Source: Streptomyces sp. CC0208 (GTDB taxonomy: Bacteria > Actinomycetota > Actinomycetes > Streptomycetales > Streptomycetaceae). Taken from it: 64,000 nucleotides of DNA. How positions within the stretch are numbered: position 1 is the first letter of the stretch; each line of letters starts with the position of its first letter. The translations under genes were made by a program, and so were the position numbers. Positions 1 to 64,000 of the stretch are shown piece by piece. The stretch lies in contig NZ_CP031969.1 in NCBI RefSeq assembly GCF_003443735.1, forward strand, positions 1,550,001-1,614,000, written 5' to 3'. The notes beneath the pieces are model-generated. The model worked only from the letters and a program-made list of their open reading frames with translations. It did not search any database and was not told the origin of the DNA.

Positions 1-3
1 CAG

Positions 4-1908
4 GTGAGCGTGCCGGCCGCGCACGTCGACGCGGCGACCGCCGCCCGCTGGAAGGCCGTCGGAGCCGGTCTTCCGGAACGCGCGGCGCCGGTGATCCTCA
101 CCTACCACGACCTCAAGCCGCACAGCGGCAGCCGCTACATCGTGGACCCGGCCGTGTTCGAACGGCAGCTCAGCGCCCTCCGGGCGGCGGGCTACCGCAC
201 CCTCACCACCGACGAGTTCGTCGCCTACCTGCTCGGCGGCCCGGTGCCGCCGCGCTCGGTGATGCTGACCTTCGACGACGGCACCCACGGCCTGTGGACC
301 TACGGGGACCGCATCCTCGCACGGCACCGCATGAACGCCGTCTCGTTCCTCATCACCGGCAGGGTGGGCCGGCACCGGCCCTACTACCTGTCCTGGCAGG
401 AGATCGCCCGGATGGCCCGCTCGGGCCGCTGGGACTTCGAGGACCACACCCACGACCTGCACAGCCGCACCCGGATCGGCCCGCACGGTGAGCTGGGCTC
501 ACTGCTCGCCCACCGCAGGTACCTCGCCTCCACCGGCCGTCTGGAGAGCACGGACCACTACCAGCGCAGGGTCAGGGCGGACTTCACCAGCTCCCTGGCG
601 GACTTCGAACGACACGGCCTGCCCCGGCCCAGTCTGTTCGCCTATCCCTTCTCGGAGTCGGCGGACCCGCAGCAGACGTCGTATGTGCGCGACCTGATCG
701 AGCGGACCTTCGCGGCGGCCCTGACGGACAAGACGTTCGCCCCCGAGCCGGCGGCCCGCAGATCGGCTGTCCACCAGGAGTACCAGCGTCTCGAGGTCTT
801 CGCGGACACCACCCCCGACGCCCTGCTCGCGCAGGTGGCGGCCCGTACGCCGGTGCCGCCGACGGGTGACCCGCTGCGCTTCCCGGAGCGCTGGACGGGC
901 ATCAGCTGGAAGCCGCTCGGAAGCACCGACGTGCTCACCGGGAAGGGCTCGGTTTCCGACCACTACGTCTACGGCGCCTACGCTCCGTACGGCGCCGCCG
1001 ACTGGGACCACTACTCGGTCACCGCCGGGCTGACCGCCCTGCCCGCGCGAGGCGGCAGCGCCACGGTGTTCGCGCGGGTCGGCGGGGACGCCACGGTCGG
1101 GGTGCGTGTCTCCCACGGCACCGCCCAGGTGGTCGGCGGCCGGACGCGGAACCGTGTCCTCGCGGAACACGCGCTGACTCCCGGCCCCTCCCACGAGGTC
1201 CGGCTGACCGTGGACGGTGCCCGGACCGAGGCGGTGGTGGACGGCCGCCACCGGTTCACGGTGCCGAACAGCAGCGGGGTGCGCGGCACCGGCGGGATCG
1301 CCCTGGCCCTGTCCCAGGGGGAGACCGGCCCGTCCTGGCCCGCGTTCAGCCACGTGGAGACCGCCCCGCTGCCCGGCTCGCCGGCCGTCGCGGGGCCCTT
1401 CGACGGTCCCGCCGGCTGGACCGACGGGGACGGCCGCCGGGCGCGGGCGGTCATCGGGGCCGGCGGTGTGCAGCCGATCGGCTCGCGCGGCTGGGCCTTC
1501 GCCGCCTACCGGCCCGGCAGCACCGCGCACTGGTCCGGCTACTCGCTGAACACCCGGCTCACAGGCCTGTCGGAGGAGGGGCTGCACAGCTCGGTCGTGG
1601 TGCGCCGGGGCGCCCCGGACCAGCTCACGGTCCGCCTCTCCCGCGGCTGGATCACCGTCCTGTCCGGGCCCGGCGCCCACCCTCGTACCGTGCTCTCCCG
1701 CAAGCTGCCGGACGCCGCGGAGCGGGATGTGCGGGTGTCGGTCGGGCCACGGACCACCGACGTCACCGTCGGTGCCGGGCTGGTGCACACGTCCGTCCCC
1801 GCCGCGGGCGGCACCGGTGGCATCGCGCTCGGCGTCTACCGGCGGTCGGAGGCCCAGCCGTGGCCCGGGTTCGCGGACTGCGCGGTCGACGGAGGGCGTA
1901 CGGCGTGA
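4..1908 (+). CDS. polysaccharide deacetylase (NodB family) with two C-terminal sandwich modules; 5' end possibly outside window
   Basis: The first ~290 residues form a NodB-type carbohydrate esterase 4 domain: TYHD at residues 33-36, TFDD at 89-92 and the metal-ligand stretch HTHDLH at 148-153. Such enzymes remove N-acetyl groups from polysaccharides at the cell surface. Two related beta-sandwich modules follow (about 295-465 and 470-634); each ends in a TGGIALxL/V motif, as in LamG/DUF1080-like carbohydrate-binding folds. No signal peptide is visible after the GTG at position 4, and the codon before it is also open, so the true start may lie further left. It overlaps the next gene by GTGA and the two are probably co-transcribed. 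The natural substrate is unknown; an exopolysaccharide such as poly-N-acetylglucosamine is an inference. Confidence 0.8.
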   Translation: MSVPAAHVDAATAARWKAVGAGLPERAAPVILTYHDLKPHSGSRYIVDPAVFERQLSALRAAGYRTLTTDEFVAYLLGGPVPPRSVMLTFDDGTHGLWTYGDRILARHRMNAVSFLITGRVGRHRPYYLSWQEIARMARSGRWDFEDHTHDLHSRTRIGPHGELGSLLAHRRYLASTGRLESTDHYQRRVRADFTSSLADFERHGLPRPSLFAYPFSESADPQQTSYVRDLIERTFAAALTDKTFAPEPAARRSAVHQEYQRLEVFADTTPDALLAQVAARTPVPPTGDPLRFPERWTGISWKPLGSTDVLTGKGSVSDHYVYGAYAPYGAADWDHYSVTAGLTALPARGGSATVFARVGGDATVGVRVSHGTAQVVGGRTRNRVLAEHALTPGPSHEVRLTVDGARTEAVVDGRHRFTVPNSSGVRGTGGIALALSQGETGPSWPAFSHVETAPLPGSPAVAGPFDGPAGWTDGDGRRARAVIGAGGVQPIGSRGWAFAAYRPGSTAHWSGYSLNTRLTGLSEEGLHSSVVVRRGAPDQLTVRLSRGWITVLSGPGAHPRTVLSRKLPDAAERDVRVSVGPRTTDVTVGAGLVHTSVPAAGGTGGIALGVYRRSEAQPWPGFADCAVDGGRTA

Positions 1909-2705
1909 TCCGGCGGCTCGTGCGGCGTCGGCGGGCAGGACTCCTCACCGGGGTCCTGCTCGCCGTGCTGCTGGTGTCGGCGTTCGCGGGCGGACTGACG
2001 CTGCGCGACGCAGGCCGGGGCGACCCGCCCGCGGAGTTCCGGCCCGAGTTTCCCGAACGGGGCCTGGTCACCAACGAGTTCGCGTACTGGCACCCCGACG
2101 CCCCCGGCGCCCGCCACTCCCCCGACTGGACCATGACCAGCGGCTCACTGTTCGGGCTCGACGGGGCGGGCTGGTCGGGGCATCCCGACGGTGAGCGTCC
2201 CGACGCCGAGTCCGCCCGGGCCACGGACTCGGCGGTCTTCCGGCTTGCCTCGCGGCGCCGCGACTTCGGTGACACCCGCCTCTCCCTGCGGCTGCGTCTG
2301 ACGGACCTGGTGACGACACCGCGCACTCCGGCGCAGCCGTACGACGGTGTCCATCTGTGGCTGCGGTTCCACAGCGAGCAGGAGTGCTACGCGGTCAGCG
2401 TGATCCGGCGGGACGGGCAGGTCGTGGTGAAGCGCAAGACGCCCGGCGGCCCGGCCAACGGGGGCACTTACGTGACCCTTGCCAGCGCGTCCGCCTCGTT
2501 CCCGCCGGATGACTGGACCCAGGCCGTGGCCACCGCCACCGACCTCCCGGACCACCGGGTGCGCATCACCTTGGAACTCGGGGGCCGCCGGGTGCTGGAC
2601 GTGACGGACGCCTCACCGGGGGGCCTGTACACACCCGGTGGCATCGGCGTCCGGGGTGACAACACGGAGTTCATGTTCCGTGACTTCACGGCACAACCGG
2701 AATGA
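1905..2705 (+). CDS. membrane-anchored sandwich-domain protein of the deacetylase locus
   Basis: The GTG start at 1905 overlaps the stop of the deacetylase gene and gives 266 residues. The N-terminus is basic (RRLVRRRR) and followed by one membrane segment at about residues 11-30, so the protein is anchored with its bulk outside. The rest resembles a concanavalin-like/3-keto-disaccharide-hydrolase (DUF1080) fold, ending in GGIGVRGDNTEFMFRDF, the same terminal pattern as the modules of the upstream protein. A role in binding or processing the polysaccharide handled by the deacetylase is inferred from context and fold. An in-frame GTG at 1860 would lengthen it by 15 residues but overlaps more of the upstream gene. 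Confidence 0.65.
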   Translation: MIRRLVRRRRAGLLTGVLLAVLLVSAFAGGLTLRDAGRGDPPAEFRPEFPERGLVTNEFAYWHPDAPGARHSPDWTMTSGSLFGLDGAGWSGHPDGERPDAESARATDSAVFRLASRRRDFGDTRLSLRLRLTDLVTTPRTPAQPYDGVHLWLRFHSEQECYAVSVIRRDGQVVVKRKTPGGPANGGTYVTLASASASFPPDDWTQAVATATDLPDHRVRITLELGGRRVLDVTDASPGGLYTPGGIGVRGDNTEFMFRDFTAQPE

Positions 2706-2794
2706 CGCAAACGGGACGAACACCCTACTCGCCAGTAGCTTTGATCGATCATCGCTCATTTGTTACGTAAAGATTTCATCTGAGAGCAATCTCT

Positions 2795-2836
2795 GGCACT
2801 CAGTGCCTTGCACGGTGGCACGCGGTGTCTTACGTT
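2795..2836 (+). promoter_or_regulatory. probable ccr operon promoter with an operator-like palindrome
   Basis: TTGCAC at 2808-2813 and TACGTT at 2831-2836 are spaced by 17 bases, a reasonable primary-sigma promoter. Directly abutting the -35 element is a perfect 13-base inverted repeat, GGCACT-C-AGTGCC (2795-2807), a likely repressor or activator site. A further 8-base palindrome TTACGTAA sits at 2763-2770. Together with the leader entry this covers the gene-free stretch 2706-3040. Confidence 0.5.
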
Positions 2837-2843
2837 GAGGGGA

Positions 2844-2932
2844 GTCCGGGCGGCCGGCGTGCAGAGACCTTTCGTACGTCGGCTGTCCCAGCAAGTCATC
2901 GATTTGCCCGCCCGGACGCCTGCGTCACAGGC
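2844..2932 (+). promoter_or_regulatory. structured 5' leader upstream of ccr (candidate cis-regulatory RNA)
   Basis: If transcription starts near 2843, the leader is about 200 nt. Bases 2844-2853 pair perfectly with 2908-2917 (10 bp). Inside this closing stem, 2854-2862 pair with 2874-2882 (9 bp including two G-U). Right after it comes a 5-bp hairpin (GCCTG 2918-2922, CAGGC 2928-2932). I found no cobalamin-riboswitch B12 box. The downstream part to 3040 is unstructured by eye and carries the ccr ribosome-binding site GGAGG at 3029-3033. Function unknown. Confidence 0.4.
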
Positions 2933-3040
2933 AACCTCCCGCGCCACAAAGCGCTGCCGAACAGCATGACCGCCGAACCGACGGCACCGACGTAACCCTC
3001 AGCGTCTCCCCTCAAGACGCCATTCGCCGGAGGCAACACC

Positions 3041-4384
3041 GTGACCGTGAAGGACATCCTGGACGCGATCCAGTCGCCGGACTCGACGCCGGCCGACTTC
3101 GCCGCCATGCCGCTCCCCGAGTCGTACCGCGCGATCACCGTGCACAAGGACGAGACGGAGATGTTCGCGGGCCTTGAGACCCGTGACAAGGACCCGCGCA
3201 AGTCGATCCACCTCGACGACGTGCCGCTGCCCGAACTCGGCCCGGGCGAGGCCCTGGTCGCCGTCATGGCATCGAGCGTCAACTACAACTCGGTGTGGAC
3301 CTCGATCTTCGAGCCGCTGTCGACCTTCGGGTTCCTGGAGCGCTACGGCCGCACCAACGACCTGGCCAAGCGCCACGACCTGCCGTACCACATCATCGGC
3401 TCCGACCTCGCGGGCGTGGTCCTGCGCACCGGCCCCGGCGTCAACGCCTGGAAGCCCGGCGACGAGGTCGTCGCGCACTGTCTGTCCGTCGAGATGGAGT
3501 CCTCGGACGGCCACAACGACACCATGCTCGACCCCGAGCAGCGGATCTGGGGCTTCGAGACCAACTTCGGCGGTCTCGCCGAGATCGCGCTCGTCAAGTC
3601 CAACCAGCTGATGCCGAAGCCCGGCCACCTGAGCTGGGAGGAGGCCGCCGCCCCGGGTCTGGTCAACTCCACCGCCTACCGGCAGCTGGTCTCCCGCAAC
3701 GGCGCCGGCATGAAGCAGGGCGACAACGTCCTGATCTGGGGCGCGAGCGGCGGGCTCGGCTCGTACGCCACGCAGTTCGCGCTGGCCGGCGGCGCCAACC
3801 CGATCTGTGTCGTCTCCAGCGACCAGAAGGCGGACATCTGCCGCTCCATGGGCGCCGAGGCGATCATCGACCGCAACGCCGAGGGCTACAAGTTCTGGAA
3901 GGACGAGCAGACCCAGGACCCCAAGGAGTGGAAGCGCTTCGGCAAGCGCATCCGCGAGCTCACCGGCGGCGAGGACATCGACATCGTCTTCGAGCACCCG
4001 GGCCGCGAGACCTTCGGCGCCTCCGTCTTCGTCACGCGCAAGGGCGGCACGATCACCACCTGTGCCTCGACCTCGGGCTACATGCACGAGTACGACAACC
4101 GCTACCTGTGGATGTCCCTGAAGCGGATCATCGGCTCGCACTTCGCCAACTACCGCGAGGCCTGGGAGGCCAACCGGCTCATCGCGAAGGGCAAGATCCA
4201 CCCGACCCTCTCCAAGGTGTACTCCCTGGAGGAGACCGGCCAGGCGGCCTACGACGTGCACCGCAACCTCCACCAGGGCAAGGTCGGCGTGCTGTGCCTG
4301 TCCCCCGAGGAAGGTCTCGGCGTGCGCGACGAGGAGATGCGCGCCCAGCACATCGACGCCATCAACCGCTTCCGCAACATCTGA
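3041..4384 (+). CDS. ccr: crotonyl-CoA carboxylase/reductase
   Basis: The 447-residue protein is a zinc-independent medium-chain dehydrogenase/reductase that reductively carboxylates crotonyl-CoA with NADPH and CO2 to ethylmalonyl-CoA, the committed step of the ethylmalonyl-CoA pathway. The N-terminus (MTVKDILDAIQSPDSTPADF), the stretch SSVNYNSVWTSIFEP and the Rossmann motif GASGGLGSY near residue 234 are typical of Streptomyces Ccr. The GTG start has GGAGG eight bases upstream. It is the first gene of a five-gene operon that contains every core enzyme of the pathway except the epimerase. Besides C2 assimilation, the product supplies ethylmalonyl-CoA extender units for polyketides. Confidence 0.95.
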   Translation: MTVKDILDAIQSPDSTPADFAAMPLPESYRAITVHKDETEMFAGLETRDKDPRKSIHLDDVPLPELGPGEALVAVMASSVNYNSVWTSIFEPLSTFGFLERYGRTNDLAKRHDLPYHIIGSDLAGVVLRTGPGVNAWKPGDEVVAHCLSVEMESSDGHNDTMLDPEQRIWGFETNFGGLAEIALVKSNQLMPKPGHLSWEEAAAPGLVNSTAYRQLVSRNGAGMKQGDNVLIWGASGGLGSYATQFALAGGANPICVVSSDQKADICRSMGAEAIIDRNAEGYKFWKDEQTQDPKEWKRFGKRIRELTGGEDIDIVFEHPGRETFGASVFVTRKGGTITTCASTSGYMHEYDNRYLWMSLKRIIGSHFANYREAWEANRLIAKGKIHPTLSKVYSLEETGQAAYDVHRNLHQGKVGVLCLSPEEGLGVRDEEMRAQHIDAINRFRNI

Positions 4385-4401
4385 GACACCCGGGGTCATA
4401 G

Positions 4402-6450
4402 ATGACTGAGCGTCAGCCCGCCGCAGGCAAGCGGGAGAAGGACCGGCCGTGGCTCATGCGCACGTACGCCGGTCACTCCACGGCCGAGGCGTCCAACGAG
4501 CTGTACCGGCGCAACCTCGCCAAGGGGCAGACAGGGCTCTCCGTGGCCTTCGACCTGCCCACGCAGACCGGTTACGACTCCGACCACATCCTCGCCCGCG
4601 GCGAGGTGGGCCGGGTCGGCGTGCCGATCGCGCACCTCGGTGACATGCGCCGGCTGTTCCAGGACATCCCCCTGGAGCAGATGAACACCTCGATGACGAT
4701 CAACGCCACCGCCATGTGGCTGCTGGCGCTCTACCAGGTGGTCGCCGAGGAGCAGGGCGCGGACATCACCCAGCTCCAGGGCACGACCCAGAACGACATC
4801 GTCAAGGAGTACCTGTCCCGGGGCACGCACGTCTTCCCTCCGGTGCCGAGCCTCCGCCTGACGACCGACATGATCGCGTACACGGTCTCCCACATCCCCA
4901 AGTGGAACCCGATCAACATCTGCAGCTACCACCTGCAGGAGGCGGGCGCCACACCGGTCCAGGAGATCGCGTACGCGATGTCGACGGCGATCGCGGTCCT
5001 GGACGCCGTCCGGGACTCGGGACAGGTACCGCAGGAGCGCATGGGCGATGTCGTCGGCCGTATCTCCTTCTTCGTGAACGCGGGCGTCCGCTTCATCGAG
5101 GAGATGTGCAAGATGCGCGCCTTCGGCCGCATCTGGGACCAGGTCACGCGCGAGCGCTACGGCATCGAGAACCCCAAGCACCGCCGCTTCCGGTACGGCG
5201 TCCAGGTCAACTCCCTCGGACTGACCGAGGCGCAGCCGGAGAACAACGTCCAGCGGATCGTCCTCGAGATGCTGGCCGTGACCCTCTCGAAGGACGCACG
5301 CGCGCGTGCCGTCCAGCTGCCGGCCTGGAACGAGGCCCTGGGCCTTCCCCGGCCCTGGGACCAGCAGTGGTCGCTGCGGATGCAGCAGGTGCTGGCCTAC
5401 GAGAGCGACCTGCTGGAGTACGAGGACATCTTCGAGGGCTCGCACGTCGTCGAGGCGAAGGTCGCGAAGCTCGTCGAGGAGTCCCTCGCGGAGATCGAGC
5501 GCATCCAGGAGATGGGCGGCGCGATGGCCGCCGTCGAGTCGGGCTACCTGAAGTCGCAGCTCGTCTCCTCGCACGCCGAACGCCGGGCTCGTATCGAGTC
5601 CGGGCAGGAGAAGATCATCGGCGTCAACATCTTCGAGACGACCGAGCCGAACCCGCTGACGGCCGATCTGGACACCGCGATCCAGACGGTGGACCCGGCC
5701 GTCGAGGCCCGCGTGATCGCCGGGCTGCAGAACTGGCGCGACACCCGCTACCAGCCGCCCTTCAACCACCCGCGCCCGTGCAAGGCGCTGGAGAAGCTGA
5801 AGGAGGCCGCCAAGGGCACCGCCAACCTCATGGAGGCCACCCTGGAGTGCGCCCGCGCGGGTGTCACGACCGGCGAGTGGGCCGGGGCCCTGCGGGAGGT
5901 GTTCGGCGAGTTCCGGGCGCCCACGGGCGTCTCCTCGGCGCCGGTCGCGGTCCCGGCGGAAGCCGGCTCGGCCATGGCCGACGTCCGCCGCCGGGTCGAG
6001 GTGACCGCCAAGGAACTCGGCGTCGGCAAGCTGCGCTTCCTGGTCGGCAAGCCGGGCCTGGACGGGCACTCCAACGGCGCCGAGCAGATAGCCGTACGCG
6101 CGAGGGACGCCGGCTTCGAGGTGGTCTACCAGGGCATCCGGCTGACTCCGGAACAGATCGTGGACGCGGCCCTCGCCGAGGACGTGCACGCGGTCGGCCT
6201 GTCCATCCTGTCCGGCTCGCACGCCCAGCTGGTGCCGGACGTCCTGGAAAGGCTCCATGTGGCAGGCGCCACAGATGTACCTGTCATCGCCGGTGGGATC
6301 ATCCCCAATGGAGACGCCGAACAGCTCAGGGCTGCCGGCGTGGCCGCGGTCTTCACCCCGAAGGACTTCGACATCACCGGAATCATCGGCCGCATCGTCG
6401 ACGAGATCCGGAAAGCGAACAAGCTCGACCCCCTGGAGGTCCCCGCATGA
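4402..6450 (+). CDS. ecm: ethylmalonyl-CoA mutase, B12-dependent (MeaA type)
   Basis: This 682-residue member of the methylmalonyl-CoA mutase family carries substrate-binding and cobalamin domains in one chain. The catalytic barrel fills about residues 1-510. The C-terminal B12 domain shows the base-off signature DxHxxG (D554, H556, G559), followed by an SILSGSH stretch and GGIIP. It converts ethylmalonyl-CoA to methylsuccinyl-CoA by carbon-skeleton rearrangement. Assignment to Ecm rather than methylmalonyl-CoA mutase rests on single-chain length and its position right after ccr. It begins 17 bases after ccr and its stop overlaps the next start as ATGA. Confidence 0.92.
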   Translation: MTERQPAAGKREKDRPWLMRTYAGHSTAEASNELYRRNLAKGQTGLSVAFDLPTQTGYDSDHILARGEVGRVGVPIAHLGDMRRLFQDIPLEQMNTSMTINATAMWLLALYQVVAEEQGADITQLQGTTQNDIVKEYLSRGTHVFPPVPSLRLTTDMIAYTVSHIPKWNPINICSYHLQEAGATPVQEIAYAMSTAIAVLDAVRDSGQVPQERMGDVVGRISFFVNAGVRFIEEMCKMRAFGRIWDQVTRERYGIENPKHRRFRYGVQVNSLGLTEAQPENNVQRIVLEMLAVTLSKDARARAVQLPAWNEALGLPRPWDQQWSLRMQQVLAYESDLLEYEDIFEGSHVVEAKVAKLVEESLAEIERIQEMGGAMAAVESGYLKSQLVSSHAERRARIESGQEKIIGVNIFETTEPNPLTADLDTAIQTVDPAVEARVIAGLQNWRDTRYQPPFNHPRPCKALEKLKEAAKGTANLMEATLECARAGVTTGEWAGALREVFGEFRAPTGVSSAPVAVPAEAGSAMADVRRRVEVTAKELGVGKLRFLVGKPGLDGHSNGAEQIAVRARDAGFEVVYQGIRLTPEQIVDAALAEDVHAVGLSILSGSHAQLVPDVLERLHVAGATDVPVIAGGIIPNGDAEQLRAAGVAAVFTPKDFDITGIIGRIVDEIRKANKLDPLEVPA

Positions 6451-7412
6451 CCACGCCCGTCAACCGTCTGCGTCCGCGACGCTCCTGTCTCGCGGTCCCC
6501 GGGAGCAACCCCCGCTTCCTGGAGAAGGCGCAGGGCCTCCCCGCCGACCAGGTCTTCCTCGACCTGGAGGACGCGTGCGCCCCGCTCGCCAAGCCCGAGG
6601 CGCGGCACACCATCGTCAAGTTCCTCAACGAGGGTGACTGGACCGGCAAGACGAGGGTCGTGCGCGTCAACGACTGGACGACCGAGTGGACGTACCGCGA
6701 TGTCGTCACCGTCGTCGAGGGGGCCGGCCAGAACCTCGACTGCATCATGCTGCCGAAGGTGCAGACGGCCGAACAGATCGTCGCGCTCGACCTCCTGCTG
6801 ACCCAGATCGAGAAGACCATGGGCTTCGAGGTCGGCAAGATCGGCATCGAGGCGCAGATCGAGAACGCGCAGGGCCTCAACAACGTCAACGAGATCGCGA
6901 CGGCGTCCCAGCGGGTCGAGACGATCATCTTCGGCCCGGCCGACTTCATGGCGTCGATCAACATGAAGTCGCTGGTCGTGGGCGAGCAGCCGCCCGGCTA
7001 CCCGGCGGACGCCTACCACTACATCCTGATGAAGATCCTGATGGCCGCCCGCGCCAACAACCTCCAGGCGATCGACGGCCCCTACCTCCAGATCCGCAAC
7101 ATCGACGGCTACCGCGAGGTCGCCCAGCGTGCCGCGGCCCTCGGTTTCGACGGCAAGTGGGTGCTGCACCCGGGCCAGGTCGAGGCGTCCAACGAGATCT
7201 TCTCGCCCTCCCAGGAGGACTACGACCACGCCGAGCTGATCCTGGACGCGTACGACTACTACACGTCCGAGGCGGGCGGCAAGAAGGGCTCGGCGATGCT
7301 CGGCGACGAGATGATCGACGAGGCCAGCCGCAAGATGGCGCTGGTCATCTCCGGCAAGGGGCGTGCGGCCGGTATGCAGCGCACCTCCAAGTTCGAGATC
7401 CCGGAGGCCTGA
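6447..7412 (+). CDS. mcl1: beta-methylmalyl-CoA / malyl-CoA lyase (HpcH/HpaI-CitE family)
   Basis: The 321-residue protein belongs to the CitE-like aldolase/lyase family: RSCLAVPGSNPRFLEKA at the N-terminus, DQVFLDLEDACAP with the Mg2+-binding acidic cluster near residue 35, and GIEAQIENAQG near 130. In this pathway it splits beta-methylmalyl-CoA into glyoxylate and propionyl-CoA and can also handle malyl-CoA. The ATG overlaps the mutase stop (ATGA), so the genes are translationally coupled. Citrate lyase beta-subunit annotation would be misleading because no other citrate lyase subunit is nearby. Confidence 0.87.
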   Translation: MTTPVNRLRPRRSCLAVPGSNPRFLEKAQGLPADQVFLDLEDACAPLAKPEARHTIVKFLNEGDWTGKTRVVRVNDWTTEWTYRDVVTVVEGAGQNLDCIMLPKVQTAEQIVALDLLLTQIEKTMGFEVGKIGIEAQIENAQGLNNVNEIATASQRVETIIFGPADFMASINMKSLVVGEQPPGYPADAYHYILMKILMAARANNLQAIDGPYLQIRNIDGYREVAQRAAALGFDGKWVLHPGQVEASNEIFSPSQEDYDHAELILDAYDYYTSEAGGKKGSAMLGDEMIDEASRKMALVISGKGRAAGMQRTSKFEIPEA

Positions 7413-7414
7413 GC

Positions 7415-7921
7415 ATGCAGTTCGGACGCACCTACGAGGAGTTCGAGGTCGGGGCGGTCTACAAGCACTGGCCCGGGAAGACGGTCACGGAGTACGACGA
7501 CCACCTCTTCTGTCTCCTCACCATGAACCACCACCCGCTCCACATGGACGTCAACTACGCCGAGAAGACAACGGACTTCGGCAAGAACGTCGTGGTCGGG
7601 AACTACATCTACTCCCTGCTGCTCGGCATGTCCGTGCCGGACGTCTCCGGCAAGGCGATCGCCAACCTGGAGATCGAGTCACTCAAGCACGTGGCGCCGA
7701 CCTTCCACGGCGACACGATCTACGGCCAGACGACCGTGCTCGACAAGTGGCCCTCCAAGTCGAAGAACGACCGCGGGATCGTGTACGTCGAGACCAAGGG
7801 CTACAAGCAGGACGGCACGCTGGTCTGCGTGTTCCGCCGCAAGGTCATGGTGCCCACCGAGACCTACATCAAGGAGCGCGGCGGCGAGCAGCCCGGCCGC
7901 CCGGAACTTCAGGAGGGCTGA
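7415..7921 (+). CDS. mch: mesaconyl-CoA hydratase, MaoC-like
   Basis: A single hot-dog fold MaoC-type dehydratase of 168 residues. The segment from TEYDDHLFCLLTMNHHPLHM to NVVVGNYIYSLLLGMS carries the D-x4-N-x-H-like hydratase motif. In the operon it would hydrate mesaconyl-CoA to beta-methylmalyl-CoA, linking the downstream dehydrogenase to the upstream lyase. It begins two bases after the lyase stop. It is shorter than the roughly 340-residue double-hot-dog Mch of proteobacteria, so the function is taken from operon position and family rather than from full-length similarity. Confidence 0.8.
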   Translation: MQFGRTYEEFEVGAVYKHWPGKTVTEYDDHLFCLLTMNHHPLHMDVNYAEKTTDFGKNVVVGNYIYSLLLGMSVPDVSGKAIANLEIESLKHVAPTFHGDTIYGQTTVLDKWPSKSKNDRGIVYVETKGYKQDGTLVCVFRRKVMVPTETYIKERGGEQPGRPELQEG

Positions 7922-7926
7922 CCCCC

Positions 7927-9132
7927 ATGGCACGCCTCGCCCAGACCGCCGGTCTGACCGACATCCAGCAGGAGATCCTGTCCACCGTCCGGGACTTCGT
8001 GGACAAGGAGATCATCCCGGTCGCGACCGAGCTGGAGCACCGCGACGAGTACCCGCAGCAGATCGTCGACGGGCTCAAGGAGTTGGGCCTGTTCGGCCTG
8101 ATGATCCCCGAGGAGTACGGCGGTCTGGGCGAGTCCCTCCTGACGTACGCGCTGTGCGTGGAGGAGATCGCCCGCGGCTGGATGTCGGTCTCCGGCATCA
8201 TCAACACCCACTTCATCGTGGCGTACATGCTCAAGCAGCACGGCACGCAGGAGCAGAAGGACCACTTCCTGCCGCGCATGGCGGCCGGCGACGTCCGGGG
8301 CGCCTTCTCGATGTCGGAGCCGGGTCTGGGTTCCGACGTGTCGGCCATCACGTCCAAGGCGGTCCGGGACGGCGACGAGTACGTCCTGAACGGTCAGAAG
8401 ATGTGGCTGACGAACGGCGGAACGTCAACTCTGGTCGCCGTTCTCGTCCGAAGTGACGAAGGACACCCTGAGGGCACCGCGCCCCACAAGTCGATGACGA
8501 CCTTCCTGATCGAGAAGGAGCCCGGTTTCGGAGAGGTCCGTCCCGGTCTCACCATTCCCGGGAAGATCGACAAGATGGGCTACAAGGGTGTCGACACCAC
8601 CGAGCTGATCATGGATGGCCTGCGACTTCCGGCCAATCGGGTGCTCGGCGGGGCCACCGGCCGAGGTTTTTACCAAATGATGGACGGCGTGGAAGTGGGC
8701 CGCGTCAATGTGGCGGCACGTGGCTGCGGAGTCGCTCAGCGTGCCTTCGAACTCGGCGTCCGGTACGCCCAGCAGCGTCACACTTTCGGCAAACCGATCG
8801 CTCAGCACCAGGCGATTCAGTTCAAGCTGGCCGAGATGGCTACCAAGGTCGAGGCCGCGCATGCGATGATGGTCAACGCGGCTCGCAAAAAGGACTCCGG
8901 TGAGCGAAACGACCTTGAGGCAGGGATGGCGAAGTACCTCGCCTCCGAGTACTGCAAGGAGGTCGTGGAAGACGCCTTCCGGATCCACGGCGGCTACGGC
9001 TTCTCCAAGGAGTACGAGATCGAGCGCCTCTACCGTGAGGCTCCGATGCTGCTGATCGGTGAAGGTACCGCCGAGATCCAGAAAATGATCATCGGTCGCA
9101 GGCTGCTCGAAGAGTATCGGTTCCAGGGCTAG
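7927..9132 (+). CDS. mcd: acyl-CoA dehydrogenase, probable methylsuccinyl-CoA dehydrogenase
   Basis: The 401-residue flavoprotein has the acyl-CoA dehydrogenase signatures AFSMSEPGLGSDVSAITSKA and RIHGGYGFSKEYEIERLYRE, with the GEGTAEIQ tail. In the pathway it oxidises methylsuccinyl-CoA to mesaconyl-CoA, passing electrons to ETF. The ATG lies five bases after the hydratase stop. From about 8410 to 8960 codon choice is noticeably richer in A/T-ending codons (for example TTT, CAA, AAA, CGA) than in the rest of the operon, although the reading frame is intact. Substrate assignment is by operon context. Confidence 0.82.
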   Translation: MARLAQTAGLTDIQQEILSTVRDFVDKEIIPVATELEHRDEYPQQIVDGLKELGLFGLMIPEEYGGLGESLLTYALCVEEIARGWMSVSGIINTHFIVAYMLKQHGTQEQKDHFLPRMAAGDVRGAFSMSEPGLGSDVSAITSKAVRDGDEYVLNGQKMWLTNGGTSTLVAVLVRSDEGHPEGTAPHKSMTTFLIEKEPGFGEVRPGLTIPGKIDKMGYKGVDTTELIMDGLRLPANRVLGGATGRGFYQMMDGVEVGRVNVAARGCGVAQRAFELGVRYAQQRHTFGKPIAQHQAIQFKLAEMATKVEAAHAMMVNAARKKDSGERNDLEAGMAKYLASEYCKEVVEDAFRIHGGYGFSKEYEIERLYREAPMLLIGEGTAEIQKMIIGRRLLEEYRFQG

Positions 9133-9302
9133 ATGTCCGGATACGGGGTGTTTTCTTGGAGAAGAAGATCACACCCCGTCAGCACGGTTCAGCCGCCGAC
9201 TCGGCTTCCTGGCTTGCCCAGTTGTGGCCCGCGACCGGTACGATCCCGGAAAGCCGCCGTCCCCCGTCTAGTGCGCGGCATCATCCGCTACGAAGGTCAT
9301 CC

Positions 9303-9959
9303 ATGCCCCACAGCCAAACCTCTGCACATCGCGACAGCCTGGCAGGCGTACGCCTCGCGCGCGGAGCATCGCCGTGGCTCCTGCCGACCGTCGCCACCGC
9401 AGCACTGAGCCTGGTACGCGCGCGCAGGTCCGGCGCCGCCAAGGCCGTCGCCGTGCCCGCCACCGCGCTGGCGGCGGGCATGCTGTGGTTCTTCCGCGAC
9501 CCCGAGCGCGAGATCGCCCCGGGCCGGGTCATCTCGCCCGCCGACGGTGTGGTGCAGAGCATCATGCCGTGGAAGGACGGTCGCACCCGCGTCGCGATCT
9601 TCATGAGCCCGCTCAACGTCCACGTCAACCGCGCGCCGCTCTCCGGCACGGTGACCTCGGTCGAGCACATCCCCGGCGGGTTCGTTCCGGCGTTCAACAA
9701 GGAGAGCGAGAACAACGAGCGCGTCGTCTGGCACTTCGACACCGAGCTCGGTGACATCGAGATGATCCAGATCGCCGGCGCGGTGGCCCGTCGCATCGTG
9801 CCCTACATCCCGCAGGGCACGAAGGTCGAGCAGGGTGACCGCATCGGTCTGATCCGCTTCGGCTCGCGCGTCGACATCTACCTGCCCGAGGGCGTGGAGG
9901 TCGCGGTCGAGGTCGGCCAGAAGACGACGGCTGGGGTGACTCGCATTGACCGTGATTGA
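9303..9959 (+). CDS. psd: phosphatidylserine decarboxylase proenzyme
   Basis: The 218-residue protein is of the short Psd type. A hydrophobic N-terminal region (LLPTVATAALSLVRARRSG, AVPATALAAGMLWFF) precedes WFFRDPEREIAPGRVISPADG, and the self-cleavage site is FGS with G187-S188, where the pyruvoyl group is formed. It decarboxylates phosphatidylserine to phosphatidylethanolamine at the membrane. I chose ATG 9303; an in-frame ATG at 9156 would add 49 residues of low-complexity sequence. Its last 14 bases overlap pssA, which makes its substrate. The stretch 9133-9302 between it and the dehydrogenase shows no gene. Confidence 0.9.
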   Translation: MPHSQTSAHRDSLAGVRLARGASPWLLPTVATAALSLVRARRSGAAKAVAVPATALAAGMLWFFRDPEREIAPGRVISPADGVVQSIMPWKDGRTRVAIFMSPLNVHVNRAPLSGTVTSVEHIPGGFVPAFNKESENNERVVWHFDTELGDIEMIQIAGAVARRIVPYIPQGTKVEQGDRIGLIRFGSRVDIYLPEGVEVAVEVGQKTTAGVTRIDRD

Positions 9960-10800
9960 TCCCGAGACACAGGCGGGCTGGGTGCCCGAGGCCGACGAGG
10001 TCGACGACGAGGAGGAGATGCCTCTTTCTCTCCGCCTCTCGATAGCGGACACCCTCACCCTCGGCAACGCCACGTGCGGCTTCATGGCGGTGTACTTCAC
10101 CACCACCGGCATCCTGATCCCGCACCTGACCGACAGCCAGGAGTCCGGCATGGCGCGCAACAGCGCGGCCACGGCGGTCATCCTGATGCTGTGCGCGGCG
10201 GTCTTCGACCTCTTCGACGGCCTGGTGGCGCGCAAGCTGCGCTCCTCGCCGATGGGCGCCGAGCTGGACAACCTCTCCGACCTGATCAGCTTCGGCCTCG
10301 CGCCGGCGTACTTCGTGCTCGTCTACGGCATGGTCGCCGACGACGCGTCGCAGCGGGTGGCGGCGGTGGGGGCCGTGGTGGTGCTGCTTGCGGTGGTCCT
10401 CAGGCTGGCCAGATTCTCCTGCGTGACGGTGGCGAACGGCATGTTCCAGGGCATGCCGTCCCCGTTCGGCGCGCTCACGGTGGTCGCGATCGTGCTTCTG
10501 GAGCTGCCGTTCGTGGCGACGCTCCTGGCGATCCTGGGCACCGCGTGGCTGATGGTGAGCCGGGTGGAGTACCCGAAGCCGCGGGGGCGGCTCGCGGTGG
10601 CAATGCTCTCCTGGATCGTGCTGGCGATGGGACTGCTGGCGGCCTGGGCCTTCGGTGCCCCCAGCGGCCAGCTCCTCCTCCAGACCGGCTGCGCGCTGCA
10701 GCTCGTGACGGGGGCGGTGATCCCGCTGTTCGCGACGGCCCGCCGGGTGAACAACTTCCGCGGCAACAGGCGCGAGGCGCGGGCGGCCCAGCTGCCGTAG
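9946..10800 (+). CDS. pssA: CDP-diacylglycerol-serine O-phosphatidyltransferase
   Basis: An integral membrane enzyme of about 284 residues with the CDP-alcohol phosphatidyltransferase motif D-x2-DG-x2-AR-x8-G-x3-D-x3-D at residues 88-112. It makes phosphatidylserine from CDP-diacylglycerol and serine, the substrate of the overlapping psd product. The N-terminus is acidic (EADEVDDEEEM) and is followed by several membrane helices. TTG at 9946 or GTG at 9952 are possible starts; both lie inside psd, so the two are translationally coupled. A strong terminator follows 18 bases after the stop. Confidence 0.92.
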   Translation: MTVIDPETQAGWVPEADEVDDEEEMPLSLRLSIADTLTLGNATCGFMAVYFTTTGILIPHLTDSQESGMARNSAATAVILMLCAAVFDLFDGLVARKLRSSPMGAELDNLSDLISFGLAPAYFVLVYGMVADDASQRVAAVGAVVVLLAVVLRLARFSCVTVANGMFQGMPSPFGALTVVAIVLLELPFVATLLAILGTAWLMVSRVEYPKPRGRLAVAMLSWIVLAMGLLAAWAFGAPSGQLLLQTGCALQLVTGAVIPLFATARRVNNFRGNRREARAAQLP

Positions 10801-10818
10801 CGCTTGGCCGTTGAACGC

Positions 10819-10856
10819 CCGAGGGGCCCGAACCGGTGACGGTTCGGGCCCCTCGG
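10819..10856 (+). terminator. strong intrinsic terminator after pssA
   Basis: A perfect 17-bp stem (10819-10835 with 10840-10856) closed by a GTGA tetraloop. It begins 18 bases past the pssA stop and separates that operon from the convergent glycerate kinase gene, so it can serve both strands. No U-tract follows, as is common in Streptomyces. Confidence 0.8.
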
Positions 10857-10940
10857 ACGTGTGTCCGGCTGGAGGCGAGATGACGCCGGTGCTGGACGCG
10901 TACCGGCTGTCGGGGCCGCGCGTCAGTGATGTGGTTCGGG

Positions 10941-12071
10941 TCAGACCAGGAAGTCCCGGCCGATCCGCTCCGCCACGTCCTCCAGGATCGGGCCCGCCTC
11001 GGCGATGCAGCGCTGGATGTCGGGCTCGGCGTCGGTGAGGGGGTAGACGCGGCGGATGCCCGCCCGGCCGAGGGCCTCCGGGGGGAGGGCGAGGCGGCCG
11101 CACACGGCGACGACCTCCTTGTCCTTCGCACGGGCGGCCGCGGCGACGCCCGCCGGGGCCTTGCCGTGCAGGGTCTGCTCGTCGAGGGAGCCCTCGCCGG
11201 TGATCACCAGATCCGCCCACTCCAGCGCGGGCGCGAAGCCGAGGACGTCGAGCATGACGTCGATGCCCGGGCGGAACCGGGCGCCGAGCAGGAGGGCTCC
11301 GTAGCCGATGCCGCCGGCCGCGCCCGCACCCGGCGAGGCGGCGTACTCGGCGGCCTTCGCACCGACGGCCTCCTCCAGCACCTTCGCGTAGTGGGCGAGG
11401 GCGTTGTCCAGTGCCTCCACGTCGTCCGGCGAGGCGCCCTTCTGCGGGCCGTAGACCGCGGGGGCGCCCTTGGGACCGGTCAGCGGGTTGTCGACGTCGC
11501 TGGCCAGGATGAACTCGACGGACGCGAACCGCGGGTCAAGGCCCGACAGGTCGGCCGAGGCCAGGTCGGCGAGGCCACCGCCGCCCGGGGCCACGGGCTC
11601 GCCGTCGGCGTCCAGGAAACGGGCACCGAGCGCGGAGAGCATTCCGGCGCCGCCGTCGTTGGTGGCGCTGCCGCCGACCCCGAACACGATCGTGCGGGCA
11701 CCCGCGTCCAGCGCGGCGCGCAGGAGCTCCCCGGAGCCGTACGTCGACGCCGTGAGCGGGGCGAAGACACCCGCCGGCAGCCGCTGGAGGCCGCTGGCCT
11801 CGGCCATCTCTACGACGGCGGTGTCCCCGCGGACCGCGAAGGCGGCGGTGATCTCCTGGCCGAGGGGCCCGGCGACCGCCACCTCCCGGCGCTCGAAACC
11901 GGCCGCGACCGCCGCGGCGACGGTGCCGTCACCGCCGTCGGCGACGGGCAGCGACTCGACCTCCAGGTCCGGCACGACCCGGCGCAGCCCGGCCGTCACC
12001 CGCTCGGCGACCTGCACGGCCGTCAGCGAGCCTTTGAACTTGTCCGCGGCGATGAGCACGCGCTGTGTCAC
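10941..12071 (-). CDS. glycerate 2-kinase (GarK/GlxK family)
   Basis: The 376-residue protein opens with VLIAADKFKGSLTA and contains LPVADGGDGTVAA, FGVGGSATNDGGAGML and GEGSLDEQTLHGKAP, all hallmarks of the glycerate kinase type 1 family. It phosphorylates glycerate for entry into lower glycolysis. GTG at 12071 is preceded by AAGGGGA, which decided the start; a GTG/ATG-like start further upstream (12107) has no such site. A link to glyoxylate produced by the nearby malyl-CoA lyase is plausible but inferred. The 284 bases between it and the DsbA-like gene (12072-12355) show no convincing gene. Confidence 0.88.
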   Translation of the reverse strand: MTQRVLIAADKFKGSLTAVQVAERVTAGLRRVVPDLEVESLPVADGGDGTVAAAVAAGFERREVAVAGPLGQEITAAFAVRGDTAVVEMAEASGLQRLPAGVFAPLTASTYGSGELLRAALDAGARTIVFGVGGSATNDGGAGMLSALGARFLDADGEPVAPGGGGLADLASADLSGLDPRFASVEFILASDVDNPLTGPKGAPAVYGPQKGASPDDVEALDNALAHYAKVLEEAVGAKAAEYAASPGAGAAGGIGYGALLLGARFRPGIDVMLDVLGFAPALEWADLVITGEGSLDEQTLHGKAPAGVAAAARAKDKEVVAVCGRLALPPEALGRAGIRRVYPLTDAEPDIQRCIAEAGPILEDVAERIGRDFLV

Positions 12072-12355
12072 GATTTCCCCTTGCTCTCCGGGCCTCTCGC
12101 ACGTCAAGGCCAGTCGCGCCGCTGCGACCTTAACCGCACACGCCCCCCGGAGTCATGCACCGACCAGCCCCTGAGAAGGCCCCGTGAACCCTCTGTGCGG
12201 TGCTCCGGAACGGGGTGAACCGGAGCTATGACCCTTGTGGGCACTGAGCCAGAGCCTGGACGCGGACTGGCCGAGGCTTTCCTCGTCGTCGAGCTGCGCG
12301 ACATGAGCCGAGCAGGGCGAAGGTGTGGGGCGGCCGAAGACCGGGGCGTCGCCCG

Positions 12356-13174
12356 TCAGTCGGATCCGACGAGCTTCCGTAGCCACGAGGTGTCCTGCTG
12401 CCACGGGATGATCCGGTCGCCCGACACGACGGTGGGCGTGCCGAAGGCCTTGCCGCTGCCCGTGCCCTGCCACAGCGACCTGTCGGCGGCGGCCCTGGTG
12501 CTGTTGGCGTGGATGCGGTCGTCGTACCGGCCGGCGTCGCCGAGAGCGGTGACGTCGTCGACGGGGACCTGGAGGCGTTCGGCGAGGTCGAGCAGTTGTC
12601 CGTCGGTCCAGCCCGCGCTGCCCTCCTTCGGCTGGGTCCGCAGCAGGCTGTAGTGGAAGTCCATGAACTTCCTCGGGTCCTTCGCGGCCACCGCGAGCGC
12701 CACGTTGGCCGCGCGTTGTGAGTAGCCCGGCGGGTTCGACAGCGGGTTGAGCAGGTCGAGCATGTGGTACTCGACCTTGATGCGGCCGGCCTCCAGCTCC
12801 CGCTCGATGGCGGTGAAGTACTGCTTCTCGAACTGGCCGCACACCGGGCAGAGGAAGTCCTCGTAGATGTCGATCGACACCTCGGCGTCCTCCCGTCCCA
12901 CCCGCACGGTCCCGGTCCCCTCGTCCAGTTCGACCGGGTAGGAGGACTTGGTCGCCAGGGAACTGGCCGAGATCACAGTGTTCGCCACCCTGTCCCGCTC
13001 ATTGCCCTGGACCACCGTGCCGACGGTGACGGCGAGCGCGAGCACGGCGCCCACCACGAGGGCGACGACCCGGCCGTTGCGGGGCGGTCGCGGGGCAGGG
13101 GGTGGGCGCCGGGGTCCGCTCGGCTGTCCCGGTTCGGCCTGCCGCGCGAGGGCGGTCCGGCGGGTGAGAGCCAT
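12356..13174 (-). CDS. membrane-anchored DsbA-like thiol oxidoreductase of the lasso cluster
   Basis: The 272-residue protein has a proline-rich cytoplasmic tail, one membrane helix at about residues 36-56, and an extracytoplasmic thioredoxin-fold domain with active site C109-P-V-C112 and the cis-proline loop GTPTVV. It fits a disulfide-introducing DsbA-type enzyme. It starts three bases after the MauE-like gene and closes the lasso operon, so it most likely oxidises the two disulfides predicted in the four-cysteine precursor core. General secreted-protein folding is the alternative. No VKOR-type partner is seen; the MauE protein may reoxidise it. Confidence 0.8.
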   Translation of the reverse strand: MALTRRTALARQAEPGQPSGPRRPPPAPRPPRNGRVVALVVGAVLALAVTVGTVVQGNERDRVANTVISASSLATKSSYPVELDEGTGTVRVGREDAEVSIDIYEDFLCPVCGQFEKQYFTAIERELEAGRIKVEYHMLDLLNPLSNPPGYSQRAANVALAVAAKDPRKFMDFHYSLLRTQPKEGSAGWTDGQLLDLAERLQVPVDDVTALGDAGRYDDRIHANSTRAAADRSLWQGTGSGKAFGTPTVVSGDRIIPWQQDTSWLRKLVGSD

Positions 13175-13177
13175 GGT

Positions 13178-13666
13178 CTACTTCCCTTCTGTGACGGGCG
13201 ACGCGGAACGAGCCGAATGCCGGGCCAGCAGGCCGTCGGCCGACAGCCGGGTCGCGGGGCGCCGGACCAGGACGAGTGCGAGAGCGAGGAAGCCGAGGTC
13301 CCGGGCGATCTCCATCGGGTACTCGGTCCGGCCCGCGGACACCTGGCCCCCGCCGCCGAAGCAGCCGCAGTCGATGGAGAGTCCGCGCGCCCAGGCCTGG
13401 ACGATGCCCGCGATGAAGGCGACGAGTACGCCCACCGACAGGGCCGCGGCGGCCCGGGTGCCGACGCCCAGGAGCAGCAGGAGCCCCAGCCCCAGCTCCA
13501 GGAAGGGCAGCACGGCGGCGACCGTGCTCGTGAGCTGGTCGGGCATCACGTCGAAGGCGGCCACGGCGATGTACGTCTGGCCCGGGTCCATGGCCTTGGC
13601 GACACCCGACGCGATCCACAGGCCGGCGAGGCCCAGTCGGCACACGGTACTGATGATGACGTTCAC
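13178..13666 (-). CDS. MauE/DoxX-like membrane protein, partner of the DsbA-like enzyme
   Basis: A 162-residue protein with about four membrane helices and a Cys pair in DCGCFGGGG, as in MauE (methylamine utilisation) proteins that support disulfide formation. GTG 13666 has AAGGGGA upstream. It sits between the lasso exporter permease (35 bases away) and the DsbA-like gene (3 bases away), so a role in passing electrons away from the oxidoreductase is inferred. DoxX-like transport or quinone functions cannot be excluded from the sequence. Confidence 0.75.
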   Translation of the reverse strand: MNVIISTVCRLGLAGLWIASGVAKAMDPGQTYIAVAAFDVMPDQLTSTVAAVLPFLELGLGLLLLLGVGTRAAAALSVGVLVAFIAGIVQAWARGLSIDCGCFGGGGQVSAGRTEYPMEIARDLGFLALALVLVRRPATRLSADGLLARHSARSASPVTEGK

Positions 13667-13701
13667 TCGTGTCCCCTTACTCGGCTTACTCGCTACTCGG
13701 C

Positions 13702-14586
13702 TTATTCGGTGCGGGAGAACCGGCGAGCGGCCCCCAGTACGGCGAGCGCGGCGATGGCCGCGATGACGCCGAGTTCCAGGGCGACCGGTGGGGACCAGCC
13801 TCCCCAGGTGGGCCCTGCCGCCCGGCCGCCGTACTCCGCGCCGATCCCGGGAAGGGTGCGGCGGATCGCGTCGACGGCGTAGGTGAGCGGGTTGACGTTG
13901 ACCGCGAAGCCGAGCCAGCCGGGCAGGCCGCCCACCGGGAACATCGCGCCTGAGGTGAAGAGCAGCGGCATCATCCCGAGGCTGACCGCGACCTGGAACG
14001 TCTCGATGCGTTTCATGGCCACGGCGGCCAGCACCGCCAGGCTGGTGAACACCAGGGAGATGAGCGCGAGTTCCGGAAGGACGAGCAGGAGCCGCGGCTC
14101 GTACGGGATGTCCGCCACCCAGGCAAGGGCCACCACCATCGCCCCGTAGACCGTGCCCGCCGCGGCCCCGCCCAGACAGACGCCGAGGATCAGCGCACCA
14201 CGCCGTACCGGTGCGACGAGCATCTGGCGCAGCAGCCCGGACTTGCGGTCCCACACGATCGATATGCCGACCGCGATCGCCGGTGCCTGAACGGACATCA
14301 GGAGGACGCCGGGGTACAGGAAGGTCCGGTACTGGCGCATGCCGTCACCGGCCGAACCCGGGGAGGAACTCATCCCGGTGCCCAGAACGACCAGGAACAG
14401 CAGCGGAGTGAGCAGTCCCATGGCCAGGCGTACCGGATTACGGGTCAGGCGGGTCATTTCGCGCTGCCACAGCACGCGCACGGCCCGGAGGTTGGAGTGG
14501 GACGAGACCCGGGTCGAGGGCGGAGCGGCCGTCTCCCGGGGCGGGCGGGGTGCGGTCGTCCCGGAAGAGGGTTCTGTGCGGAGCAT
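13702..14586 (-). CDS. ABC-2 type exporter permease (DrrB-like), lasso cluster
   Basis: The 294-residue protein has six predicted membrane segments and the ABC-2 signature around NVNPLTYAVDAIRRTLPG. ATG 14586 has AGGAGA upstream; the longer frame reading back into the ATPase gene was rejected. It starts five bases after the ATPase stop and so pairs with it. Position just downstream of the lasso maturation genes suggests export of the finished peptide or self-protection. The 3' end contains short repeats of ACTCGGCTTA near 13679-13706. Confidence 0.83.
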   Translation of the reverse strand: MLRTEPSSGTTAPRPPRETAAPPSTRVSSHSNLRAVRVLWQREMTRLTRNPVRLAMGLLTPLLFLVVLGTGMSSSPGSAGDGMRQYRTFLYPGVLLMSVQAPAIAVGISIVWDRKSGLLRQMLVAPVRRGALILGVCLGGAAAGTVYGAMVVALAWVADIPYEPRLLLVLPELALISLVFTSLAVLAAVAMKRIETFQVAVSLGMMPLLFTSGAMFPVGGLPGWLGFAVNVNPLTYAVDAIRRTLPGIGAEYGGRAAGPTWGGWSPPVALELGVIAAIAALAVLGAARRFSRTE

Positions 14587-14591
14587 GGGCG

Positions 14592-15569
14592 CTATCTCCT
14601 TGCCACGTGGTCGGTGAGTGCCCGTGGGCCGGTGTCCGTGTCGCGGATGGTGCGGCCCGTGTGGTGCAGGAAGACGTCGTCCAGAGTGGGTGGCGTGACC
14701 GTGACCGAGTGCACGGGCACGCCGATCTCCGTGCACAGCCTGGGCACCATCGCGGCACCGTCGGCGACGCGCAGTCGCACGCCGTCGGCTCCGTGTTCCG
14801 GCTCCAGGCCGAAGGTGTCGCGCAGTGTCCGGGTCGTCAGCGCGTCATCGCCGGTGCGCAGGGTGACGAGATCCGCGCCGACGACCGTCTTCAGTTCCGC
14901 CGGGCCGCCCTGCGTCACGAGCTGTCCACGGTCCATGATCGCGATGCGGTCGCAGTGCTCGGCCTCCTCCAGGTGGTGCGTGGTCAGGAACACGGTGGTC
15001 CCCTGCTCCCGCCGGAGCCGGATCAGGTACTCCCAGATCGCGTTCCTGGTCTGCGGGTCGAGACCGGTGGTCGGCTCGTCGAGGAAGAGCAACCGGGGGC
15101 CGTGCATCAGGCCTCGGACGATCTCCAGACGTCTGCGCATACCGCCGGAGAAGGTGCGCACCAGGGTGTCCCTGCGGTCTGAGAGGTCGACAAGGTCGAG
15201 CAGCATGTCGATCAGGCCGGGCACCGCGCGCCTGGGGACGCCGAAGAGGTCCGCCTGGAAGCGCAGGTTCTCGGCGGCGGTGAAGTCGCCTTCCAGCGTG
15301 GACTCCTGGAACACCAGGCCGATCTGACGTCGTACGCGGTGCGGGTGCCTCGCCACGTCATGGCCCGTCACCTCGGCCCGGCCCGCCGTCGGTCGCAGCA
15401 GGGTGGTCAGCACACCGATGGTGGTCGTCTTGCCCGCGCCGTTGGGTCCGAGGAATCCGAAGATCTGTCCCGACTCGACGGTGAGGTCCAGCCCCGACAC
15501 CGCCTCGGTGGTTCCGTAGCGCTTCGCGAGACCCTCTGTTCGTACGGCGATGCCGTCGCGTTCGCTCAC
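14592..15569 (-). CDS. ABC exporter ATPase (DrrA-like), lasso cluster
   Basis: A 325-residue nucleotide-binding protein with Walker A GPNGAGKTTT near residue 41, signature FSGGMRRRLEI and Walker B LLFLDEPTTGLDP, plus the C-terminal extension typical of DrrA/CcmA-type drug exporters. The GTG start overlaps the stop of the B2 gene (GTGA), placing it firmly in the lasso operon. With the following permease it forms a complete exporter, the usual D component of lasso clusters, although as a separate ATPase and permease rather than a fused protein. Confidence 0.87.
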   Translation of the reverse strand: MSERDGIAVRTEGLAKRYGTTEAVSGLDLTVESGQIFGFLGPNGAGKTTTIGVLTTLLRPTAGRAEVTGHDVARHPHRVRRQIGLVFQESTLEGDFTAAENLRFQADLFGVPRRAVPGLIDMLLDLVDLSDRRDTLVRTFSGGMRRRLEIVRGLMHGPRLLFLDEPTTGLDPQTRNAIWEYLIRLRREQGTTVFLTTHHLEEAEHCDRIAIMDRGQLVTQGGPAELKTVVGADLVTLRTGDDALTTRTLRDTFGLEPEHGADGVRLRVADGAAMVPRLCTEIGVPVHSVTVTPPTLDDVFLHHTGRTIRDTDTGPRALTDHVARR

Positions 15570-16063
15570 GGCTGCCTCCCCTCGTGACGGCCCGCCCGAG
15601 CCTGGCGACGTGCCTGACGGCGGCCTTGGTGAAGGTGTTGGTCACGGTCTTGGTGACGCACGCTCAGAACCGTGTGGAACAAGGTCATGTCACCGGGCTC
15701 GCCGATCGCGGTGCCGTCCACCTCGACCCAGGCGTGCGCGCCGAACGGCCGGGTGCGGAACCCCGAGCACCAGTCGGGCCAGCGGCCGGCCAGGCGGCAC
15801 AGCAGCGCCGTGGCCACCGAGCGCTGCAGACAGCCCGCGATGCCCGCGCAGCGCAGGCTGACCGTCACCACCGCCTGTCGGGCGGCCAGCGCCCGCTCCG
15901 CGTCGGCCGGGCGGCTTCCCCGGCTCACGAACCGCAGGACCTGGCACAGCCGCCGCGGCGGCAACCGGACCAGCAGTCGTGCCGCCCCGGCCGCGGACCG
16001 GGCGGTGACACGTCTGCGCCACGGCAGCGGAACCGAGCCTTCGACCGCAACAGGGATGCTCAT
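15566..16063 (-). CDS. lasso peptide leader protease (B2, transglutaminase-like)
   Basis: The 165-residue protein matches lasso B2 proteins: RCAGIAGCLQRS with the catalytic cysteine at C78, then FGAHAWVEVDG with H110 and D116 completing a Cys-His-Asp triad. It removes the precursor leader so that the cyclase can form the macrolactam. It overlaps B1 by ATGA. After LSV near residue 135 a basic, Arg/Gln-rich tail of about 30 residues follows that is unusual for the family and overlaps the ATPase start. The core match is strong; the tail could reflect drift of the stop codon. Confidence 0.88.
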   Translation of the reverse strand: MSIPVAVEGSVPLPWRRRVTARSAAGAARLLVRLPPRRLCQVLRFVSRGSRPADAERALAARQAVVTVSLRCAGIAGCLQRSVATALLCRLAGRWPDWCSGFRTRPFGAHAWVEVDGTAIGEPGDMTLFHTVLSVRHQDRDQHLHQGRRQARRQARAGRHEGRQP

Positions 16064-16323
16064 GAGGCGCTCACCACGAGTCGTGCCCTGGTCAGCGCGT
16101 CGAGCAGGGCACGCACGTCACCGACGGCTCGCTCGGCCGCGTCGGGGGACTGCCGGGAGAGGTGCGTGGCGACGTCCTCCGGCGAACGGCCTTCCAGCAG
16201 CAGCCGTACGGTGGCGGCGCCGGACCTGTTGAGCTGCCAGAACCGGCCGACGCGCTGGTCGAGCAGCACCATCCCGCCCTCGACCTCGGTCAGCGTGACA
16301 TGGGGGGCCAGAGCGACGGTCAT
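16060..16323 (-). CDS. lasso peptide leader-recognition protein (B1, PqqD-like)
   Basis: An 87-residue PqqD-fold RiPP recognition element: HVTLTEVEGGMVLLDQRVGR followed by FWQLNRSGAATVRLLLEG. Such proteins bind the leader peptide and hand it to the B2 protease. Splitting of B into B1 and B2 is normal for actinobacterial clusters. ATG 16323 overlaps the cyclase stop, and its own stop overlaps the B2 start, so C-B1-B2 are translationally coupled. Confidence 0.9.
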   Translation of the reverse strand: MTVALAPHVTLTEVEGGMVLLDQRVGRFWQLNRSGAATVRLLLEGRSPEDVATHLSRQSPDAAERAVGDVRALLDALTRARLVVSAS

Positions 16324-18155
16324 CGTGATCCACCTCCAGAGTGCGCGGCGGGTGCCGAAGCGAGGGTGCGCAGCCATGACTCGCAGGCCAGCGTGTTCTG
16401 GAACGGGCCCAGATGTCTGGCGTCCGGCACGGGCCGGGTCAGCGCCTCCCGCAGGGCGCCGGCGTCGACCAGCCCCCGGTCGGCGGCCCGCAGGTCGGCA
16501 CACAACTCGCGCAGTCGGCGTTTGTTGTCGTTCAGCCCCCGGAACATCTCGGCGCTGAACTCGCCCTTGTCCGGCCGGTCGAGAAGGGCGTCGGGGACGA
16601 GACCACGCATCGCGGCGGTGAGCAGGGGCTTGAAGCGACCGGGTACGGCCCTGTCCTCGACCCGGACCGACAGCGCGGCCTCGACGACCCGGTCGTCCAG
16701 GAACGGGGCCTCCCACGTGACGCCGTAGGGCTCCGTGTACCGGCCCAGCTGCCGGACGGTCGAGCCCTCCAGCACAAGGGACTCCAGCACACGGTGCCGG
16801 AACCGGTCCGGGTCGAGGGGCACCGGGGCGGTTTCCGCGGTCTCCCGCAGCAGCCGCCGGACCGTGTCGACGGTGTCGGGGGTCGCCCAGGGCGGCATCC
16901 TCGGGTCGATGCTCCAGCCCAGGGCGAGTCGGCCGGCGGGAGGTCTGGAACAGGTGAGGGTGTCCGCCGCCCCGCCGACCGCCTGTGCGAAACCGGTACG
17001 GTCGGTCAGCCCGCGCGCCATGGCGAACAGACCCCACCGGTTGAGAAGTTGATAGCGACGCAGCACCGGCAGGCTGCGGAGCGGGTGCCGGTGTGCCAGG
17101 GACCACAGGATGCTGGGCATGATCCCGAAGAGTTCGTCGCCGCCGAGGCCGGTCAGGTGCGTCCTCGACCCGTGTTCCGCGACGGTGTGGGCGAGCCCTT
17201 CGAGATGGGTCCGTCCGCCGTGCCAGGGCAGTGGCCCCTCGCCGAGGTGCCCGTCGGAGACCGGCAGGTCGAACCAGCTGCTCGCGCCCTGGGAGGGCAC
17301 CGTCAGATGGCGGGCGTCGGTCAGCCGCTCGGCCGCCAGCCGCGCCCATCGCGCGTCCTCGTTGGCCCGGTCCAGCGGCTCCACGTGATAGGTGAGCAGG
17401 TCGGCGCCCTCGGCCGCCGCCACGAAGCACAGGGTGGTGGAGTCCATGCCGCCGGACAGGTCCGCGCTGACCGTGCCGGGACCGGCGGTCCGTACGCCGA
17501 CCGCGTCGTGCAGGGCGGCCCGCAGGGTTCCGGCGGCCTCGGGCAGGGGTACCTCCGGGGCGGGCGGCGACCACCAGTGAACGGTGCGGGCCGGGCCGGT
17601 CGGGCCGAGTAGCGTCCAGTGGCCGACGGGAGGAACCGACACCGAGCTCCACAGGCCGCGCTGGGACAGCGGCCACGGCGGCTGCGGGGAGAGCAGCCGC
17701 AGCGCGAGACTGTCCTCGTCGACGGTGCTCCCGGTCGGCCCGACCAGTCGGTCGGGCCGGTCGGCGGCGACCGGCACACCGCGGACGGTGCCCAGGAAGA
17801 GCTGCCGGGCCGTGGACACCGAACCCTGGGCGCGGACCTGCCCGTCCATGGAAGCGATGAGATAGGGGTTCCCCGGCAGCGAGCGGGCCACCGCGTCGAG
17901 GCCGTGGAGTGTCCGTGCCCGGCCGAGCACCCGCTCGACCGTGGGGTGGTCGATCCGGGTGGGACCCAGCAGGACCAGCCGTCGTGCGCCGGCGGTCACC
18001 ACCGTCAGCTCGTGCGGCTCCCAGCGGCCCAACAGCCACGGCCGTCCCGAGGGGTGACGGATCATCTCGTCGTCGGAGCGGGCCAGGTGGTCCGGGAGCA
18101 GCCTCGCGGCTTCCTCGCGGTCCGGCAGAATCAGGAAGTCCATGCGTGTGTTCAC
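16320..18155 (-). CDS. lasso peptide cyclase (C, asparagine-synthetase-like)
   Basis: The protein (611 residues from GTG 18155, 607 from ATG 18143) has an N-terminal Ntn-like domain without the catalytic Cys2 of true asparagine synthetases, then an ATP-pyrophosphatase domain with the PP-loop SGGMDS near residue 232 and TGLGGDELFG. It adenylates the ring aspartate side chain and closes it on the core N-terminus. ATG 18143 (MDFLILPDRE) has GAGGTGA upstream and may be the real start. It follows the precursor gene after two hairpins that likely reduce read-through. Confidence 0.92.
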   Translation of the reverse strand: MNTRMDFLILPDREEAARLLPDHLARSDDEMIRHPSGRPWLLGRWEPHELTVVTAGARRLVLLGPTRIDHPTVERVLGRARTLHGLDAVARSLPGNPYLIASMDGQVRAQGSVSTARQLFLGTVRGVPVAADRPDRLVGPTGSTVDEDSLALRLLSPQPPWPLSQRGLWSSVSVPPVGHWTLLGPTGPARTVHWWSPPAPEVPLPEAAGTLRAALHDAVGVRTAGPGTVSADLSGGMDSTTLCFVAAAEGADLLTYHVEPLDRANEDARWARLAAERLTDARHLTVPSQGASSWFDLPVSDGHLGEGPLPWHGGRTHLEGLAHTVAEHGSRTHLTGLGGDELFGIMPSILWSLAHRHPLRSLPVLRRYQLLNRWGLFAMARGLTDRTGFAQAVGGAADTLTCSRPPAGRLALGWSIDPRMPPWATPDTVDTVRRLLRETAETAPVPLDPDRFRHRVLESLVLEGSTVRQLGRYTEPYGVTWEAPFLDDRVVEAALSVRVEDRAVPGRFKPLLTAAMRGLVPDALLDRPDKGEFSAEMFRGLNDNKRRLRELCADLRAADRGLVDAGALREALTRPVPDARHLGPFQNTLACESWLRTLASAPAAHSGGGSR

Positions 18156-18176
18156 CTCGTCACGGCCGTTCAGTAA

Positions 18177-18223
18177 CCTGACGGTGGAGGCAGGCTGTTG
18201 GCCCGCCTGCCTCCACCATCAGG
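18177..18223 (-). terminator. attenuator hairpin between lasso precursor and cyclase
   Basis: A 19-bp stem (18177-18195 with 18205-18223; one G-U pair) with a 9-base loop lies between the precursor stop and the cyclase start. A second hairpin (CCGCCC 18234-18239 with GGGCGG 18245-18250) lies between it and the precursor stop. Together they would let precursor mRNA outnumber enzyme mRNA, a common need in RiPP operons. Confidence 0.7.
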
Positions 18224-18266
18224 TCGTCGGACTCCGCCCTCAGGGGGCGGTCAGCCGATCAGTGGG

Positions 18267-18401
18267 TCAGACACAGATCCAGGCGGTGCCGCAGCCGAGG
18301 AAGTCGGTGCAGTCTCCGCCCCACACACAGCGCGTGAGTTCGGCGTAGTCACCGATCTCGATGAGCTCGGGCGCCTCGTACAGCTCGTCGGTCGAGGTCA
18401 T
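18267..18401 (-). CDS. class I lasso peptide precursor (siamycin type; core matches sviceucin from memory)
   Basis: A 44-codon gene too short for routine ORF calling, with ATG 18401 and AGGGGA upstream. The leader is 24 residues and carries the B1-binding pattern YxxPxLxxxGxxxxxT (Y8, P11, L13, G17, T23), with Thr at the penultimate position. The predicted core is CVWGGDCTDFLGCGTAWICV. Cys1 and Asp9 would form the nine-residue macrolactam ring; Cys1-Cys13 and Cys7-Cys19 would form the two disulfides of class I lasso peptides. I recall this core as that of sviceucin from Streptomyces sviceus. C, B1, B2 and export genes follow on the same strand. Confidence 0.95.
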   Translation of the reverse strand: MTSTDELYEAPELIEIGDYAELTRCVWGGDCTDFLGCGTAWICV

Positions 18402-18433
18402 GGGTGTCCCCTGTCCGTTCGTTGTCGAGATGA

Positions 18434-18538
18434 GCACCGGCCGGTGCCCTCCGGCAACGTAGGTCGCCCGATGTCCCGGGCGCCCGGGACGGTTGTCCTC
18501 TCACGGGTCCCGGAGCGGTCCCGGGTCACACGTCCCGG
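18434..18538 (-). promoter_or_regulatory. palindrome-rich control region upstream of the lasso precursor
   Basis: Between the permease stop (18526) and the precursor start lie a perfect 14-base palindrome GCACCGGCCGGTGC (18434-18447) and a perfect 18-base palindrome GTCCCGGGCGCCCGGGAC (18473-18490). GTCCCGG recurs at about 18508, 18519 and 18532, the last copies overlapping the end of the permease gene. A TACGTT -10-like element lies between the palindromes on the minus strand. This looks like a multi-site operator for the cluster regulators; the 18-base palindrome could also act as a terminator for the permease transcript. Confidence 0.5.
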
Positions 18539-19302
18539 GAGCGCAGGGCGATGTGGCCGCCGATGACCGCGGCGGTCGTCCACCCGAGCAGCACGGCCAG
18601 CCCGGCGCCCGCGGACAGGGTCGAGTCGCCCTGCTCGGCCACCTCCATGATCTGCGCGCCCGCCTGGGTGGGGAGGTAGTAGGCGATCGTCTTGAGGCTG
18701 GGGATGTTGAGCATGAAGGTCGGCAGGATGAAGTGGAACGGGATCAGCACGCTGAGGGACATCGCCGGGCTCCGCAGGATGACCGCCACCCCGGCGCTGA
18801 AGGTCCAGATGAGGGTCAGCTGGACGACCGCGCCCACCAGGGCGCGCGGCACCCCCGGGCTGTCCAGCGATACGCCGATGGAGCCGAGGGCCTGCTCGGA
18901 GGCGAGGAAGGCGACGAAAACGGTGACCACGGACACCCCGAGCGTCAGCAGCGCGCCGACGGTGAGCTTCGCCCCGTAGAGCAGGCCGCGCTGGGGCACG
19001 GCCAGCAGCGAGGTCCGGAGCATCCCGCCGGAGTGTTCGCCCGAGACGAGGAGGGCGGCGAAGACCACCAGGACCAGCTGGCCGATGCTCACTCCGACGA
19101 ACCCGGAGTTGGCGGGGTGGAAGTCGGGCCGGACCAGCGGGCTGTCCTCGGCGATGGCCTTCTTGACGGAGAGGCCGTTGGTGACGCCGATGCCGACGCT
19201 GAGCACGAAGGTGAGGAGCAGGGTCCAGGACGTGGAGCGGACGGTGCGCGCCTTGCTCCATTCGGAACGGACCACCGCTGTGAGGGAGTTCGTAGACATC
19301 AT
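18526..19302 (-). CDS. ABC-2 type transporter permease, second lasso-cluster transporter
   Basis: A 258-residue permease with six membrane segments, beginning SLTAVVRSEWSKARTVRSTSW as in the ABC-2 membrane proteins of bacitracin/lantibiotic-immunity type transporters. The start overlaps the preceding ATPase stop (ATGATG around 19297-19302), so the two form one transporter. It lies just upstream of the precursor gene and divergent from the sensor kinase, an arrangement typical of self-immunity or cell-envelope-stress exporters; that role is inferred. Confidence 0.8.
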   Translation of the reverse strand: MMSTNSLTAVVRSEWSKARTVRSTSWTLLLTFVLSVGIGVTNGLSVKKAIAEDSPLVRPDFHPANSGFVGVSIGQLVLVVFAALLVSGEHSGGMLRTSLLAVPQRGLLYGAKLTVGALLTLGVSVVTVFVAFLASEQALGSIGVSLDSPGVPRALVGAVVQLTLIWTFSAGVAVILRSPAMSLSVLIPFHFILPTFMLNIPSLKTIAYYLPTQAGAQIMEVAEQGDSTLSAGAGLAVLLGWTTAAVIGGHIALRSRDV

Positions 19303-20207
19303 CGCTGCCCCGCCCTGAACTCGGCGGCCTGCGCGGTCAGCCGCATGAAGGCGTCCTCTAACGAACTGTGCTCGGTGGCCAGTTCATGGACCATCACGCC
19401 GTGGGTGGAGGCGATGCCGCCGACGGTCGGCGCGTCCACGCCCACGGCCATCACGGTTCCGTCGAGCTGCTTGTGGGAGCTGATGCCCTTCGCCTTCAGC
19501 AGCGACAGCAGGTGCTCCGCCTCCGGGGTGCGGACCCTGACCTTGGAGACGGAGTTGTCCTCGATGAAGCTGTTCATGTCGGTGTCGGCGAGGAGCCGGC
19601 CCTGGCCGATGATGACGAGGTGGTCGGCGGTCTGTGCCATCTCGCTCATCAGATGGCTGGACATGAACACAGTGCGTCCCTCGGCGGCCAACTCCTTGAC
19701 CAGCGTACGGATCCAGCGCACACCGTCCGGGTCGAGACCGTTGACCGGCTCGTCGAACAGGAGGATGTCCGGTTCGCCGAGCAGCGCGGTGGCGATGCCG
19801 AGTCGCTGTCCCATGCCGAGCGAGAACCCGCCGGTACGCCGGTCGGCGGCGTTGTCCAGTCCTGTCTGGGCCAGTACCTCGTCCACCCGTCGTCTGGGCA
19901 GCCGATTGCTCTCGGCGACACACAACAGGTGGTGATAGGCGGTACGTCCGGGGTGCGCGGACTTGGCCTCGAGCATCGCGCCCACCGTCCGCAGCGGTTC
20001 GCGCAACTGGCCGTACCGGCGCCCGTTCAGCAACACCTGTCCGGTGTCGGGGCGGTGCAGCCCGACCATGGCACGCATCGTCGTCGACTTCCCGGCACCG
20101 TTCGGGCCGAGGAAGCCCGTGACGCGCCCGGGTTCGGCCCGGAAGGAGAGCCGGTCGACGGCGAGGGCCGTCCCGTAACGCTTCGTCAGATCCTGTACCT
20201 CGATCAT
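19299..20207 (-). CDS. ABC transporter ATPase, second lasso-cluster transporter
   Basis: A 302-residue ATPase with Walker A GPNGAGKSTT near residue 36, signature FSLGMGQRLGI and Walker B ILLFDEPVNGLDPDG. The Leu in SLGMGQR in place of the usual SGG is frequent in bacitracin-export (BcrA) ATPases. I chose ATG 20207 (MIEVQDLTKRYG); an upstream ATG at 20258 has no convincing ribosome site. It is divergent from the histidine kinase across about 130 bases, as in BceAB/BcrAB systems where the kinase senses the peptide or its damage. Confidence 0.83.
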   Translation of the reverse strand: MIEVQDLTKRYGTALAVDRLSFRAEPGRVTGFLGPNGAGKSTTMRAMVGLHRPDTGQVLLNGRRYGQLREPLRTVGAMLEAKSAHPGRTAYHHLLCVAESNRLPRRRVDEVLAQTGLDNAADRRTGGFSLGMGQRLGIATALLGEPDILLFDEPVNGLDPDGVRWIRTLVKELAAEGRTVFMSSHLMSEMAQTADHLVIIGQGRLLADTDMNSFIEDNSVSKVRVRTPEAEHLLSLLKAKGISSHKQLDGTVMAVGVDAPTVGGIASTHGVMVHELATEHSSLEDAFMRLTAQAAEFRAGQR

Positions 20208-20338
20208 GCCGATCAGACTGTCGCGGCCCCGTGTACGGCACATCGGACCGCGGTCCACGAAGCGACCGTGGATCCGACCCTGGTCGTATGTCCCCGGTCC
20301 GATGCGGTCCCCGACGGGTCGGCCCTACCCTGGACCGG

Positions 20339-21547
20339 GTGTCGATCTCTGACCTGACCGTACGGTTCCCGCAGCGGCTCAGCCACCGGCAGTTGATCGG
20401 ACTGGACGCGGCCGCCTCGTTCGCGTATCTCACGATCCTCCTGCCGTTGGTGATCGCCGGTGCGGACGGTCCAGCGCGGGTGCCCCTGTGGGTCCGGTGC
20501 GCGTTGGTCGCGGCGACGGGGGTGCCGCTCGTGGTCCGTCGGCGGTGGCCCCGTCAGGTGTTCGTCCTCGTGTTGGCCGCCACCTTGTCCCAGGTGGTCC
20601 TCGGGATCGCCGTCGACCCCTTCGTCGCCGCGGCTTTCGCGCTGTATCCCCTGGCGCTGACAACGTCGTCGCAGCGTCTGGTCCCGACGCCCGCGGTGGC
20701 CATGCTCTGCGCGGCGGTCGTGCTGGCCGGAGTCGTGGCGGGGTCGCCCCGTTCCTGGCAGAACGGGGTGGGGTTCCTCGTGGTCGGCACCGCGATCCTC
20801 GGGGCGGTGTGGACCGCCGGCTTCGCGGTACGGGGACGGCGGACGCTGGCGCGGGTGGAGGCCGCACGGCGCGAGGAACAGGCCGTGCACCGCGAACGCC
20901 TGCGGATCGCCCGCGAACTGCACGACGTCGTCACCCACAGCATGGGGCTCGTCACCGTCAAGGCGAGCATCGCCAACCATCTGCTGGCCTCCCGCCCACA
21001 GGAGGCGCACGATGCGCTCAAGGTGATCGAGACCATCAGCAGGGAGGCCATGACGGAGATGCGCGGCATCCTGCGCGTCCTGCGCGTTCCGCCGGACGGC
21101 GAACCTGCCGAACCGGCCGATCTGGACCCGATGCCGGGCCTGTCCGACCTTCCGGCACTCGTCCGGCGGGCCGCGCACGCGGACGCCCGGATCGACCTGG
21201 TCATGGACCCTGACATCCGGGTACCGGACGGCATCGGCCTGGCCGGCTATCGCATCGTGCAGGAAGCGCTCACCAATGTGCTCGTCCATGCCGCGCCGAC
21301 CCGCTGCACCGTCCGGGTCGAGACGACCGCGGCCGACCTGCGCCTGGAGGTCCGCGACGCCGGACCGCCCGCCCGGGACCGGCGCCGCAGCAGGACGGGC
21401 GGCGGTCACGGCATCCCCGGAATGCGCGAACGGGCCATGATGTACGGCGGCAGTCTCACCGCCGCCCCGCATCCCGACGGCGGATTCCAGGTGACCGCGT
21501 GCCTGCCGTTCCTGCCTGCCCGTCCGACGTCCCGGGAGTCCCTGTGA
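20339..21547 (+). CDS. NarL-family sensor histidine kinase, lasso cluster
   Basis: From GTG 20339 the protein has 402 residues: an N-terminal block with about five membrane helices and no large extracytoplasmic sensor loop, a HisKA_3 dimerisation motif ARELHDVVTHS with phospho-acceptor H195, and an HATPase domain with GIPGMRERAMMYGG. It would phosphorylate the regulator encoded by the overlapping gene (GTGA). An upstream ATG at 20231 in the same frame adds sequence with no kinase similarity. Divergence from the second ABC transporter suggests it controls that transporter and perhaps the precursor. Confidence 0.87.
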   Translation: MSISDLTVRFPQRLSHRQLIGLDAAASFAYLTILLPLVIAGADGPARVPLWVRCALVAATGVPLVVRRRWPRQVFVLVLAATLSQVVLGIAVDPFVAAAFALYPLALTTSSQRLVPTPAVAMLCAAVVLAGVVAGSPRSWQNGVGFLVVGTAILGAVWTAGFAVRGRRTLARVEAARREEQAVHRERLRIARELHDVVTHSMGLVTVKASIANHLLASRPQEAHDALKVIETISREAMTEMRGILRVLRVPPDGEPAEPADLDPMPGLSDLPALVRRAAHADARIDLVMDPDIRVPDGIGLAGYRIVQEALTNVLVHAAPTRCTVRVETTAADLRLEVRDAGPPARDRRRSRTGGGHGIPGMRERAMMYGGSLTAAPHPDGGFQVTACLPFLPARPTSRESL

Positions 21548-22254
21548 CCGCCTCCGCCGCGACCCGGATCCTGATCGCCGAGGACCAGGCCCTGCTGAGC
21601 GGCAGCTTCCGCGTACTGGTCGACTCCGAACCGGATCTGACCACCGTGGGCGAGGCGAGCACCGGCGCCCAGGCCGTCGCCATGGCCCGCAGCGAACGCC
21701 CCGACGTCGTCCTCATGGACATCCGTATGCCCGAACTGGACGGCATCGAGGCCACCCGCCGTATCTGCGGATCACCGGCGACCGCCGGCGTACGGGTCCT
21801 CATCCTCACCATGTTCGACATCGACGAGTACGTCTTCGACGGCCTTCGCGCCGGGGCCAGCGGCTTCCTGCTCAAGGACACCCCGCCCGCCGACCTCCTC
21901 ACCGCCATCCGTGTCATCGCGGGCGGCGACGCCCTGCTGGCCCCCGCCGTGACGCGCCGTCTGATCGCCGAGTTCTGCCGACGCCCGGAGGCGCGCCCCG
22001 AAGGACGTCTCGACGGGCTCGCGTCCGCGCCCCGTGGCCTCGACGGGGTCACCGACCGCGAACGTGAGGTGCTTCTGCTGATCGCCGGAGGCCTGTCCAA
22101 CACGGAAATCTCCAACCGACTGCATCTGAGCCACGGCACCGTGAAAACCCATGTCGGTCGGCTCCTGGCCAAACTGGAGGCGCGTGACCGTGCCCAACTC
22201 GTCATCGCCGCCTACGAGTCCGGACTGGTCCGCCCCTCGAGTAAGGGACGGTGA
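21544..22254 (+). CDS. NarL/LuxR-type response regulator, lasso cluster
   Basis: A 236-residue regulator: receiver domain with acidic pair ED near residue 13, phospho-acceptor D59 in VVLMDIRMP, conserved Lys in LLKDTPP, and a C-terminal LuxR helix-turn-helix (LTxREREVLLLIAGGLSNTEIS-like stretch from about residue 170). It pairs with the upstream kinase through a GTGA overlap. The palindromes at 18434-18490 and the kinase/ATPase intergenic region are candidate targets. No terminator is obvious before the convergent LuxR-type gene. Confidence 0.88.
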   Translation: MTASAATRILIAEDQALLSGSFRVLVDSEPDLTTVGEASTGAQAVAMARSERPDVVLMDIRMPELDGIEATRRICGSPATAGVRVLILTMFDIDEYVFDGLRAGASGFLLKDTPPADLLTAIRVIAGGDALLAPAVTRRLIAEFCRRPEARPEGRLDGLASAPRGLDGVTDREREVLLLIAGGLSNTEISNRLHLSHGTVKTHVGRLLAKLEARDRAQLVIAAYESGLVRPSSKGR

Positions 22255-22292
22255 CGTGCCTCGGGTAAGCGACGGTGCGGCGCCGCAGGACG

Positions 22293-23030
22293 TCAACAGC
22301 CGAGTCCGGCCTCCTTGGCGCGAAGCGCCGCCTCGGTGCGATCGTTCACCTGGAGCTTCGCGAGGAGATGCGACACATGGTTGCGCACCGTCTTCTCGGA
22401 CAGCACCAGCGTCCTGGCGATTCTTCGGTTGGTGTAACCCCGGGCGAGAAAGTCGAGCACTTGCCTCTCCCGCTCGGTGAGAAACGGAAACGCGGCATTC
22501 GATGTCTCCGGCTGTGCACCGTCGAAGAAGGAGCTCAATCTTTCGGCGGTACCCACTCCGAAAGCCGCGCCTCCAGCGGCGATGACATGCAGGCAGCGCA
22601 GGATTTCCTGTTGAGACGCGCCCTTTCTCAGATAACCACGCACCCCGGCGCGTAATGCGGGGACAATCACGGCTTCCTCGTCGGCGCCGGACAATACCAG
22701 CACCCTGGTCCGAGCGGCCATGGTTGCCAGATCCTCGATCGAGCACCTGACCGGCACCCCATCCGCCCCCGTGAAGCACGGGTCCATCACGCAGACGTCC
22801 ACCGTCGCGCCCAGTAGCTCAAGCCGTGTGCCGACCGCACCGGCCGTGGCCGACTCGCCGACCAGGTCGACACCGGGACTGCTGTCGACCATGGCCCGAA
22901 TTCCCGCGCGGAATACCGGGTCACGATCGATGACGAAGATACGTACACCCTTCCCGCCGACGACATGACTTTCGTCATGAAAAGTTATGCTCTCCCGCGT
23001 TGCGCCGCTCATGACGCACCCACGGACCAC
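22293..23030 (-). CDS. orphan LuxR-type regulator with an atypical receiver domain
   Basis: The protein is 245 residues from GTG 23030 or 239 from ATG 23012. The C-terminus is a standard LuxR helix-turn-helix (FLTERERQVLDFLARGYTNRRIARTLVLSEKTVRNHVSHLL). The receiver-like N-terminus reads VIDRDPVFRAG where active receivers have VDDHP, so one of the two acidic residues needed for Mg2+ binding is Arg; the acceptor-site Asp (VMDPCF) and Lys (LRKGA) remain. Phosphorylation is therefore doubtful. Codon use is less GC-biased than in neighbours, consistent with transfer. It convergently follows the two-component system and likely regulates the lasso cluster. Confidence 0.82.
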   Translation of the reverse strand: MVRGCVMSGATRESITFHDESHVVGGKGVRIFVIDRDPVFRAGIRAMVDSSPGVDLVGESATAGAVGTRLELLGATVDVCVMDPCFTGADGVPVRCSIEDLATMAARTRVLVLSGADEEAVIVPALRAGVRGYLRKGASQQEILRCLHVIAAGGAAFGVGTAERLSSFFDGAQPETSNAAFPFLTERERQVLDFLARGYTNRRIARTLVLSEKTVRNHVSHLLAKLQVNDRTEAALRAKEAGLGC

Positions 23031-23761
23031 ATACAGGAGAGCCTTAAGATATACACAGAAACAACCATCGCCATACCCCCGTGACCATGCTCAAACGTGC
23101 CGCGCAAACAGCGAGGCACATATGTCAGCCATCTACCAGGGTAACCCCATGCTCCGCGACCGAGAAGTAACCACCGGAAGAAAGATGACCGAAAGCGACC
23201 GGCAACCGACACCTCCGCTCGAACGTCCCCTTTGCGCCCACCGCCACCAACGCCCACCATGCAACGCAAGGATGGCCAGCTCGAGAGGCCACGGAATCTG
23301 GCGGGATTCCAGCGGCGAATACTGGAACACATCATTCCGACCAGGTGATAACTGGCACCTTGTCTGAATTTTGCATGGGCCGTTGATTTCTGCGTGAGCG
23401 ATCTGCCGGAAGACGCACAGCAGTCAGAAGCACTCGCTCTGTCCAATCCGGGTGAGCGCGAGTTCGAGGTCCTCGTCTCGGTCGGGTGATCTGCCGGCCA
23501 GCCGGTCACGAGAACGCGGTATCCCGCACACCTCGCGGGGTGTCGAATCCAACCGAGCGCAGGAGGCCTCTGGTGCCGCAGTCCTCCGTACCGGCGCCGA
23601 TGTCGTACAACCAGGCTTCCCTGGGCGGGGCCGATCGTCCACGGAGTTGTGGCGACCTTGATCCGGCGGATCTCGCAGCGCCCGCGGCCGGTGCGAAGAG
23701 ACGCTGTGCTGCCACCTCTCACGAAGGCTCTCGCGAAGGCATCCAGTCGCCGCGCGGAGTC
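23031..23761. other. gene-poor, lower-GC flank of the lasso cluster
   Basis: About 730 bases without a convincing gene. Base composition is visibly less GC-rich than the rest of the window, notably around 23031-23400. Short open frames on both strands have no recognisable motifs. It may hold the promoter of the orphan regulator (near 23031-23060) and remnants of inserted or deleted DNA at the boundary between the lasso cluster and the conserved chromosome. Confidence 0.5.
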
Positions 23762-24298
23762 ATGTTTGCGATGCAGTCGACCGCGGCCGGCCCCGCCAGC
23801 GGGCAGAAGGCGGAACGGGGTTTCAGCGTGTACGGGGCGATGTGGGCGACGGCGCTGATCTCGGCGGCGTTCACCGCCGGCACCGTGCGCCACGCCGTGG
23901 ACCAGGCGCTCGCGGTGATCCCGGCGAGCAGCCGCCTCGCCCGCACGGTACGCCGGGTGGCGTCCCTGCACGACACCCGGATGACCTGGGAGGACACGCT
24001 GACCACGGTCGCCGAGGAGACCGCGGGGCTCGGCTGGATCCACCCGATCCCCAACGCGGCCGTCCTGACCGCGGTTCTGCTGTACGGCGACGGCGACTTC
24101 ACCCGCACCATCACGCTCACCGTCCGGGGCGGCCTGGACGGTTCGGTGGCCGGGGTGCTCACCGGGGCGGAGGCGATCCCGGACCAGTGGATGGTCCCGC
24201 TGGAGGACCGGGTGCGCAGCGCGGTGTTCAGGTTCGACGGGGTGCACATCAGCGAACTGGCCGAGCGGACGGTGCGGTTGGCGGGGGCGGAGGCCTGA
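23762..24298 (+). pseudogene. ADP-ribosylglycohydrolase remnant (C-terminal part only)
   Basis: From about residue 19 the frame resembles the second half of ADP-ribosylglycohydrolase (ARH/DraG) proteins: VYGAMWATALISAAFTAG, then HAVDQALAVIPASSRLAR, then TLTVRGGLDGSVAGVLTG followed by AIPDQWMVPLEDRV. The N-terminal half with the first metal-binding residues is absent, and the second metal motif, normally GLDTDSNGAT-like, is shortened to GLDGS, removing the paired aspartates. The piece is therefore unlikely to be catalytic. It lies at the right edge of the lasso cluster and probably marks an insertion or deletion boundary. An uncharacterised short protein cannot be fully excluded because the frame stays open. 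Confidence 0.65.
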
Positions 24299-24403
24299 GG
24301 CGGCCGGGCCGGGGCGCGCGGAAGCCGCGGGGGCGCCCCCTGAGCACCGTGACCACCTGCTGAGCCGGTGAAGGCGGCCGCGGATGCTGGTTACCCTTCG
24401 AGG

Positions 24404-24898
24404 ATGACCACCACCCCTGACTTCGCCGCGTACATCGCCGGTCTTCCCCGGATCCTCGCCGGTGCCGCCGCTCTCTTCCGTGACGCCTCGGGCCGGGTCC
24501 TGCTCGTCGAGCCCAACTACCGTGAGGGCTGGGCGCTTCCGGGCGGCACGATCGAGTCGGACGAGGGCGAGACCCCGCGCCAGGGGGCGCGTCGCGAGAC
24601 GCTCGAGGAGATCGGGCTCGACCGCGACCTCGGCCGGCTGCTCGCGGTGGACTGGGTGTACCGGCCGACCTGGCCGCCGCTGGTGGCATACCTCTACGAC
24701 GGCGGTGTCCTCGGCGAGGACGAGCTCAAGGCGATCCGGCTCCAGGAGGAGGAGCTGCTGTCATGGCGGCTCGTGCCACGCGAGGAGCTGGCCGAGTATC
24801 TGCCCGACGGGCTGGGCCGCCGGGTCCTGGTCGCGCTGGACGTGCTGGCGGAGGGGTCGGGGACGGCGGAGCTGGAGAACGGGCACCGGGTGGGCTGA
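24404..24898 (+). CDS. Nudix hydrolase
   Basis: A 164-residue protein with a Nudix box ending in RRETLEEIGL, matching REx2EExG. The loop between the first glycine (LPGG) and the conserved glutamate is two residues longer than the consensus (GTIESDEGE). The family hydrolyses nucleoside diphosphate derivatives such as ADP-ribose, NADH or oxidised nucleotides; the substrate is not evident. ATG 24404 was preferred to a GTG 36 bases upstream because similarity begins there. It precedes a Sir2 deacylase by 91 bases; both relate to NAD/ADP-ribose chemistry, though a functional link is inferred only. Confidence 0.85.
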   Translation: MTTTPDFAAYIAGLPRILAGAAALFRDASGRVLLVEPNYREGWALPGGTIESDEGETPRQGARRETLEEIGLDRDLGRLLAVDWVYRPTWPPLVAYLYDGGVLGEDELKAIRLQEEELLSWRLVPREELAEYLPDGLGRRVLVALDVLAEGSGTAELENGHRVG

Positions 24899-24989
24899 TC
24901 CAGCGCGTGTCGGGCCGCATGGTTGCTCGCGCCCTGGCGGTGGGATATCCACTCGCCGCACCCGGATCACCCGTCCTACCCTCGGCATC

Positions 24990-25727
24990 ATGACCAAGCC
25001 CCTCGTCGCCCTCCTCAGCGGCGCCGGAATCTCCACCGACTCCGGGATCCCCGACTACCGCGGTCCGAACGGGCTGTGGCGCAAGGACCCCGAGGCCGAG
25101 AAGCTCGTGACGTACGACTACTACATGGGCGATCCGGAGATCCGCCGCCGCTCGTGGCGGATGCGGCGGGCGAACGGCGCGCTGACGGCCGAGCCCAACG
25201 CGGCGCACGTGGCGGTGGCCGAGCTGGAGAAGTCCGGGGTGCCGGTGCGGGTGATCACGCAGAACGTGGACGGACTGCACCAGCTCGCCGGGATGCCCGC
25301 CCGAAAGGTCCTCGAACTGCATGGCACCGCACGGCAGGTGGTGTGCACGAGGTGCCACGCACGCGGTTCGATGGAGGACGCGCTCCTGCGCGTCGAGGCC
25401 GGGGAGGCGGACCCGCCGTGCCTGACCTGCGGCGGCATCCTCAAGTCGGCGACCGTGATGTTCGGCGAGCGTCTCGACCCCGTCGTCCTCGGCGAGGCCG
25501 TCGCCATCACCAAGGCGTGCCAGATCTTCATCGCCGTCGGCACCACCCTCCAGGTCCAGCCGGCGGCGGACCTCGCGGGTGTCGCCGCCGACCACGGCGC
25601 CCGGCTCGTCATCGTCAACGCCGAGCCGACACCGTACGACGACCGCGCCGACGAGGTGATCCGGGAGCCGATCGGCACGGCACTGCCCGAGCTGCTGCGC
25701 AGGGTGGGTGCCGGGAGCGGCTGCTAG
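24990..25727 (+). CDS. cobB: Sir2-type NAD-dependent protein deacylase
   Basis: The 245-residue sirtuin carries the NAD-binding GAGIST at residues 10-15, catalytic QNVDGLH, and zinc-binding pairs CTRC and CLTC. Like bacterial CobB it would remove acyl groups from lysines using NAD+, releasing O-acyl-ADP-ribose. The conserved tail VNAEPTPYDDRADEVI fits class III-like bacterial sirtuins. Its stop TAG shares the palindrome CTAG (25724-25727) with the stop of the convergent ogt gene, so there is no spacer or terminator between them. Confidence 0.92.
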   Translation: MTKPLVALLSGAGISTDSGIPDYRGPNGLWRKDPEAEKLVTYDYYMGDPEIRRRSWRMRRANGALTAEPNAAHVAVAELEKSGVPVRVITQNVDGLHQLAGMPARKVLELHGTARQVVCTRCHARGSMEDALLRVEAGEADPPCLTCGGILKSATVMFGERLDPVVLGEAVAITKACQIFIAVGTTLQVQPAADLAGVAADHGARLVIVNAEPTPYDDRADEVIREPIGTALPELLRRVGAGSGC

Positions 25728-26206
25728 AACAGCGCCGCCCCCCGCTCGAAGTCCAGCAGCCGCTGCTTGCGCTCCAGTCCGCCGCCGTAGCCCGTGAGAC
25801 TGCCGTCGGCGCCCACCACGCGGTGGCAGGGGACGATGATGCCGATCGGGTTCCTGCCGTTGGCGAGGCCGACCGCGCGGGAGGCCTTGGGGTTGCCGAG
25901 GGCGTCGGCGAGTTCGCCGTAGGTGCGGGTCTCGCCGTGCGGGATCCGGCGCAGCTGTTCCCAGACCGTGCGCTGGAACGGCGTTCCGTGCAGGCGCAGT
26001 TCCAGGGTGAACTCCTTCAACTCGCCCTTGAAGTAAGCCGTCAGCTGGTCCTCGGCCTCCTTGGACCATCCGTCGTCCGGCGTGCCGAAGGTCTCCTCCG
26101 GCGGGCGGTGGCGCTGGTCGGTCATGTAGAGGCCGCACAGGACGCCGTCGTCGGCGACGAGGGTCAGAGGACCGTAGGGGCTGTCGATCACGGTGTGCTG
26201 CTTCAT
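25724..26206 (-). CDS. ogt: methylated-DNA-protein-cysteine methyltransferase
   Basis: A 160-residue alkyltransferase with the acceptor motif PCHR (C127 in IIVPCHRV), the helix-turn-helix VGLANGRNP and the conserved TPFQRTVWEQLRRIPHGETRTYGELA. It repairs O6-alkylguanine by suicide transfer to C127. It lies nine bases after the AdaA/AlkA fusion gene on the same strand, giving a compact DNA-alkylation repair operon. In this cluster it supplies the O6-methyltransferase activity that the upstream fusion lacks. Confidence 0.93.
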   Translation of the reverse strand: MKQHTVIDSPYGPLTLVADDGVLCGLYMTDQRHRPPEETFGTPDDGWSKEAEDQLTAYFKGELKEFTLELRLHGTPFQRTVWEQLRRIPHGETRTYGELADALGNPKASRAVGLANGRNPIGIIVPCHRVVGADGSLTGYGGGLERKQRLLDFERGAALF

Positions 26207-26215
26207 CGGACGTCC

Positions 26216-27706
26216 TTACACGGGGAGGAAGTTGATCGGGTGGCTGTCGGTGGCCCACAGGTACTGGACCGCGTAGGCCCGCCAGGGCCGCCAGGCCGCC
26301 GCGCGGGCCGTCAGCGCGGCCGGGGTGGCGGGCAGGCCCAACTCCTGGGCGGCGCGGCGGATGCCGAGGTCGGTCGGGAGGAAGGCGTCCGGGTCGCCGA
26401 GGCCGCGCATGGCGATGACGTCGACCGTCCAGGGGCCGAAGCCGGGGAGGGCGAGGAGGAGGGCACGGGTCTCGGACCAGTCGTGCTCGACCCCCAACCG
26501 AAGGCTCCCGTCGGCCAGTTGGTTGACCAGGGTGGTGAAGGTCGTACGGCGGGTGCGGGGCATGGCGAGTGTGCCGGGGTCTAGCGCGGCCAGCGCCCCG
26601 GGAGTCGGGAAGAGGTGCGTCAGGCCGCCCTCGGTGTCGTCCACGGGTTCGCCGTGGGCCGTGACCAGGCGGGCCGCGTGGGTGCGGGCCGCGGCCGTGG
26701 AGACCTGCTGACCCAGCACGGCCCGTACGGCGAACTCCGCCTCGTCGACCGTGCGTGGGACCCGTCGGCCGGGCGCCTTGTCCACGAGGGGGGCCAGCAG
26801 CGGGTCCGTGCGCAGCTGGTCGTCGATGGCGACCGGGTCGGCGTCCAGGTCGAGCAGCCGGCGGCAGCGGCTGATGGCGACGGTCAGGTCGCGCAGGTCG
26901 CTCAGCGTCAACCGGCAGGCGATGTGGTCGGGGCGGGGTGTGAGGGCCACGACGCCATGACCGTACGGCAGTCGCAGGGTGCGCCGGTACGCGCCGTCCC
27001 GCCACTCCTCCACACCCGGGACGGCGGTGGCCGCGAGGTGACCGAAGAGGTTGTCGGGGTTGAGGGGGGCGCGGAACGGCAGGCGCAGGGACAGGGAGCC
27101 GGGGGTGTCCGGCGTGTCCGGCGCGGTCCTCTTCGCGGCGCGTGTGCGCAGCTCGCCCGGCGCGAGCGCGTAAACCTCGCGCACGGTGTCGTTGAAGGTG
27201 CGGATCGCGGAGAAACCGGCCGCGAAGGCGATGTCGGCCATCGGCAGCGCGGTGGTCTCGATGAGGATCCTCGCCGTCTGGGCGCGCTGGGCGCGGGCGA
27301 GGGCGAGCGGGCCGGCGCCGAGTTCGGCGAGGAGCTGGCGTTCGACCTGCCGGGTGCTGTAGCCGAGGCGGGCGGCGAGGCCGGGCACTCCCTCGCGGTC
27401 GACCACGCCGTCGGCGATCAGCCGCATCGCGCGGGCCACGAGGTCGGCGCGCTGGTTCCACTCCGGGGAGCCCGGGCTGGTGTCGGGGCGGCAGCGCTTG
27501 CAGGCCCGGAATCCCGCCTGCTGGCAGGCGGCCGCGCTCGGATAGAAGGTCATGTTCTCGGGCTTGGGCGGGACGACCGGGCAGCTCGGCCGGCAGTAGA
27601 TGCGGGTCGTCAGGACGGCGGTGAAGAACCATCCGTCGAACCGCGCGTCCTTGGACTGCACGGCGCGCACGCAACGCTCGGTCTCGGTGTACATCCCCGT
27701 CTGCAT
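26216..27706 (-). CDS. AdaA-type transcription activator fused to AlkA 3-methyladenine DNA glycosylase
   Basis: About 496 residues from ATG 27706. The N-terminal Ada zinc domain has the four cysteines in YCRPSC and ACKRC, with the methyl-phosphotriester acceptor being the first. An AraC-type helix-turn-helix follows (about 85-185). The C-terminal half is an AlkA-like HhH glycosylase (VLGQQVS, ALPGFGPWTVDVIAMRGLGDPDAFLPTD with the catalytic Asp). It senses alkylated phosphates, activates repair genes and excises alkylated bases. GTG 27724 and ATG 27694 are other possible starts. Such Ada-AlkA fusions are known in actinobacteria. Confidence 0.9.
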   Translation of the reverse strand: MQTGMYTETERCVRAVQSKDARFDGWFFTAVLTTRIYCRPSCPVVPPKPENMTFYPSAAACQQAGFRACKRCRPDTSPGSPEWNQRADLVARAMRLIADGVVDREGVPGLAARLGYSTRQVERQLLAELGAGPLALARAQRAQTARILIETTALPMADIAFAAGFSAIRTFNDTVREVYALAPGELRTRAAKRTAPDTPDTPGSLSLRLPFRAPLNPDNLFGHLAATAVPGVEEWRDGAYRRTLRLPYGHGVVALTPRPDHIACRLTLSDLRDLTVAISRCRRLLDLDADPVAIDDQLRTDPLLAPLVDKAPGRRVPRTVDEAEFAVRAVLGQQVSTAAARTHAARLVTAHGEPVDDTEGGLTHLFPTPGALAALDPGTLAMPRTRRTTFTTLVNQLADGSLRLGVEHDWSETRALLLALPGFGPWTVDVIAMRGLGDPDAFLPTDLGIRRAAQELGLPATPAALTARAAAWRPWRAYAVQYLWATDSHPINFLPV

Positions 27707-27755
27707 GCGTCCAGCATCGACCACCCGGCTGGGCCGGGCTGGCGAGAATCCGACA

Positions 27756-28530
27756 TCAACCTCGCGTGTCCTGGGGCGGGACCTGGCCCGGTCGCCACGC
27801 GGACTCGCGCAGCAGCCGCAGTCCGTTGAGGCCGACGAGGATCGTCGAGCCCTCGTGCCCGGCGACCCCGAGCGGCAGCGGGAGGTGGCCGAGGAGGTCC
27901 CACATCACGAGCCCGGTGATGAAGGCACCCGCGGTCACCAGGTTCTGGAGGACCAGTCGGCGGGCGGCCGGGGACAGCCGTACGACCGCGGGAACGGTGG
28001 CGAGCTCGTCCCGTACGACGACCGCGTCCGCGGTCTCCAACGCGAGGTCGGAGCCCGCACGGCCCATCGCGATGCCGGAGTGGGCGGCGGCGAGCGCGGG
28101 TGCGTCGTTGACGCCGTCCCCGACGAACAGCACCTTGCGCCCGGCGTCCTGGAGCTCCCGTAAGCGGCGCACGAGCTCACGACCGTCCCCGCTCGTCAAC
28201 CTCGGCCACCCCGGGCCCTTTCCTCCACGACCGCCCCCGCTCGTCCGCCCCGGGCCCTCTCCTCCACGACCGTCCGGATCCGCCCACCCCGGCCCGTGCC
28301 CCGGCCGGTGCCCCGGCTCCTGTGCGCGGGCGACGCCGACGATCCTCCCTCGATCCGCGCGACCACCCCGCGTCCCGGCGTCGCCACGAAGTCCGTCGCG
28401 CTCGCGATCCGGAGGCCCCTCGCCCACGCCGACGTCACAATCGCCCGCGCCAGCGGATGCTCACTGGGGTACTCGGCGGCGGCCGCCAGGGCGAGCAGCT
28501 CGTCCTCGTCGAGCTCCGCCTCCGGAAACG
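27756..28530 (-). pseudogene. heavy-metal P-type ATPase, doubly truncated remnant
   Basis: The distal part keeps the ATPase hinge [11 protein letters not shown] and the last membrane helices ([39 protein letters not shown]) typical of HMA/CadA-ZntA transporters. Nearer 28530 another piece matches the nucleotide-binding domain ([27 protein letters not shown]). Between them (about 28183-28320) the ATP-domain core is missing and replaced by low-complexity Arg/Gly-rich repeats. The metal-binding domain, the first six helices and the DKTG phosphorylation site are lost at the 28530 junction. It cannot make a working pump. Confidence 0.8.
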
Positions 28531-29528
28531 GTCAGGTCGTGCTCAAGCCGCTGTTCGGCACGCTCGCCGACCGGATCGGGGCGCGTCCCGTGCTGCTCGG
28601 CGGACTGGTGGCCTTCGCCGTCGCGTCCGCGCTCTACGCCCTCGCCGACAGCCCCGGTTGGCTGTGGGCCGCGCGGCTCGGGCAGGGTGCGGCGGCCTCC
28701 GCCTTCTCTCCCGCCGCGTCCGCGCTGGTGGCCCGGCTGAATCCGGCCGCCAAACGCGGGCGGGCCTTCGGGAGTTACGGCTTCTACAAGTCCGTCGGTT
28801 ACACCCTGGGACCGCCGCTCGGCGGGGTGCTGGTGTGGGCGGGCGGGCTGTGGCTGCTGTTCACGGTGCTGGCGGTGCTGGGCGCGGCCGTGGCGGGGTG
28901 GGCGCTGATCGCCGTACCCGTCGTACCGCCCCTCCCCCGCACCCGGCAGACAGTTCTCGACCTGGCGCGGCGGCTGGCCGACCCGGCGTTCCTGGTCCCC
29001 ACGGCCGCGCTCGCCGGGGCGACCGCCGCACTGTCGGTGGGCGTGGGCTTCCTGCCCGTGTCGGGCGCGGTGGCGGGACTGGGCACGGTGGCGACGGGTG
29101 CCGCGGTGTCGGTCCTCGCGGCCTGCGCGGCGGTGGTACAGCCGCGCGCCGGGCGGGCGTTGGACGCGGGCCGGCTCACGTTTCGGGGTGGACTGACCGC
29201 CGGGTTGTTGCTGGCGGCGGCCGGTCTGGGCTGCGCGATGCTGCCGGGTCTCGCGGGTGTGCTGCTGGGTGCCGCGCTGATCGGCGTGGGGACGGGGCTG
29301 ATCACCCCGCTGGGGTTCGCGGCGCTCGCGGCCTCGACTCCGCCGGAACGGCTGGGGCAGACGATGGGAGCGGCCGAGCTGGGACGCGAACTGGGAGACG
29401 CCGGCGGGCCGTTGCTGGTCGCCAGGGTGGCCGCGACGGCGAGTCTGACGTACGGGTACGGGGTGCTGGCGGTGCTGCTGGCGTGTGGTCCGATGGTGGC
29501 GGCGGGCCTGGTTCGCCGACGCGGGTGA
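28530..29528 (+). pseudogene. MFS transporter lacking its N-terminus
   Basis: The frame from about 28530 encodes a major-facilitator transporter starting inside helix 2 and the loop motif GTLADRIGARPVLL, then about ten further helices with GSYGFYKSVGYTLGPPLGG and LGQTMGAAELGRELGDAGGP. The first helix and a start codon are missing. Upstream in-frame sequence (28296-28530) is the antisense of the P-type ATPase remnant, not transporter sequence. The gene was therefore probably divergent from the ATPase, and one deletion removed both 5' ends. A truncated product from an internal start is possible but would lack helix 1. Confidence 0.78.
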
Positions 29529-29570
29529 GGCGTCACCGGGAGTCCCGGGCCGCCCCACCCGCGCTGTGCG

Positions 29571-36396
<6,826 letters not shown>

Positions 36397-36957
36397 CTTC
36401 GGACCCCTTCGTCAGCCGATGGCCAGAGGATCAGGATATGCCGGGGGACCGACAGTCTCGGGGCGCGGGGGTAAGTCGGGGGCGGCGGGGGTCGGGGATG
36501 GGGGTCGGGACGGGGGCGGAGACGGCTTCGGGGGGAGGTCGGGTTCCGGGGGTGGGAGGTCAGGCTCGGGGAGAAGTGGCGGGGAACGGGGTCCGGCACG
36601 CCAGTGCGTCCGACGCGCGGGGCAAGTCGGCGGAGGCGGGGCAGGGACCGCTTCGGTGGATACCGGGCCCCCGGGGGGGGGGAGGCCAGGCTCGGGGAGG
36701 AATGGCCGGGAACCGGGGCCGGCGCGCGGGGAGCGGCCTGCACCCTCCGGTCGGGCGCCCCTGGCGCCCGACCGACGACGGCTCCGGTTGTGTCCTCTGC
36801 GGGGGGGGAAGGCTGGCTCCGGTCCCTTCGGACCCGACCGCGTGCGCGGCTCCGACCTCGCCCGACGGCCCCCCGGCTCCGGCCTCGGCTCGGCTCCCGT
36901 TTCCGCTCCGGTTTCCGCCCCCCGGCCATGAGTCCGGCCTCCGGCCCGGCCGTCGCG
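36397..36957. repeat. G-rich intergenic region with imperfect repeats and a G-quadruplex candidate
   Basis: This 561-base spacer has no convincing gene. Its plus strand is extremely G-rich. Five G-runs at 36487-36491, 36494-36497, 36500-36504, 36507-36509 and 36512-36516 are separated by two-base loops, a strong quadruplex motif. Two imperfect copies of a roughly 60-base unit lie at about 36541-36600 and 36665-36726 (sharing GGTGGGAGGTCAGGCTCGGGG-like sequence). Open frames across it are low-complexity Gly/Arg/Pro and not believed. Confidence 0.6.
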
Positions 36958-37803
36958 TCAGGCCTCGCCCGCCAGCAGCCCCCTCACCCTGCGGGCCGTC
37001 GCCGCGTCACGGGCCGCGGTGAAGGGGAGGGTGTTGCCGCCCTTGATGCTGAACGGTTCGCCGGTGAGGGTCAGATGGGCGCCGCCCGCCTCCTCGACCA
37101 GCAGCAGGCCCGCCGCGTGGTCCCAGGCCGCCTCCCAGGAGAACGCCACGGCGTCCGACTCGCCCCGGGCGACGGCGAGATACTCCAGGCCCGCCGAACC
37201 GCACGGGCGCGGTGCGACCCCGTCCGTCCACAGTCCCAGCAGGCCGCGCTTCTGCTCCTCCGTCGTGTAGTCCGGGTGGGAGGTGGCCACCCGGAGGTCG
37301 CGGCCCGGGTCGGGAGCGCCCGCGCGCAGCCGCTCGCCGTCGAGGAACGCGCCCCGGCCGCGTATCGCCGTGGCCAGTTGGTCCCGGGCCGGTGCGTAGG
37401 TCCAGGAGGCGAGCAGGACGCCGCTCCTCGCGAGCGCGACCAGCATGCAGAAGCCGGGGTCGCCGTGCACGAACTGCCGCGTGCCGTCGACGGGGTCGAC
37501 TATCCAGACGGGGGTGTCGCCCTGCAGCGCCTCGTACGACGCCGGGTTGGCGTGGACCGCCTCCTCGCCGACCACGACGGAGCCGGGCAGGAGGGCGCCG
37601 AGCACCTCCGTGAGGTACTGCTCGGCCAGCCGGTCGGCGTCCGTGACCAGGTCGTGGGGGCCGGCCTTCTGGTCGACCTCATGCGCGGCGAGCCGCCGGA
37701 AGCGCGGCATGACCTCGGCCGCGGCGGCCTTGCGCACTGCCTCTTCCACGTCACCCGCGTGCCGGTCGAGAAACTCGTCGATGGTTTCCGTGTCTTCGAT
37801 CAT
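36958..37803 (-). CDS. inositol-monophosphatase family phosphatase
   Basis: The 281-residue protein has the metal-binding motifs of the family: GEE (VVGEEAVHA), DPVDGT followed by RQFVHG, and WDHAAG near the C-terminus. Family members dephosphorylate inositol phosphates, histidinol phosphate or PAP. ATG 37803 begins the similarity (MIEDTETIDEFLDRH). Between it and the next gene (37804-37945) nothing else is seen. The exact substrate cannot be read from sequence. Confidence 0.85.
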   Translation of the reverse strand: MIEDTETIDEFLDRHAGDVEEAVRKAAAAEVMPRFRRLAAHEVDQKAGPHDLVTDADRLAEQYLTEVLGALLPGSVVVGEEAVHANPASYEALQGDTPVWIVDPVDGTRQFVHGDPGFCMLVALARSGVLLASWTYAPARDQLATAIRGRGAFLDGERLRAGAPDPGRDLRVATSHPDYTTEEQKRGLLGLWTDGVAPRPCGSAGLEYLAVARGESDAVAFSWEAAWDHAAGLLLVEEAGGAHLTLTGEPFSIKGGNTLPFTAARDAATARRVRGLLAGEA

Positions 37804-37945
37804 GACTCCATGAGAGCACGAGGGACTGACAATCCCCACCCGCCCGGTGAAGGGCGAGTGCCATCACCGTGAACACCGGTAATGCGGAGACAACGGGCGC
37901 TCGATCCAGGACGAATGACATGAACCCCCCGTGCGACCACACCTG

Positions 37946-39799
37946 TCACCGTCCCACCGCATACCCCTGCATCCCCCGCGGATTGGCCCCCGCCGACAGC
38001 ACCCCCGTCTCCGGATCCCGCGCCACCGCGCACAACCGTCCCTCCGACCAGGGCTCCCCCACCGTGACGTCGTGCCCCCGCCGCCGCAGCTCCTCGACCA
38101 CCCGGGGATCCGTCCGTGCCTCCACGGTGAGGCTCCCGGGCCGCATCCCGCGCGGATAGAACGACCCGGGGAAGCTGTCGTTGTGCCAGTTCGGGGCGTC
38201 GATCGCGCCCTGGAGGTCGAGACCGCCGCGGACCGGGGAGCCCAGGGCGACGGCCAGGAAGAAGTGCAGCTGCCACTGGTCCTGCTGGTCCCCGCCGGGG
38301 GTGCCGAAGGCCAGGACGGGCACCCCGGCGCGCAGGGCGATCGAGGGTGTGAGGGTGGTGCGGGGGCGGCGGCCGGGCGTGAGGGAGTTGGGCAGGCCCT
38401 CCTCCAGCCAGGTCATCTGGAGCCGGGTGCCGAGCGGGAAGCCCAGTTCGGGCACGACCGGGTTGGACTGGAGCCACCCCCCGCTGGGCGTGGCGGCGAC
38501 CAGGTTTCCCCAGCGGTCGACGACGTCGAGGTGGCAGGTGTCGCCCCGGGTGGTGCCGTCGGAACCGGTCTCGGGCTCGCCCGGCACAGGGGACGTGGGG
38601 TTCTTCGCGACCGTGGGCTCTCCGACACCCATCGGGCTGAACCCGGGCTCGTCGGTGACGACCACATGCGCGTGTGCGCTGAGCCGCGGGGCGCGCCCGC
38701 CGGGGCTGCCCGGCCGCAGCTCGTACGAGGCCTTGTCGCCGACGAGTTCACGCCGCTGCGCGTTGTACTCGGCCGACAGCAGCTCGGCGAGTGGTACCTC
38801 GGCCGCGTCCCCGTACCAGGCCTCCCGGTCGGCCATCGCCAGCTTGCAGCCCTCGACCAGCAGATGGACGTACTCGGCGGACCCGTACCGCGGCAGTTCG
38901 GGCGGCAGCAGCGCGAGTTGCTGGAGGAGGACCGGGCCCTGGCTCCAGGGGCCGGCCTTGCACAGGGTCCAGCCGTTCCAGTCGTACGTCGCCGGAGCCT
39001 CGTAGCTCGCGGACCACCCGGCGAGATCGGCGGCCGTGAGCGTGCCGGTGTGCCGCGCGCCGCTGGTGTCCAGGGTGGGCCGCTGCGCCTGCCGTACGAG
39101 CGCCTCGGCGATGAACCCGGTACGCCACACCTCACGCGCCGCCTCGATCTGCGCGACCCGGTCGCCCGCCCCCGCCACCTCGTCGATCAGCCGCTTCCAG
39201 GTGGCGGCGAGGGCCGGGTTGCGGAACAGCTCGCCGGGCCGCGGGGCCTTCCCGCCCGGCAGGTACACCTGCGCCGACGAGGTCCACTCCGTCTCGAACA
39301 GCTCCCGTACGCTCTCGACGGTCGCGCCGACGTTCTCCACGGGCGCGTGCCCGTCCTCGGCGTACCCGATGGCGTATTTGAGGACGTCGGCGAGGGACTT
39401 GGTGCCGTGGTCACGGAGCAGCAGCATCCAGGCGTCGAAGGCGCCGGGGACCGCGGCGGCGAGGGGGCCGGTGCCGGGGACGAGATCCAGGCCCAGCCCC
39501 TTGTAGTGGGCCACGGTCGCCCCGGCGGGCGCGACGCCCTGCCCGCACAGCACCCGCACCTCCCCACCGGCGGGCGCGAGCAGGATCGGCACCTCGCCTG
39601 CGGGCCCGTTGAGGTGCGGCTCGACGACGTGCAGCACGAAGGCGCCGGCCACCGCCGCGTCGTACGCGTTGCCGCCGTCCTCCAGCACCGCCATCGCCGA
39701 CTGCGAGGCCAGCCAGTGGGTGGAGGACACCATGCCGAAGGTGCCTTGAAGAGTGGGACGGGTCGTGAACACGCCTTTCACCTCACAGTTTCCGCGCAT
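37946..39799 (-). CDS. gamma-glutamyltransferase family protein without signal peptide
   Basis: The 617-residue protein is an Ntn-hydrolase of the Ggt/cephalosporin-acylase family. The autoprocessing nucleophile is T421 in GDTCHLDVVDRWGN, where the usual TTH is TCH, and the GTPGGDQQ loop is present. No signal peptide is found: the N-terminus reads MRGNCEVKGVFTTRPTLQG. It is thus probably cytoplasmic, unlike the secreted paralogue at 60200-61996. ATG 39799 has GGAGAGG upstream. Family members hydrolyse or transfer gamma-glutamyl groups, but relatives process other amides. Confidence 0.85.
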   Translation of the reverse strand: MRGNCEVKGVFTTRPTLQGTFGMVSSTHWLASQSAMAVLEDGGNAYDAAVAGAFVLHVVEPHLNGPAGEVPILLAPAGGEVRVLCGQGVAPAGATVAHYKGLGLDLVPGTGPLAAAVPGAFDAWMLLLRDHGTKSLADVLKYAIGYAEDGHAPVENVGATVESVRELFETEWTSSAQVYLPGGKAPRPGELFRNPALAATWKRLIDEVAGAGDRVAQIEAAREVWRTGFIAEALVRQAQRPTLDTSGARHTGTLTAADLAGWSASYEAPATYDWNGWTLCKAGPWSQGPVLLQQLALLPPELPRYGSAEYVHLLVEGCKLAMADREAWYGDAAEVPLAELLSAEYNAQRRELVGDKASYELRPGSPGGRAPRLSAHAHVVVTDEPGFSPMGVGEPTVAKNPTSPVPGEPETGSDGTTRGDTCHLDVVDRWGNLVAATPSGGWLQSNPVVPELGFPLGTRLQMTWLEEGLPNSLTPGRRPRTTLTPSIALRAGVPVLAFGTPGGDQQDQWQLHFFLAVALGSPVRGGLDLQGAIDAPNWHNDSFPGSFYPRGMRPGSLTVEARTDPRVVEELRRRGHDVTVGEPWSEGRLCAVARDPETGVLSAGANPRGMQGYAVGR

Positions 39800-40012
39800 C
39801 GGCCGGACCTCTCCTCCACAGGCTATCGATCGCTTTCGCAGGACGAAGTTTTTGCGATCGCGCGAGAAGTCCATGAACCATGCGGGTGCCCGCGCCCCCC
39901 ACGCGGGCACCAACTCGACCAGGAGTCACGCATGTTGTGGAAGGCCCTCACCCACCGTCGAGGCGACGTTCAACAGTGACTACTCGGGCGGTACGGCCGC
40001 GTAGTCGCCGCC

Positions 40013-40052
40013 GGGCAGACGGCGGCCCTGTCACACCGAAGGCCGTCTGCCC
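40013..40052 (-). terminator. intrinsic terminator at the methyltransferase 3' end
   Basis: GGGCAGACGGC (40013-40023) pairs perfectly with GCCGTCTGCCC (40042-40052), an 11-bp stem with an 18-base loop. The stop codon of the methyltransferase gene (40031-40033) lies in the loop and the promoter-proximal arm is coding. Confidence 0.55.
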
Positions 40053-40852
40053 ACCGTGAGCAGATGCCCGCTCGCCCCCAGCAGCGTCGGTTCCGACTCG
40101 ATGTGCCGGCACGCTGCCAGCACGGTCTCGCGCCTGGCCGGGTCGTCCAGCCAGTCCTCCACGCCGCCCATCAGCCAGGCCACGCCCTCGACGCCGTACT
40201 GCCCCTCGACGGCCAGCCGCGCGTCCGCGAACTCCGCGGTCACCTCGCCCGGTTGGGCGAATTGGGCGACCGTGAAGAAGCCCTCGTCATGGTAGGGATG
40301 GCGACCGTCCGCGAGGACGGCGTCGGTGCGTTCGCGATGCTCCGGGATGAAGTAGCGCTCCTCACGCAGCAGGTCGTGCAGCTGCGCGTACCGGTTGATG
40401 GTGGCCGCGACCACCAGCCCGCCCGGCCGGACGACCCGGCCCGCCTCGGCCAACGCCCTTACCCGTTCGGCCTGTTCGTGCAGGTGGTACAACGGGCCGA
40501 GCAGGAGCACCACGTCGTACGACGAGTCGGATGACGCCAACTCGCGTGCGTCCCCGAGATGCGCGGCCACCCCGGGCAGCCGCGAGGCCTGGTCGACGTG
40601 GAGCGGTACGGGGTCGACGAGTTCGACCGCGTACCCGTCGCGCGCGAGCCACTCCGCGTGCACCCCGCTGCCGCCGCCGACGTCCAGCACGCGCGCGGGC
40701 GCGGCGGGCAGCAGTCTGCGCAGTACGTCCTGGGTGCGCCAGAACTCCAACCGTCCGGCGGGCGCTCCGCCCTCTCTGAGCCGGGCGTCCTCCTTGCCCC
40801 GGGCGTAGTAGGCGAGGATCTCTTCGCGCATCCGCGGAGGTGTCTCGGTCAT
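40031..40852 (-). CDS. class I SAM-dependent methyltransferase
   Basis: A 273-residue methyltransferase with the SAM motif VLDVGGGSGVHAEWLA, the acidic residue in VELVDPVP and a YDVVLLLGPLYHL motif IV. The C-terminal half is not distinctive. ATG 40852 was chosen over 40888 because family similarity starts with MTETPPRMREEILAYYARG. Substrate unknown; it is not clearly tied to neighbours. Confidence 0.8.
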   Translation of the reverse strand: MTETPPRMREEILAYYARGKEDARLREGGAPAGRLEFWRTQDVLRRLLPAAPARVLDVGGGSGVHAEWLARDGYAVELVDPVPLHVDQASRLPGVAAHLGDARELASSDSSYDVVLLLGPLYHLHEQAERVRALAEAGRVVRPGGLVVAATINRYAQLHDLLREERYFIPEHRERTDAVLADGRHPYHDEGFFTVAQFAQPGEVTAEFADARLAVEGQYGVEGVAWLMGGVEDWLDDPARRETVLAACRHIESEPTLLGASGHLLTVGRRPSV

Positions 40853-40895
40853 CGCCTCAGAGTGCTGATCGCGGGCCGGGGCGGGCAACGGAATT

Positions 40896-41558
40896 TCAGG
40901 AGCCGCGTGCCGTCACCAGCCCCGACTCATAGGCGAACACGACCAGTTGGGCGCGGTCTCGGGCACCCAGTTTCGTCATCGCTCGGCTGATGTGCGTCTT
41001 GGCCGTGAGAGGGCTGATCACCATGTGCTCGGCGATCTCCTCGTTGGTCAGGCCGCGGGCGGCCAGGGCCGTGACCTCGCGTTCGCGGCGGGTGAGGCAC
41101 TCCAGGCCGGGGGCGGTGGACCGGTCCGGGGGGCGGGAGGCGAACTCGCCGATGAGGGTGCGCGTGACCGCGGGGGACAGCAGCGCCTCGCCCCGGGCCA
41201 CCACCTCGATGGCCTGGAGGAGGTCGGCCGGTTCGGTGTCCTTCAGCAGAAAGCCGCTCGCACCCGCCCGCAGCGCCTCGAAGACGTACTCGTCGAGACC
41301 GTAGTTGGTGAGGATCACCACGCGGACATCCGCCAGCTCGGGATCGGCGGCGATCCGCCGGGTCGCTTCGATACCGGTCATCACCGGCATCTGTACGTCG
41401 ATCAGCGCGATGTCGGGCACCTGCGCCCGCACCAGCTCCACGCCCCGCTCCCCGTCCGCCGCCTCCCCGACCACCTCGATCCCGTCCTCGGCGTCGAGCA
41501 GGGCCCGGAACCCGGCCCGCATCAACGCCTGGTCGTCGACGAGCGCCACCCTGATCAC
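40896..41558 (-). CDS. NarL/LuxR-type response regulator (second two-component system)
   Basis: A 220-residue regulator with receiver residues DD near 8-9, D54 (LIDVQMP) and Lys in LLKDTEP, plus a LuxR helix-turn-helix (LTRREREVTALAARGLTNEEIAEH). GTG 41558 has GGAGG seven bases upstream. Its kinase gene lies upstream on the same strand, but separated by an unusual 540-base repeat spacer instead of the usual overlap. Target genes are unknown. Confidence 0.9.
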   Translation of the reverse strand: MIRVALVDDQALMRAGFRALLDAEDGIEVVGEAADGERGVELVRAQVPDIALIDVQMPVMTGIEATRRIAADPELADVRVVILTNYGLDEYVFEALRAGASGFLLKDTEPADLLQAIEVVARGEALLSPAVTRTLIGEFASRPPDRSTAPGLECLTRREREVTALAARGLTNEEIAEHMVISPLTAKTHISRAMTKLGARDRAQLVVFAYESGLVTARGS

Positions 41559-42098
41559 ACCGACACCTCCACACCCACAAGGAAGCCGCCCCACGCCTCA
41601 TTCACGCCGCCTCCCCGACACCGGTACAGGGTCCGACGGGGAGCCGACCGCCCCCACCGCGGCGGCCGGTCCCGGTCCCGGTCTCGGTCCCTGGCGAGCG
41701 ATCCCCCGCACAACCATGAAGCCGTCCCCCACCGAGACAACCCCACACAACCCACCCCGGAACCGCCCCGCGCCCCCGCGGCCGACCCCGCAGACCTCGA
41801 AACCGTCCCCACAGCCGTTCCCCACGCCCGCCCCCTCCCGCCACCAAATCACCCCACCCACCCAACCGATCCAGCACACACCGCGAAGCCGTCCCCCACA
41901 GCGACAACCACACACAGCCCACCTCGGAACCGCCCCGCCCCCTCGCGGCCAATGCCGCACACCGCGAAGCCGTCCCTCACCCCGGCAACCCACACGCGCC
42001 CCCGCCAGTCCGCCACCCACCCTCGCAACCAATCCCCCGGGGCCCCCGTCCTCAAGCCCCCGCACCCCTCGCACACCGAGACGCCACCCCGTGCCCGA
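41559..42098 (-). repeat. four-copy ~81-base tandem repeat between histidine kinase and response regulator genes
   Basis: Imperfect copies begin at about 41718, 41799, 41885 and 41966, each marked on the plus strand by GAAGCCGTCCCCCAC or a close variant; spacings are 81, 86 and 81 bases. The plus strand is C-rich, so any operon transcript carries a G-rich repeat. Conceptual minus-strand translation gives a recurring 27-residue Gly/Arg/Val pattern, but the 86-base step shifts frame, arguing against a protein. The rest of the 540-base gap shows no gene. Confidence 0.6.
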
Positions 42099-43217
42099 TC
42101 ACACCCGCTCCCCCGCACCCAAAGGCAGCTCCGCCCGCACCGAGAACCCGCCCTCCGCGCGCGGGCCGGTGTGCAGCGTGCCGCCCAGGGCCGTGACACG
42201 TTCACGCATGCCCGTGAGGCCGTGGCCGGGCTGCGGCGGCCGGTCCGGGTCCGCGGCTCCGTCGTCGTCCACTCGGATCGTCAAGTCGTCCACGCCGTAG
42301 GCCAGTTCGACCCGCACCTTCGCCGGTCCCGCGTGCCGTGCCGCGTTGGTCAGGGACTCCTGGACGATCCGGTACACGGCCCGGTCGAGCGGGGCGGGCA
42401 GGGCGCACTCCTCGCCCCTCACGCACAGTTCGATGGCGAGGCCCGCGGCCCGCGCCCGCTCCACGAGCAGCGCCGGGGTGCCGGTCGGCTCGTCGGTGCG
42501 CAGGACCTCCAGCGTGGCGCGCAGCTCGCGCATGGCCTCGCCGCCCGCCTCCTGGATGGCGAGCAGGGCGGGCGGCACCTCCTCACCGCGCTTGCGCGCC
42601 AGATGGACGGCCACGCCCGCCTGGAGCTTGACGATGGAGATGCTGTGGGTGAGGGAGTCGTGCAACTCCCGGGCTATCCGCAGGCGTTCCTCGCCGGCCC
42701 GGCGCAGGGCGGCCTCCTCCCGGGTCCGCTCGGCCTCCAGGGCACGCTGTTCGGTCTGGCGCAGATAGGCCTGCCAGTTGCGGCCGGCGAGGCCCGTCAC
42801 CACCGCGCACACGAACCAGCCCGCGAGCAGCGCGGTCTTCTCGACCGCCTCGTGGGCCGTGGGACCCGTCGCCGCGTACACCCCGAGGAAGACCCCGCTC
42901 GCCCCCGCGGCCCAGCTCCGGTGTCCCCCCTGGGAGGCCAGGTGGACGGCGGCGAAGACGGACAGCGCGCCGAGGGGGCCCGGGTGGGCGTGCAGGACGT
43001 ACACCGCCCCGCTCACCGTGGCCACGGCCAGCACCACCAGCGGGGCCGTGCGGTGGAACGCCAGAGCGGCCGCGCTCACCGCGAGGAACCCGAAGTCGAG
43101 GGCGGTCGTGTCCGCGTCGAGAGCCGCCGCGGCCACGACGAGGGCGCCGACCACGACCACGAGGGCCAGATCGGCGAGCCGCTGGGAGATGGCCGGATCG
43201 ACCGGGTGCCCGCTCAT
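42099..43217 (-). CDS. NarL-family sensor histidine kinase (second two-component system)
   Basis: The 372-residue kinase has five or six N-terminal membrane helices without a sizeable external domain, then ARELHDSLTHSISIVKLQAGV with acceptor H186, and a HATPase_c domain ending HGLTGMRERVTALGG. ATG 43217 or 43223 may serve as start. It is the likely partner of the regulator at 40896-41558. The signal is unknown. It is divergent from the AhpD-like gene. Confidence 0.88.
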   Translation of the reverse strand: MSGHPVDPAISQRLADLALVVVVGALVVAAAALDADTTALDFGFLAVSAAALAFHRTAPLVVLAVATVSGAVYVLHAHPGPLGALSVFAAVHLASQGGHRSWAAGASGVFLGVYAATGPTAHEAVEKTALLAGWFVCAVVTGLAGRNWQAYLRQTEQRALEAERTREEAALRRAGEERLRIARELHDSLTHSISIVKLQAGVAVHLARKRGEEVPPALLAIQEAGGEAMRELRATLEVLRTDEPTGTPALLVERARAAGLAIELCVRGEECALPAPLDRAVYRIVQESLTNAARHAGPAKVRVELAYGVDDLTIRVDDDGAADPDRPPQPGHGLTGMRERVTALGGTLHTGPRAEGGFSVRAELPLGAGERV

Positions 43218-43384
43218 GCCCACACGCTAGACCGGCGCACCGACACCGGCGTCAGCCCTGTGGACAACTCCCCCGCTACTCCCCCCGCAGTAGTGCCCAG
43301 GCCGGCCCGCGCTCCCGGACGCAGCGCCAACTCCCTCCGGACGTACGACGACCGCGCCCGAGACCCACGGGCAAGGTGCTGGGC

Positions 43385-44389
43385 ATGTCCACATCCTTCC
43401 GCTACACCCGGCCCCTGCCGCCCAAGTCCGCCACCGGCCCGGTCGCCGAGGTCTACGAGCAACTGTCCCGGGACTTCGGCATCGACGAACCCGTCACCTT
43501 CGTGGTCCTGTCCTCCGCGCCGGAGCTCCTCGCCCCCGCGTGGGCGCTGATGCGTGAGTCGCTGATCGCCGGCCCCGGCAGCCGCACCGGCAAGGAACTC
43601 GCGGCGCTCGGGGTCTCGCTGGCCAACCGGTGCCCGTTCTGCGTGGACGCGCACACCATGCTGCTGCACGCCACCGGCGACCACGCACTCGCCGAACGCG
43701 TCGCCCGAGGAGAGCGGCCGGTGAACGAGGAGCACGCGCGGGTGCTGGAGTGGGGCAGGCACACGCGCGTGCCGGGCGGCCTCGGCGCGGCGCCGTACCC
43801 GTTCCCGCGCGAGCACGCTCCGGGCTATCTCGGCACCGCGTTCGCCTTCCACTTCATCAACCGGATCGTGTCCGCCCTGCTCACCGAGAGCCTGCTGCCG
43901 GGCAACGTCCAGCGCTTCCGGGCCGTGCGCAGCCTCGCGGGCCGTACGCTCGCCCGGACCGTACGCCGACCCGCCCGGCCCGGTGCGTCCCTCGCGCTGC
44001 TCGACCTGCCCGACCCCGGCGAAGCGCCCGCGTGGGCGGACGGTACGCCCGTCGGACTCGCCTATGCGGCGCTGCTCCGGGCGGCCATGGCGGGCGCCGG
44101 CCTCCTCGGCACCGACGACCAGGACCTCGTGGAGGAGGTACTGCTGGACTGGGACGGCTCGCACCCGCCGCTCGACCTGCGCGGCTTTCCGGACCGGCGG
44201 GAGCGTCCCGGGGCGCGTCTGGTGCTGCTGGCCGCGCTCGCGCCGTACCGGATCAGCGACGAGGACGTGGCGGCCTGGCGGCGGCCGGAGCACACCGACC
44301 ACTGTCTGGTGCAGCTTGTGGCCTACGGGGCGTTCCTGGCCGTGGACCGCATCGAGTCGGCCCTCCACCGGCCCATCGCCCGGACATAA
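43385..44389 (+). CDS. AhpD/carboxymuconolactone-decarboxylase family protein
   Basis: A 334-residue protein whose N-terminal half carries the AhpD-type redox centre NRCPFCVDAHT (C83, C86, H90). The family includes alkylhydroperoxidases and decarboxylases; the CxxC suggests a thiol peroxidase-like reaction. The C-terminal half extends well beyond a single AhpD domain and may be a degenerate second copy. It starts after the divergent kinase gene with about 160 bases between. Confidence 0.8.
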   Translation: MSTSFRYTRPLPPKSATGPVAEVYEQLSRDFGIDEPVTFVVLSSAPELLAPAWALMRESLIAGPGSRTGKELAALGVSLANRCPFCVDAHTMLLHATGDHALAERVARGERPVNEEHARVLEWGRHTRVPGGLGAAPYPFPREHAPGYLGTAFAFHFINRIVSALLTESLLPGNVQRFRAVRSLAGRTLARTVRRPARPGASLALLDLPDPGEAPAWADGTPVGLAYAALLRAAMAGAGLLGTDDQDLVEEVLLDWDGSHPPLDLRGFPDRRERPGARLVLLAALAPYRISDEDVAAWRRPEHTDHCLVQLVAYGAFLAVDRIESALHRPIART

Positions 44390-44473
44390 GCGGACACATG
44401 ACGCGACGACGGCAGGGCACAGTGACGGCACAGGTACGGAGCGAGTTCACACTTCCGCCCCACAGGGAGACAT

Positions 44474-45208
44474 GTGAAACTGGCGTCCGTCCGCAGTGCG
44501 GACCCCTCCGCACCGTCCGTCCCCCACGAAAAGTGCGCCGTGCGAACTCTTTCCCTGCCGCTCGCGCTCACCGCGCGCATCTCGCCCGTCGTCGTGCTCG
44601 CCGCGGCGGGCTGGGTGCTGACGTCGGGCCCGGCCACCACGCCGGCCACCCAGAAGGAGTCGTCGGCGCCGCAGTCCGCCGGCGAGTCCCCCTCGGGCGC
44701 GTCCACGGCGGCCGCCACGAAGCAGTACACCGCCGCGCCCGCGCCGTGCGGCAGCATCAGCGCGGCGACGATCAAGTCGCTGGTGCCGGGCGCCAAGACG
44801 GCCGGCAAGGAGATCCCCTCGACGGACACGGCACTGCGCCGCACCTGCTCCTGGAACGCGCTCAAGGGGTACGACTACCGCTGGCTGGACGTGTCCTTCG
44901 AGATCACGGAGTCCGACCAGGCGGCCGCCAAGTCGTACAAGGAGAACGTCGACGACAAGAGCGGCGGCGGAAACGTCCCCGGCGTCGGGGACGCCGGGTA
45001 CTCGGTGGTGAACCTCACCACCGAGAACAAGCAGCAGACCCGTGAGGGCGTGGTCATGATCCAGGCGTCCAACGCGCTGGTGACCGTGACGTACAACGGC
45101 AGCGACTTCGAGTCCAAGAAGGCGCCCAGCACGGACGAGATCAACAAGGGTGCCATCAAGGCCGCCAAGGAGGCGGTCGCTGCGCTGGAGAGCGGCCGGA
45201 AGGCCTGA
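44474..45208 (+). CDS. secreted or lipid-anchored protein of DUF3558-like type
   Basis: A 244-residue protein with GTG 44474 preceded by AGGGAGA. A hydrophobic segment near residues 28-50 (ARISPVVVLAAAGWVLTSG) acts as signal or anchor, followed by a Ser/Thr/Ala-rich linker (about 52-85) and a compact domain with two cysteines (APCGSIS, RRTCSW) spaced as in DUF3558 proteins. No lipobox cysteine is evident. Function unknown; substrate-binding or envelope role is inferred. Confidence 0.65.
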   Translation: MKLASVRSADPSAPSVPHEKCAVRTLSLPLALTARISPVVVLAAAGWVLTSGPATTPATQKESSAPQSAGESPSGASTAAATKQYTAAPAPCGSISAATIKSLVPGAKTAGKEIPSTDTALRRTCSWNALKGYDYRWLDVSFEITESDQAAAKSYKENVDDKSGGGNVPGVGDAGYSVVNLTTENKQQTREGVVMIQASNALVTVTYNGSDFESKKAPSTDEINKGAIKAAKEAVAALESGRKA

Positions 45209-45253
45209 GCCGGCAGATCCGGGCCGAGCCCGACCGCCCTCCACACACGCGTG

Positions 45254-45270
45254 GCGGCCTGTCAGGCCGC
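45254..45270. terminator. short bidirectional hairpin between convergent genes
   Basis: GCGGCCT (45254-45260) pairs with AGGCCGC (45264-45270) around a GTC loop. It overlaps the stop codon of the NCS1 permease and lies 46 bases past the stop of the secreted protein gene, so it may end both transcripts. Confidence 0.5.
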
Positions 45271-46812
45271 GATGCCCTCCTGCTCCTTGCCCTTCGGCAG
45301 CATCAGCGCGACGTAGAGCAGCAGTGACGTGGCCAGGCCCACCGCCCAGCCGTAGTCGGCCAGCGGCTTGAGGAACGGGATCAGACCGTCGGTCGGGAAC
45401 GGGCCGGCCTTCTTGCCGTCCGCGCCCACTCCCGAGTACGAGCCGCCGACCGCGAGCAGACCGCCCACCACGAAGGCGACGATGGCCCGCCAGTTCCAGC
45501 CGTTGGTGTACCAGTAGCGGCCGCCGGGCGTGTAGAGGTCGGCGAGGTGCAGGACCGTGCGCCGGACGATCCAGTAGTCGGCGATGAGGATGCCCGCGAC
45601 CGTGCCGAGCAGGCCGCCGACGACTCCGAGCCAGGTGAAGATGTAGAACTCCGGCGTGGAGATCAGCTTCCACGGGAAGATCAGGATGCCGACGACACCC
45701 GTGATCAGCGCACCCGTACGGAAGTTGATGAACTTCGGGGCCAGGTTGGACAGGTCGTACGCCGGTGAGACCACGTTGGCCGCGATGTTCACGGAGATGG
45801 TGGCGACCAGCACGATGACCAGCGCGAAGAGCAGCCCGAAGGCGTTGTCCGTCTTGGCGGCCAGCGCGACCGGGTCCCAGATGGCCTCGCCGTAGATGGC
45901 CTCGGATCCGGAGGTGACCAGCACGGCGAGGACCGCGAAGAGCGTCATCGTCGTGGGAAGACCGAGGGCCTGCCCCCAGGTCTGCGCCTTCTGACTGGCG
46001 CCGAACCGGGTGAAGTCGGGGATGTTCAGGGACAAAGTGGCCCAGAAGCCGATCATTCCCATCAGGGACGGGAAGAAGACCGGCCAGAAGTCGGCGCCCC
46101 AGCCCAGCTTCGAGGGCTGGTCGAGCAGCGCGCCGAAGCCGTCGGCCTTGACCGCGATCCAGATCAGCAGCACGAGCGCGCCGGCGATCACGAAAGGCGC
46201 GGCCCAGTTCTCGAAGTGCCGCAGGAAGTCCATGCCGCGGTAGATGATCGCGATCTGGAGCGCCCAGAACAGCAGGAAGCAGAGCCACAGGGGCCAGGGG
46301 TTGCCCGCGATCTTGCCCGCGTCCTCCCAGTGGCCGCCGGTGAGCTTGGAGCCCAGGGCGAAGATGCCGCTGCCGCCGATCCAGGTCTGGATACCGAACC
46401 AGCCGCAGGCCACGGCGGCCCGGATCAGCGCCGGGATGTTGGCGCCGCGCAGCCCGAAGGAGGCGCGGGCGAGCACCGGGAAGGGGATGCCGTACTTGGG
46501 TCCGGCGTGCCCGGTGGCCAGCATCGGGAACAGCACGATGATGTTGGCCAGGGCGATGGTGAACACGGCCTGCTTCCAGTCCATGCCGAGCGCGACCAGG
46601 CCGGAGGCCAGGGTCCAGCTGGGGATGCAGTGGGCCATGGAGATCCACAGGGCCGCGAAGTTGTACGTCGTCCACTTGCGCTCGGAGACCGGTACGGGAC
46701 GCAGGTCCTCGTTGGCGAAGGGGCTGTCGGCGGGGAAGGCCTCGGGGGCGAGCTCGACGCGGCCACCGGCGGACTGCTGTATCGGCGACCCCGTGGGGAC
46801 TGTTTCGGTCAT
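45262..46812 (-). CDS. NCS1 family nucleobase/hydantoin permease
   Basis: The 516-residue protein has about twelve membrane helices and the NCS1 signatures SFGLRGANIPALIRAAVACG and WFGIQTWIGG, matching uracil, allantoin and benzyl-hydantoin importers. It is the last gene of the catabolic island, 160 bases after the LLM oxidoreductase, and would import the pyrimidine or hydantoin substrate in symport with H+ or Na+. The exact ligand cannot be told by eye. Confidence 0.9.
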   Translation of the reverse strand: MTETVPTGSPIQQSAGGRVELAPEAFPADSPFANEDLRPVPVSERKWTTYNFAALWISMAHCIPSWTLASGLVALGMDWKQAVFTIALANIIVLFPMLATGHAGPKYGIPFPVLARASFGLRGANIPALIRAAVACGWFGIQTWIGGSGIFALGSKLTGGHWEDAGKIAGNPWPLWLCFLLFWALQIAIIYRGMDFLRHFENWAAPFVIAGALVLLIWIAVKADGFGALLDQPSKLGWGADFWPVFFPSLMGMIGFWATLSLNIPDFTRFGASQKAQTWGQALGLPTTMTLFAVLAVLVTSGSEAIYGEAIWDPVALAAKTDNAFGLLFALVIVLVATISVNIAANVVSPAYDLSNLAPKFINFRTGALITGVVGILIFPWKLISTPEFYIFTWLGVVGGLLGTVAGILIADYWIVRRTVLHLADLYTPGGRYWYTNGWNWRAIVAFVVGGLLAVGGSYSGVGADGKKAGPFPTDGLIPFLKPLADYGWAVGLATSLLLYVALMLPKGKEQEGIAA

Positions 46813-46972
46813 GGGCAGGCCAATCGATCAGGACGGGACGGGATAGGCCGTGCGGGGGCCTTGGGTGGGACCGGGACGGGCGGGGAGGCCTTTCCCGGCC
46901 CCACCACCCCTCCCCGGGACGGCGGGAAGGGGGGACAAGGTGTGGGGGGTCGGTCGAGCGGTCGCGGTGGGG

Positions 46973-47992
46973 TCAGGAGTTGACGGCGGGGATGATCTCG
47001 GCCCCGTACGCGTCGATGGTGGCTTCCTGGGCGTCGTGCATGTCGTAGACGGCGAACTGGTCGACGCCCAGTTCGCGCAGCGCGTTCAGCTTCTCGATGT
47101 GCTTCTCGACCGGTCCGATGACGCAGAACCGGTCGACGATCTCGTCGGGCACGAACGCGGTGTCCGGGTTGTCGGCGCGCCCGTGGTGCGAGTAGTCGTA
47201 CCCCTCGCGCGCCTTGATGTAGTCGGTGAGTTCCTGAGGGACCAGACCGCCGCCGGAGCCGTACTTGGAGACCAGGTCGGCGACGTGGTTGCCGACCATC
47301 CCGCCGAACCAGCGGCACTGCTCACGCGCGTGGGCGAGGGCCTCGGGCGAGTCGTCCGCGGTGACGTAGGCCGGGGCGGCCACGCAGATCTTCACCTCGG
47401 AGGGGTCGCGGCCTGCGGCGACGGCCGCGTCCTTCACGGCCTTGACCATGTACTCGGTCAGATAGAGGTCGGAGAGCTGGAGGATGAACCCGTCGGCCTC
47501 CTCGCCGGTCATCTTCAGGGCCTTCGGGCCGTACGCCGCCATCCATACGGGGAGTTCGGCGCCCTCCTTGATCCACGGGAACCTGATCACCGTGCCGCCG
47601 AGGTCGGCCTCCTGGCCCGAGCCGAGCGCCCGGATGACCTTCATGGCCTCGCTGATGCGGGCCAGCGTGTTGGGCGTACGCCCCGCGACGCGCATCGCGG
47701 AGTCACCGCGGCCGATGCCGCAGACCGTGCGGTTGCCGAACATGTCGTTGAGGGTGGCGAAGGTGGAGGCGGTGACCTCCCAGGTGCGGGTGCCCGGGTT
47801 GGTGACCATCGGGCCGACCTTCAACTTCGAGGTGTTCGCGAGAATCTGACTGTAGATCACGAACGGCTCCTGCCAGAGCACGGCGGAGTCGAAGGTCCAC
47901 CCGTAGGTGAAGCCGTTGCGTTCGGCCCGCTTCATCAGGCTGATGACCTTCGAGGCGGGCGGATCCGTCTGCAGGACGAGTCCGAAGTCCAT
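46973..47992 (-). CDS. LLM-class (F420/FMN-dependent) oxidoreductase
   Basis: A 339-residue luciferase-like barrel protein: MDFGLVLQTDPPASKVISLM, GPMVTNPGTRTW, TVCGIGRGDSAMR and LPVWMAAYGPKALKMTGEEADGF. It resembles the F420-dependent CPS_4043-type group as I recall it. ATG 47992 has AGGAG eight bases upstream. It is the only redox enzyme in the catabolic island and lies 11 bases after the dihydropyrimidinase gene, so it may act on the pyrimidine ring or on a breakdown product. Cofactor (F420 or FMN) is unproven. Confidence 0.82.
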   Translation of the reverse strand: MDFGLVLQTDPPASKVISLMKRAERNGFTYGWTFDSAVLWQEPFVIYSQILANTSKLKVGPMVTNPGTRTWEVTASTFATLNDMFGNRTVCGIGRGDSAMRVAGRTPNTLARISEAMKVIRALGSGQEADLGGTVIRFPWIKEGAELPVWMAAYGPKALKMTGEEADGFILQLSDLYLTEYMVKAVKDAAVAAGRDPSEVKICVAAPAYVTADDSPEALAHAREQCRWFGGMVGNHVADLVSKYGSGGGLVPQELTDYIKAREGYDYSHHGRADNPDTAFVPDEIVDRFCVIGPVEKHIEKLNALRELGVDQFAVYDMHDAQEATIDAYGAEIIPAVNS

Positions 47993-48003
47993 GGGCGCCA
48001 CTC

Positions 48004-49398
48004 CTAGTTGAGGTACTGACAGGTGGAGCGCGGGGTGTACGTGCCGTGCCCGGCGTGTCCGGTGTACTCCCGCTCGGTGATGACGAGTTCGCCGCGCGAG
48101 AGGACCGTCTCGACCCGGCCGGTGAGGCGCTTGCCCTCGTAGGCCGAGTAGTCGACGTTCATGTGGTGGGTCTCGGCGGAGATGATCTGCTCGGCGTGCG
48201 GGTCGTAGATGACGACGTCCGCGTCGGCGCCCGGGGCGATGGTGCCCTTCTTCGGGTACATGCCGAACATCCGGGCCGGGGTGGCGCAGGCGATCTCGAT
48301 CCAGCGGCGGCGGGTGATGTGCCCGTCGACGACGGCCTGGTGGAGCAGGTCCATGCGGTTCTCGACGCCCGGCAGGCCGTTGGGGATCTTCGAGAAGTCG
48401 CCGCGGCCCAGCTCCTTCTGGCCCACGAAGCAGAAGGGGCAGTGGTCGGTGGAGACCACCTGGAGGTCGTTGGTCCTGAGGCCCTGCCACAGCTTGGCCT
48501 GGTGCTCCTTCGGGCGCAGGGGCGTCGAGCACACGTACTTCGAGCCCTCGAAGTCCGGCTCCGCGAGGTTGTCCGTGGAGAGGAACAGATACTGCGGGCA
48601 GGTCTCGCCGAAGACGTTGAGGCCCTCGTCCCGCGCCCGCGCCAGCTCGGCCACCGCCTCCATGGCCGAGACGTGCACGACGTACAGGGGGGCGCCGGCG
48701 ACCTGCGCGAGCTTGATGGCGCGGTGGGTGGCCTCGGCCTCCAGGAGCGCCTTGCGGACCTCGCCGTGGTAGCGGGGGTCGGTCTCGCCGCGTGCCAGCG
48801 CCTGCTCGACCAGGACGTCGATCGCGATGCCGTTCTCGGCGTGCATCATGATCAGGCCGCCGTTGTCGGCGGAGCGCTGCATGGCGCGCAGGATCTGGCC
48901 GTCGTCGGAGTAGAAGACGCCGGGGTAGGCCATGAACTGCTTGAAGGAGGTGACCCCCTCCTCCACCAGCAGGTCCATCTCCTTGAGCGTCTCCTGGTTC
49001 ACATCGGAGACGATCATGTGGAATCCGTAGTCGATGGCGCAGTTGCCCTCGGCCTTGGCGTGCCAGGCGTCCAGGCCCTCGCGCAGCGAGTGGCCCACGC
49101 TCTGCACCGCGAAGTCGACGATGGTCGTCGTACCGCCCCAGGCGGCGGCCCGGGTGCCGGTCTCGAAGGTGTCGGAGGCGAAGGTGCCGCCGAACGGCAG
49201 CTCCATGTGGGTGTGGGCGTCGACGCCACCGGGGATCACGTACTTTCCGGTGGCGTCGATCGTGCGGTCCGCGGTCCAGCTCTGGGTACCGGGCACGGCG
49301 AGGGCGGCGATGCGGCCGTCCTCGATCAGCACGTCGGCGTGGATCTCGTCGGACGCGGTGATGACGAGGCCACCGCGGATGACGGTACGGCTGCTCAT
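48004..49398 (-). CDS. hydA: dihydropyrimidinase / hydantoinase
   Basis: The 464-residue amidohydrolase has the binuclear metal site: DAHTHMELPF (H62, H64), carboxylated lysine K153 in TSFKQFMAYPG, and HAENG, HVSA and DHCPF further on. It opens dihydrouracil, dihydrothymine or 5-substituted hydantoins to N-carbamoyl amino acids. It is followed by the oxidoreductase and preceded by an amidohydrolase that fits the next step, removal of the carbamoyl group. Confidence 0.95.
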   Translation of the reverse strand: MSSRTVIRGGLVITASDEIHADVLIEDGRIAALAVPGTQSWTADRTIDATGKYVIPGGVDAHTHMELPFGGTFASDTFETGTRAAAWGGTTTIVDFAVQSVGHSLREGLDAWHAKAEGNCAIDYGFHMIVSDVNQETLKEMDLLVEEGVTSFKQFMAYPGVFYSDDGQILRAMQRSADNGGLIMMHAENGIAIDVLVEQALARGETDPRYHGEVRKALLEAEATHRAIKLAQVAGAPLYVVHVSAMEAVAELARARDEGLNVFGETCPQYLFLSTDNLAEPDFEGSKYVCSTPLRPKEHQAKLWQGLRTNDLQVVSTDHCPFCFVGQKELGRGDFSKIPNGLPGVENRMDLLHQAVVDGHITRRRWIEIACATPARMFGMYPKKGTIAPGADADVVIYDPHAEQIISAETHHMNVDYSAYEGKRLTGRVETVLSRGELVITEREYTGHAGHGTYTPRSTCQYLN

Positions 49399-49429
49399 GT
49401 TCCCTCTCCTGCCAGGGTGGACGGTTCGG

Positions 49430-50272
49430 TCAGGGTGCGGTCAGCGGGGGGTACGCGTCCGGACGGCGGTCGCGGTAGAACTGCCAGCGGTCGCGGACCT
49501 CCCGCAGCTTGGCCAAGTCCAGGTCGCGGACGACGAGTTCGGTCTCCTTGTCCGAAGCGACCTCGCCGACGAACTGCGCCTCCGGGTCGACGAAGTACGT
49601 CGTCCCGTAGAAGTCGTTGTCGCCCAGCTCCTCCACACCCACCCGGTTGATCGCGCCGACGAAGTACTCGTTGGCGACGGCCGCCGCGGGCTGCTCCAGC
49701 TGCCACAGGTACGCGGACAGACCGCGCGAGGTGGCCGACGGGTTGAAGACGATCTCGGCACCGGCCAGGCCCAACGCCCGCCAGCCCTCCGGGAAGTGAC
49801 GGTCGTAGCAGATGTACACGCCGATCTTCCCGACCTTCGTGTCGAAGATCGGCCACCCCAGATTGCCGGGACGGAAGTAGAACTTCTCCCAGAATCCGGG
49901 CACTTGGGGGATGTGGTGCTTGCGGTACTTGCCGAGGTACGAGCCGTCGGCGTCGATCACCGCGGCGGTGTTGTAGAGGACGCCGGGCTGCTCCTCCTCG
50001 TACATCGGCAGGATGAGGACGATGCCCAACTCCTTGGCCAGCGACTGGAATCGCTTGACGATGGGCCCGTCCGGGATCTGCTCGGCGTACTCGTAGAACG
50101 CCTTGTCCTGGACCTGGCAGAAGTACGGCCCGTAGAACAGCTCCTGGAAGCACAGGACCTGAGCACCCTGCGCGGCCGCGTCCCGGGCCGCCTGCTCGTG
50201 TACCTGGATCATCGACTCCTTGTCGCCCGTCCACGCGGTCTGGAAGAGGGCGGCACGAATCACTCTGCTCAT
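49430..50272 (-). CDS. nitrilase-superfamily amidohydrolase, probable beta-ureidopropionase (copy 1)
   Basis: A 280-residue carbon-nitrogen hydrolase with the triad E44 (CFQELF), K118 (GKYRKHHIP) and C155 (YICYDRHFPE). It likely hydrolyses N-carbamoyl-beta-amino acids to the amino acid, CO2 and ammonia, completing the reductive pyrimidine route after dihydropyrimidinase. It lies 31 bases upstream of hydA on the same strand. It is a clear paralogue of the gene at 53288-54130, with strongest identity in the C-terminal two thirds. The 155 bases to the PucR gene hold its probable promoter. Confidence 0.88.
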   Translation of the reverse strand: MSRVIRAALFQTAWTGDKESMIQVHEQAARDAAAQGAQVLCFQELFYGPYFCQVQDKAFYEYAEQIPDGPIVKRFQSLAKELGIVLILPMYEEEQPGVLYNTAAVIDADGSYLGKYRKHHIPQVPGFWEKFYFRPGNLGWPIFDTKVGKIGVYICYDRHFPEGWRALGLAGAEIVFNPSATSRGLSAYLWQLEQPAAAVANEYFVGAINRVGVEELGDNDFYGTTYFVDPEAQFVGEVASDKETELVVRDLDLAKLREVRDRWQFYRDRRPDAYPPLTAP

Positions 50273-50427
50273 CGGGACCTCCGGTCACTCGGTGTGCGAG
50301 AAGACTAGGAAGTCCGAAAACGGGCTTTGAGTTGCACGGTGTCACGTCTGCGGGCATGCGGCGTGCCACGGTGTCACCCTCTCGTGAGCCCATGTTTCAC
50401 CGCCGTTTTCCCAGGTCGTGGCTTGTT

Positions 50428-51978
50428 TCAGGCCTGTTGCGCGTCGTGTGCGAGGAGTGCGATGTGTACCGAGGCGGCCTGCTCGAAATCGTCCAGGTCG
50501 ACGCCCAGCCGGCCCTGTATCGCCTCCAGCCGGCGGTAGAGCGCGGGCCGGGAGACGTGGTGGAGCTGGGCGGTGCGGGACTTGTTGCGGCCGGTGGCGA
50601 GATAGGTGCGCAGCACCGCCAGCAGGTCGTCTCCCGCCGCGCACAGCAGCCCGTCCAACTCGCGCTCGGCGAAGGACTGCACGTGCGGGTCGTCGCGCAA
50701 CAGCCTTATCAGTCCGCGCAGATGGACGTCCTTGAGGCGGACGACCGCGGGAAGGTCGAGTGCTCCCGAGGCGACCGCGTCCGCGACATGCCGGGCCTCA
50801 CGCATGCCGGCGGGGACGTCGTCCCAGGCGGTGCGCGGGTCCGCGGCGGCCACGACCGTCTGGGTCAGCCGCGCCGCGAAGTTGGCGGTGAGCACGGCGG
50901 CGTCCTGGTCCCTGGCCAGGCTCAGCAGCACCGCGGTGGCCCCGTCGGCGAGTTCGGCGACGATACCGGGCAGCCCCAACAGCCGTAGTACCCGGTCGAG
51001 TTCCGCCGGATCGCCGTCCCGTACGACGAGCGGCACGAAGGTGCGCCGGTTGACGGGCAGTCCGGCCGCCCGGGCGCGGGGCAGCAGTTGCCGCGCCGGT
51101 ACGACCCCGCTGACCAGGTCGGTGAGCAGGCTCTGCGCGGACTGCTCCTCCCAGCTGTGGGCGGAAGTGCCCCCGAGCATGCGGTGCAGGACGAGGGATT
51201 CGGCGGCGCGGTCGGCGAGGAGGCGTCCGGTGGCGGTGTCGCCGCGGTAGCCGCACAGCATGATCTGGCCCCAGCGCTCGCCGCGCCCGCCGAGTTCGGC
51301 GCGGATCCAGCCGTCGCCCTCGCTGCCGCCGGCCTGGCGGGCGATGCGCTCCCAGTCGCGCAGCACGTCGTCCACCGCGGACCGCTCCCCCGCGGTGGCG
51401 AGGACGCGGTGGGCGAGGTTGGTGACGACGACGGGACAGCCGCTGTGGTGGGCGATCTCGTCCAGCAGGCGCTGGAGCGGTGCGCCCGCGGTGATGAGTC
51501 CGGTCAGCGCGGTGCGCACGGCCTCGGACATGCTGACGGCGGCGAACTTCCGCCGTACCAGCCGGGCCTGCACCTCCTCCGTCAACTCGGCGAAGGGGAA
51601 GGGGCGGTGCAGGACGACCATGGGCAGCCCGCACCGCTCGGCGGCCCGGCGCATCACGTCCGGCGGGGCCGGGAAGGCGCGGCCGAGTCCGAGGACCACG
51701 GCCGCGGCCTCCGCGCGGTGCAGGGACTGGATGTACTCGGCCTGCTTGCCGTCGTCTCCGGCGAGCAGCACACCGGTGGTGAGGACCATCTCGCCACCGC
51801 TGAGCATCACACCGACGTCGGCAGCCTCGGCCACGTGCACCCAGCGCACGGCCCGGTCGAGCTGGGCGGCACCGGCCACCACCTCGGGCTCCCCGGCCAG
51901 GACCCGTTCCAGCATCAGGACCTGCCGGACCGACAGGGTCGGCGCCAGGGACTCCAGGGGCTCCGAGGTGGTGCTCAT
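50428..51978 (-). CDS. PucR-family transcriptional regulator of the catabolic island
   Basis: The 516-residue regulator has an N-terminal PucR/purine-catabolism domain (about 15-140), a central GGDEF-like/GAF-like region and a C-terminal helix-turn-helix of the PucR type (VLRTYLATGRNKSRTAQLHHVSRPALYRRLEAIQ). Such proteins sense purine or pyrimidine catabolites and control their genes. It sits between the aminotransferase (23 bases) and the first ureidopropionase-like gene, and probably regulates both flanking groups. Confidence 0.88.
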   Translation of the reverse strand: MSTTSEPLESLAPTLSVRQVLMLERVLAGEPEVVAGAAQLDRAVRWVHVAEAADVGVMLSGGEMVLTTGVLLAGDDGKQAEYIQSLHRAEAAAVVLGLGRAFPAPPDVMRRAAERCGLPMVVLHRPFPFAELTEEVQARLVRRKFAAVSMSEAVRTALTGLITAGAPLQRLLDEIAHHSGCPVVVTNLAHRVLATAGERSAVDDVLRDWERIARQAGGSEGDGWIRAELGGRGERWGQIMLCGYRGDTATGRLLADRAAESLVLHRMLGGTSAHSWEEQSAQSLLTDLVSGVVPARQLLPRARAAGLPVNRRTFVPLVVRDGDPAELDRVLRLLGLPGIVAELADGATAVLLSLARDQDAAVLTANFAARLTQTVVAAADPRTAWDDVPAGMREARHVADAVASGALDLPAVVRLKDVHLRGLIRLLRDDPHVQSFAERELDGLLCAAGDDLLAVLRTYLATGRNKSRTAQLHHVSRPALYRRLEAIQGRLGVDLDDFEQAASVHIALLAHDAQQA

Positions 51979-52001
51979 GACGGTGTTCCCTTGCTGTGGA
52001 C

Positions 52002-53291
52002 CTACTGGAGGGTGCTCCTCAGAGCGTGTTCGAGGATCGCGGCGCCCTCTTCGGCCTCCGCGACGGTCAGGGACAGCGGCGGGGCGATCCTGAGGGCACT
52101 GGTGTTGTGCCCGCCGCCCTTGCCGAGCAGCAGCCCCTCGGCGCGGGCCGCCTCGAGGACGGCGGACGCGGCCTGCGGGTCGGCCTCGTCGGTGCCGGGT
52201 TTCACCAGCTCGACGCCGAGCATGAGCCCGCGCCCGCGCACCTCCCGTACGCCGGGAATCTGCGCGGCGACGGACCGCAGCCTCTCGATGAGCAGTCCGC
52301 CCACGCGCCGGGCGTTGCCCTGGAGGTCGTGTTCCAGGAGGTACGTCAGGTTCGCGAGGCCGGCCGCCATGGTGATCTGGGTGCCGCCGAAGGTCGAGAT
52401 GCTGTTGGAGTCGAGGCAGTTCATGATCTCGGCGCGGGCGACGACCCCGCCGATGGACATGCCGTTGCCGATGCCCTTGGCGAAGGTGAGGATGTCCGGC
52501 GGGCCGGACTGCCCGTGCGCCTGCCAGCCCCAGAAGTGGTCGCCGGTGCGGCCCCAGCCGGTCTGCACCTCGTCGGCGATCCACAGGATGCCGTGCTCGT
52601 CGAGCACTTCGCGGAAGGCGGCGTAGAGGCCGTCGGGCGGGGAGGTGAAACCGCCGACACCCTGGATCGGTTCGGCGATCAGGGCGGCGGGCGGCCGGGT
52701 GTGGCCGAGGAGGTCCCTGAGGTCGTCGACGCAGGCCGCGATGAAGTCGTCGTCGCCGAGGGAGGCGTACGGGCCGCGGGTGCGGACGCCGCCGTGGACG
52801 TACAGCGTCTGGAGCGGGGACAGCGAGGTGGGCGACCAGCCGCGGTTGCCGGTGATGCCGACCGCGCTGAAGGAGCGGCCGTGGTAGCTGTTGCGCATCG
52901 CCAGGATCGTGTTGCTGCGCCGGTAGGTGGTGGCGAGCAGCAGGGCGGTGTCGTTGGCCTCGGTGCCGGAGGTGGTGAAGAAGACCCGGGCGTCCGGGAT
53001 GCCGGACAACTGGGCTACGCGCTCGGCGAGTTCGACCATCGGCCGGTTCAGGTACAGAGTCGACGAGTGGATGATCCGCCCGGCTTGTTCGCTCACCGCC
53101 TTGGTGATCTCGGGCAGGGCGTGCGCGGTCATCGTCGTGAGGATGCCGCCGAAGAAGTCGAGGTACCTGTTGCCCTCGGCGTCCCACACGTAGCGGCCCT
53201 CGCCATGGGTGATCTCCAGCGGGTCCTCGTAGTAGAGGGCGAGCCAGTCGGGCAGGACGGCCCGGTGACGCCCCAGCAGGTCCTTGGTCAC
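52002..53291 (-). CDS. class III aminotransferase (beta-alanine/beta-aminoisobutyrate type)
   Basis: The 429-residue PLP enzyme has TSGTEANDTALLLA, IADEVQTGWGRTG and the Schiff-base lysine K272 in LTFAKGIGNGM. In this operon it would transaminate beta-alanine or beta-aminoisobutyrate, the end products of reductive uracil and thymine degradation. The GTG start overlaps the stop of the second ureidopropionase gene (GTGA). Related alanine-glyoxylate aminotransferase 2-like activities are an alternative. Confidence 0.9.
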   Translation of the reverse strand: MTKDLLGRHRAVLPDWLALYYEDPLEITHGEGRYVWDAEGNRYLDFFGGILTTMTAHALPEITKAVSEQAGRIIHSSTLYLNRPMVELAERVAQLSGIPDARVFFTTSGTEANDTALLLATTYRRSNTILAMRNSYHGRSFSAVGITGNRGWSPTSLSPLQTLYVHGGVRTRGPYASLGDDDFIAACVDDLRDLLGHTRPPAALIAEPIQGVGGFTSPPDGLYAAFREVLDEHGILWIADEVQTGWGRTGDHFWGWQAHGQSGPPDILTFAKGIGNGMSIGGVVARAEIMNCLDSNSISTFGGTQITMAAGLANLTYLLEHDLQGNARRVGGLLIERLRSVAAQIPGVREVRGRGLMLGVELVKPGTDEADPQAASAVLEAARAEGLLLGKGGGHNTSALRIAPPLSLTVAEAEEGAAILEHALRSTLQ

Positions 53292-54130
53292 GGCTGCACC
53301 AGCCCTTCGTAGGCGTCGGGGCGGCGGTCACGGTAGAACGCCCACTGCTGGCGCACTTCGTCGACGAGGTCGAAGTCCAGGTCGCGGACGACCAGTTCCT
53401 CCTCCTTGTCGCTCGCCGTCTCCCCCACGAACTGACCGCGCGGGTCGACGAAGTACGACGTCCCGTAGAAGTCGTTGTCGCCGTACTCCTCGACACCGAC
53501 CCGGTTGATGGCCGCGACGAAATACTCGTTGGCCACGGCGGCCGCGGGCTGCTCCAGGCGCCACAGGTGGGAGGAGAGTCCCCGATGCGTGGCGGACGGG
53601 TTGTAGACGATCTGGGCGCCGTTCAGGCCCAGTTGGCGCCAGCCCTCCGGGAAGTGCCGGTCGTAGCAGATGTACACGCCGACCTTGCCGACGGCCGTGT
53701 CGAAGACCGGCCAGCCGAGGTTGCCGGGCTTGAAGTAGTACTTCTCCCAGAAGCCCTTGACCTGCGGGATGTGGTGCTTGCGGTACTTGCCGAGGACGCT
53801 GCCGTCGGCGTCGATCACGACCGCGGTGTTGTAGTAGAAGCCGGACTGCTCGACCTCGAACACCGGCACGACGATCACCATGCCGGTCTCGCGGGCGAGG
53901 TCCTGCATACGACTCGTGGTGGGGCCGTCGGGCACCGGCTCGGCCCAGCGGTAGTGCTCGGGTTCCTGGACCTGGCAGAAGTAGGGGGCGTTGAACACTT
54001 CCTGGAACCCGATGATCTTCGCGCCCTGTCGGGCCGCCTCGCGGGCGTGCTCCTCGTGTTTCGCCACCATGGACTCGGTGTCGCCGGTCCAGGTGGCCTG
54101 GACCAGAGCGGCACGTACGACGTTGGCCAT
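53288..54130 (-). CDS. nitrilase-superfamily amidohydrolase, probable beta-ureidopropionase (copy 2)
   Basis: A 280-residue paralogue of the 49430-50272 product with the same catalytic E44, K118 and C155 positions. It is the first gene of the transcript that continues through the aminotransferase and PucR genes. Having two such enzymes suggests different carbamoyl substrates (for example from uracil and thymine, or a D-amino acid). An inverted repeat lies just upstream of its start. Confidence 0.88.
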   Translation of the reverse strand: MANVVRAALVQATWTGDTESMVAKHEEHAREAARQGAKIIGFQEVFNAPYFCQVQEPEHYRWAEPVPDGPTTSRMQDLARETGMVIVVPVFEVEQSGFYYNTAVVIDADGSVLGKYRKHHIPQVKGFWEKYYFKPGNLGWPVFDTAVGKVGVYICYDRHFPEGWRQLGLNGAQIVYNPSATHRGLSSHLWRLEQPAAAVANEYFVAAINRVGVEEYGDNDFYGTSYFVDPRGQFVGETASDKEEELVVRDLDFDLVDEVRQQWAFYRDRRPDAYEGLVQP

Positions 54131-54159
54131 GAGCTGCTCCTTCGGCGGGGACGTCAGAG

Positions 54160-54189
54160 CCTCTACGCCCGTAGAAGGGGCCGTAGAGG
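54160..54189 (-). promoter_or_regulatory. operator-like inverted repeat upstream of the catabolic operon
   Basis: CCTCTACG (54160-54167) and CGTAGAGG (54182-54189) form a perfect 8-bp inverted repeat 30-60 bases upstream of the ureidopropionase start; CTAC and GTAG also pair inside it. A second repeat, CACTCC (54261-54266) with GGAGTG (54273-54278), lies closer to the neighbouring gene and may be a weak terminator. PucR is the obvious candidate ligand for the first. Confidence 0.45.
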
Positions 54190-54312
54190 GACGAACGTAA
54201 GCCTCCTGGACAGGCTTGCCAAGACCATCGTCGTTAACCCGCGAAGTCGATCACGTTTCACACTCCACTGGAGGAGTGATGTGCCCGGTCAGCGGGGGTT
54301 GTGGGGGACCTG

Positions 54313-56253
54313 TCAGGCGGAGAATCCGGCGACCCGCAGGGCGTGCACCAGGTCCCAGTGCCGCTCGTCCGAGACGCCCCGCGCGGCCGCCAGGAGGAGC
54401 GGTACGAGGGTCCCCGGGCCGGGTTCGGCGCTGCGGGCGGCCTCCTCGGGGGCGCGGACGCGGACGTAGGCGTCGAGGAGCGCGGTGACCTCACGGCGGC
54501 GGCCCTCGGCGACCAGCCCGAGCACGGCCGTGCCGATCTCGCCGGCGGGTCGGGCGACGCCCTGTCTGAGGATCTGTTCCCCGTCCGCACCGCGCCCGGC
54601 CGCGACCAGCGCGTCCGCGGCGGCCACCAGCCGGTCTGCGGGCAGTGACGCGGCCTCCCACAGCAGGGTCGCCCAGTCGGCGCCGAGCCCGGCGTGCTGC
54701 AGCTCCGCGGCGAGCAGCGGGAAACGGTCGGCGGGCCAGTGGGCGAGCTCGACGAGCACGCCGTGCGCCTCGCCGGTACGCCCCTGCGAGCGCAGCCGCA
54801 CCAGCGTCGCGACCGTCGCGGCGGTCTCCCGCCGCGCCACCGCGTCCAACGGCTCGGCCCCCTGCCGCGAACCCGCCGCCGGCGCCTCCGCGGCCCCGGC
54901 GAAACGGGCCCCGCGCGGCCTCCGCCCCTTCGCCACGGGCGCGGTGGGCAGCTCGGGCACGGCCGCCGGGGGTACGACGACGGGGGCGCCGTCCTCCTCG
55001 ACCACACCGGCGAACCGGGCACCGCCACGGCGGCGCTTGCGCTTTGCCTCCGGCGGTGGGGCGGTGGGGGTGGGTTGTCGCGGGGGGTCGACGTCGGGTG
55101 GGGGTGTGCGGTCAGCGCCGATGGTGGGGGCCGGGGCCTGCTGATACGGGGTGTGGGCCGTGCGGGAGACGTCGGACTGGCGGTGCTGGTGCGGGGCGTG
55201 TCCGGGGTGGGCTGCTTCTGCGGGGCCAGGGCGCTGGGGTGCGTGGTCGGGGGTGTCGGGGGTGTCGGGATCGACGGGGGCCATCGGGTGCGGGCGGTAA
55301 CCCGGACGGGCCGTTCCAGCGGCCCCGGCTCGCCGAGACACGTCCCCGGAAGCCTCCCCCCAGACGGAAGCCTGCGGGGCAGCCACCGAGCGGGCGGCAT
55401 CAGCGGTGCCGGAGTGATGTGGCGCAGCTCCGGAGGAGTCCGCCCAGGCCGGCCGGGATACGTGTCCTGAGCGGGCGGCCTCGGTGGGGCTGGGCCACTG
55501 CGGGGCGTGTCCGGCATCAGGCGCTTCGGCGTCGGTGGTCGGCGCGGCCTCGCGCTGCTGCGGCATGTTCGGGAACCGAGTGCTTCCGGGGTCGGCCTCG
55601 CGACCGTCGCCCCCTTCTGCATGTCCGCCGCCCCCGGCGTCCCCCCGACCGCGGTCCCCCCGCACCCCGTCCCCGTGCGCTTCCCGGAACACCCCGCCGT
55701 CCCCGCCCTGGCCCCGCCTGATCGCCCGGGCCTGGTCGTCCAACGTGCGGTGGTCCAACTCGGCCATCCGGGACTGGAGTTCGGCGCAACGCCGTACGGC
55801 GCGTTCGTGGTCGTCGCGGGCCCAGGCGAGGTCCAGGCGGATGGCGTCGGCCTCCTCCTGGGTCGTGGCGCCGGCGAGGCGGCGGCCCAGTTCGGCCTGG
55901 CGTTCCGCGGCGTAGCGCTGTTCGCGGAGCATGACGTCGAAGCGGTCACCGAGGGCGTCCCGGCCCCCGGGGCGGGCGTCGTGGGCGGCCTGGGCGGCGG
56001 CGTGCAGGGGGCGGGCCCGGTCCGCCTCGGCGTGGGCCACCTCCGGGCCGTACGCCGCGGCGAGGTCCTGAAGGAGCGACTCGACCACGTCCCACGGCGG
56101 CACTTCACGGCCGTCGAGGCAGGCCTGCATACCGTCCGGGTCGCGCTGCCAGAAGACGGCGCACCAACCGGCGCCCTGATCCAGGCGCGCGAGCACACCC
56201 TCCAGATAGGCCACGAACTCCCGCATCCGACCCGGGAGTTGATCCACTGCCAT
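54313..56253 (-). CDS. large unknown protein with variable Pro/Ala-rich centre
   Basis: A 646-residue protein of unknown function. The N-terminal ~180 residues look helical and possibly coiled (VAYLEGVLARLDQGAGWCAVF, ERQAELGRRLAG, RRCAELQSRMAELDHR). The middle (about 180-410) is Gly/Pro/Ala/His-rich and poorly conserved-looking. Two basic copies of a motif, RRGGARFAG and RPRGARFAG, lie at about 415 and 450. The C-terminal ~180 residues form a helical repeat-like domain (DRFPLLAAELQHAG, DWATLLWEAASLPADRLVAAADAL). Its start codon sits in a hairpin loop, suggesting translational control. No enzyme motif is visible. Confidence 0.7.
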   Translation of the reverse strand: MAVDQLPGRMREFVAYLEGVLARLDQGAGWCAVFWQRDPDGMQACLDGREVPPWDVVESLLQDLAAAYGPEVAHAEADRARPLHAAAQAAHDARPGGRDALGDRFDVMLREQRYAAERQAELGRRLAGATTQEEADAIRLDLAWARDDHERAVRRCAELQSRMAELDHRTLDDQARAIRRGQGGDGGVFREAHGDGVRGDRGRGDAGGGGHAEGGDGREADPGSTRFPNMPQQREAAPTTDAEAPDAGHAPQWPSPTEAARSGHVSRPAWADSSGAAPHHSGTADAARSVAAPQASVWGEASGDVSRRAGAAGTARPGYRPHPMAPVDPDTPDTPDHAPQRPGPAEAAHPGHAPHQHRQSDVSRTAHTPYQQAPAPTIGADRTPPPDVDPPRQPTPTAPPPEAKRKRRRGGARFAGVVEEDGAPVVVPPAAVPELPTAPVAKGRRPRGARFAGAAEAPAAGSRQGAEPLDAVARRETAATVATLVRLRSQGRTGEAHGVLVELAHWPADRFPLLAAELQHAGLGADWATLLWEAASLPADRLVAAADALVAAGRGADGEQILRQGVARPAGEIGTAVLGLVAEGRRREVTALLDAYVRVRAPEEAARSAEPGPGTLVPLLLAAARGVSDERHWDLVHALRVAGFSA

Positions 56254-56266
56254 CGCTCAACTCCCG
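56234..56266 (-). promoter_or_regulatory. hairpin that sequesters the Shine-Dalgarno of the 54313-56253 gene
   Basis: The first arm in the mRNA, CGGGAGTTGA (minus strand 56266-56257), pairs perfectly with TCAACTCCCG (minus strand 56242-56233). The GGGAG ribosome-binding site lies in the stem and the ATG at 56253-56251 in the 14-base loop. The same sequence read as DNA is a perfect inverted repeat that a regulator could bind. Further upstream, nested repeats GTCCGTA/TACGGAC (56285-56291, 56321-56327) and AACAC/GTGTT (56296-56300, 56306-56310) mark the promoter area. Confidence 0.55.
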
Positions 56267-56387
56267 TTAGACCGGAGCACTCCGGTCCGTAAGGCAACAC
56301 CAGCAGTGTTACGAACGGGCTACGGACAGTTTTCAAAGGGGCAGCAGGAGCCTCATGGCGCGCGCCACGCCGCTGAGCGAACTCCCG

Positions 56388-56639
56388 TCACACGCCCGCC
56401 AACTCGCACAGTCCGGCCAGCTCGTCCATGGACAGCCCGAGCACCCGAGCCAGCGCGGCCACCGTGAAGAAAGCCGGGGTCGGGGCCCGTCCGGTCTCGA
56501 TCTTCCGGAGGGTCTCCGGAGAGATCCCGGCACTCGCCGCGACCTCCGCCATGCTGCGGCCACCGCGGGCCTCGCGCAGCAACCGGCCGAGCCGCTCGCC
56601 GCGTTCGTGTTCTTCGGGAGTGAGAGGGGTGCGCACCAT
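56388..56639 (-). CDS. small XRE-type helix-turn-helix regulator
   Basis: An 83-residue protein from ATG 56639 (86 from 56648) with a Cro/CI-type fold: LGRLLREARGGRSMAEVAAS followed by AGISPETLRKIETGRAPTP. It is divergent from the methionine aminopeptidase gene across only 33 bases that include a palindrome, so it probably represses both itself and that gene. It reads toward the unknown 646-residue gene 134 bases away on the same strand. Confidence 0.85.
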   Translation of the reverse strand: MVRTPLTPEEHERGERLGRLLREARGGRSMAEVAASAGISPETLRKIETGRAPTPAFFTVAALARVLGLSMDELAGLCELAGV

Positions 56640-56652
56640 GCCCCCCATTCTA

Positions 56653-56665
56653 ATACCGGTATAGT
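56653..56665. promoter_or_regulatory. shared operator and overlapping divergent promoters (HTH regulator / map)
   Basis: The perfect 10-base palindrome ATACCGGTAT (56653-56662) lies in the 33-base gap. On the plus strand TATAGT (56660-56665) is a good -10 element seven bases before the map ATG, so the map mRNA is probably leaderless. On the minus strand TATTAG lies just before the regulator start. Binding at the palindrome would block both promoters. Confidence 0.6.
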
Positions 56666-56672
56666 AATTGGC

Positions 56673-57440
56673 ATGGTGGAGCTGAAGACGGACACATCGA
56701 TCGATGCCATGTACGAGGCCGGACAGGTGGTCGGGCGCGCCCTGACCGCCGTACAGAAGGCCGCTGACGTGGGTGTTTCCCTGCTGGAGCTGGACGAGGT
56801 GGCGCGTGGGGTGCTGCGGGAGGCCGGGGCGTCCTCGCCCTTCCTGGGCTATCGCCCCTCCTTCGCCTCCACGCCCTTCCCCGCCGTCATCTGCGCTTCC
56901 GTGAACGACGCGATCGTGCACGGCATCCCGACCGGCTACCGGCTGCGCGACGGCGACCTCGTCTCGATCGACTGCGGTGCCCAACTCGGCGGCTGGGCCG
57001 GTGACTCGGCGATCAGTTTCACGGTGGGCAGGCCGCGCGCCGCCGACGTACGGCTGATCGAGACCGCGGAACGGGCGCTGGCGGCCGGGATCGCGGCGGC
57101 GGTCGTGGGCAACCGCATCGGCGACATCGCGCACGCGATCGGCACGGTGTGCCGGGACGGCGGGTACGGGATCATGGACGACTTCGGCGGACACGGAATC
57201 GGCCGCCGTATGCACGAGGACCCGCCGGTGCCGAACGAGGGGCGCCCGGGGCGCGGGCTCGCGCTGCGGCACGGCATGGTGCTCGCGATCGAGCCGATGC
57301 TCATCGCCGGCGGCACCGACGAGTACCACACGGCGCCGGACGGCTGGACGCTGAAGACGAACGACGGCTCGCGCGCGGCACACACCGAGCACACCGTGGC
57401 CGTCACCGACGCGGGACCACGCGTCCTGACCGCGCGCTGA
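56673..57440 (+). CDS. map: type I methionine aminopeptidase
   Basis: The 255-residue M24 peptidase has all metal ligands: D100 (SIDCG), D111 (GDSA), H174 (GGHGIGR), E207 (AIEPM) and E239 (HTEHT), plus substrate-site H83. It removes N-terminal methionine from new proteins. The ATG likely coincides with the transcription start. Streptomyces carry more than one map gene; this one, paired with its own XRE regulator, looks like a conditionally expressed extra copy rather than the housekeeping one near secY; that is inference. Confidence 0.92.
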   Translation: MVELKTDTSIDAMYEAGQVVGRALTAVQKAADVGVSLLELDEVARGVLREAGASSPFLGYRPSFASTPFPAVICASVNDAIVHGIPTGYRLRDGDLVSIDCGAQLGGWAGDSAISFTVGRPRAADVRLIETAERALAAGIAAAVVGNRIGDIAHAIGTVCRDGGYGIMDDFGGHGIGRRMHEDPPVPNEGRPGRGLALRHGMVLAIEPMLIAGGTDEYHTAPDGWTLKTNDGSRAAHTEHTVAVTDAGPRVLTAR

Positions 57441-57520
57441 GCAGGCTCTCCGCAAGGCGCCCAGTGCCGCGGCGTCGCCCGCAGACCGCCGAATGTGCCC
57501 CGCTCCCCCATCCGTGCGAA

Positions 57521-57547
57521 GGTGTAACCGGCTGACACCCGGGTTAC
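57521..57547 (+). promoter_or_regulatory. operator-like repeats upstream of the clpC-like gene
   Basis: GTAACC (57524-57529) and GGTTAC (57542-57547) form an inverted repeat with 12 bases between; GGTGT (57521-57525) and ACACC (57535-57539) overlap it. No HspR or CIRCE consensus was recognised. It lies about 70 bases before the gene start. Confidence 0.3.
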
Positions 57548-57614
57548 CCGGCCCCGGCACGTCGATCAGCGAGGGTGTCCCCGGCCCGCGCGGGGATGCC
57601 GGATGGGAACGCCC

Positions 57615-60122
<2,508 letters not shown>

Positions 60123-60146
<24 letters not shown>

Positions 60147-60195
60147 ATCTGCGGCTCCGCCGCGGGGCGCGACGAGCCCCCAGGCGCCCCTGAGG
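60123..60195. repeat. intergenic inverted-repeat element at the clpC-like 3' end (terminator-like)
   Basis: CCTCAGGGGCGC (60123-60134) pairs perfectly with GCGCCCCTGAGG (60184-60195), and the interior holds a small hairpin GCGGC-TCC-GCCGC (60151-60163). From memory this resembles an abundant Streptomyces intergenic sequence (AGGGGCGCGGGGCTG...). The left arm encodes the last residues of the Clp protein. It lies between convergent genes and could terminate both. Confidence 0.6.
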
Positions 60196-60199
60196 ACGA

Positions 60200-61996
60200 C
60201 TACGGCGCGGGGTGCACCACTTGCGCGGACCCTCCACCCCGCCGCACCGTCTCGGCCGCCGCGAGCCACTTCCCACCCGGCAGCCGCTGCACACCGGTCG
60301 CCGCCCCGATCTCCGGGTTCAGCTTGAACGAGTGCCCGATGGCCTCCAGCTGGGACCGTTCCCCACTGCTGTACAACGCCGGCTCCAACTCGGTCTGCGC
60401 GGCGTTCCGCTGACTCGCCCGAGGCGCCGCGATCGCGTCCACGAGCGGCAGCCCGCGGTCGACGAACTCGGTCAGCACCTGGAGCACGGTCGTGATGATG
60501 GACGCCCCACCGGGCGAACCCAGCGCCACCACGGGCTTGTTGTGCCGGTCGAGCACGATCGTCGGCGAGATCGAGGACCGCGGCCGTTTGCCGGGCCCCG
60601 GCAGGTTCGGGTCGTGAACGGCCGGGTTGGCGGGAGCGAAGGAGAAGTCCGTCAGCTCGTTGTTGAGAATGAATCCCCGCCCGGGGACGGTGATCGCACT
60701 GCCGCCGGTCTGCTCGATGGTCAGGGTGTAGGAGACGACGTTCCCCCACTTGTCGGCCACCGTCAGATGCGTGGTGTTCTCGCCCTCGTACGTCGTCGGA
60801 GCCGCGGTACCCCGGTCCGTGCAAGCCGCGGGATGCCGCGGGTCTCCCGGCGCCACCGGGCTCGTGAGCACCGCGTCGTCCTTGATCAGGCAGGCCCGCG
60901 AGTCGGCGAACTTCTGCGACAGCAGCCCCTTCGTCGGTACGTCCTCGAAGGCGGGGTCGCCGACCCAGCGCCCCCGGTCCGCGAACGCGATCCGGCTGGC
61001 CTCGATGTAGTGGTGCAGGTACTGGACCTCACTGGCCTTCGAAAGGTCGGTGTTCTCCAGGATGTTGAGGGCCTCACCGACCGTCGTGCCGCCGGACGAG
61101 GAGGGCGCGATGGAGTAGACACCGAGCCCGCGGTAGGAGGTCTTGGTGGGCTTCTGGAGCTTGGCCCGGTAGGCGGCGAGGTCCTTCTCGGACAGGTCGC
61201 CCGGCCGTGCGTTCCAGCCCGAACCCGGGTCCACCGGCGGGTTGTTCACGGTGTCGACGATGTCGTCGCCGAGGTCGCCGTGGTAGATCGCGCCGACCCC
61301 CTTGCGGGCCAACTCCTGGTAGGTGCGGGCGAGATCGGGGTTCTTGAAGGTGGAGCCGACGACCGGCAGCTGCCCGCCGGGCAGGAACAGCTTGGCGGTG
61401 TCCGGGAAGTACCGGAACCGCGTCTCGTTGGACGCGGTCTGCGAGCGGAACGTGTTGTCGACCGTGAACCCGTCCCGGGCGATCCGCTCGGCCGGCTTCA
61501 GGACGGTGCCGAGCGATCTGCTGCCCCACTGGCCCAGCGCCGTGGCCCAGGTGGCGGGCGTGCCCGGGGTTCCGACGCTCAGCCCGCTGCTGACGGCGTC
61601 GGCGAAGGCGAGCGGCTTGCCGTTCTCGAGGAACAGGTCGGAGCCGGCGGTCAGCGGTGCCGTCTCGCGGCCGTCGATCGTGTGGACCGTACGGGACTTG
61701 GCGTCGTAGTAGACGAAGTAGCCGCCCCCGCCGATGCCGGAGGAGTACGGCTCGGTGACGCCGAGCGCGGCGGCGGTGGCGACGGCCGCGTCGACCGCGT
61801 TGCCGCCCTTCCTCAGCACCTCGATGCCGGCGGCGGAGGCGTCCGCGTCGACGCTGGAGACAGCGCCGCCGTAGCCGACGGCGACGGGTACTTTCTCGGG
61901 TGTCGAGGTGGCCTGCGGCGGTGCTGCCGCCCCCACCGACACCACGGCGGCCGAGACCGCCAGGACCGACAGTTTCCGTGCGACAGGGCGACGCAT
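60200..61996 (-). CDS. ggt: secreted gamma-glutamyltransferase
   Basis: The 598-residue protein has a Sec-type signal peptide (RRPVARKLSVLAVSAAVVSVGAAAPPQA), the heavy-chain motifs GGNAVDAAVA and SSGIGGGGYFVYYD, and the light-chain nucleophile T408 in NTTHLTVADKWGN. It splits glutathione and other gamma-glutamyl compounds outside the cell. ATG 61996 has GGAGG five bases upstream, a clear choice over a start at 62077. A paralogue without signal peptide lies at 37946-39799. Confidence 0.93.
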   Translation of the reverse strand: MRRPVARKLSVLAVSAAVVSVGAAAPPQATSTPEKVPVAVGYGGAVSSVDADASAAGIEVLRKGGNAVDAAVATAAALGVTEPYSSGIGGGGYFVYYDAKSRTVHTIDGRETAPLTAGSDLFLENGKPLAFADAVSSGLSVGTPGTPATWATALGQWGSRSLGTVLKPAERIARDGFTVDNTFRSQTASNETRFRYFPDTAKLFLPGGQLPVVGSTFKNPDLARTYQELARKGVGAIYHGDLGDDIVDTVNNPPVDPGSGWNARPGDLSEKDLAAYRAKLQKPTKTSYRGLGVYSIAPSSSGGTTVGEALNILENTDLSKASEVQYLHHYIEASRIAFADRGRWVGDPAFEDVPTKGLLSQKFADSRACLIKDDAVLTSPVAPGDPRHPAACTDRGTAAPTTYEGENTTHLTVADKWGNVVSYTLTIEQTGGSAITVPGRGFILNNELTDFSFAPANPAVHDPNLPGPGKRPRSSISPTIVLDRHNKPVVALGSPGGASIITTVLQVLTEFVDRGLPLVDAIAAPRASQRNAAQTELEPALYSSGERSQLEAIGHSFKLNPEIGAATGVQRLPGGKWLAAAETVRRGGGSAQVVHPAP

Positions 61997-62140
61997 CCGT
62001 ACCTCCAGTCCAGGACCGTCCGCGCAGCGTAACCACATCGCCGGGGCCCCGACACCCCTCTTCGGGTCAGGTGTCATGCGAATGCCACACTTCGAACACC
62101 GGTACGTAGGAGTCGTGTCGGCCCGCTAGCATGCGCGCAC

Positions 62141-62902
62141 ATGACAGACGACGTGCGCAACATCGTCCTGGGTGTGGTGGCGGCAGGCATCAGCGCCGCG
62201 CTCGGCTGGCTCGCCCGGACGTACCTGTGGAAGCGGAAACTCCGCCGCAAGCAGGCGTTCTTCGGACTGCCGGACAACTCCGAGTCGCTGCTGGTCGTGA
62301 ACCGGGACGCGGGCAGCACCGAACTCGCGGTGCACCGTTACGACGTGTTCGCGCTGCTCGAACTCTCCGCCCTCATCAAGGACTGCGGCGCACACGCCGA
62401 GGTGATCACCCAGGACGCGGCCCGGCAGGGCTTCGGGGAGCGCACGGAGTTCTGCGTCGGCGGCCCCACGTCGAACCGGCGCATGATGGCGCACATCGCC
62501 GCCATGCTGCCCGGGGTGCTGGTGAAGGTCGATCCGTCGGAACCCGGCCCGATCCGCATGACGTACCAGATCGGCAGTGAGCTCTACCTCCTGGAGAAGG
62601 GGGTGTCCGAGTACGTCCTGCTCGCCCGTCTCACCGCCGGACAGCCCGGGTTGACCAGGCCCGTCTTCCTGTTCTGCGGTCAGACCGCGATCACCAACCA
62701 GGCCGCGACCCGCTACCTGGCCCGCAACCACGAGCGGCTGTACCGCAAGTACGGCGACAACTCCTTCGTCATCCTGCTGAAGGTGGTCAACTCACAGGCG
62801 TACGGCCCCGATGTCGCCGAACTGGTCGCGGACGTGACGCGCGCGGCCCAGACACCGCTGCCGACGCCCGCGGCTCCACGCAACTCCCACCGCGCCTCCT
62901 GA
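62141..62902 (+). CDS. membrane-anchored conserved protein of unknown function
   Basis: A 253-residue protein with one N-terminal membrane helix (IVLGVVAAGISAALGWLARTYLW) followed by a basic stop-transfer segment (KRKLRRKQ), so the rest is cytoplasmic. The soluble domain has conserved-looking stretches LLVVNRDAGSTELAVHRYDVFAL, FCVGGPTSNRRMMAHIAAMLPG and VFLFCGQTAITNQAATRYLA, suggesting a Rossmann-like nucleotide-binding fold. TAGCAT at 62127-62132 lies eight bases before the ATG, so the message may be leaderless. I do not recognise the family with confidence. Confidence 0.7.
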   Translation: MTDDVRNIVLGVVAAGISAALGWLARTYLWKRKLRRKQAFFGLPDNSESLLVVNRDAGSTELAVHRYDVFALLELSALIKDCGAHAEVITQDAARQGFGERTEFCVGGPTSNRRMMAHIAAMLPGVLVKVDPSEPGPIRMTYQIGSELYLLEKGVSEYVLLARLTAGQPGLTRPVFLFCGQTAITNQAATRYLARNHERLYRKYGDNSFVILLKVVNSQAYGPDVAELVADVTRAAQTPLPTPAAPRNSHRAS

Positions 62903-62939
62903 ATTGATTCACACCACAACAATCGTTACTCCCACGTAA

Positions 62940-62979
62940 CTTACCGACGGGTTACCTCTGGTAAGGCGTCGAGGTTACC
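62940..62979 (+). promoter_or_regulatory. repeat-rich control region upstream of the S15-like hydrolase
   Basis: CTTACC (62940-62945) and GGTAAG (62960-62965) form an inverted repeat, and GGTTACC occurs twice (62950-62956 and 62973-62979). They lie 40-80 bases before the GTG start of the hydrolase and may bind a regulator. Confidence 0.35.
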
Positions 62980-63018
62980 GTCTGGTCACTTTGCATTGAC
63001 ACGAGTAGGGAGTGACCC

Positions 63019-64000
63019 GTGGGACACCCTCGCAAGGCCCTGCGTACGACCACCGTGGGCGCCGTCTCCGCGACTCTGATCGCCGGTAGCGCCCTCGGAC
63101 TCGCCCCCACCGCCCAGGCGGCGGACGCCGTCCGCTTCGTAGACATCGCCGGTGACGGTGGCACCGTCCTCAAGGCGAACGTCATCACGCCCGCCGGCTC
63201 CGACGGCTCCCGGCGCTACCCGCTGCTCGTCCTGCCCACGAGCTGGGGCCTGCCCCAGGTCGAGTACCTCGCCCAGGCCCAGAAGCTCGCCAACTCCGGT
63301 TATGTCGTTGTCAGTTACAACGTCCGGGGCTTCTGGCAGTCGGGCGGGGAGATAGAAGTCGCGGGGCCGCCCGACACCGCCGACGCCTCCAAGGTCATCG
63401 ACTGGGCACTCGCCAACACCCCTGCGGACGCACAGCACATCGGCATGGCTGGCGTCTCGTACGGCGCCGGCATCAGCCTGCTCGCCGCCGCGCACGACAA
63501 GCGCGTCAAGGCCGTGGCCGCCCTCAGCGGCTGGGCCGACCTGATCGACTCGATCTACTCCGGCCGCACCCAGCACGTCCAGGCCGCCGCCCTGCTGGAC
63601 GGCGCGAGCCTGGTCACCGGCCGCCAGAGCGCCGAGATCCGGCAGATCTTCGACAACTTCTACGCGTCGAACCTGTCGAAGGAACAGGAGATGATCGACT
63701 GGGGGAAGAAACGTTCGGCCGCCACATACGTGGACCAACTGAACGAGAGCGGCGCGGCGGTCATGATGGCCAACGCGTGGGGCGACACGGTCTTCTCCCC
63801 CAACCAGTACGCGGACTTCTACGAGAAGCTGACCGGCCCGAAGAGACTGGAGCTGCGCCCCGGCGACCACGCCACGGCCGAGCTGACCGGCCTGTTCGGC
63901 CTTCCCAACGACGTGTGGACGGACACCGGGCGCTGGTTCGACCACTACCTCAAGGGCGCGGACAACGGCATCGACCGTGAGCAGCCGGTCCAGCTCAAGT
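63019..64000 (+). CDS. secreted alpha/beta-hydrolase, S15/X-Pro dipeptidyl-peptidase-like (3' end outside window)
   Basis: Only the first 327 codons lie in the window and the frame is open to the edge. GTG 63019 has AGGGAG upstream. A Sec signal peptide (RKALRTTTVGAVSATLIAGSALGLAPTAQA) precedes an alpha/beta-hydrolase domain with the nucleophile elbow GVSYGAG near residue 150, DxF/oxyanion-type YNVRGFWQSGG and GDHATAEL, which may hold the catalytic histidine. It resembles CocE/S15-type acyl or peptidyl hydrolases; the true substrate is unknown. Confidence 0.85.
   Translation, partial: MGHPRKALRTTTVGAVSATLIAGSALGLAPTAQAADAVRFVDIAGDGGTVLKANVITPAGSDGSRRYPLLVLPTSWGLPQVEYLAQAQKLANSGYVVVSYNVRGFWQSGGEIEVAGPPDTADASKVIDWALANTPADAQHIGMAGVSYGAGISLLAAAHDKRVKAVAALSGWADLIDSIYSGRTQHVQAAALLDGASLVTGRQSAEIRQIFDNFYASNLSKEQEMIDWGKKRSAATYVDQLNESGAAVMMANAWGDTVFSPNQYADFYEKLTGPKRLELRPGDHATAELTGLFGLPNDVWTDTGRWFDHYLKGADNGIDREQPVQLK

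Follow-up and report, generated by a model that had tools for sequence, protein, structure and literature searches.

The gene at 18267-18401 (-) of the window (the whole stretch of DNA that was analysed, 64,000 nucleotides) was found to encode the precursor of a class I lasso peptide, as described below. With very high confidence, we assign this gene, sviA, to the cluster that makes sviceucin (SSV-2083) in Streptomyces sviceus, where its product is predicted to be matured by B1, B2 and C, locked by disulfides and exported. Judging from the sequence comparisons, the cluster in the window and the one characterised for sviceucin in S. sviceus itself are almost certainly one and the same, already known and not new. 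Sviceucin, a knot-shaped antibacterial peptide from S. sviceus, has previously been isolated, structurally solved and cloned, and its production and activity have been published. The original description is that of Li et al. 2015 (doi 10.1021/acschembio.5b00584). The reading of the raw sequence that this analysis followed up had picked out this gene of 44 codons and had given its product the right name.

Translation of 18267-18401 on the minus strand gives MTSTDELYEAPELIEIGDYAELTRCVWGGDCTDFLGCGTAWICV followed by a stop, a lasso precursor of 44 residues. This agrees, exact to the base, with the 44-residue minus-strand peptide that the earlier note had placed in the gap before the cyclase. The leader is encoded at 18330-18401, the core at 18270-18329 and the stop at 18267-18269, as assigned from the translation, the identity to PDB chain 2ls1_A and the NCBIfam lasso leader domain NF033521, which matches the precursor at 30.8 bits (cut-off 19). 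The leader has 24 residues, among which Y8, P11, L13, G17 and the penultimate T23 form the pattern YxxPxLxxxGxxxxxT, and the core is CVWGGDCTDFLGCGTAWICV, with 20 residues, Cys at 1, 7, 13 and 19, Asp at 9 and CV at its end; both the leader pattern and these core positions had been claimed in advance and could be read directly in the translation. A leader of this kind with its penultimate Thr, four cysteines at these positions with an acidic residue at 9, and genes for B1 (PqqD-like), a B2 protease and an Asn-synthase-like C close by all place sviA in class I. The spacing had been called siamycin-type, and the frame of Cys 1/7/13/19 with Asp 9 is indeed common to siamycin-type cores. The siamycin subgroup itself has a 21-residue core ending in FW, and sviA, with 20 residues ending in CV, falls outside it. 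The third codon positions of sviA are 87% G+C. Searched against its own genome (9,320,089 bases), the precursor had a single match at E <= 0.001, which was sviA itself (E 1.7e-27).

The core is identical in 20 of 20 residues to 2ls1_A. The deposited molecule name of this chain is 'Uncharacterized protein'; 2ls1 is named sviceucin, a class or type I lasso peptide, in passages of PMC7549694, PMC13352647 and PMC5974421. The core also equals the sequence that PMC12427821 gives for SSV-2083 in its Table 1, where the pairs Cys1-Cys13 and Cys7-Cys19 are marked. As the two sequences are identical, we take both names to stand for one compound. For the core with one lactam and two disulfides, the calculated [M+H]+ is 2083.82, which agrees with the name SSV-2083 and thus supports the identity. 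Also, the mass spectrometry tag of SSV-2083 from S. sviceus given in PMC4154637 is readable as LGCGTAWICV, which is core residues 11-20. What had been a guess, that the core is sviceucin, is therefore borne out by both 2ls1 and the printed SSV-2083, and with it the statement that the cluster is known if the core is that of sviceucin. No evidence counting against the identity with sviceucin was found.

Small open reading frames are common in G+C-rich DNA, and 111 of at least 40 amino acids overlap 11000-26000, so one that resembles a lasso precursor could arise by chance. Here, the lasso cyclase, B1 and B2 lie directly downstream of sviA, and the exact match of its core to a solved natural product (2ls1_A) rules this explanation out for practical purposes; we give it a negligible probability. 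Another possible explanation is that the same core is found in a different species or strain, so that the window holds a sibling of the described cluster. The source species was assessed with the crystallised acetyltransferase 4bmh, whose gene came from S. sviceus ATCC 29083 according to PMC3919268, which also gives the primers and the P-loop sequence. The window's own genome has 94 GNAT matches, and 40 stretches around part of them were inspected with frames filtered by composition; the P-loop of 4bmh was seen in one inspected stretch, L053. The genome encodes a protein identical to 4bmh in 240 of 240 residues, and by this one marker protein the producer is S. sviceus. The reverse primer site of PMC3919268 has an exact match in the genome and the forward primer matches in the 17 bases after the start codon, which is GTG in the genome and ATG in the primer.

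These matches argue against a sibling cluster, as does the finding that the sviceucin core is absent elsewhere: among the genomes searched, it was found in one of 392 Streptomyces and in one of 199 relatives, each time in the window's own genome (G000). In favor of a sibling, a single protein identity cannot separate strains within one species; the full identity to 4bmh means that the window comes from S. sviceus or from an organism not distinguishable by this marker. As a marker, one identical protein fixes the species well and the strain less so. We consider a sibling cluster very improbable, and the sviceucin cluster of S. sviceus remains the preferred reading.

The genes around sviA agree with this reading. 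C, B1, B2, D3, D4, E and F lie downstream of sviA on the same strand, and D2 and D1 lie upstream, followed by the regulators. sviC, at 16320-18155 (-), encodes an Asn-synthase-like lasso cyclase of 611 amino acids from GTG (PF00733, E 3.8e-40) and scores 218.7 bits against NF033561, below the cut-off of 300. Its start is more likely to be the ATG at 18143 (MDFLILP) than the GTG at 18155 because most relatives begin with MEF or MDF. sviB1, at 16060-16323 (-), encodes a PqqD-like leader recognition protein of 87 amino acids (PF05402; NF033530 97.3 bits, cut-off 70), and sviB2, at 15566-16063 (-), a transglutaminase-like leader protease of 165 amino acids (PF13471; NF033537 115.9 bits, cut-off 33). 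Searched with the lasso B2 family, the genome gives a single match, which is the one next to sviA. The ABC transporter ATPase sviD3 (14592-15569, -) was assigned by Pfam and is followed by the ABC-2 permease sviD4 (13702-14586, -), whose start was inferred near the D3 end and whose Pfam run used the longer open reading frame 13702-14736. Next come sviE, a DoxX/MauE-type membrane protein of 162 amino acids (13178-13666, -), and sviF, a DsbA/thioredoxin-like protein with a CPVC motif (12356-13174, -). On the other side of sviA are the ABC-2 permease sviD2 (18526-19302, -) and the ABC transporter ATPase sviD1 (19299-20258, -), with a probable start inside, at MIEVQDLT.

Beyond the transporter genes, a sensor histidine kinase (HisKA_3, HATPase_c) at 20231-21547 (+) and a LuxR-type response regulator at 21499-22254 (+) are, by position, sviG and sviR1, named after aboG and aboR1 of PMC6409603. 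The names D1-D4, G and R1 are positional throughout and follow the aborycin cluster table in PMC6409603 and the account of svi that PMC9266682 gives in section 4. A second LuxR-type response regulator, possibly sviR2, lies at 22293-23030 (-). The extent of 12356-23030 proposed in the earlier note is about right, with uncertainty as to whether this last regulator belongs to the cluster. A glycerate kinase gene at 10941-12071, on the far side of sviF, and an ADP-ribosylglycohydrolase-like gene at 23486-24298 (+), adjoining the regulators, are probably outside the cluster. Eight further open reading frames had no Pfam match and are probably shadow frames: 9694-11220 (-), 10926-12218 (+), 14497-15327 (+), 20213-21472 (-), 21456-22205 (-), 23009-24247 (-), 24249-24689 (-) and 24726-27674 (-). 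In a consensus scan of 12000-24300, no sigma-70-type promoter was seen, with 0.4 expected by chance. The scan gave two terminator-like sites against an expectation of 2.6, and both of them lie at 23187-23203, outside the gap between sviA and sviC.

In the proposed biosynthesis, B1 would bind the sviA leader and B2 would cut after Arg24, with Thr23 in the penultimate position. C would then activate Asp9 and link its side chain with the Cys1 amino group, giving a nine-residue ring that traps the tail, and disulfides Cys1-Cys13 and Cys7-Cys19 would lock the fold as class I. The mature peptide would be exported by the ABC transporters. As published, it is weakly to moderately active against Gram-positives and inhibits the sensor kinases FsrC and VanS. 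Leader removal and cyclisation are described in general terms in the literature. We infer these maturation steps for the window copy because its core is identical and from the gene order, and the copy is presumed to be expressed and processed like published sviceucin. Production in S. coelicolor has used the cosmid-borne native cluster (PMC5974421), with a reported yield of 15 mg/L (PMC7549694). According to section 4 of PMC9266682, deletion of sviF leaves disulfide formation intact and the product is then found only in mycelium. In PMC11872507, sviceucin and siamycin I are described to inhibit FsrC and to bind VanS, which sviceucin also inhibits. Both restored the action of vancomycin in some resistant strains, and sviceucin did not restore it in most of the VanA strains shown there. 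Sviceucin matters as a sensor-kinase inhibitor that restores vancomycin in several resistant strains, as already published in that paper.

Relatives of the precursor were looked for in genomes and contigs. Matches at E <= 0.001 were seen in 41 of 392 Streptomyces genomes. All 10 genomes with E below 1e-17 have a four-cysteine core, and the remaining 31 have weaker best matches of 4.1e-9 or above; in loci from 20 of these 31, no four-cysteine pattern was found behind a leader-like Y/FxxPx[LIVM]. With the single precursor as query, 6 of 199 relatives matched at E <= 0.001, and two of them, the window's own genome and G001, have a four-cysteine core. The contig scan with the three-row alignment A1 gave 11 loci, all Streptomyces; it relied on one pattern, C[TEN]DF[AL]GCG, so other cores can be missed. 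Altogether, 23 rows held a four-cysteine precursor, several being the same gene or sequence twice, and gave nine distinct cores. Among them, L002/L021 and L018 have a siamycin-type core with E8, CLGVGSCEDFAGCGYAVVCFW, and L024 has one with T8 and V11, CLGVGSCTDFVGCGYAVVCFW. Fragments of the E8 core, the T8 and V11 core and two CLPSGDC cores had no match in the text of the papers searched, which is a weak test in that the printed sviceucin core was also missed, since its printed form in PMC12427821 marks disulfides inside the string. The missing match for these four cores is no claim of novelty. The sources on lasso peptides disagree on arcumycin, with which the CLPSGDC sequence may or may not be identical: PMC12427821 lists it in Table 1 as class II, with a sequence that lacks Cys, and PMC9266682 has it as class I; the title of the original arcumycin paper, as given in reference lists, also says class I. 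One of the two, PMC12427821 or PMC9266682, seems to be wrong on this point.

A strong hairpin with a 21-pair outer stem lies between sviA and sviC at 18175-18225 (-) and is a possible attenuator or mRNA end. It has no T run and was thus not counted as a terminator in the consensus scan. The 128-nucleotide stretch that contains it, 18142-18269, after the sviA core, folds with a z of -6.33, and none of 200 shuffles was as good. Similar hairpins with other sequences were found after most class I precursor genes examined. For this comparison, L001 (the window gene) and rows identical in the first 90 downstream bases were dropped from the 23 rows, leaving 17 regions, and the background for each was 200 stretches of the same locus at equal scan steps with the region itself excluded. 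At most 10 of the 200 background stretches fold as well in 12 of the 17 regions, and at most 20 in 14, with the siamycin-type rows not independent because they are close relatives. For the window region, the count was one of 200. The hairpin was not remarkable in three regions, L008 (23/200), L009 (38/200, with a poly-G stretch) and L026 (53/200). L009, a contig of a mangrove soil Streptomyces, has 23 consecutive G between precursor and cyclase, just after the precursor gene, possibly an assembly artefact that hides its hairpin. As a kind, the motif is known, since PMC5974421 reports that in many lasso clusters a terminator-like inverted repeat separates the precursor gene from those downstream. 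The hairpin could be under selection in class I clusters and control how much precursor is made relative to the enzymes, with its place and fold kept and its sequence differing among the siamycin-type, sviceucin and CLPSGDC groups, as if replaced and not inherited. We offer this tentatively and hold it to be somewhat less probable than even.

Among known systems, siamycin I and II, MS-271, aborycin (RP 71955), specialicin and humidimycin share with sviA the frame of Cys 1/7/13/19 and Asp 9 and the leader pattern. Their cores have 21 residues and end in CFW, in contrast to the 20 residues ending in CV of sviA. Like the window, the MS-271, specialicin, aborycin and humidimycin clusters are described as having B1/B2/C, D and E/F genes. 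Several siamycin-type clusters also have a CapA-like gene, which in the review consulted is a D-Trp epimerase in MS-271. In the window, the cluster has sviE and sviF and no CapA-like epimerase gene, as is the mark of svi. PF09587 (CapA-like) has two matches in the genome, one at 903906-904652 that passes the Pfam cut-off and one at 6658840-6659325 that falls short of it. Neither lies in the cluster, and the gene that passes is about 0.66 Mb away.

Two unnamed class I precursors, L026/L048 (CLPSGDCPDFLGCGRAIWCI) and L027/L049 (CLPSGDCPDFLGCGRALWCI), resemble sviA in having a 20-residue four-cysteine core with Asp 9 but differ from it in core residues. Cyclase, B1, B2, ABC ATPase and permeases were matched by Pfam in L048; in L049, Pfam covered the permease adjoining a PAP2 gene and two neighbours. 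In these two Streptomyces clusters, the gene that immediately follows the transporter permease encodes a PAP2 phosphatase (12535-13272 in L048, 13344-14075 in L049), at the place taken in svi by sviE and sviF. It is a candidate self-protection gene, given that siamycin I binds lipid II according to PMC7168211. In L050, whose core is siamycin-type, a DoxX/DsbA pair stands after the permease, as in svi. No difference was seen between the window and sviceucin/SSV-2083 (svi, Streptomyces sviceus, PDB 2LS1) in core, gene set and one marker protein, which were the features compared. The two are alike in all three, with a core match of 20/20, and the components of the svi cluster given in section 4 of PMC9266682 (A, B1, B2, C, D1-D4, E, F and regulators) are all present in the window.
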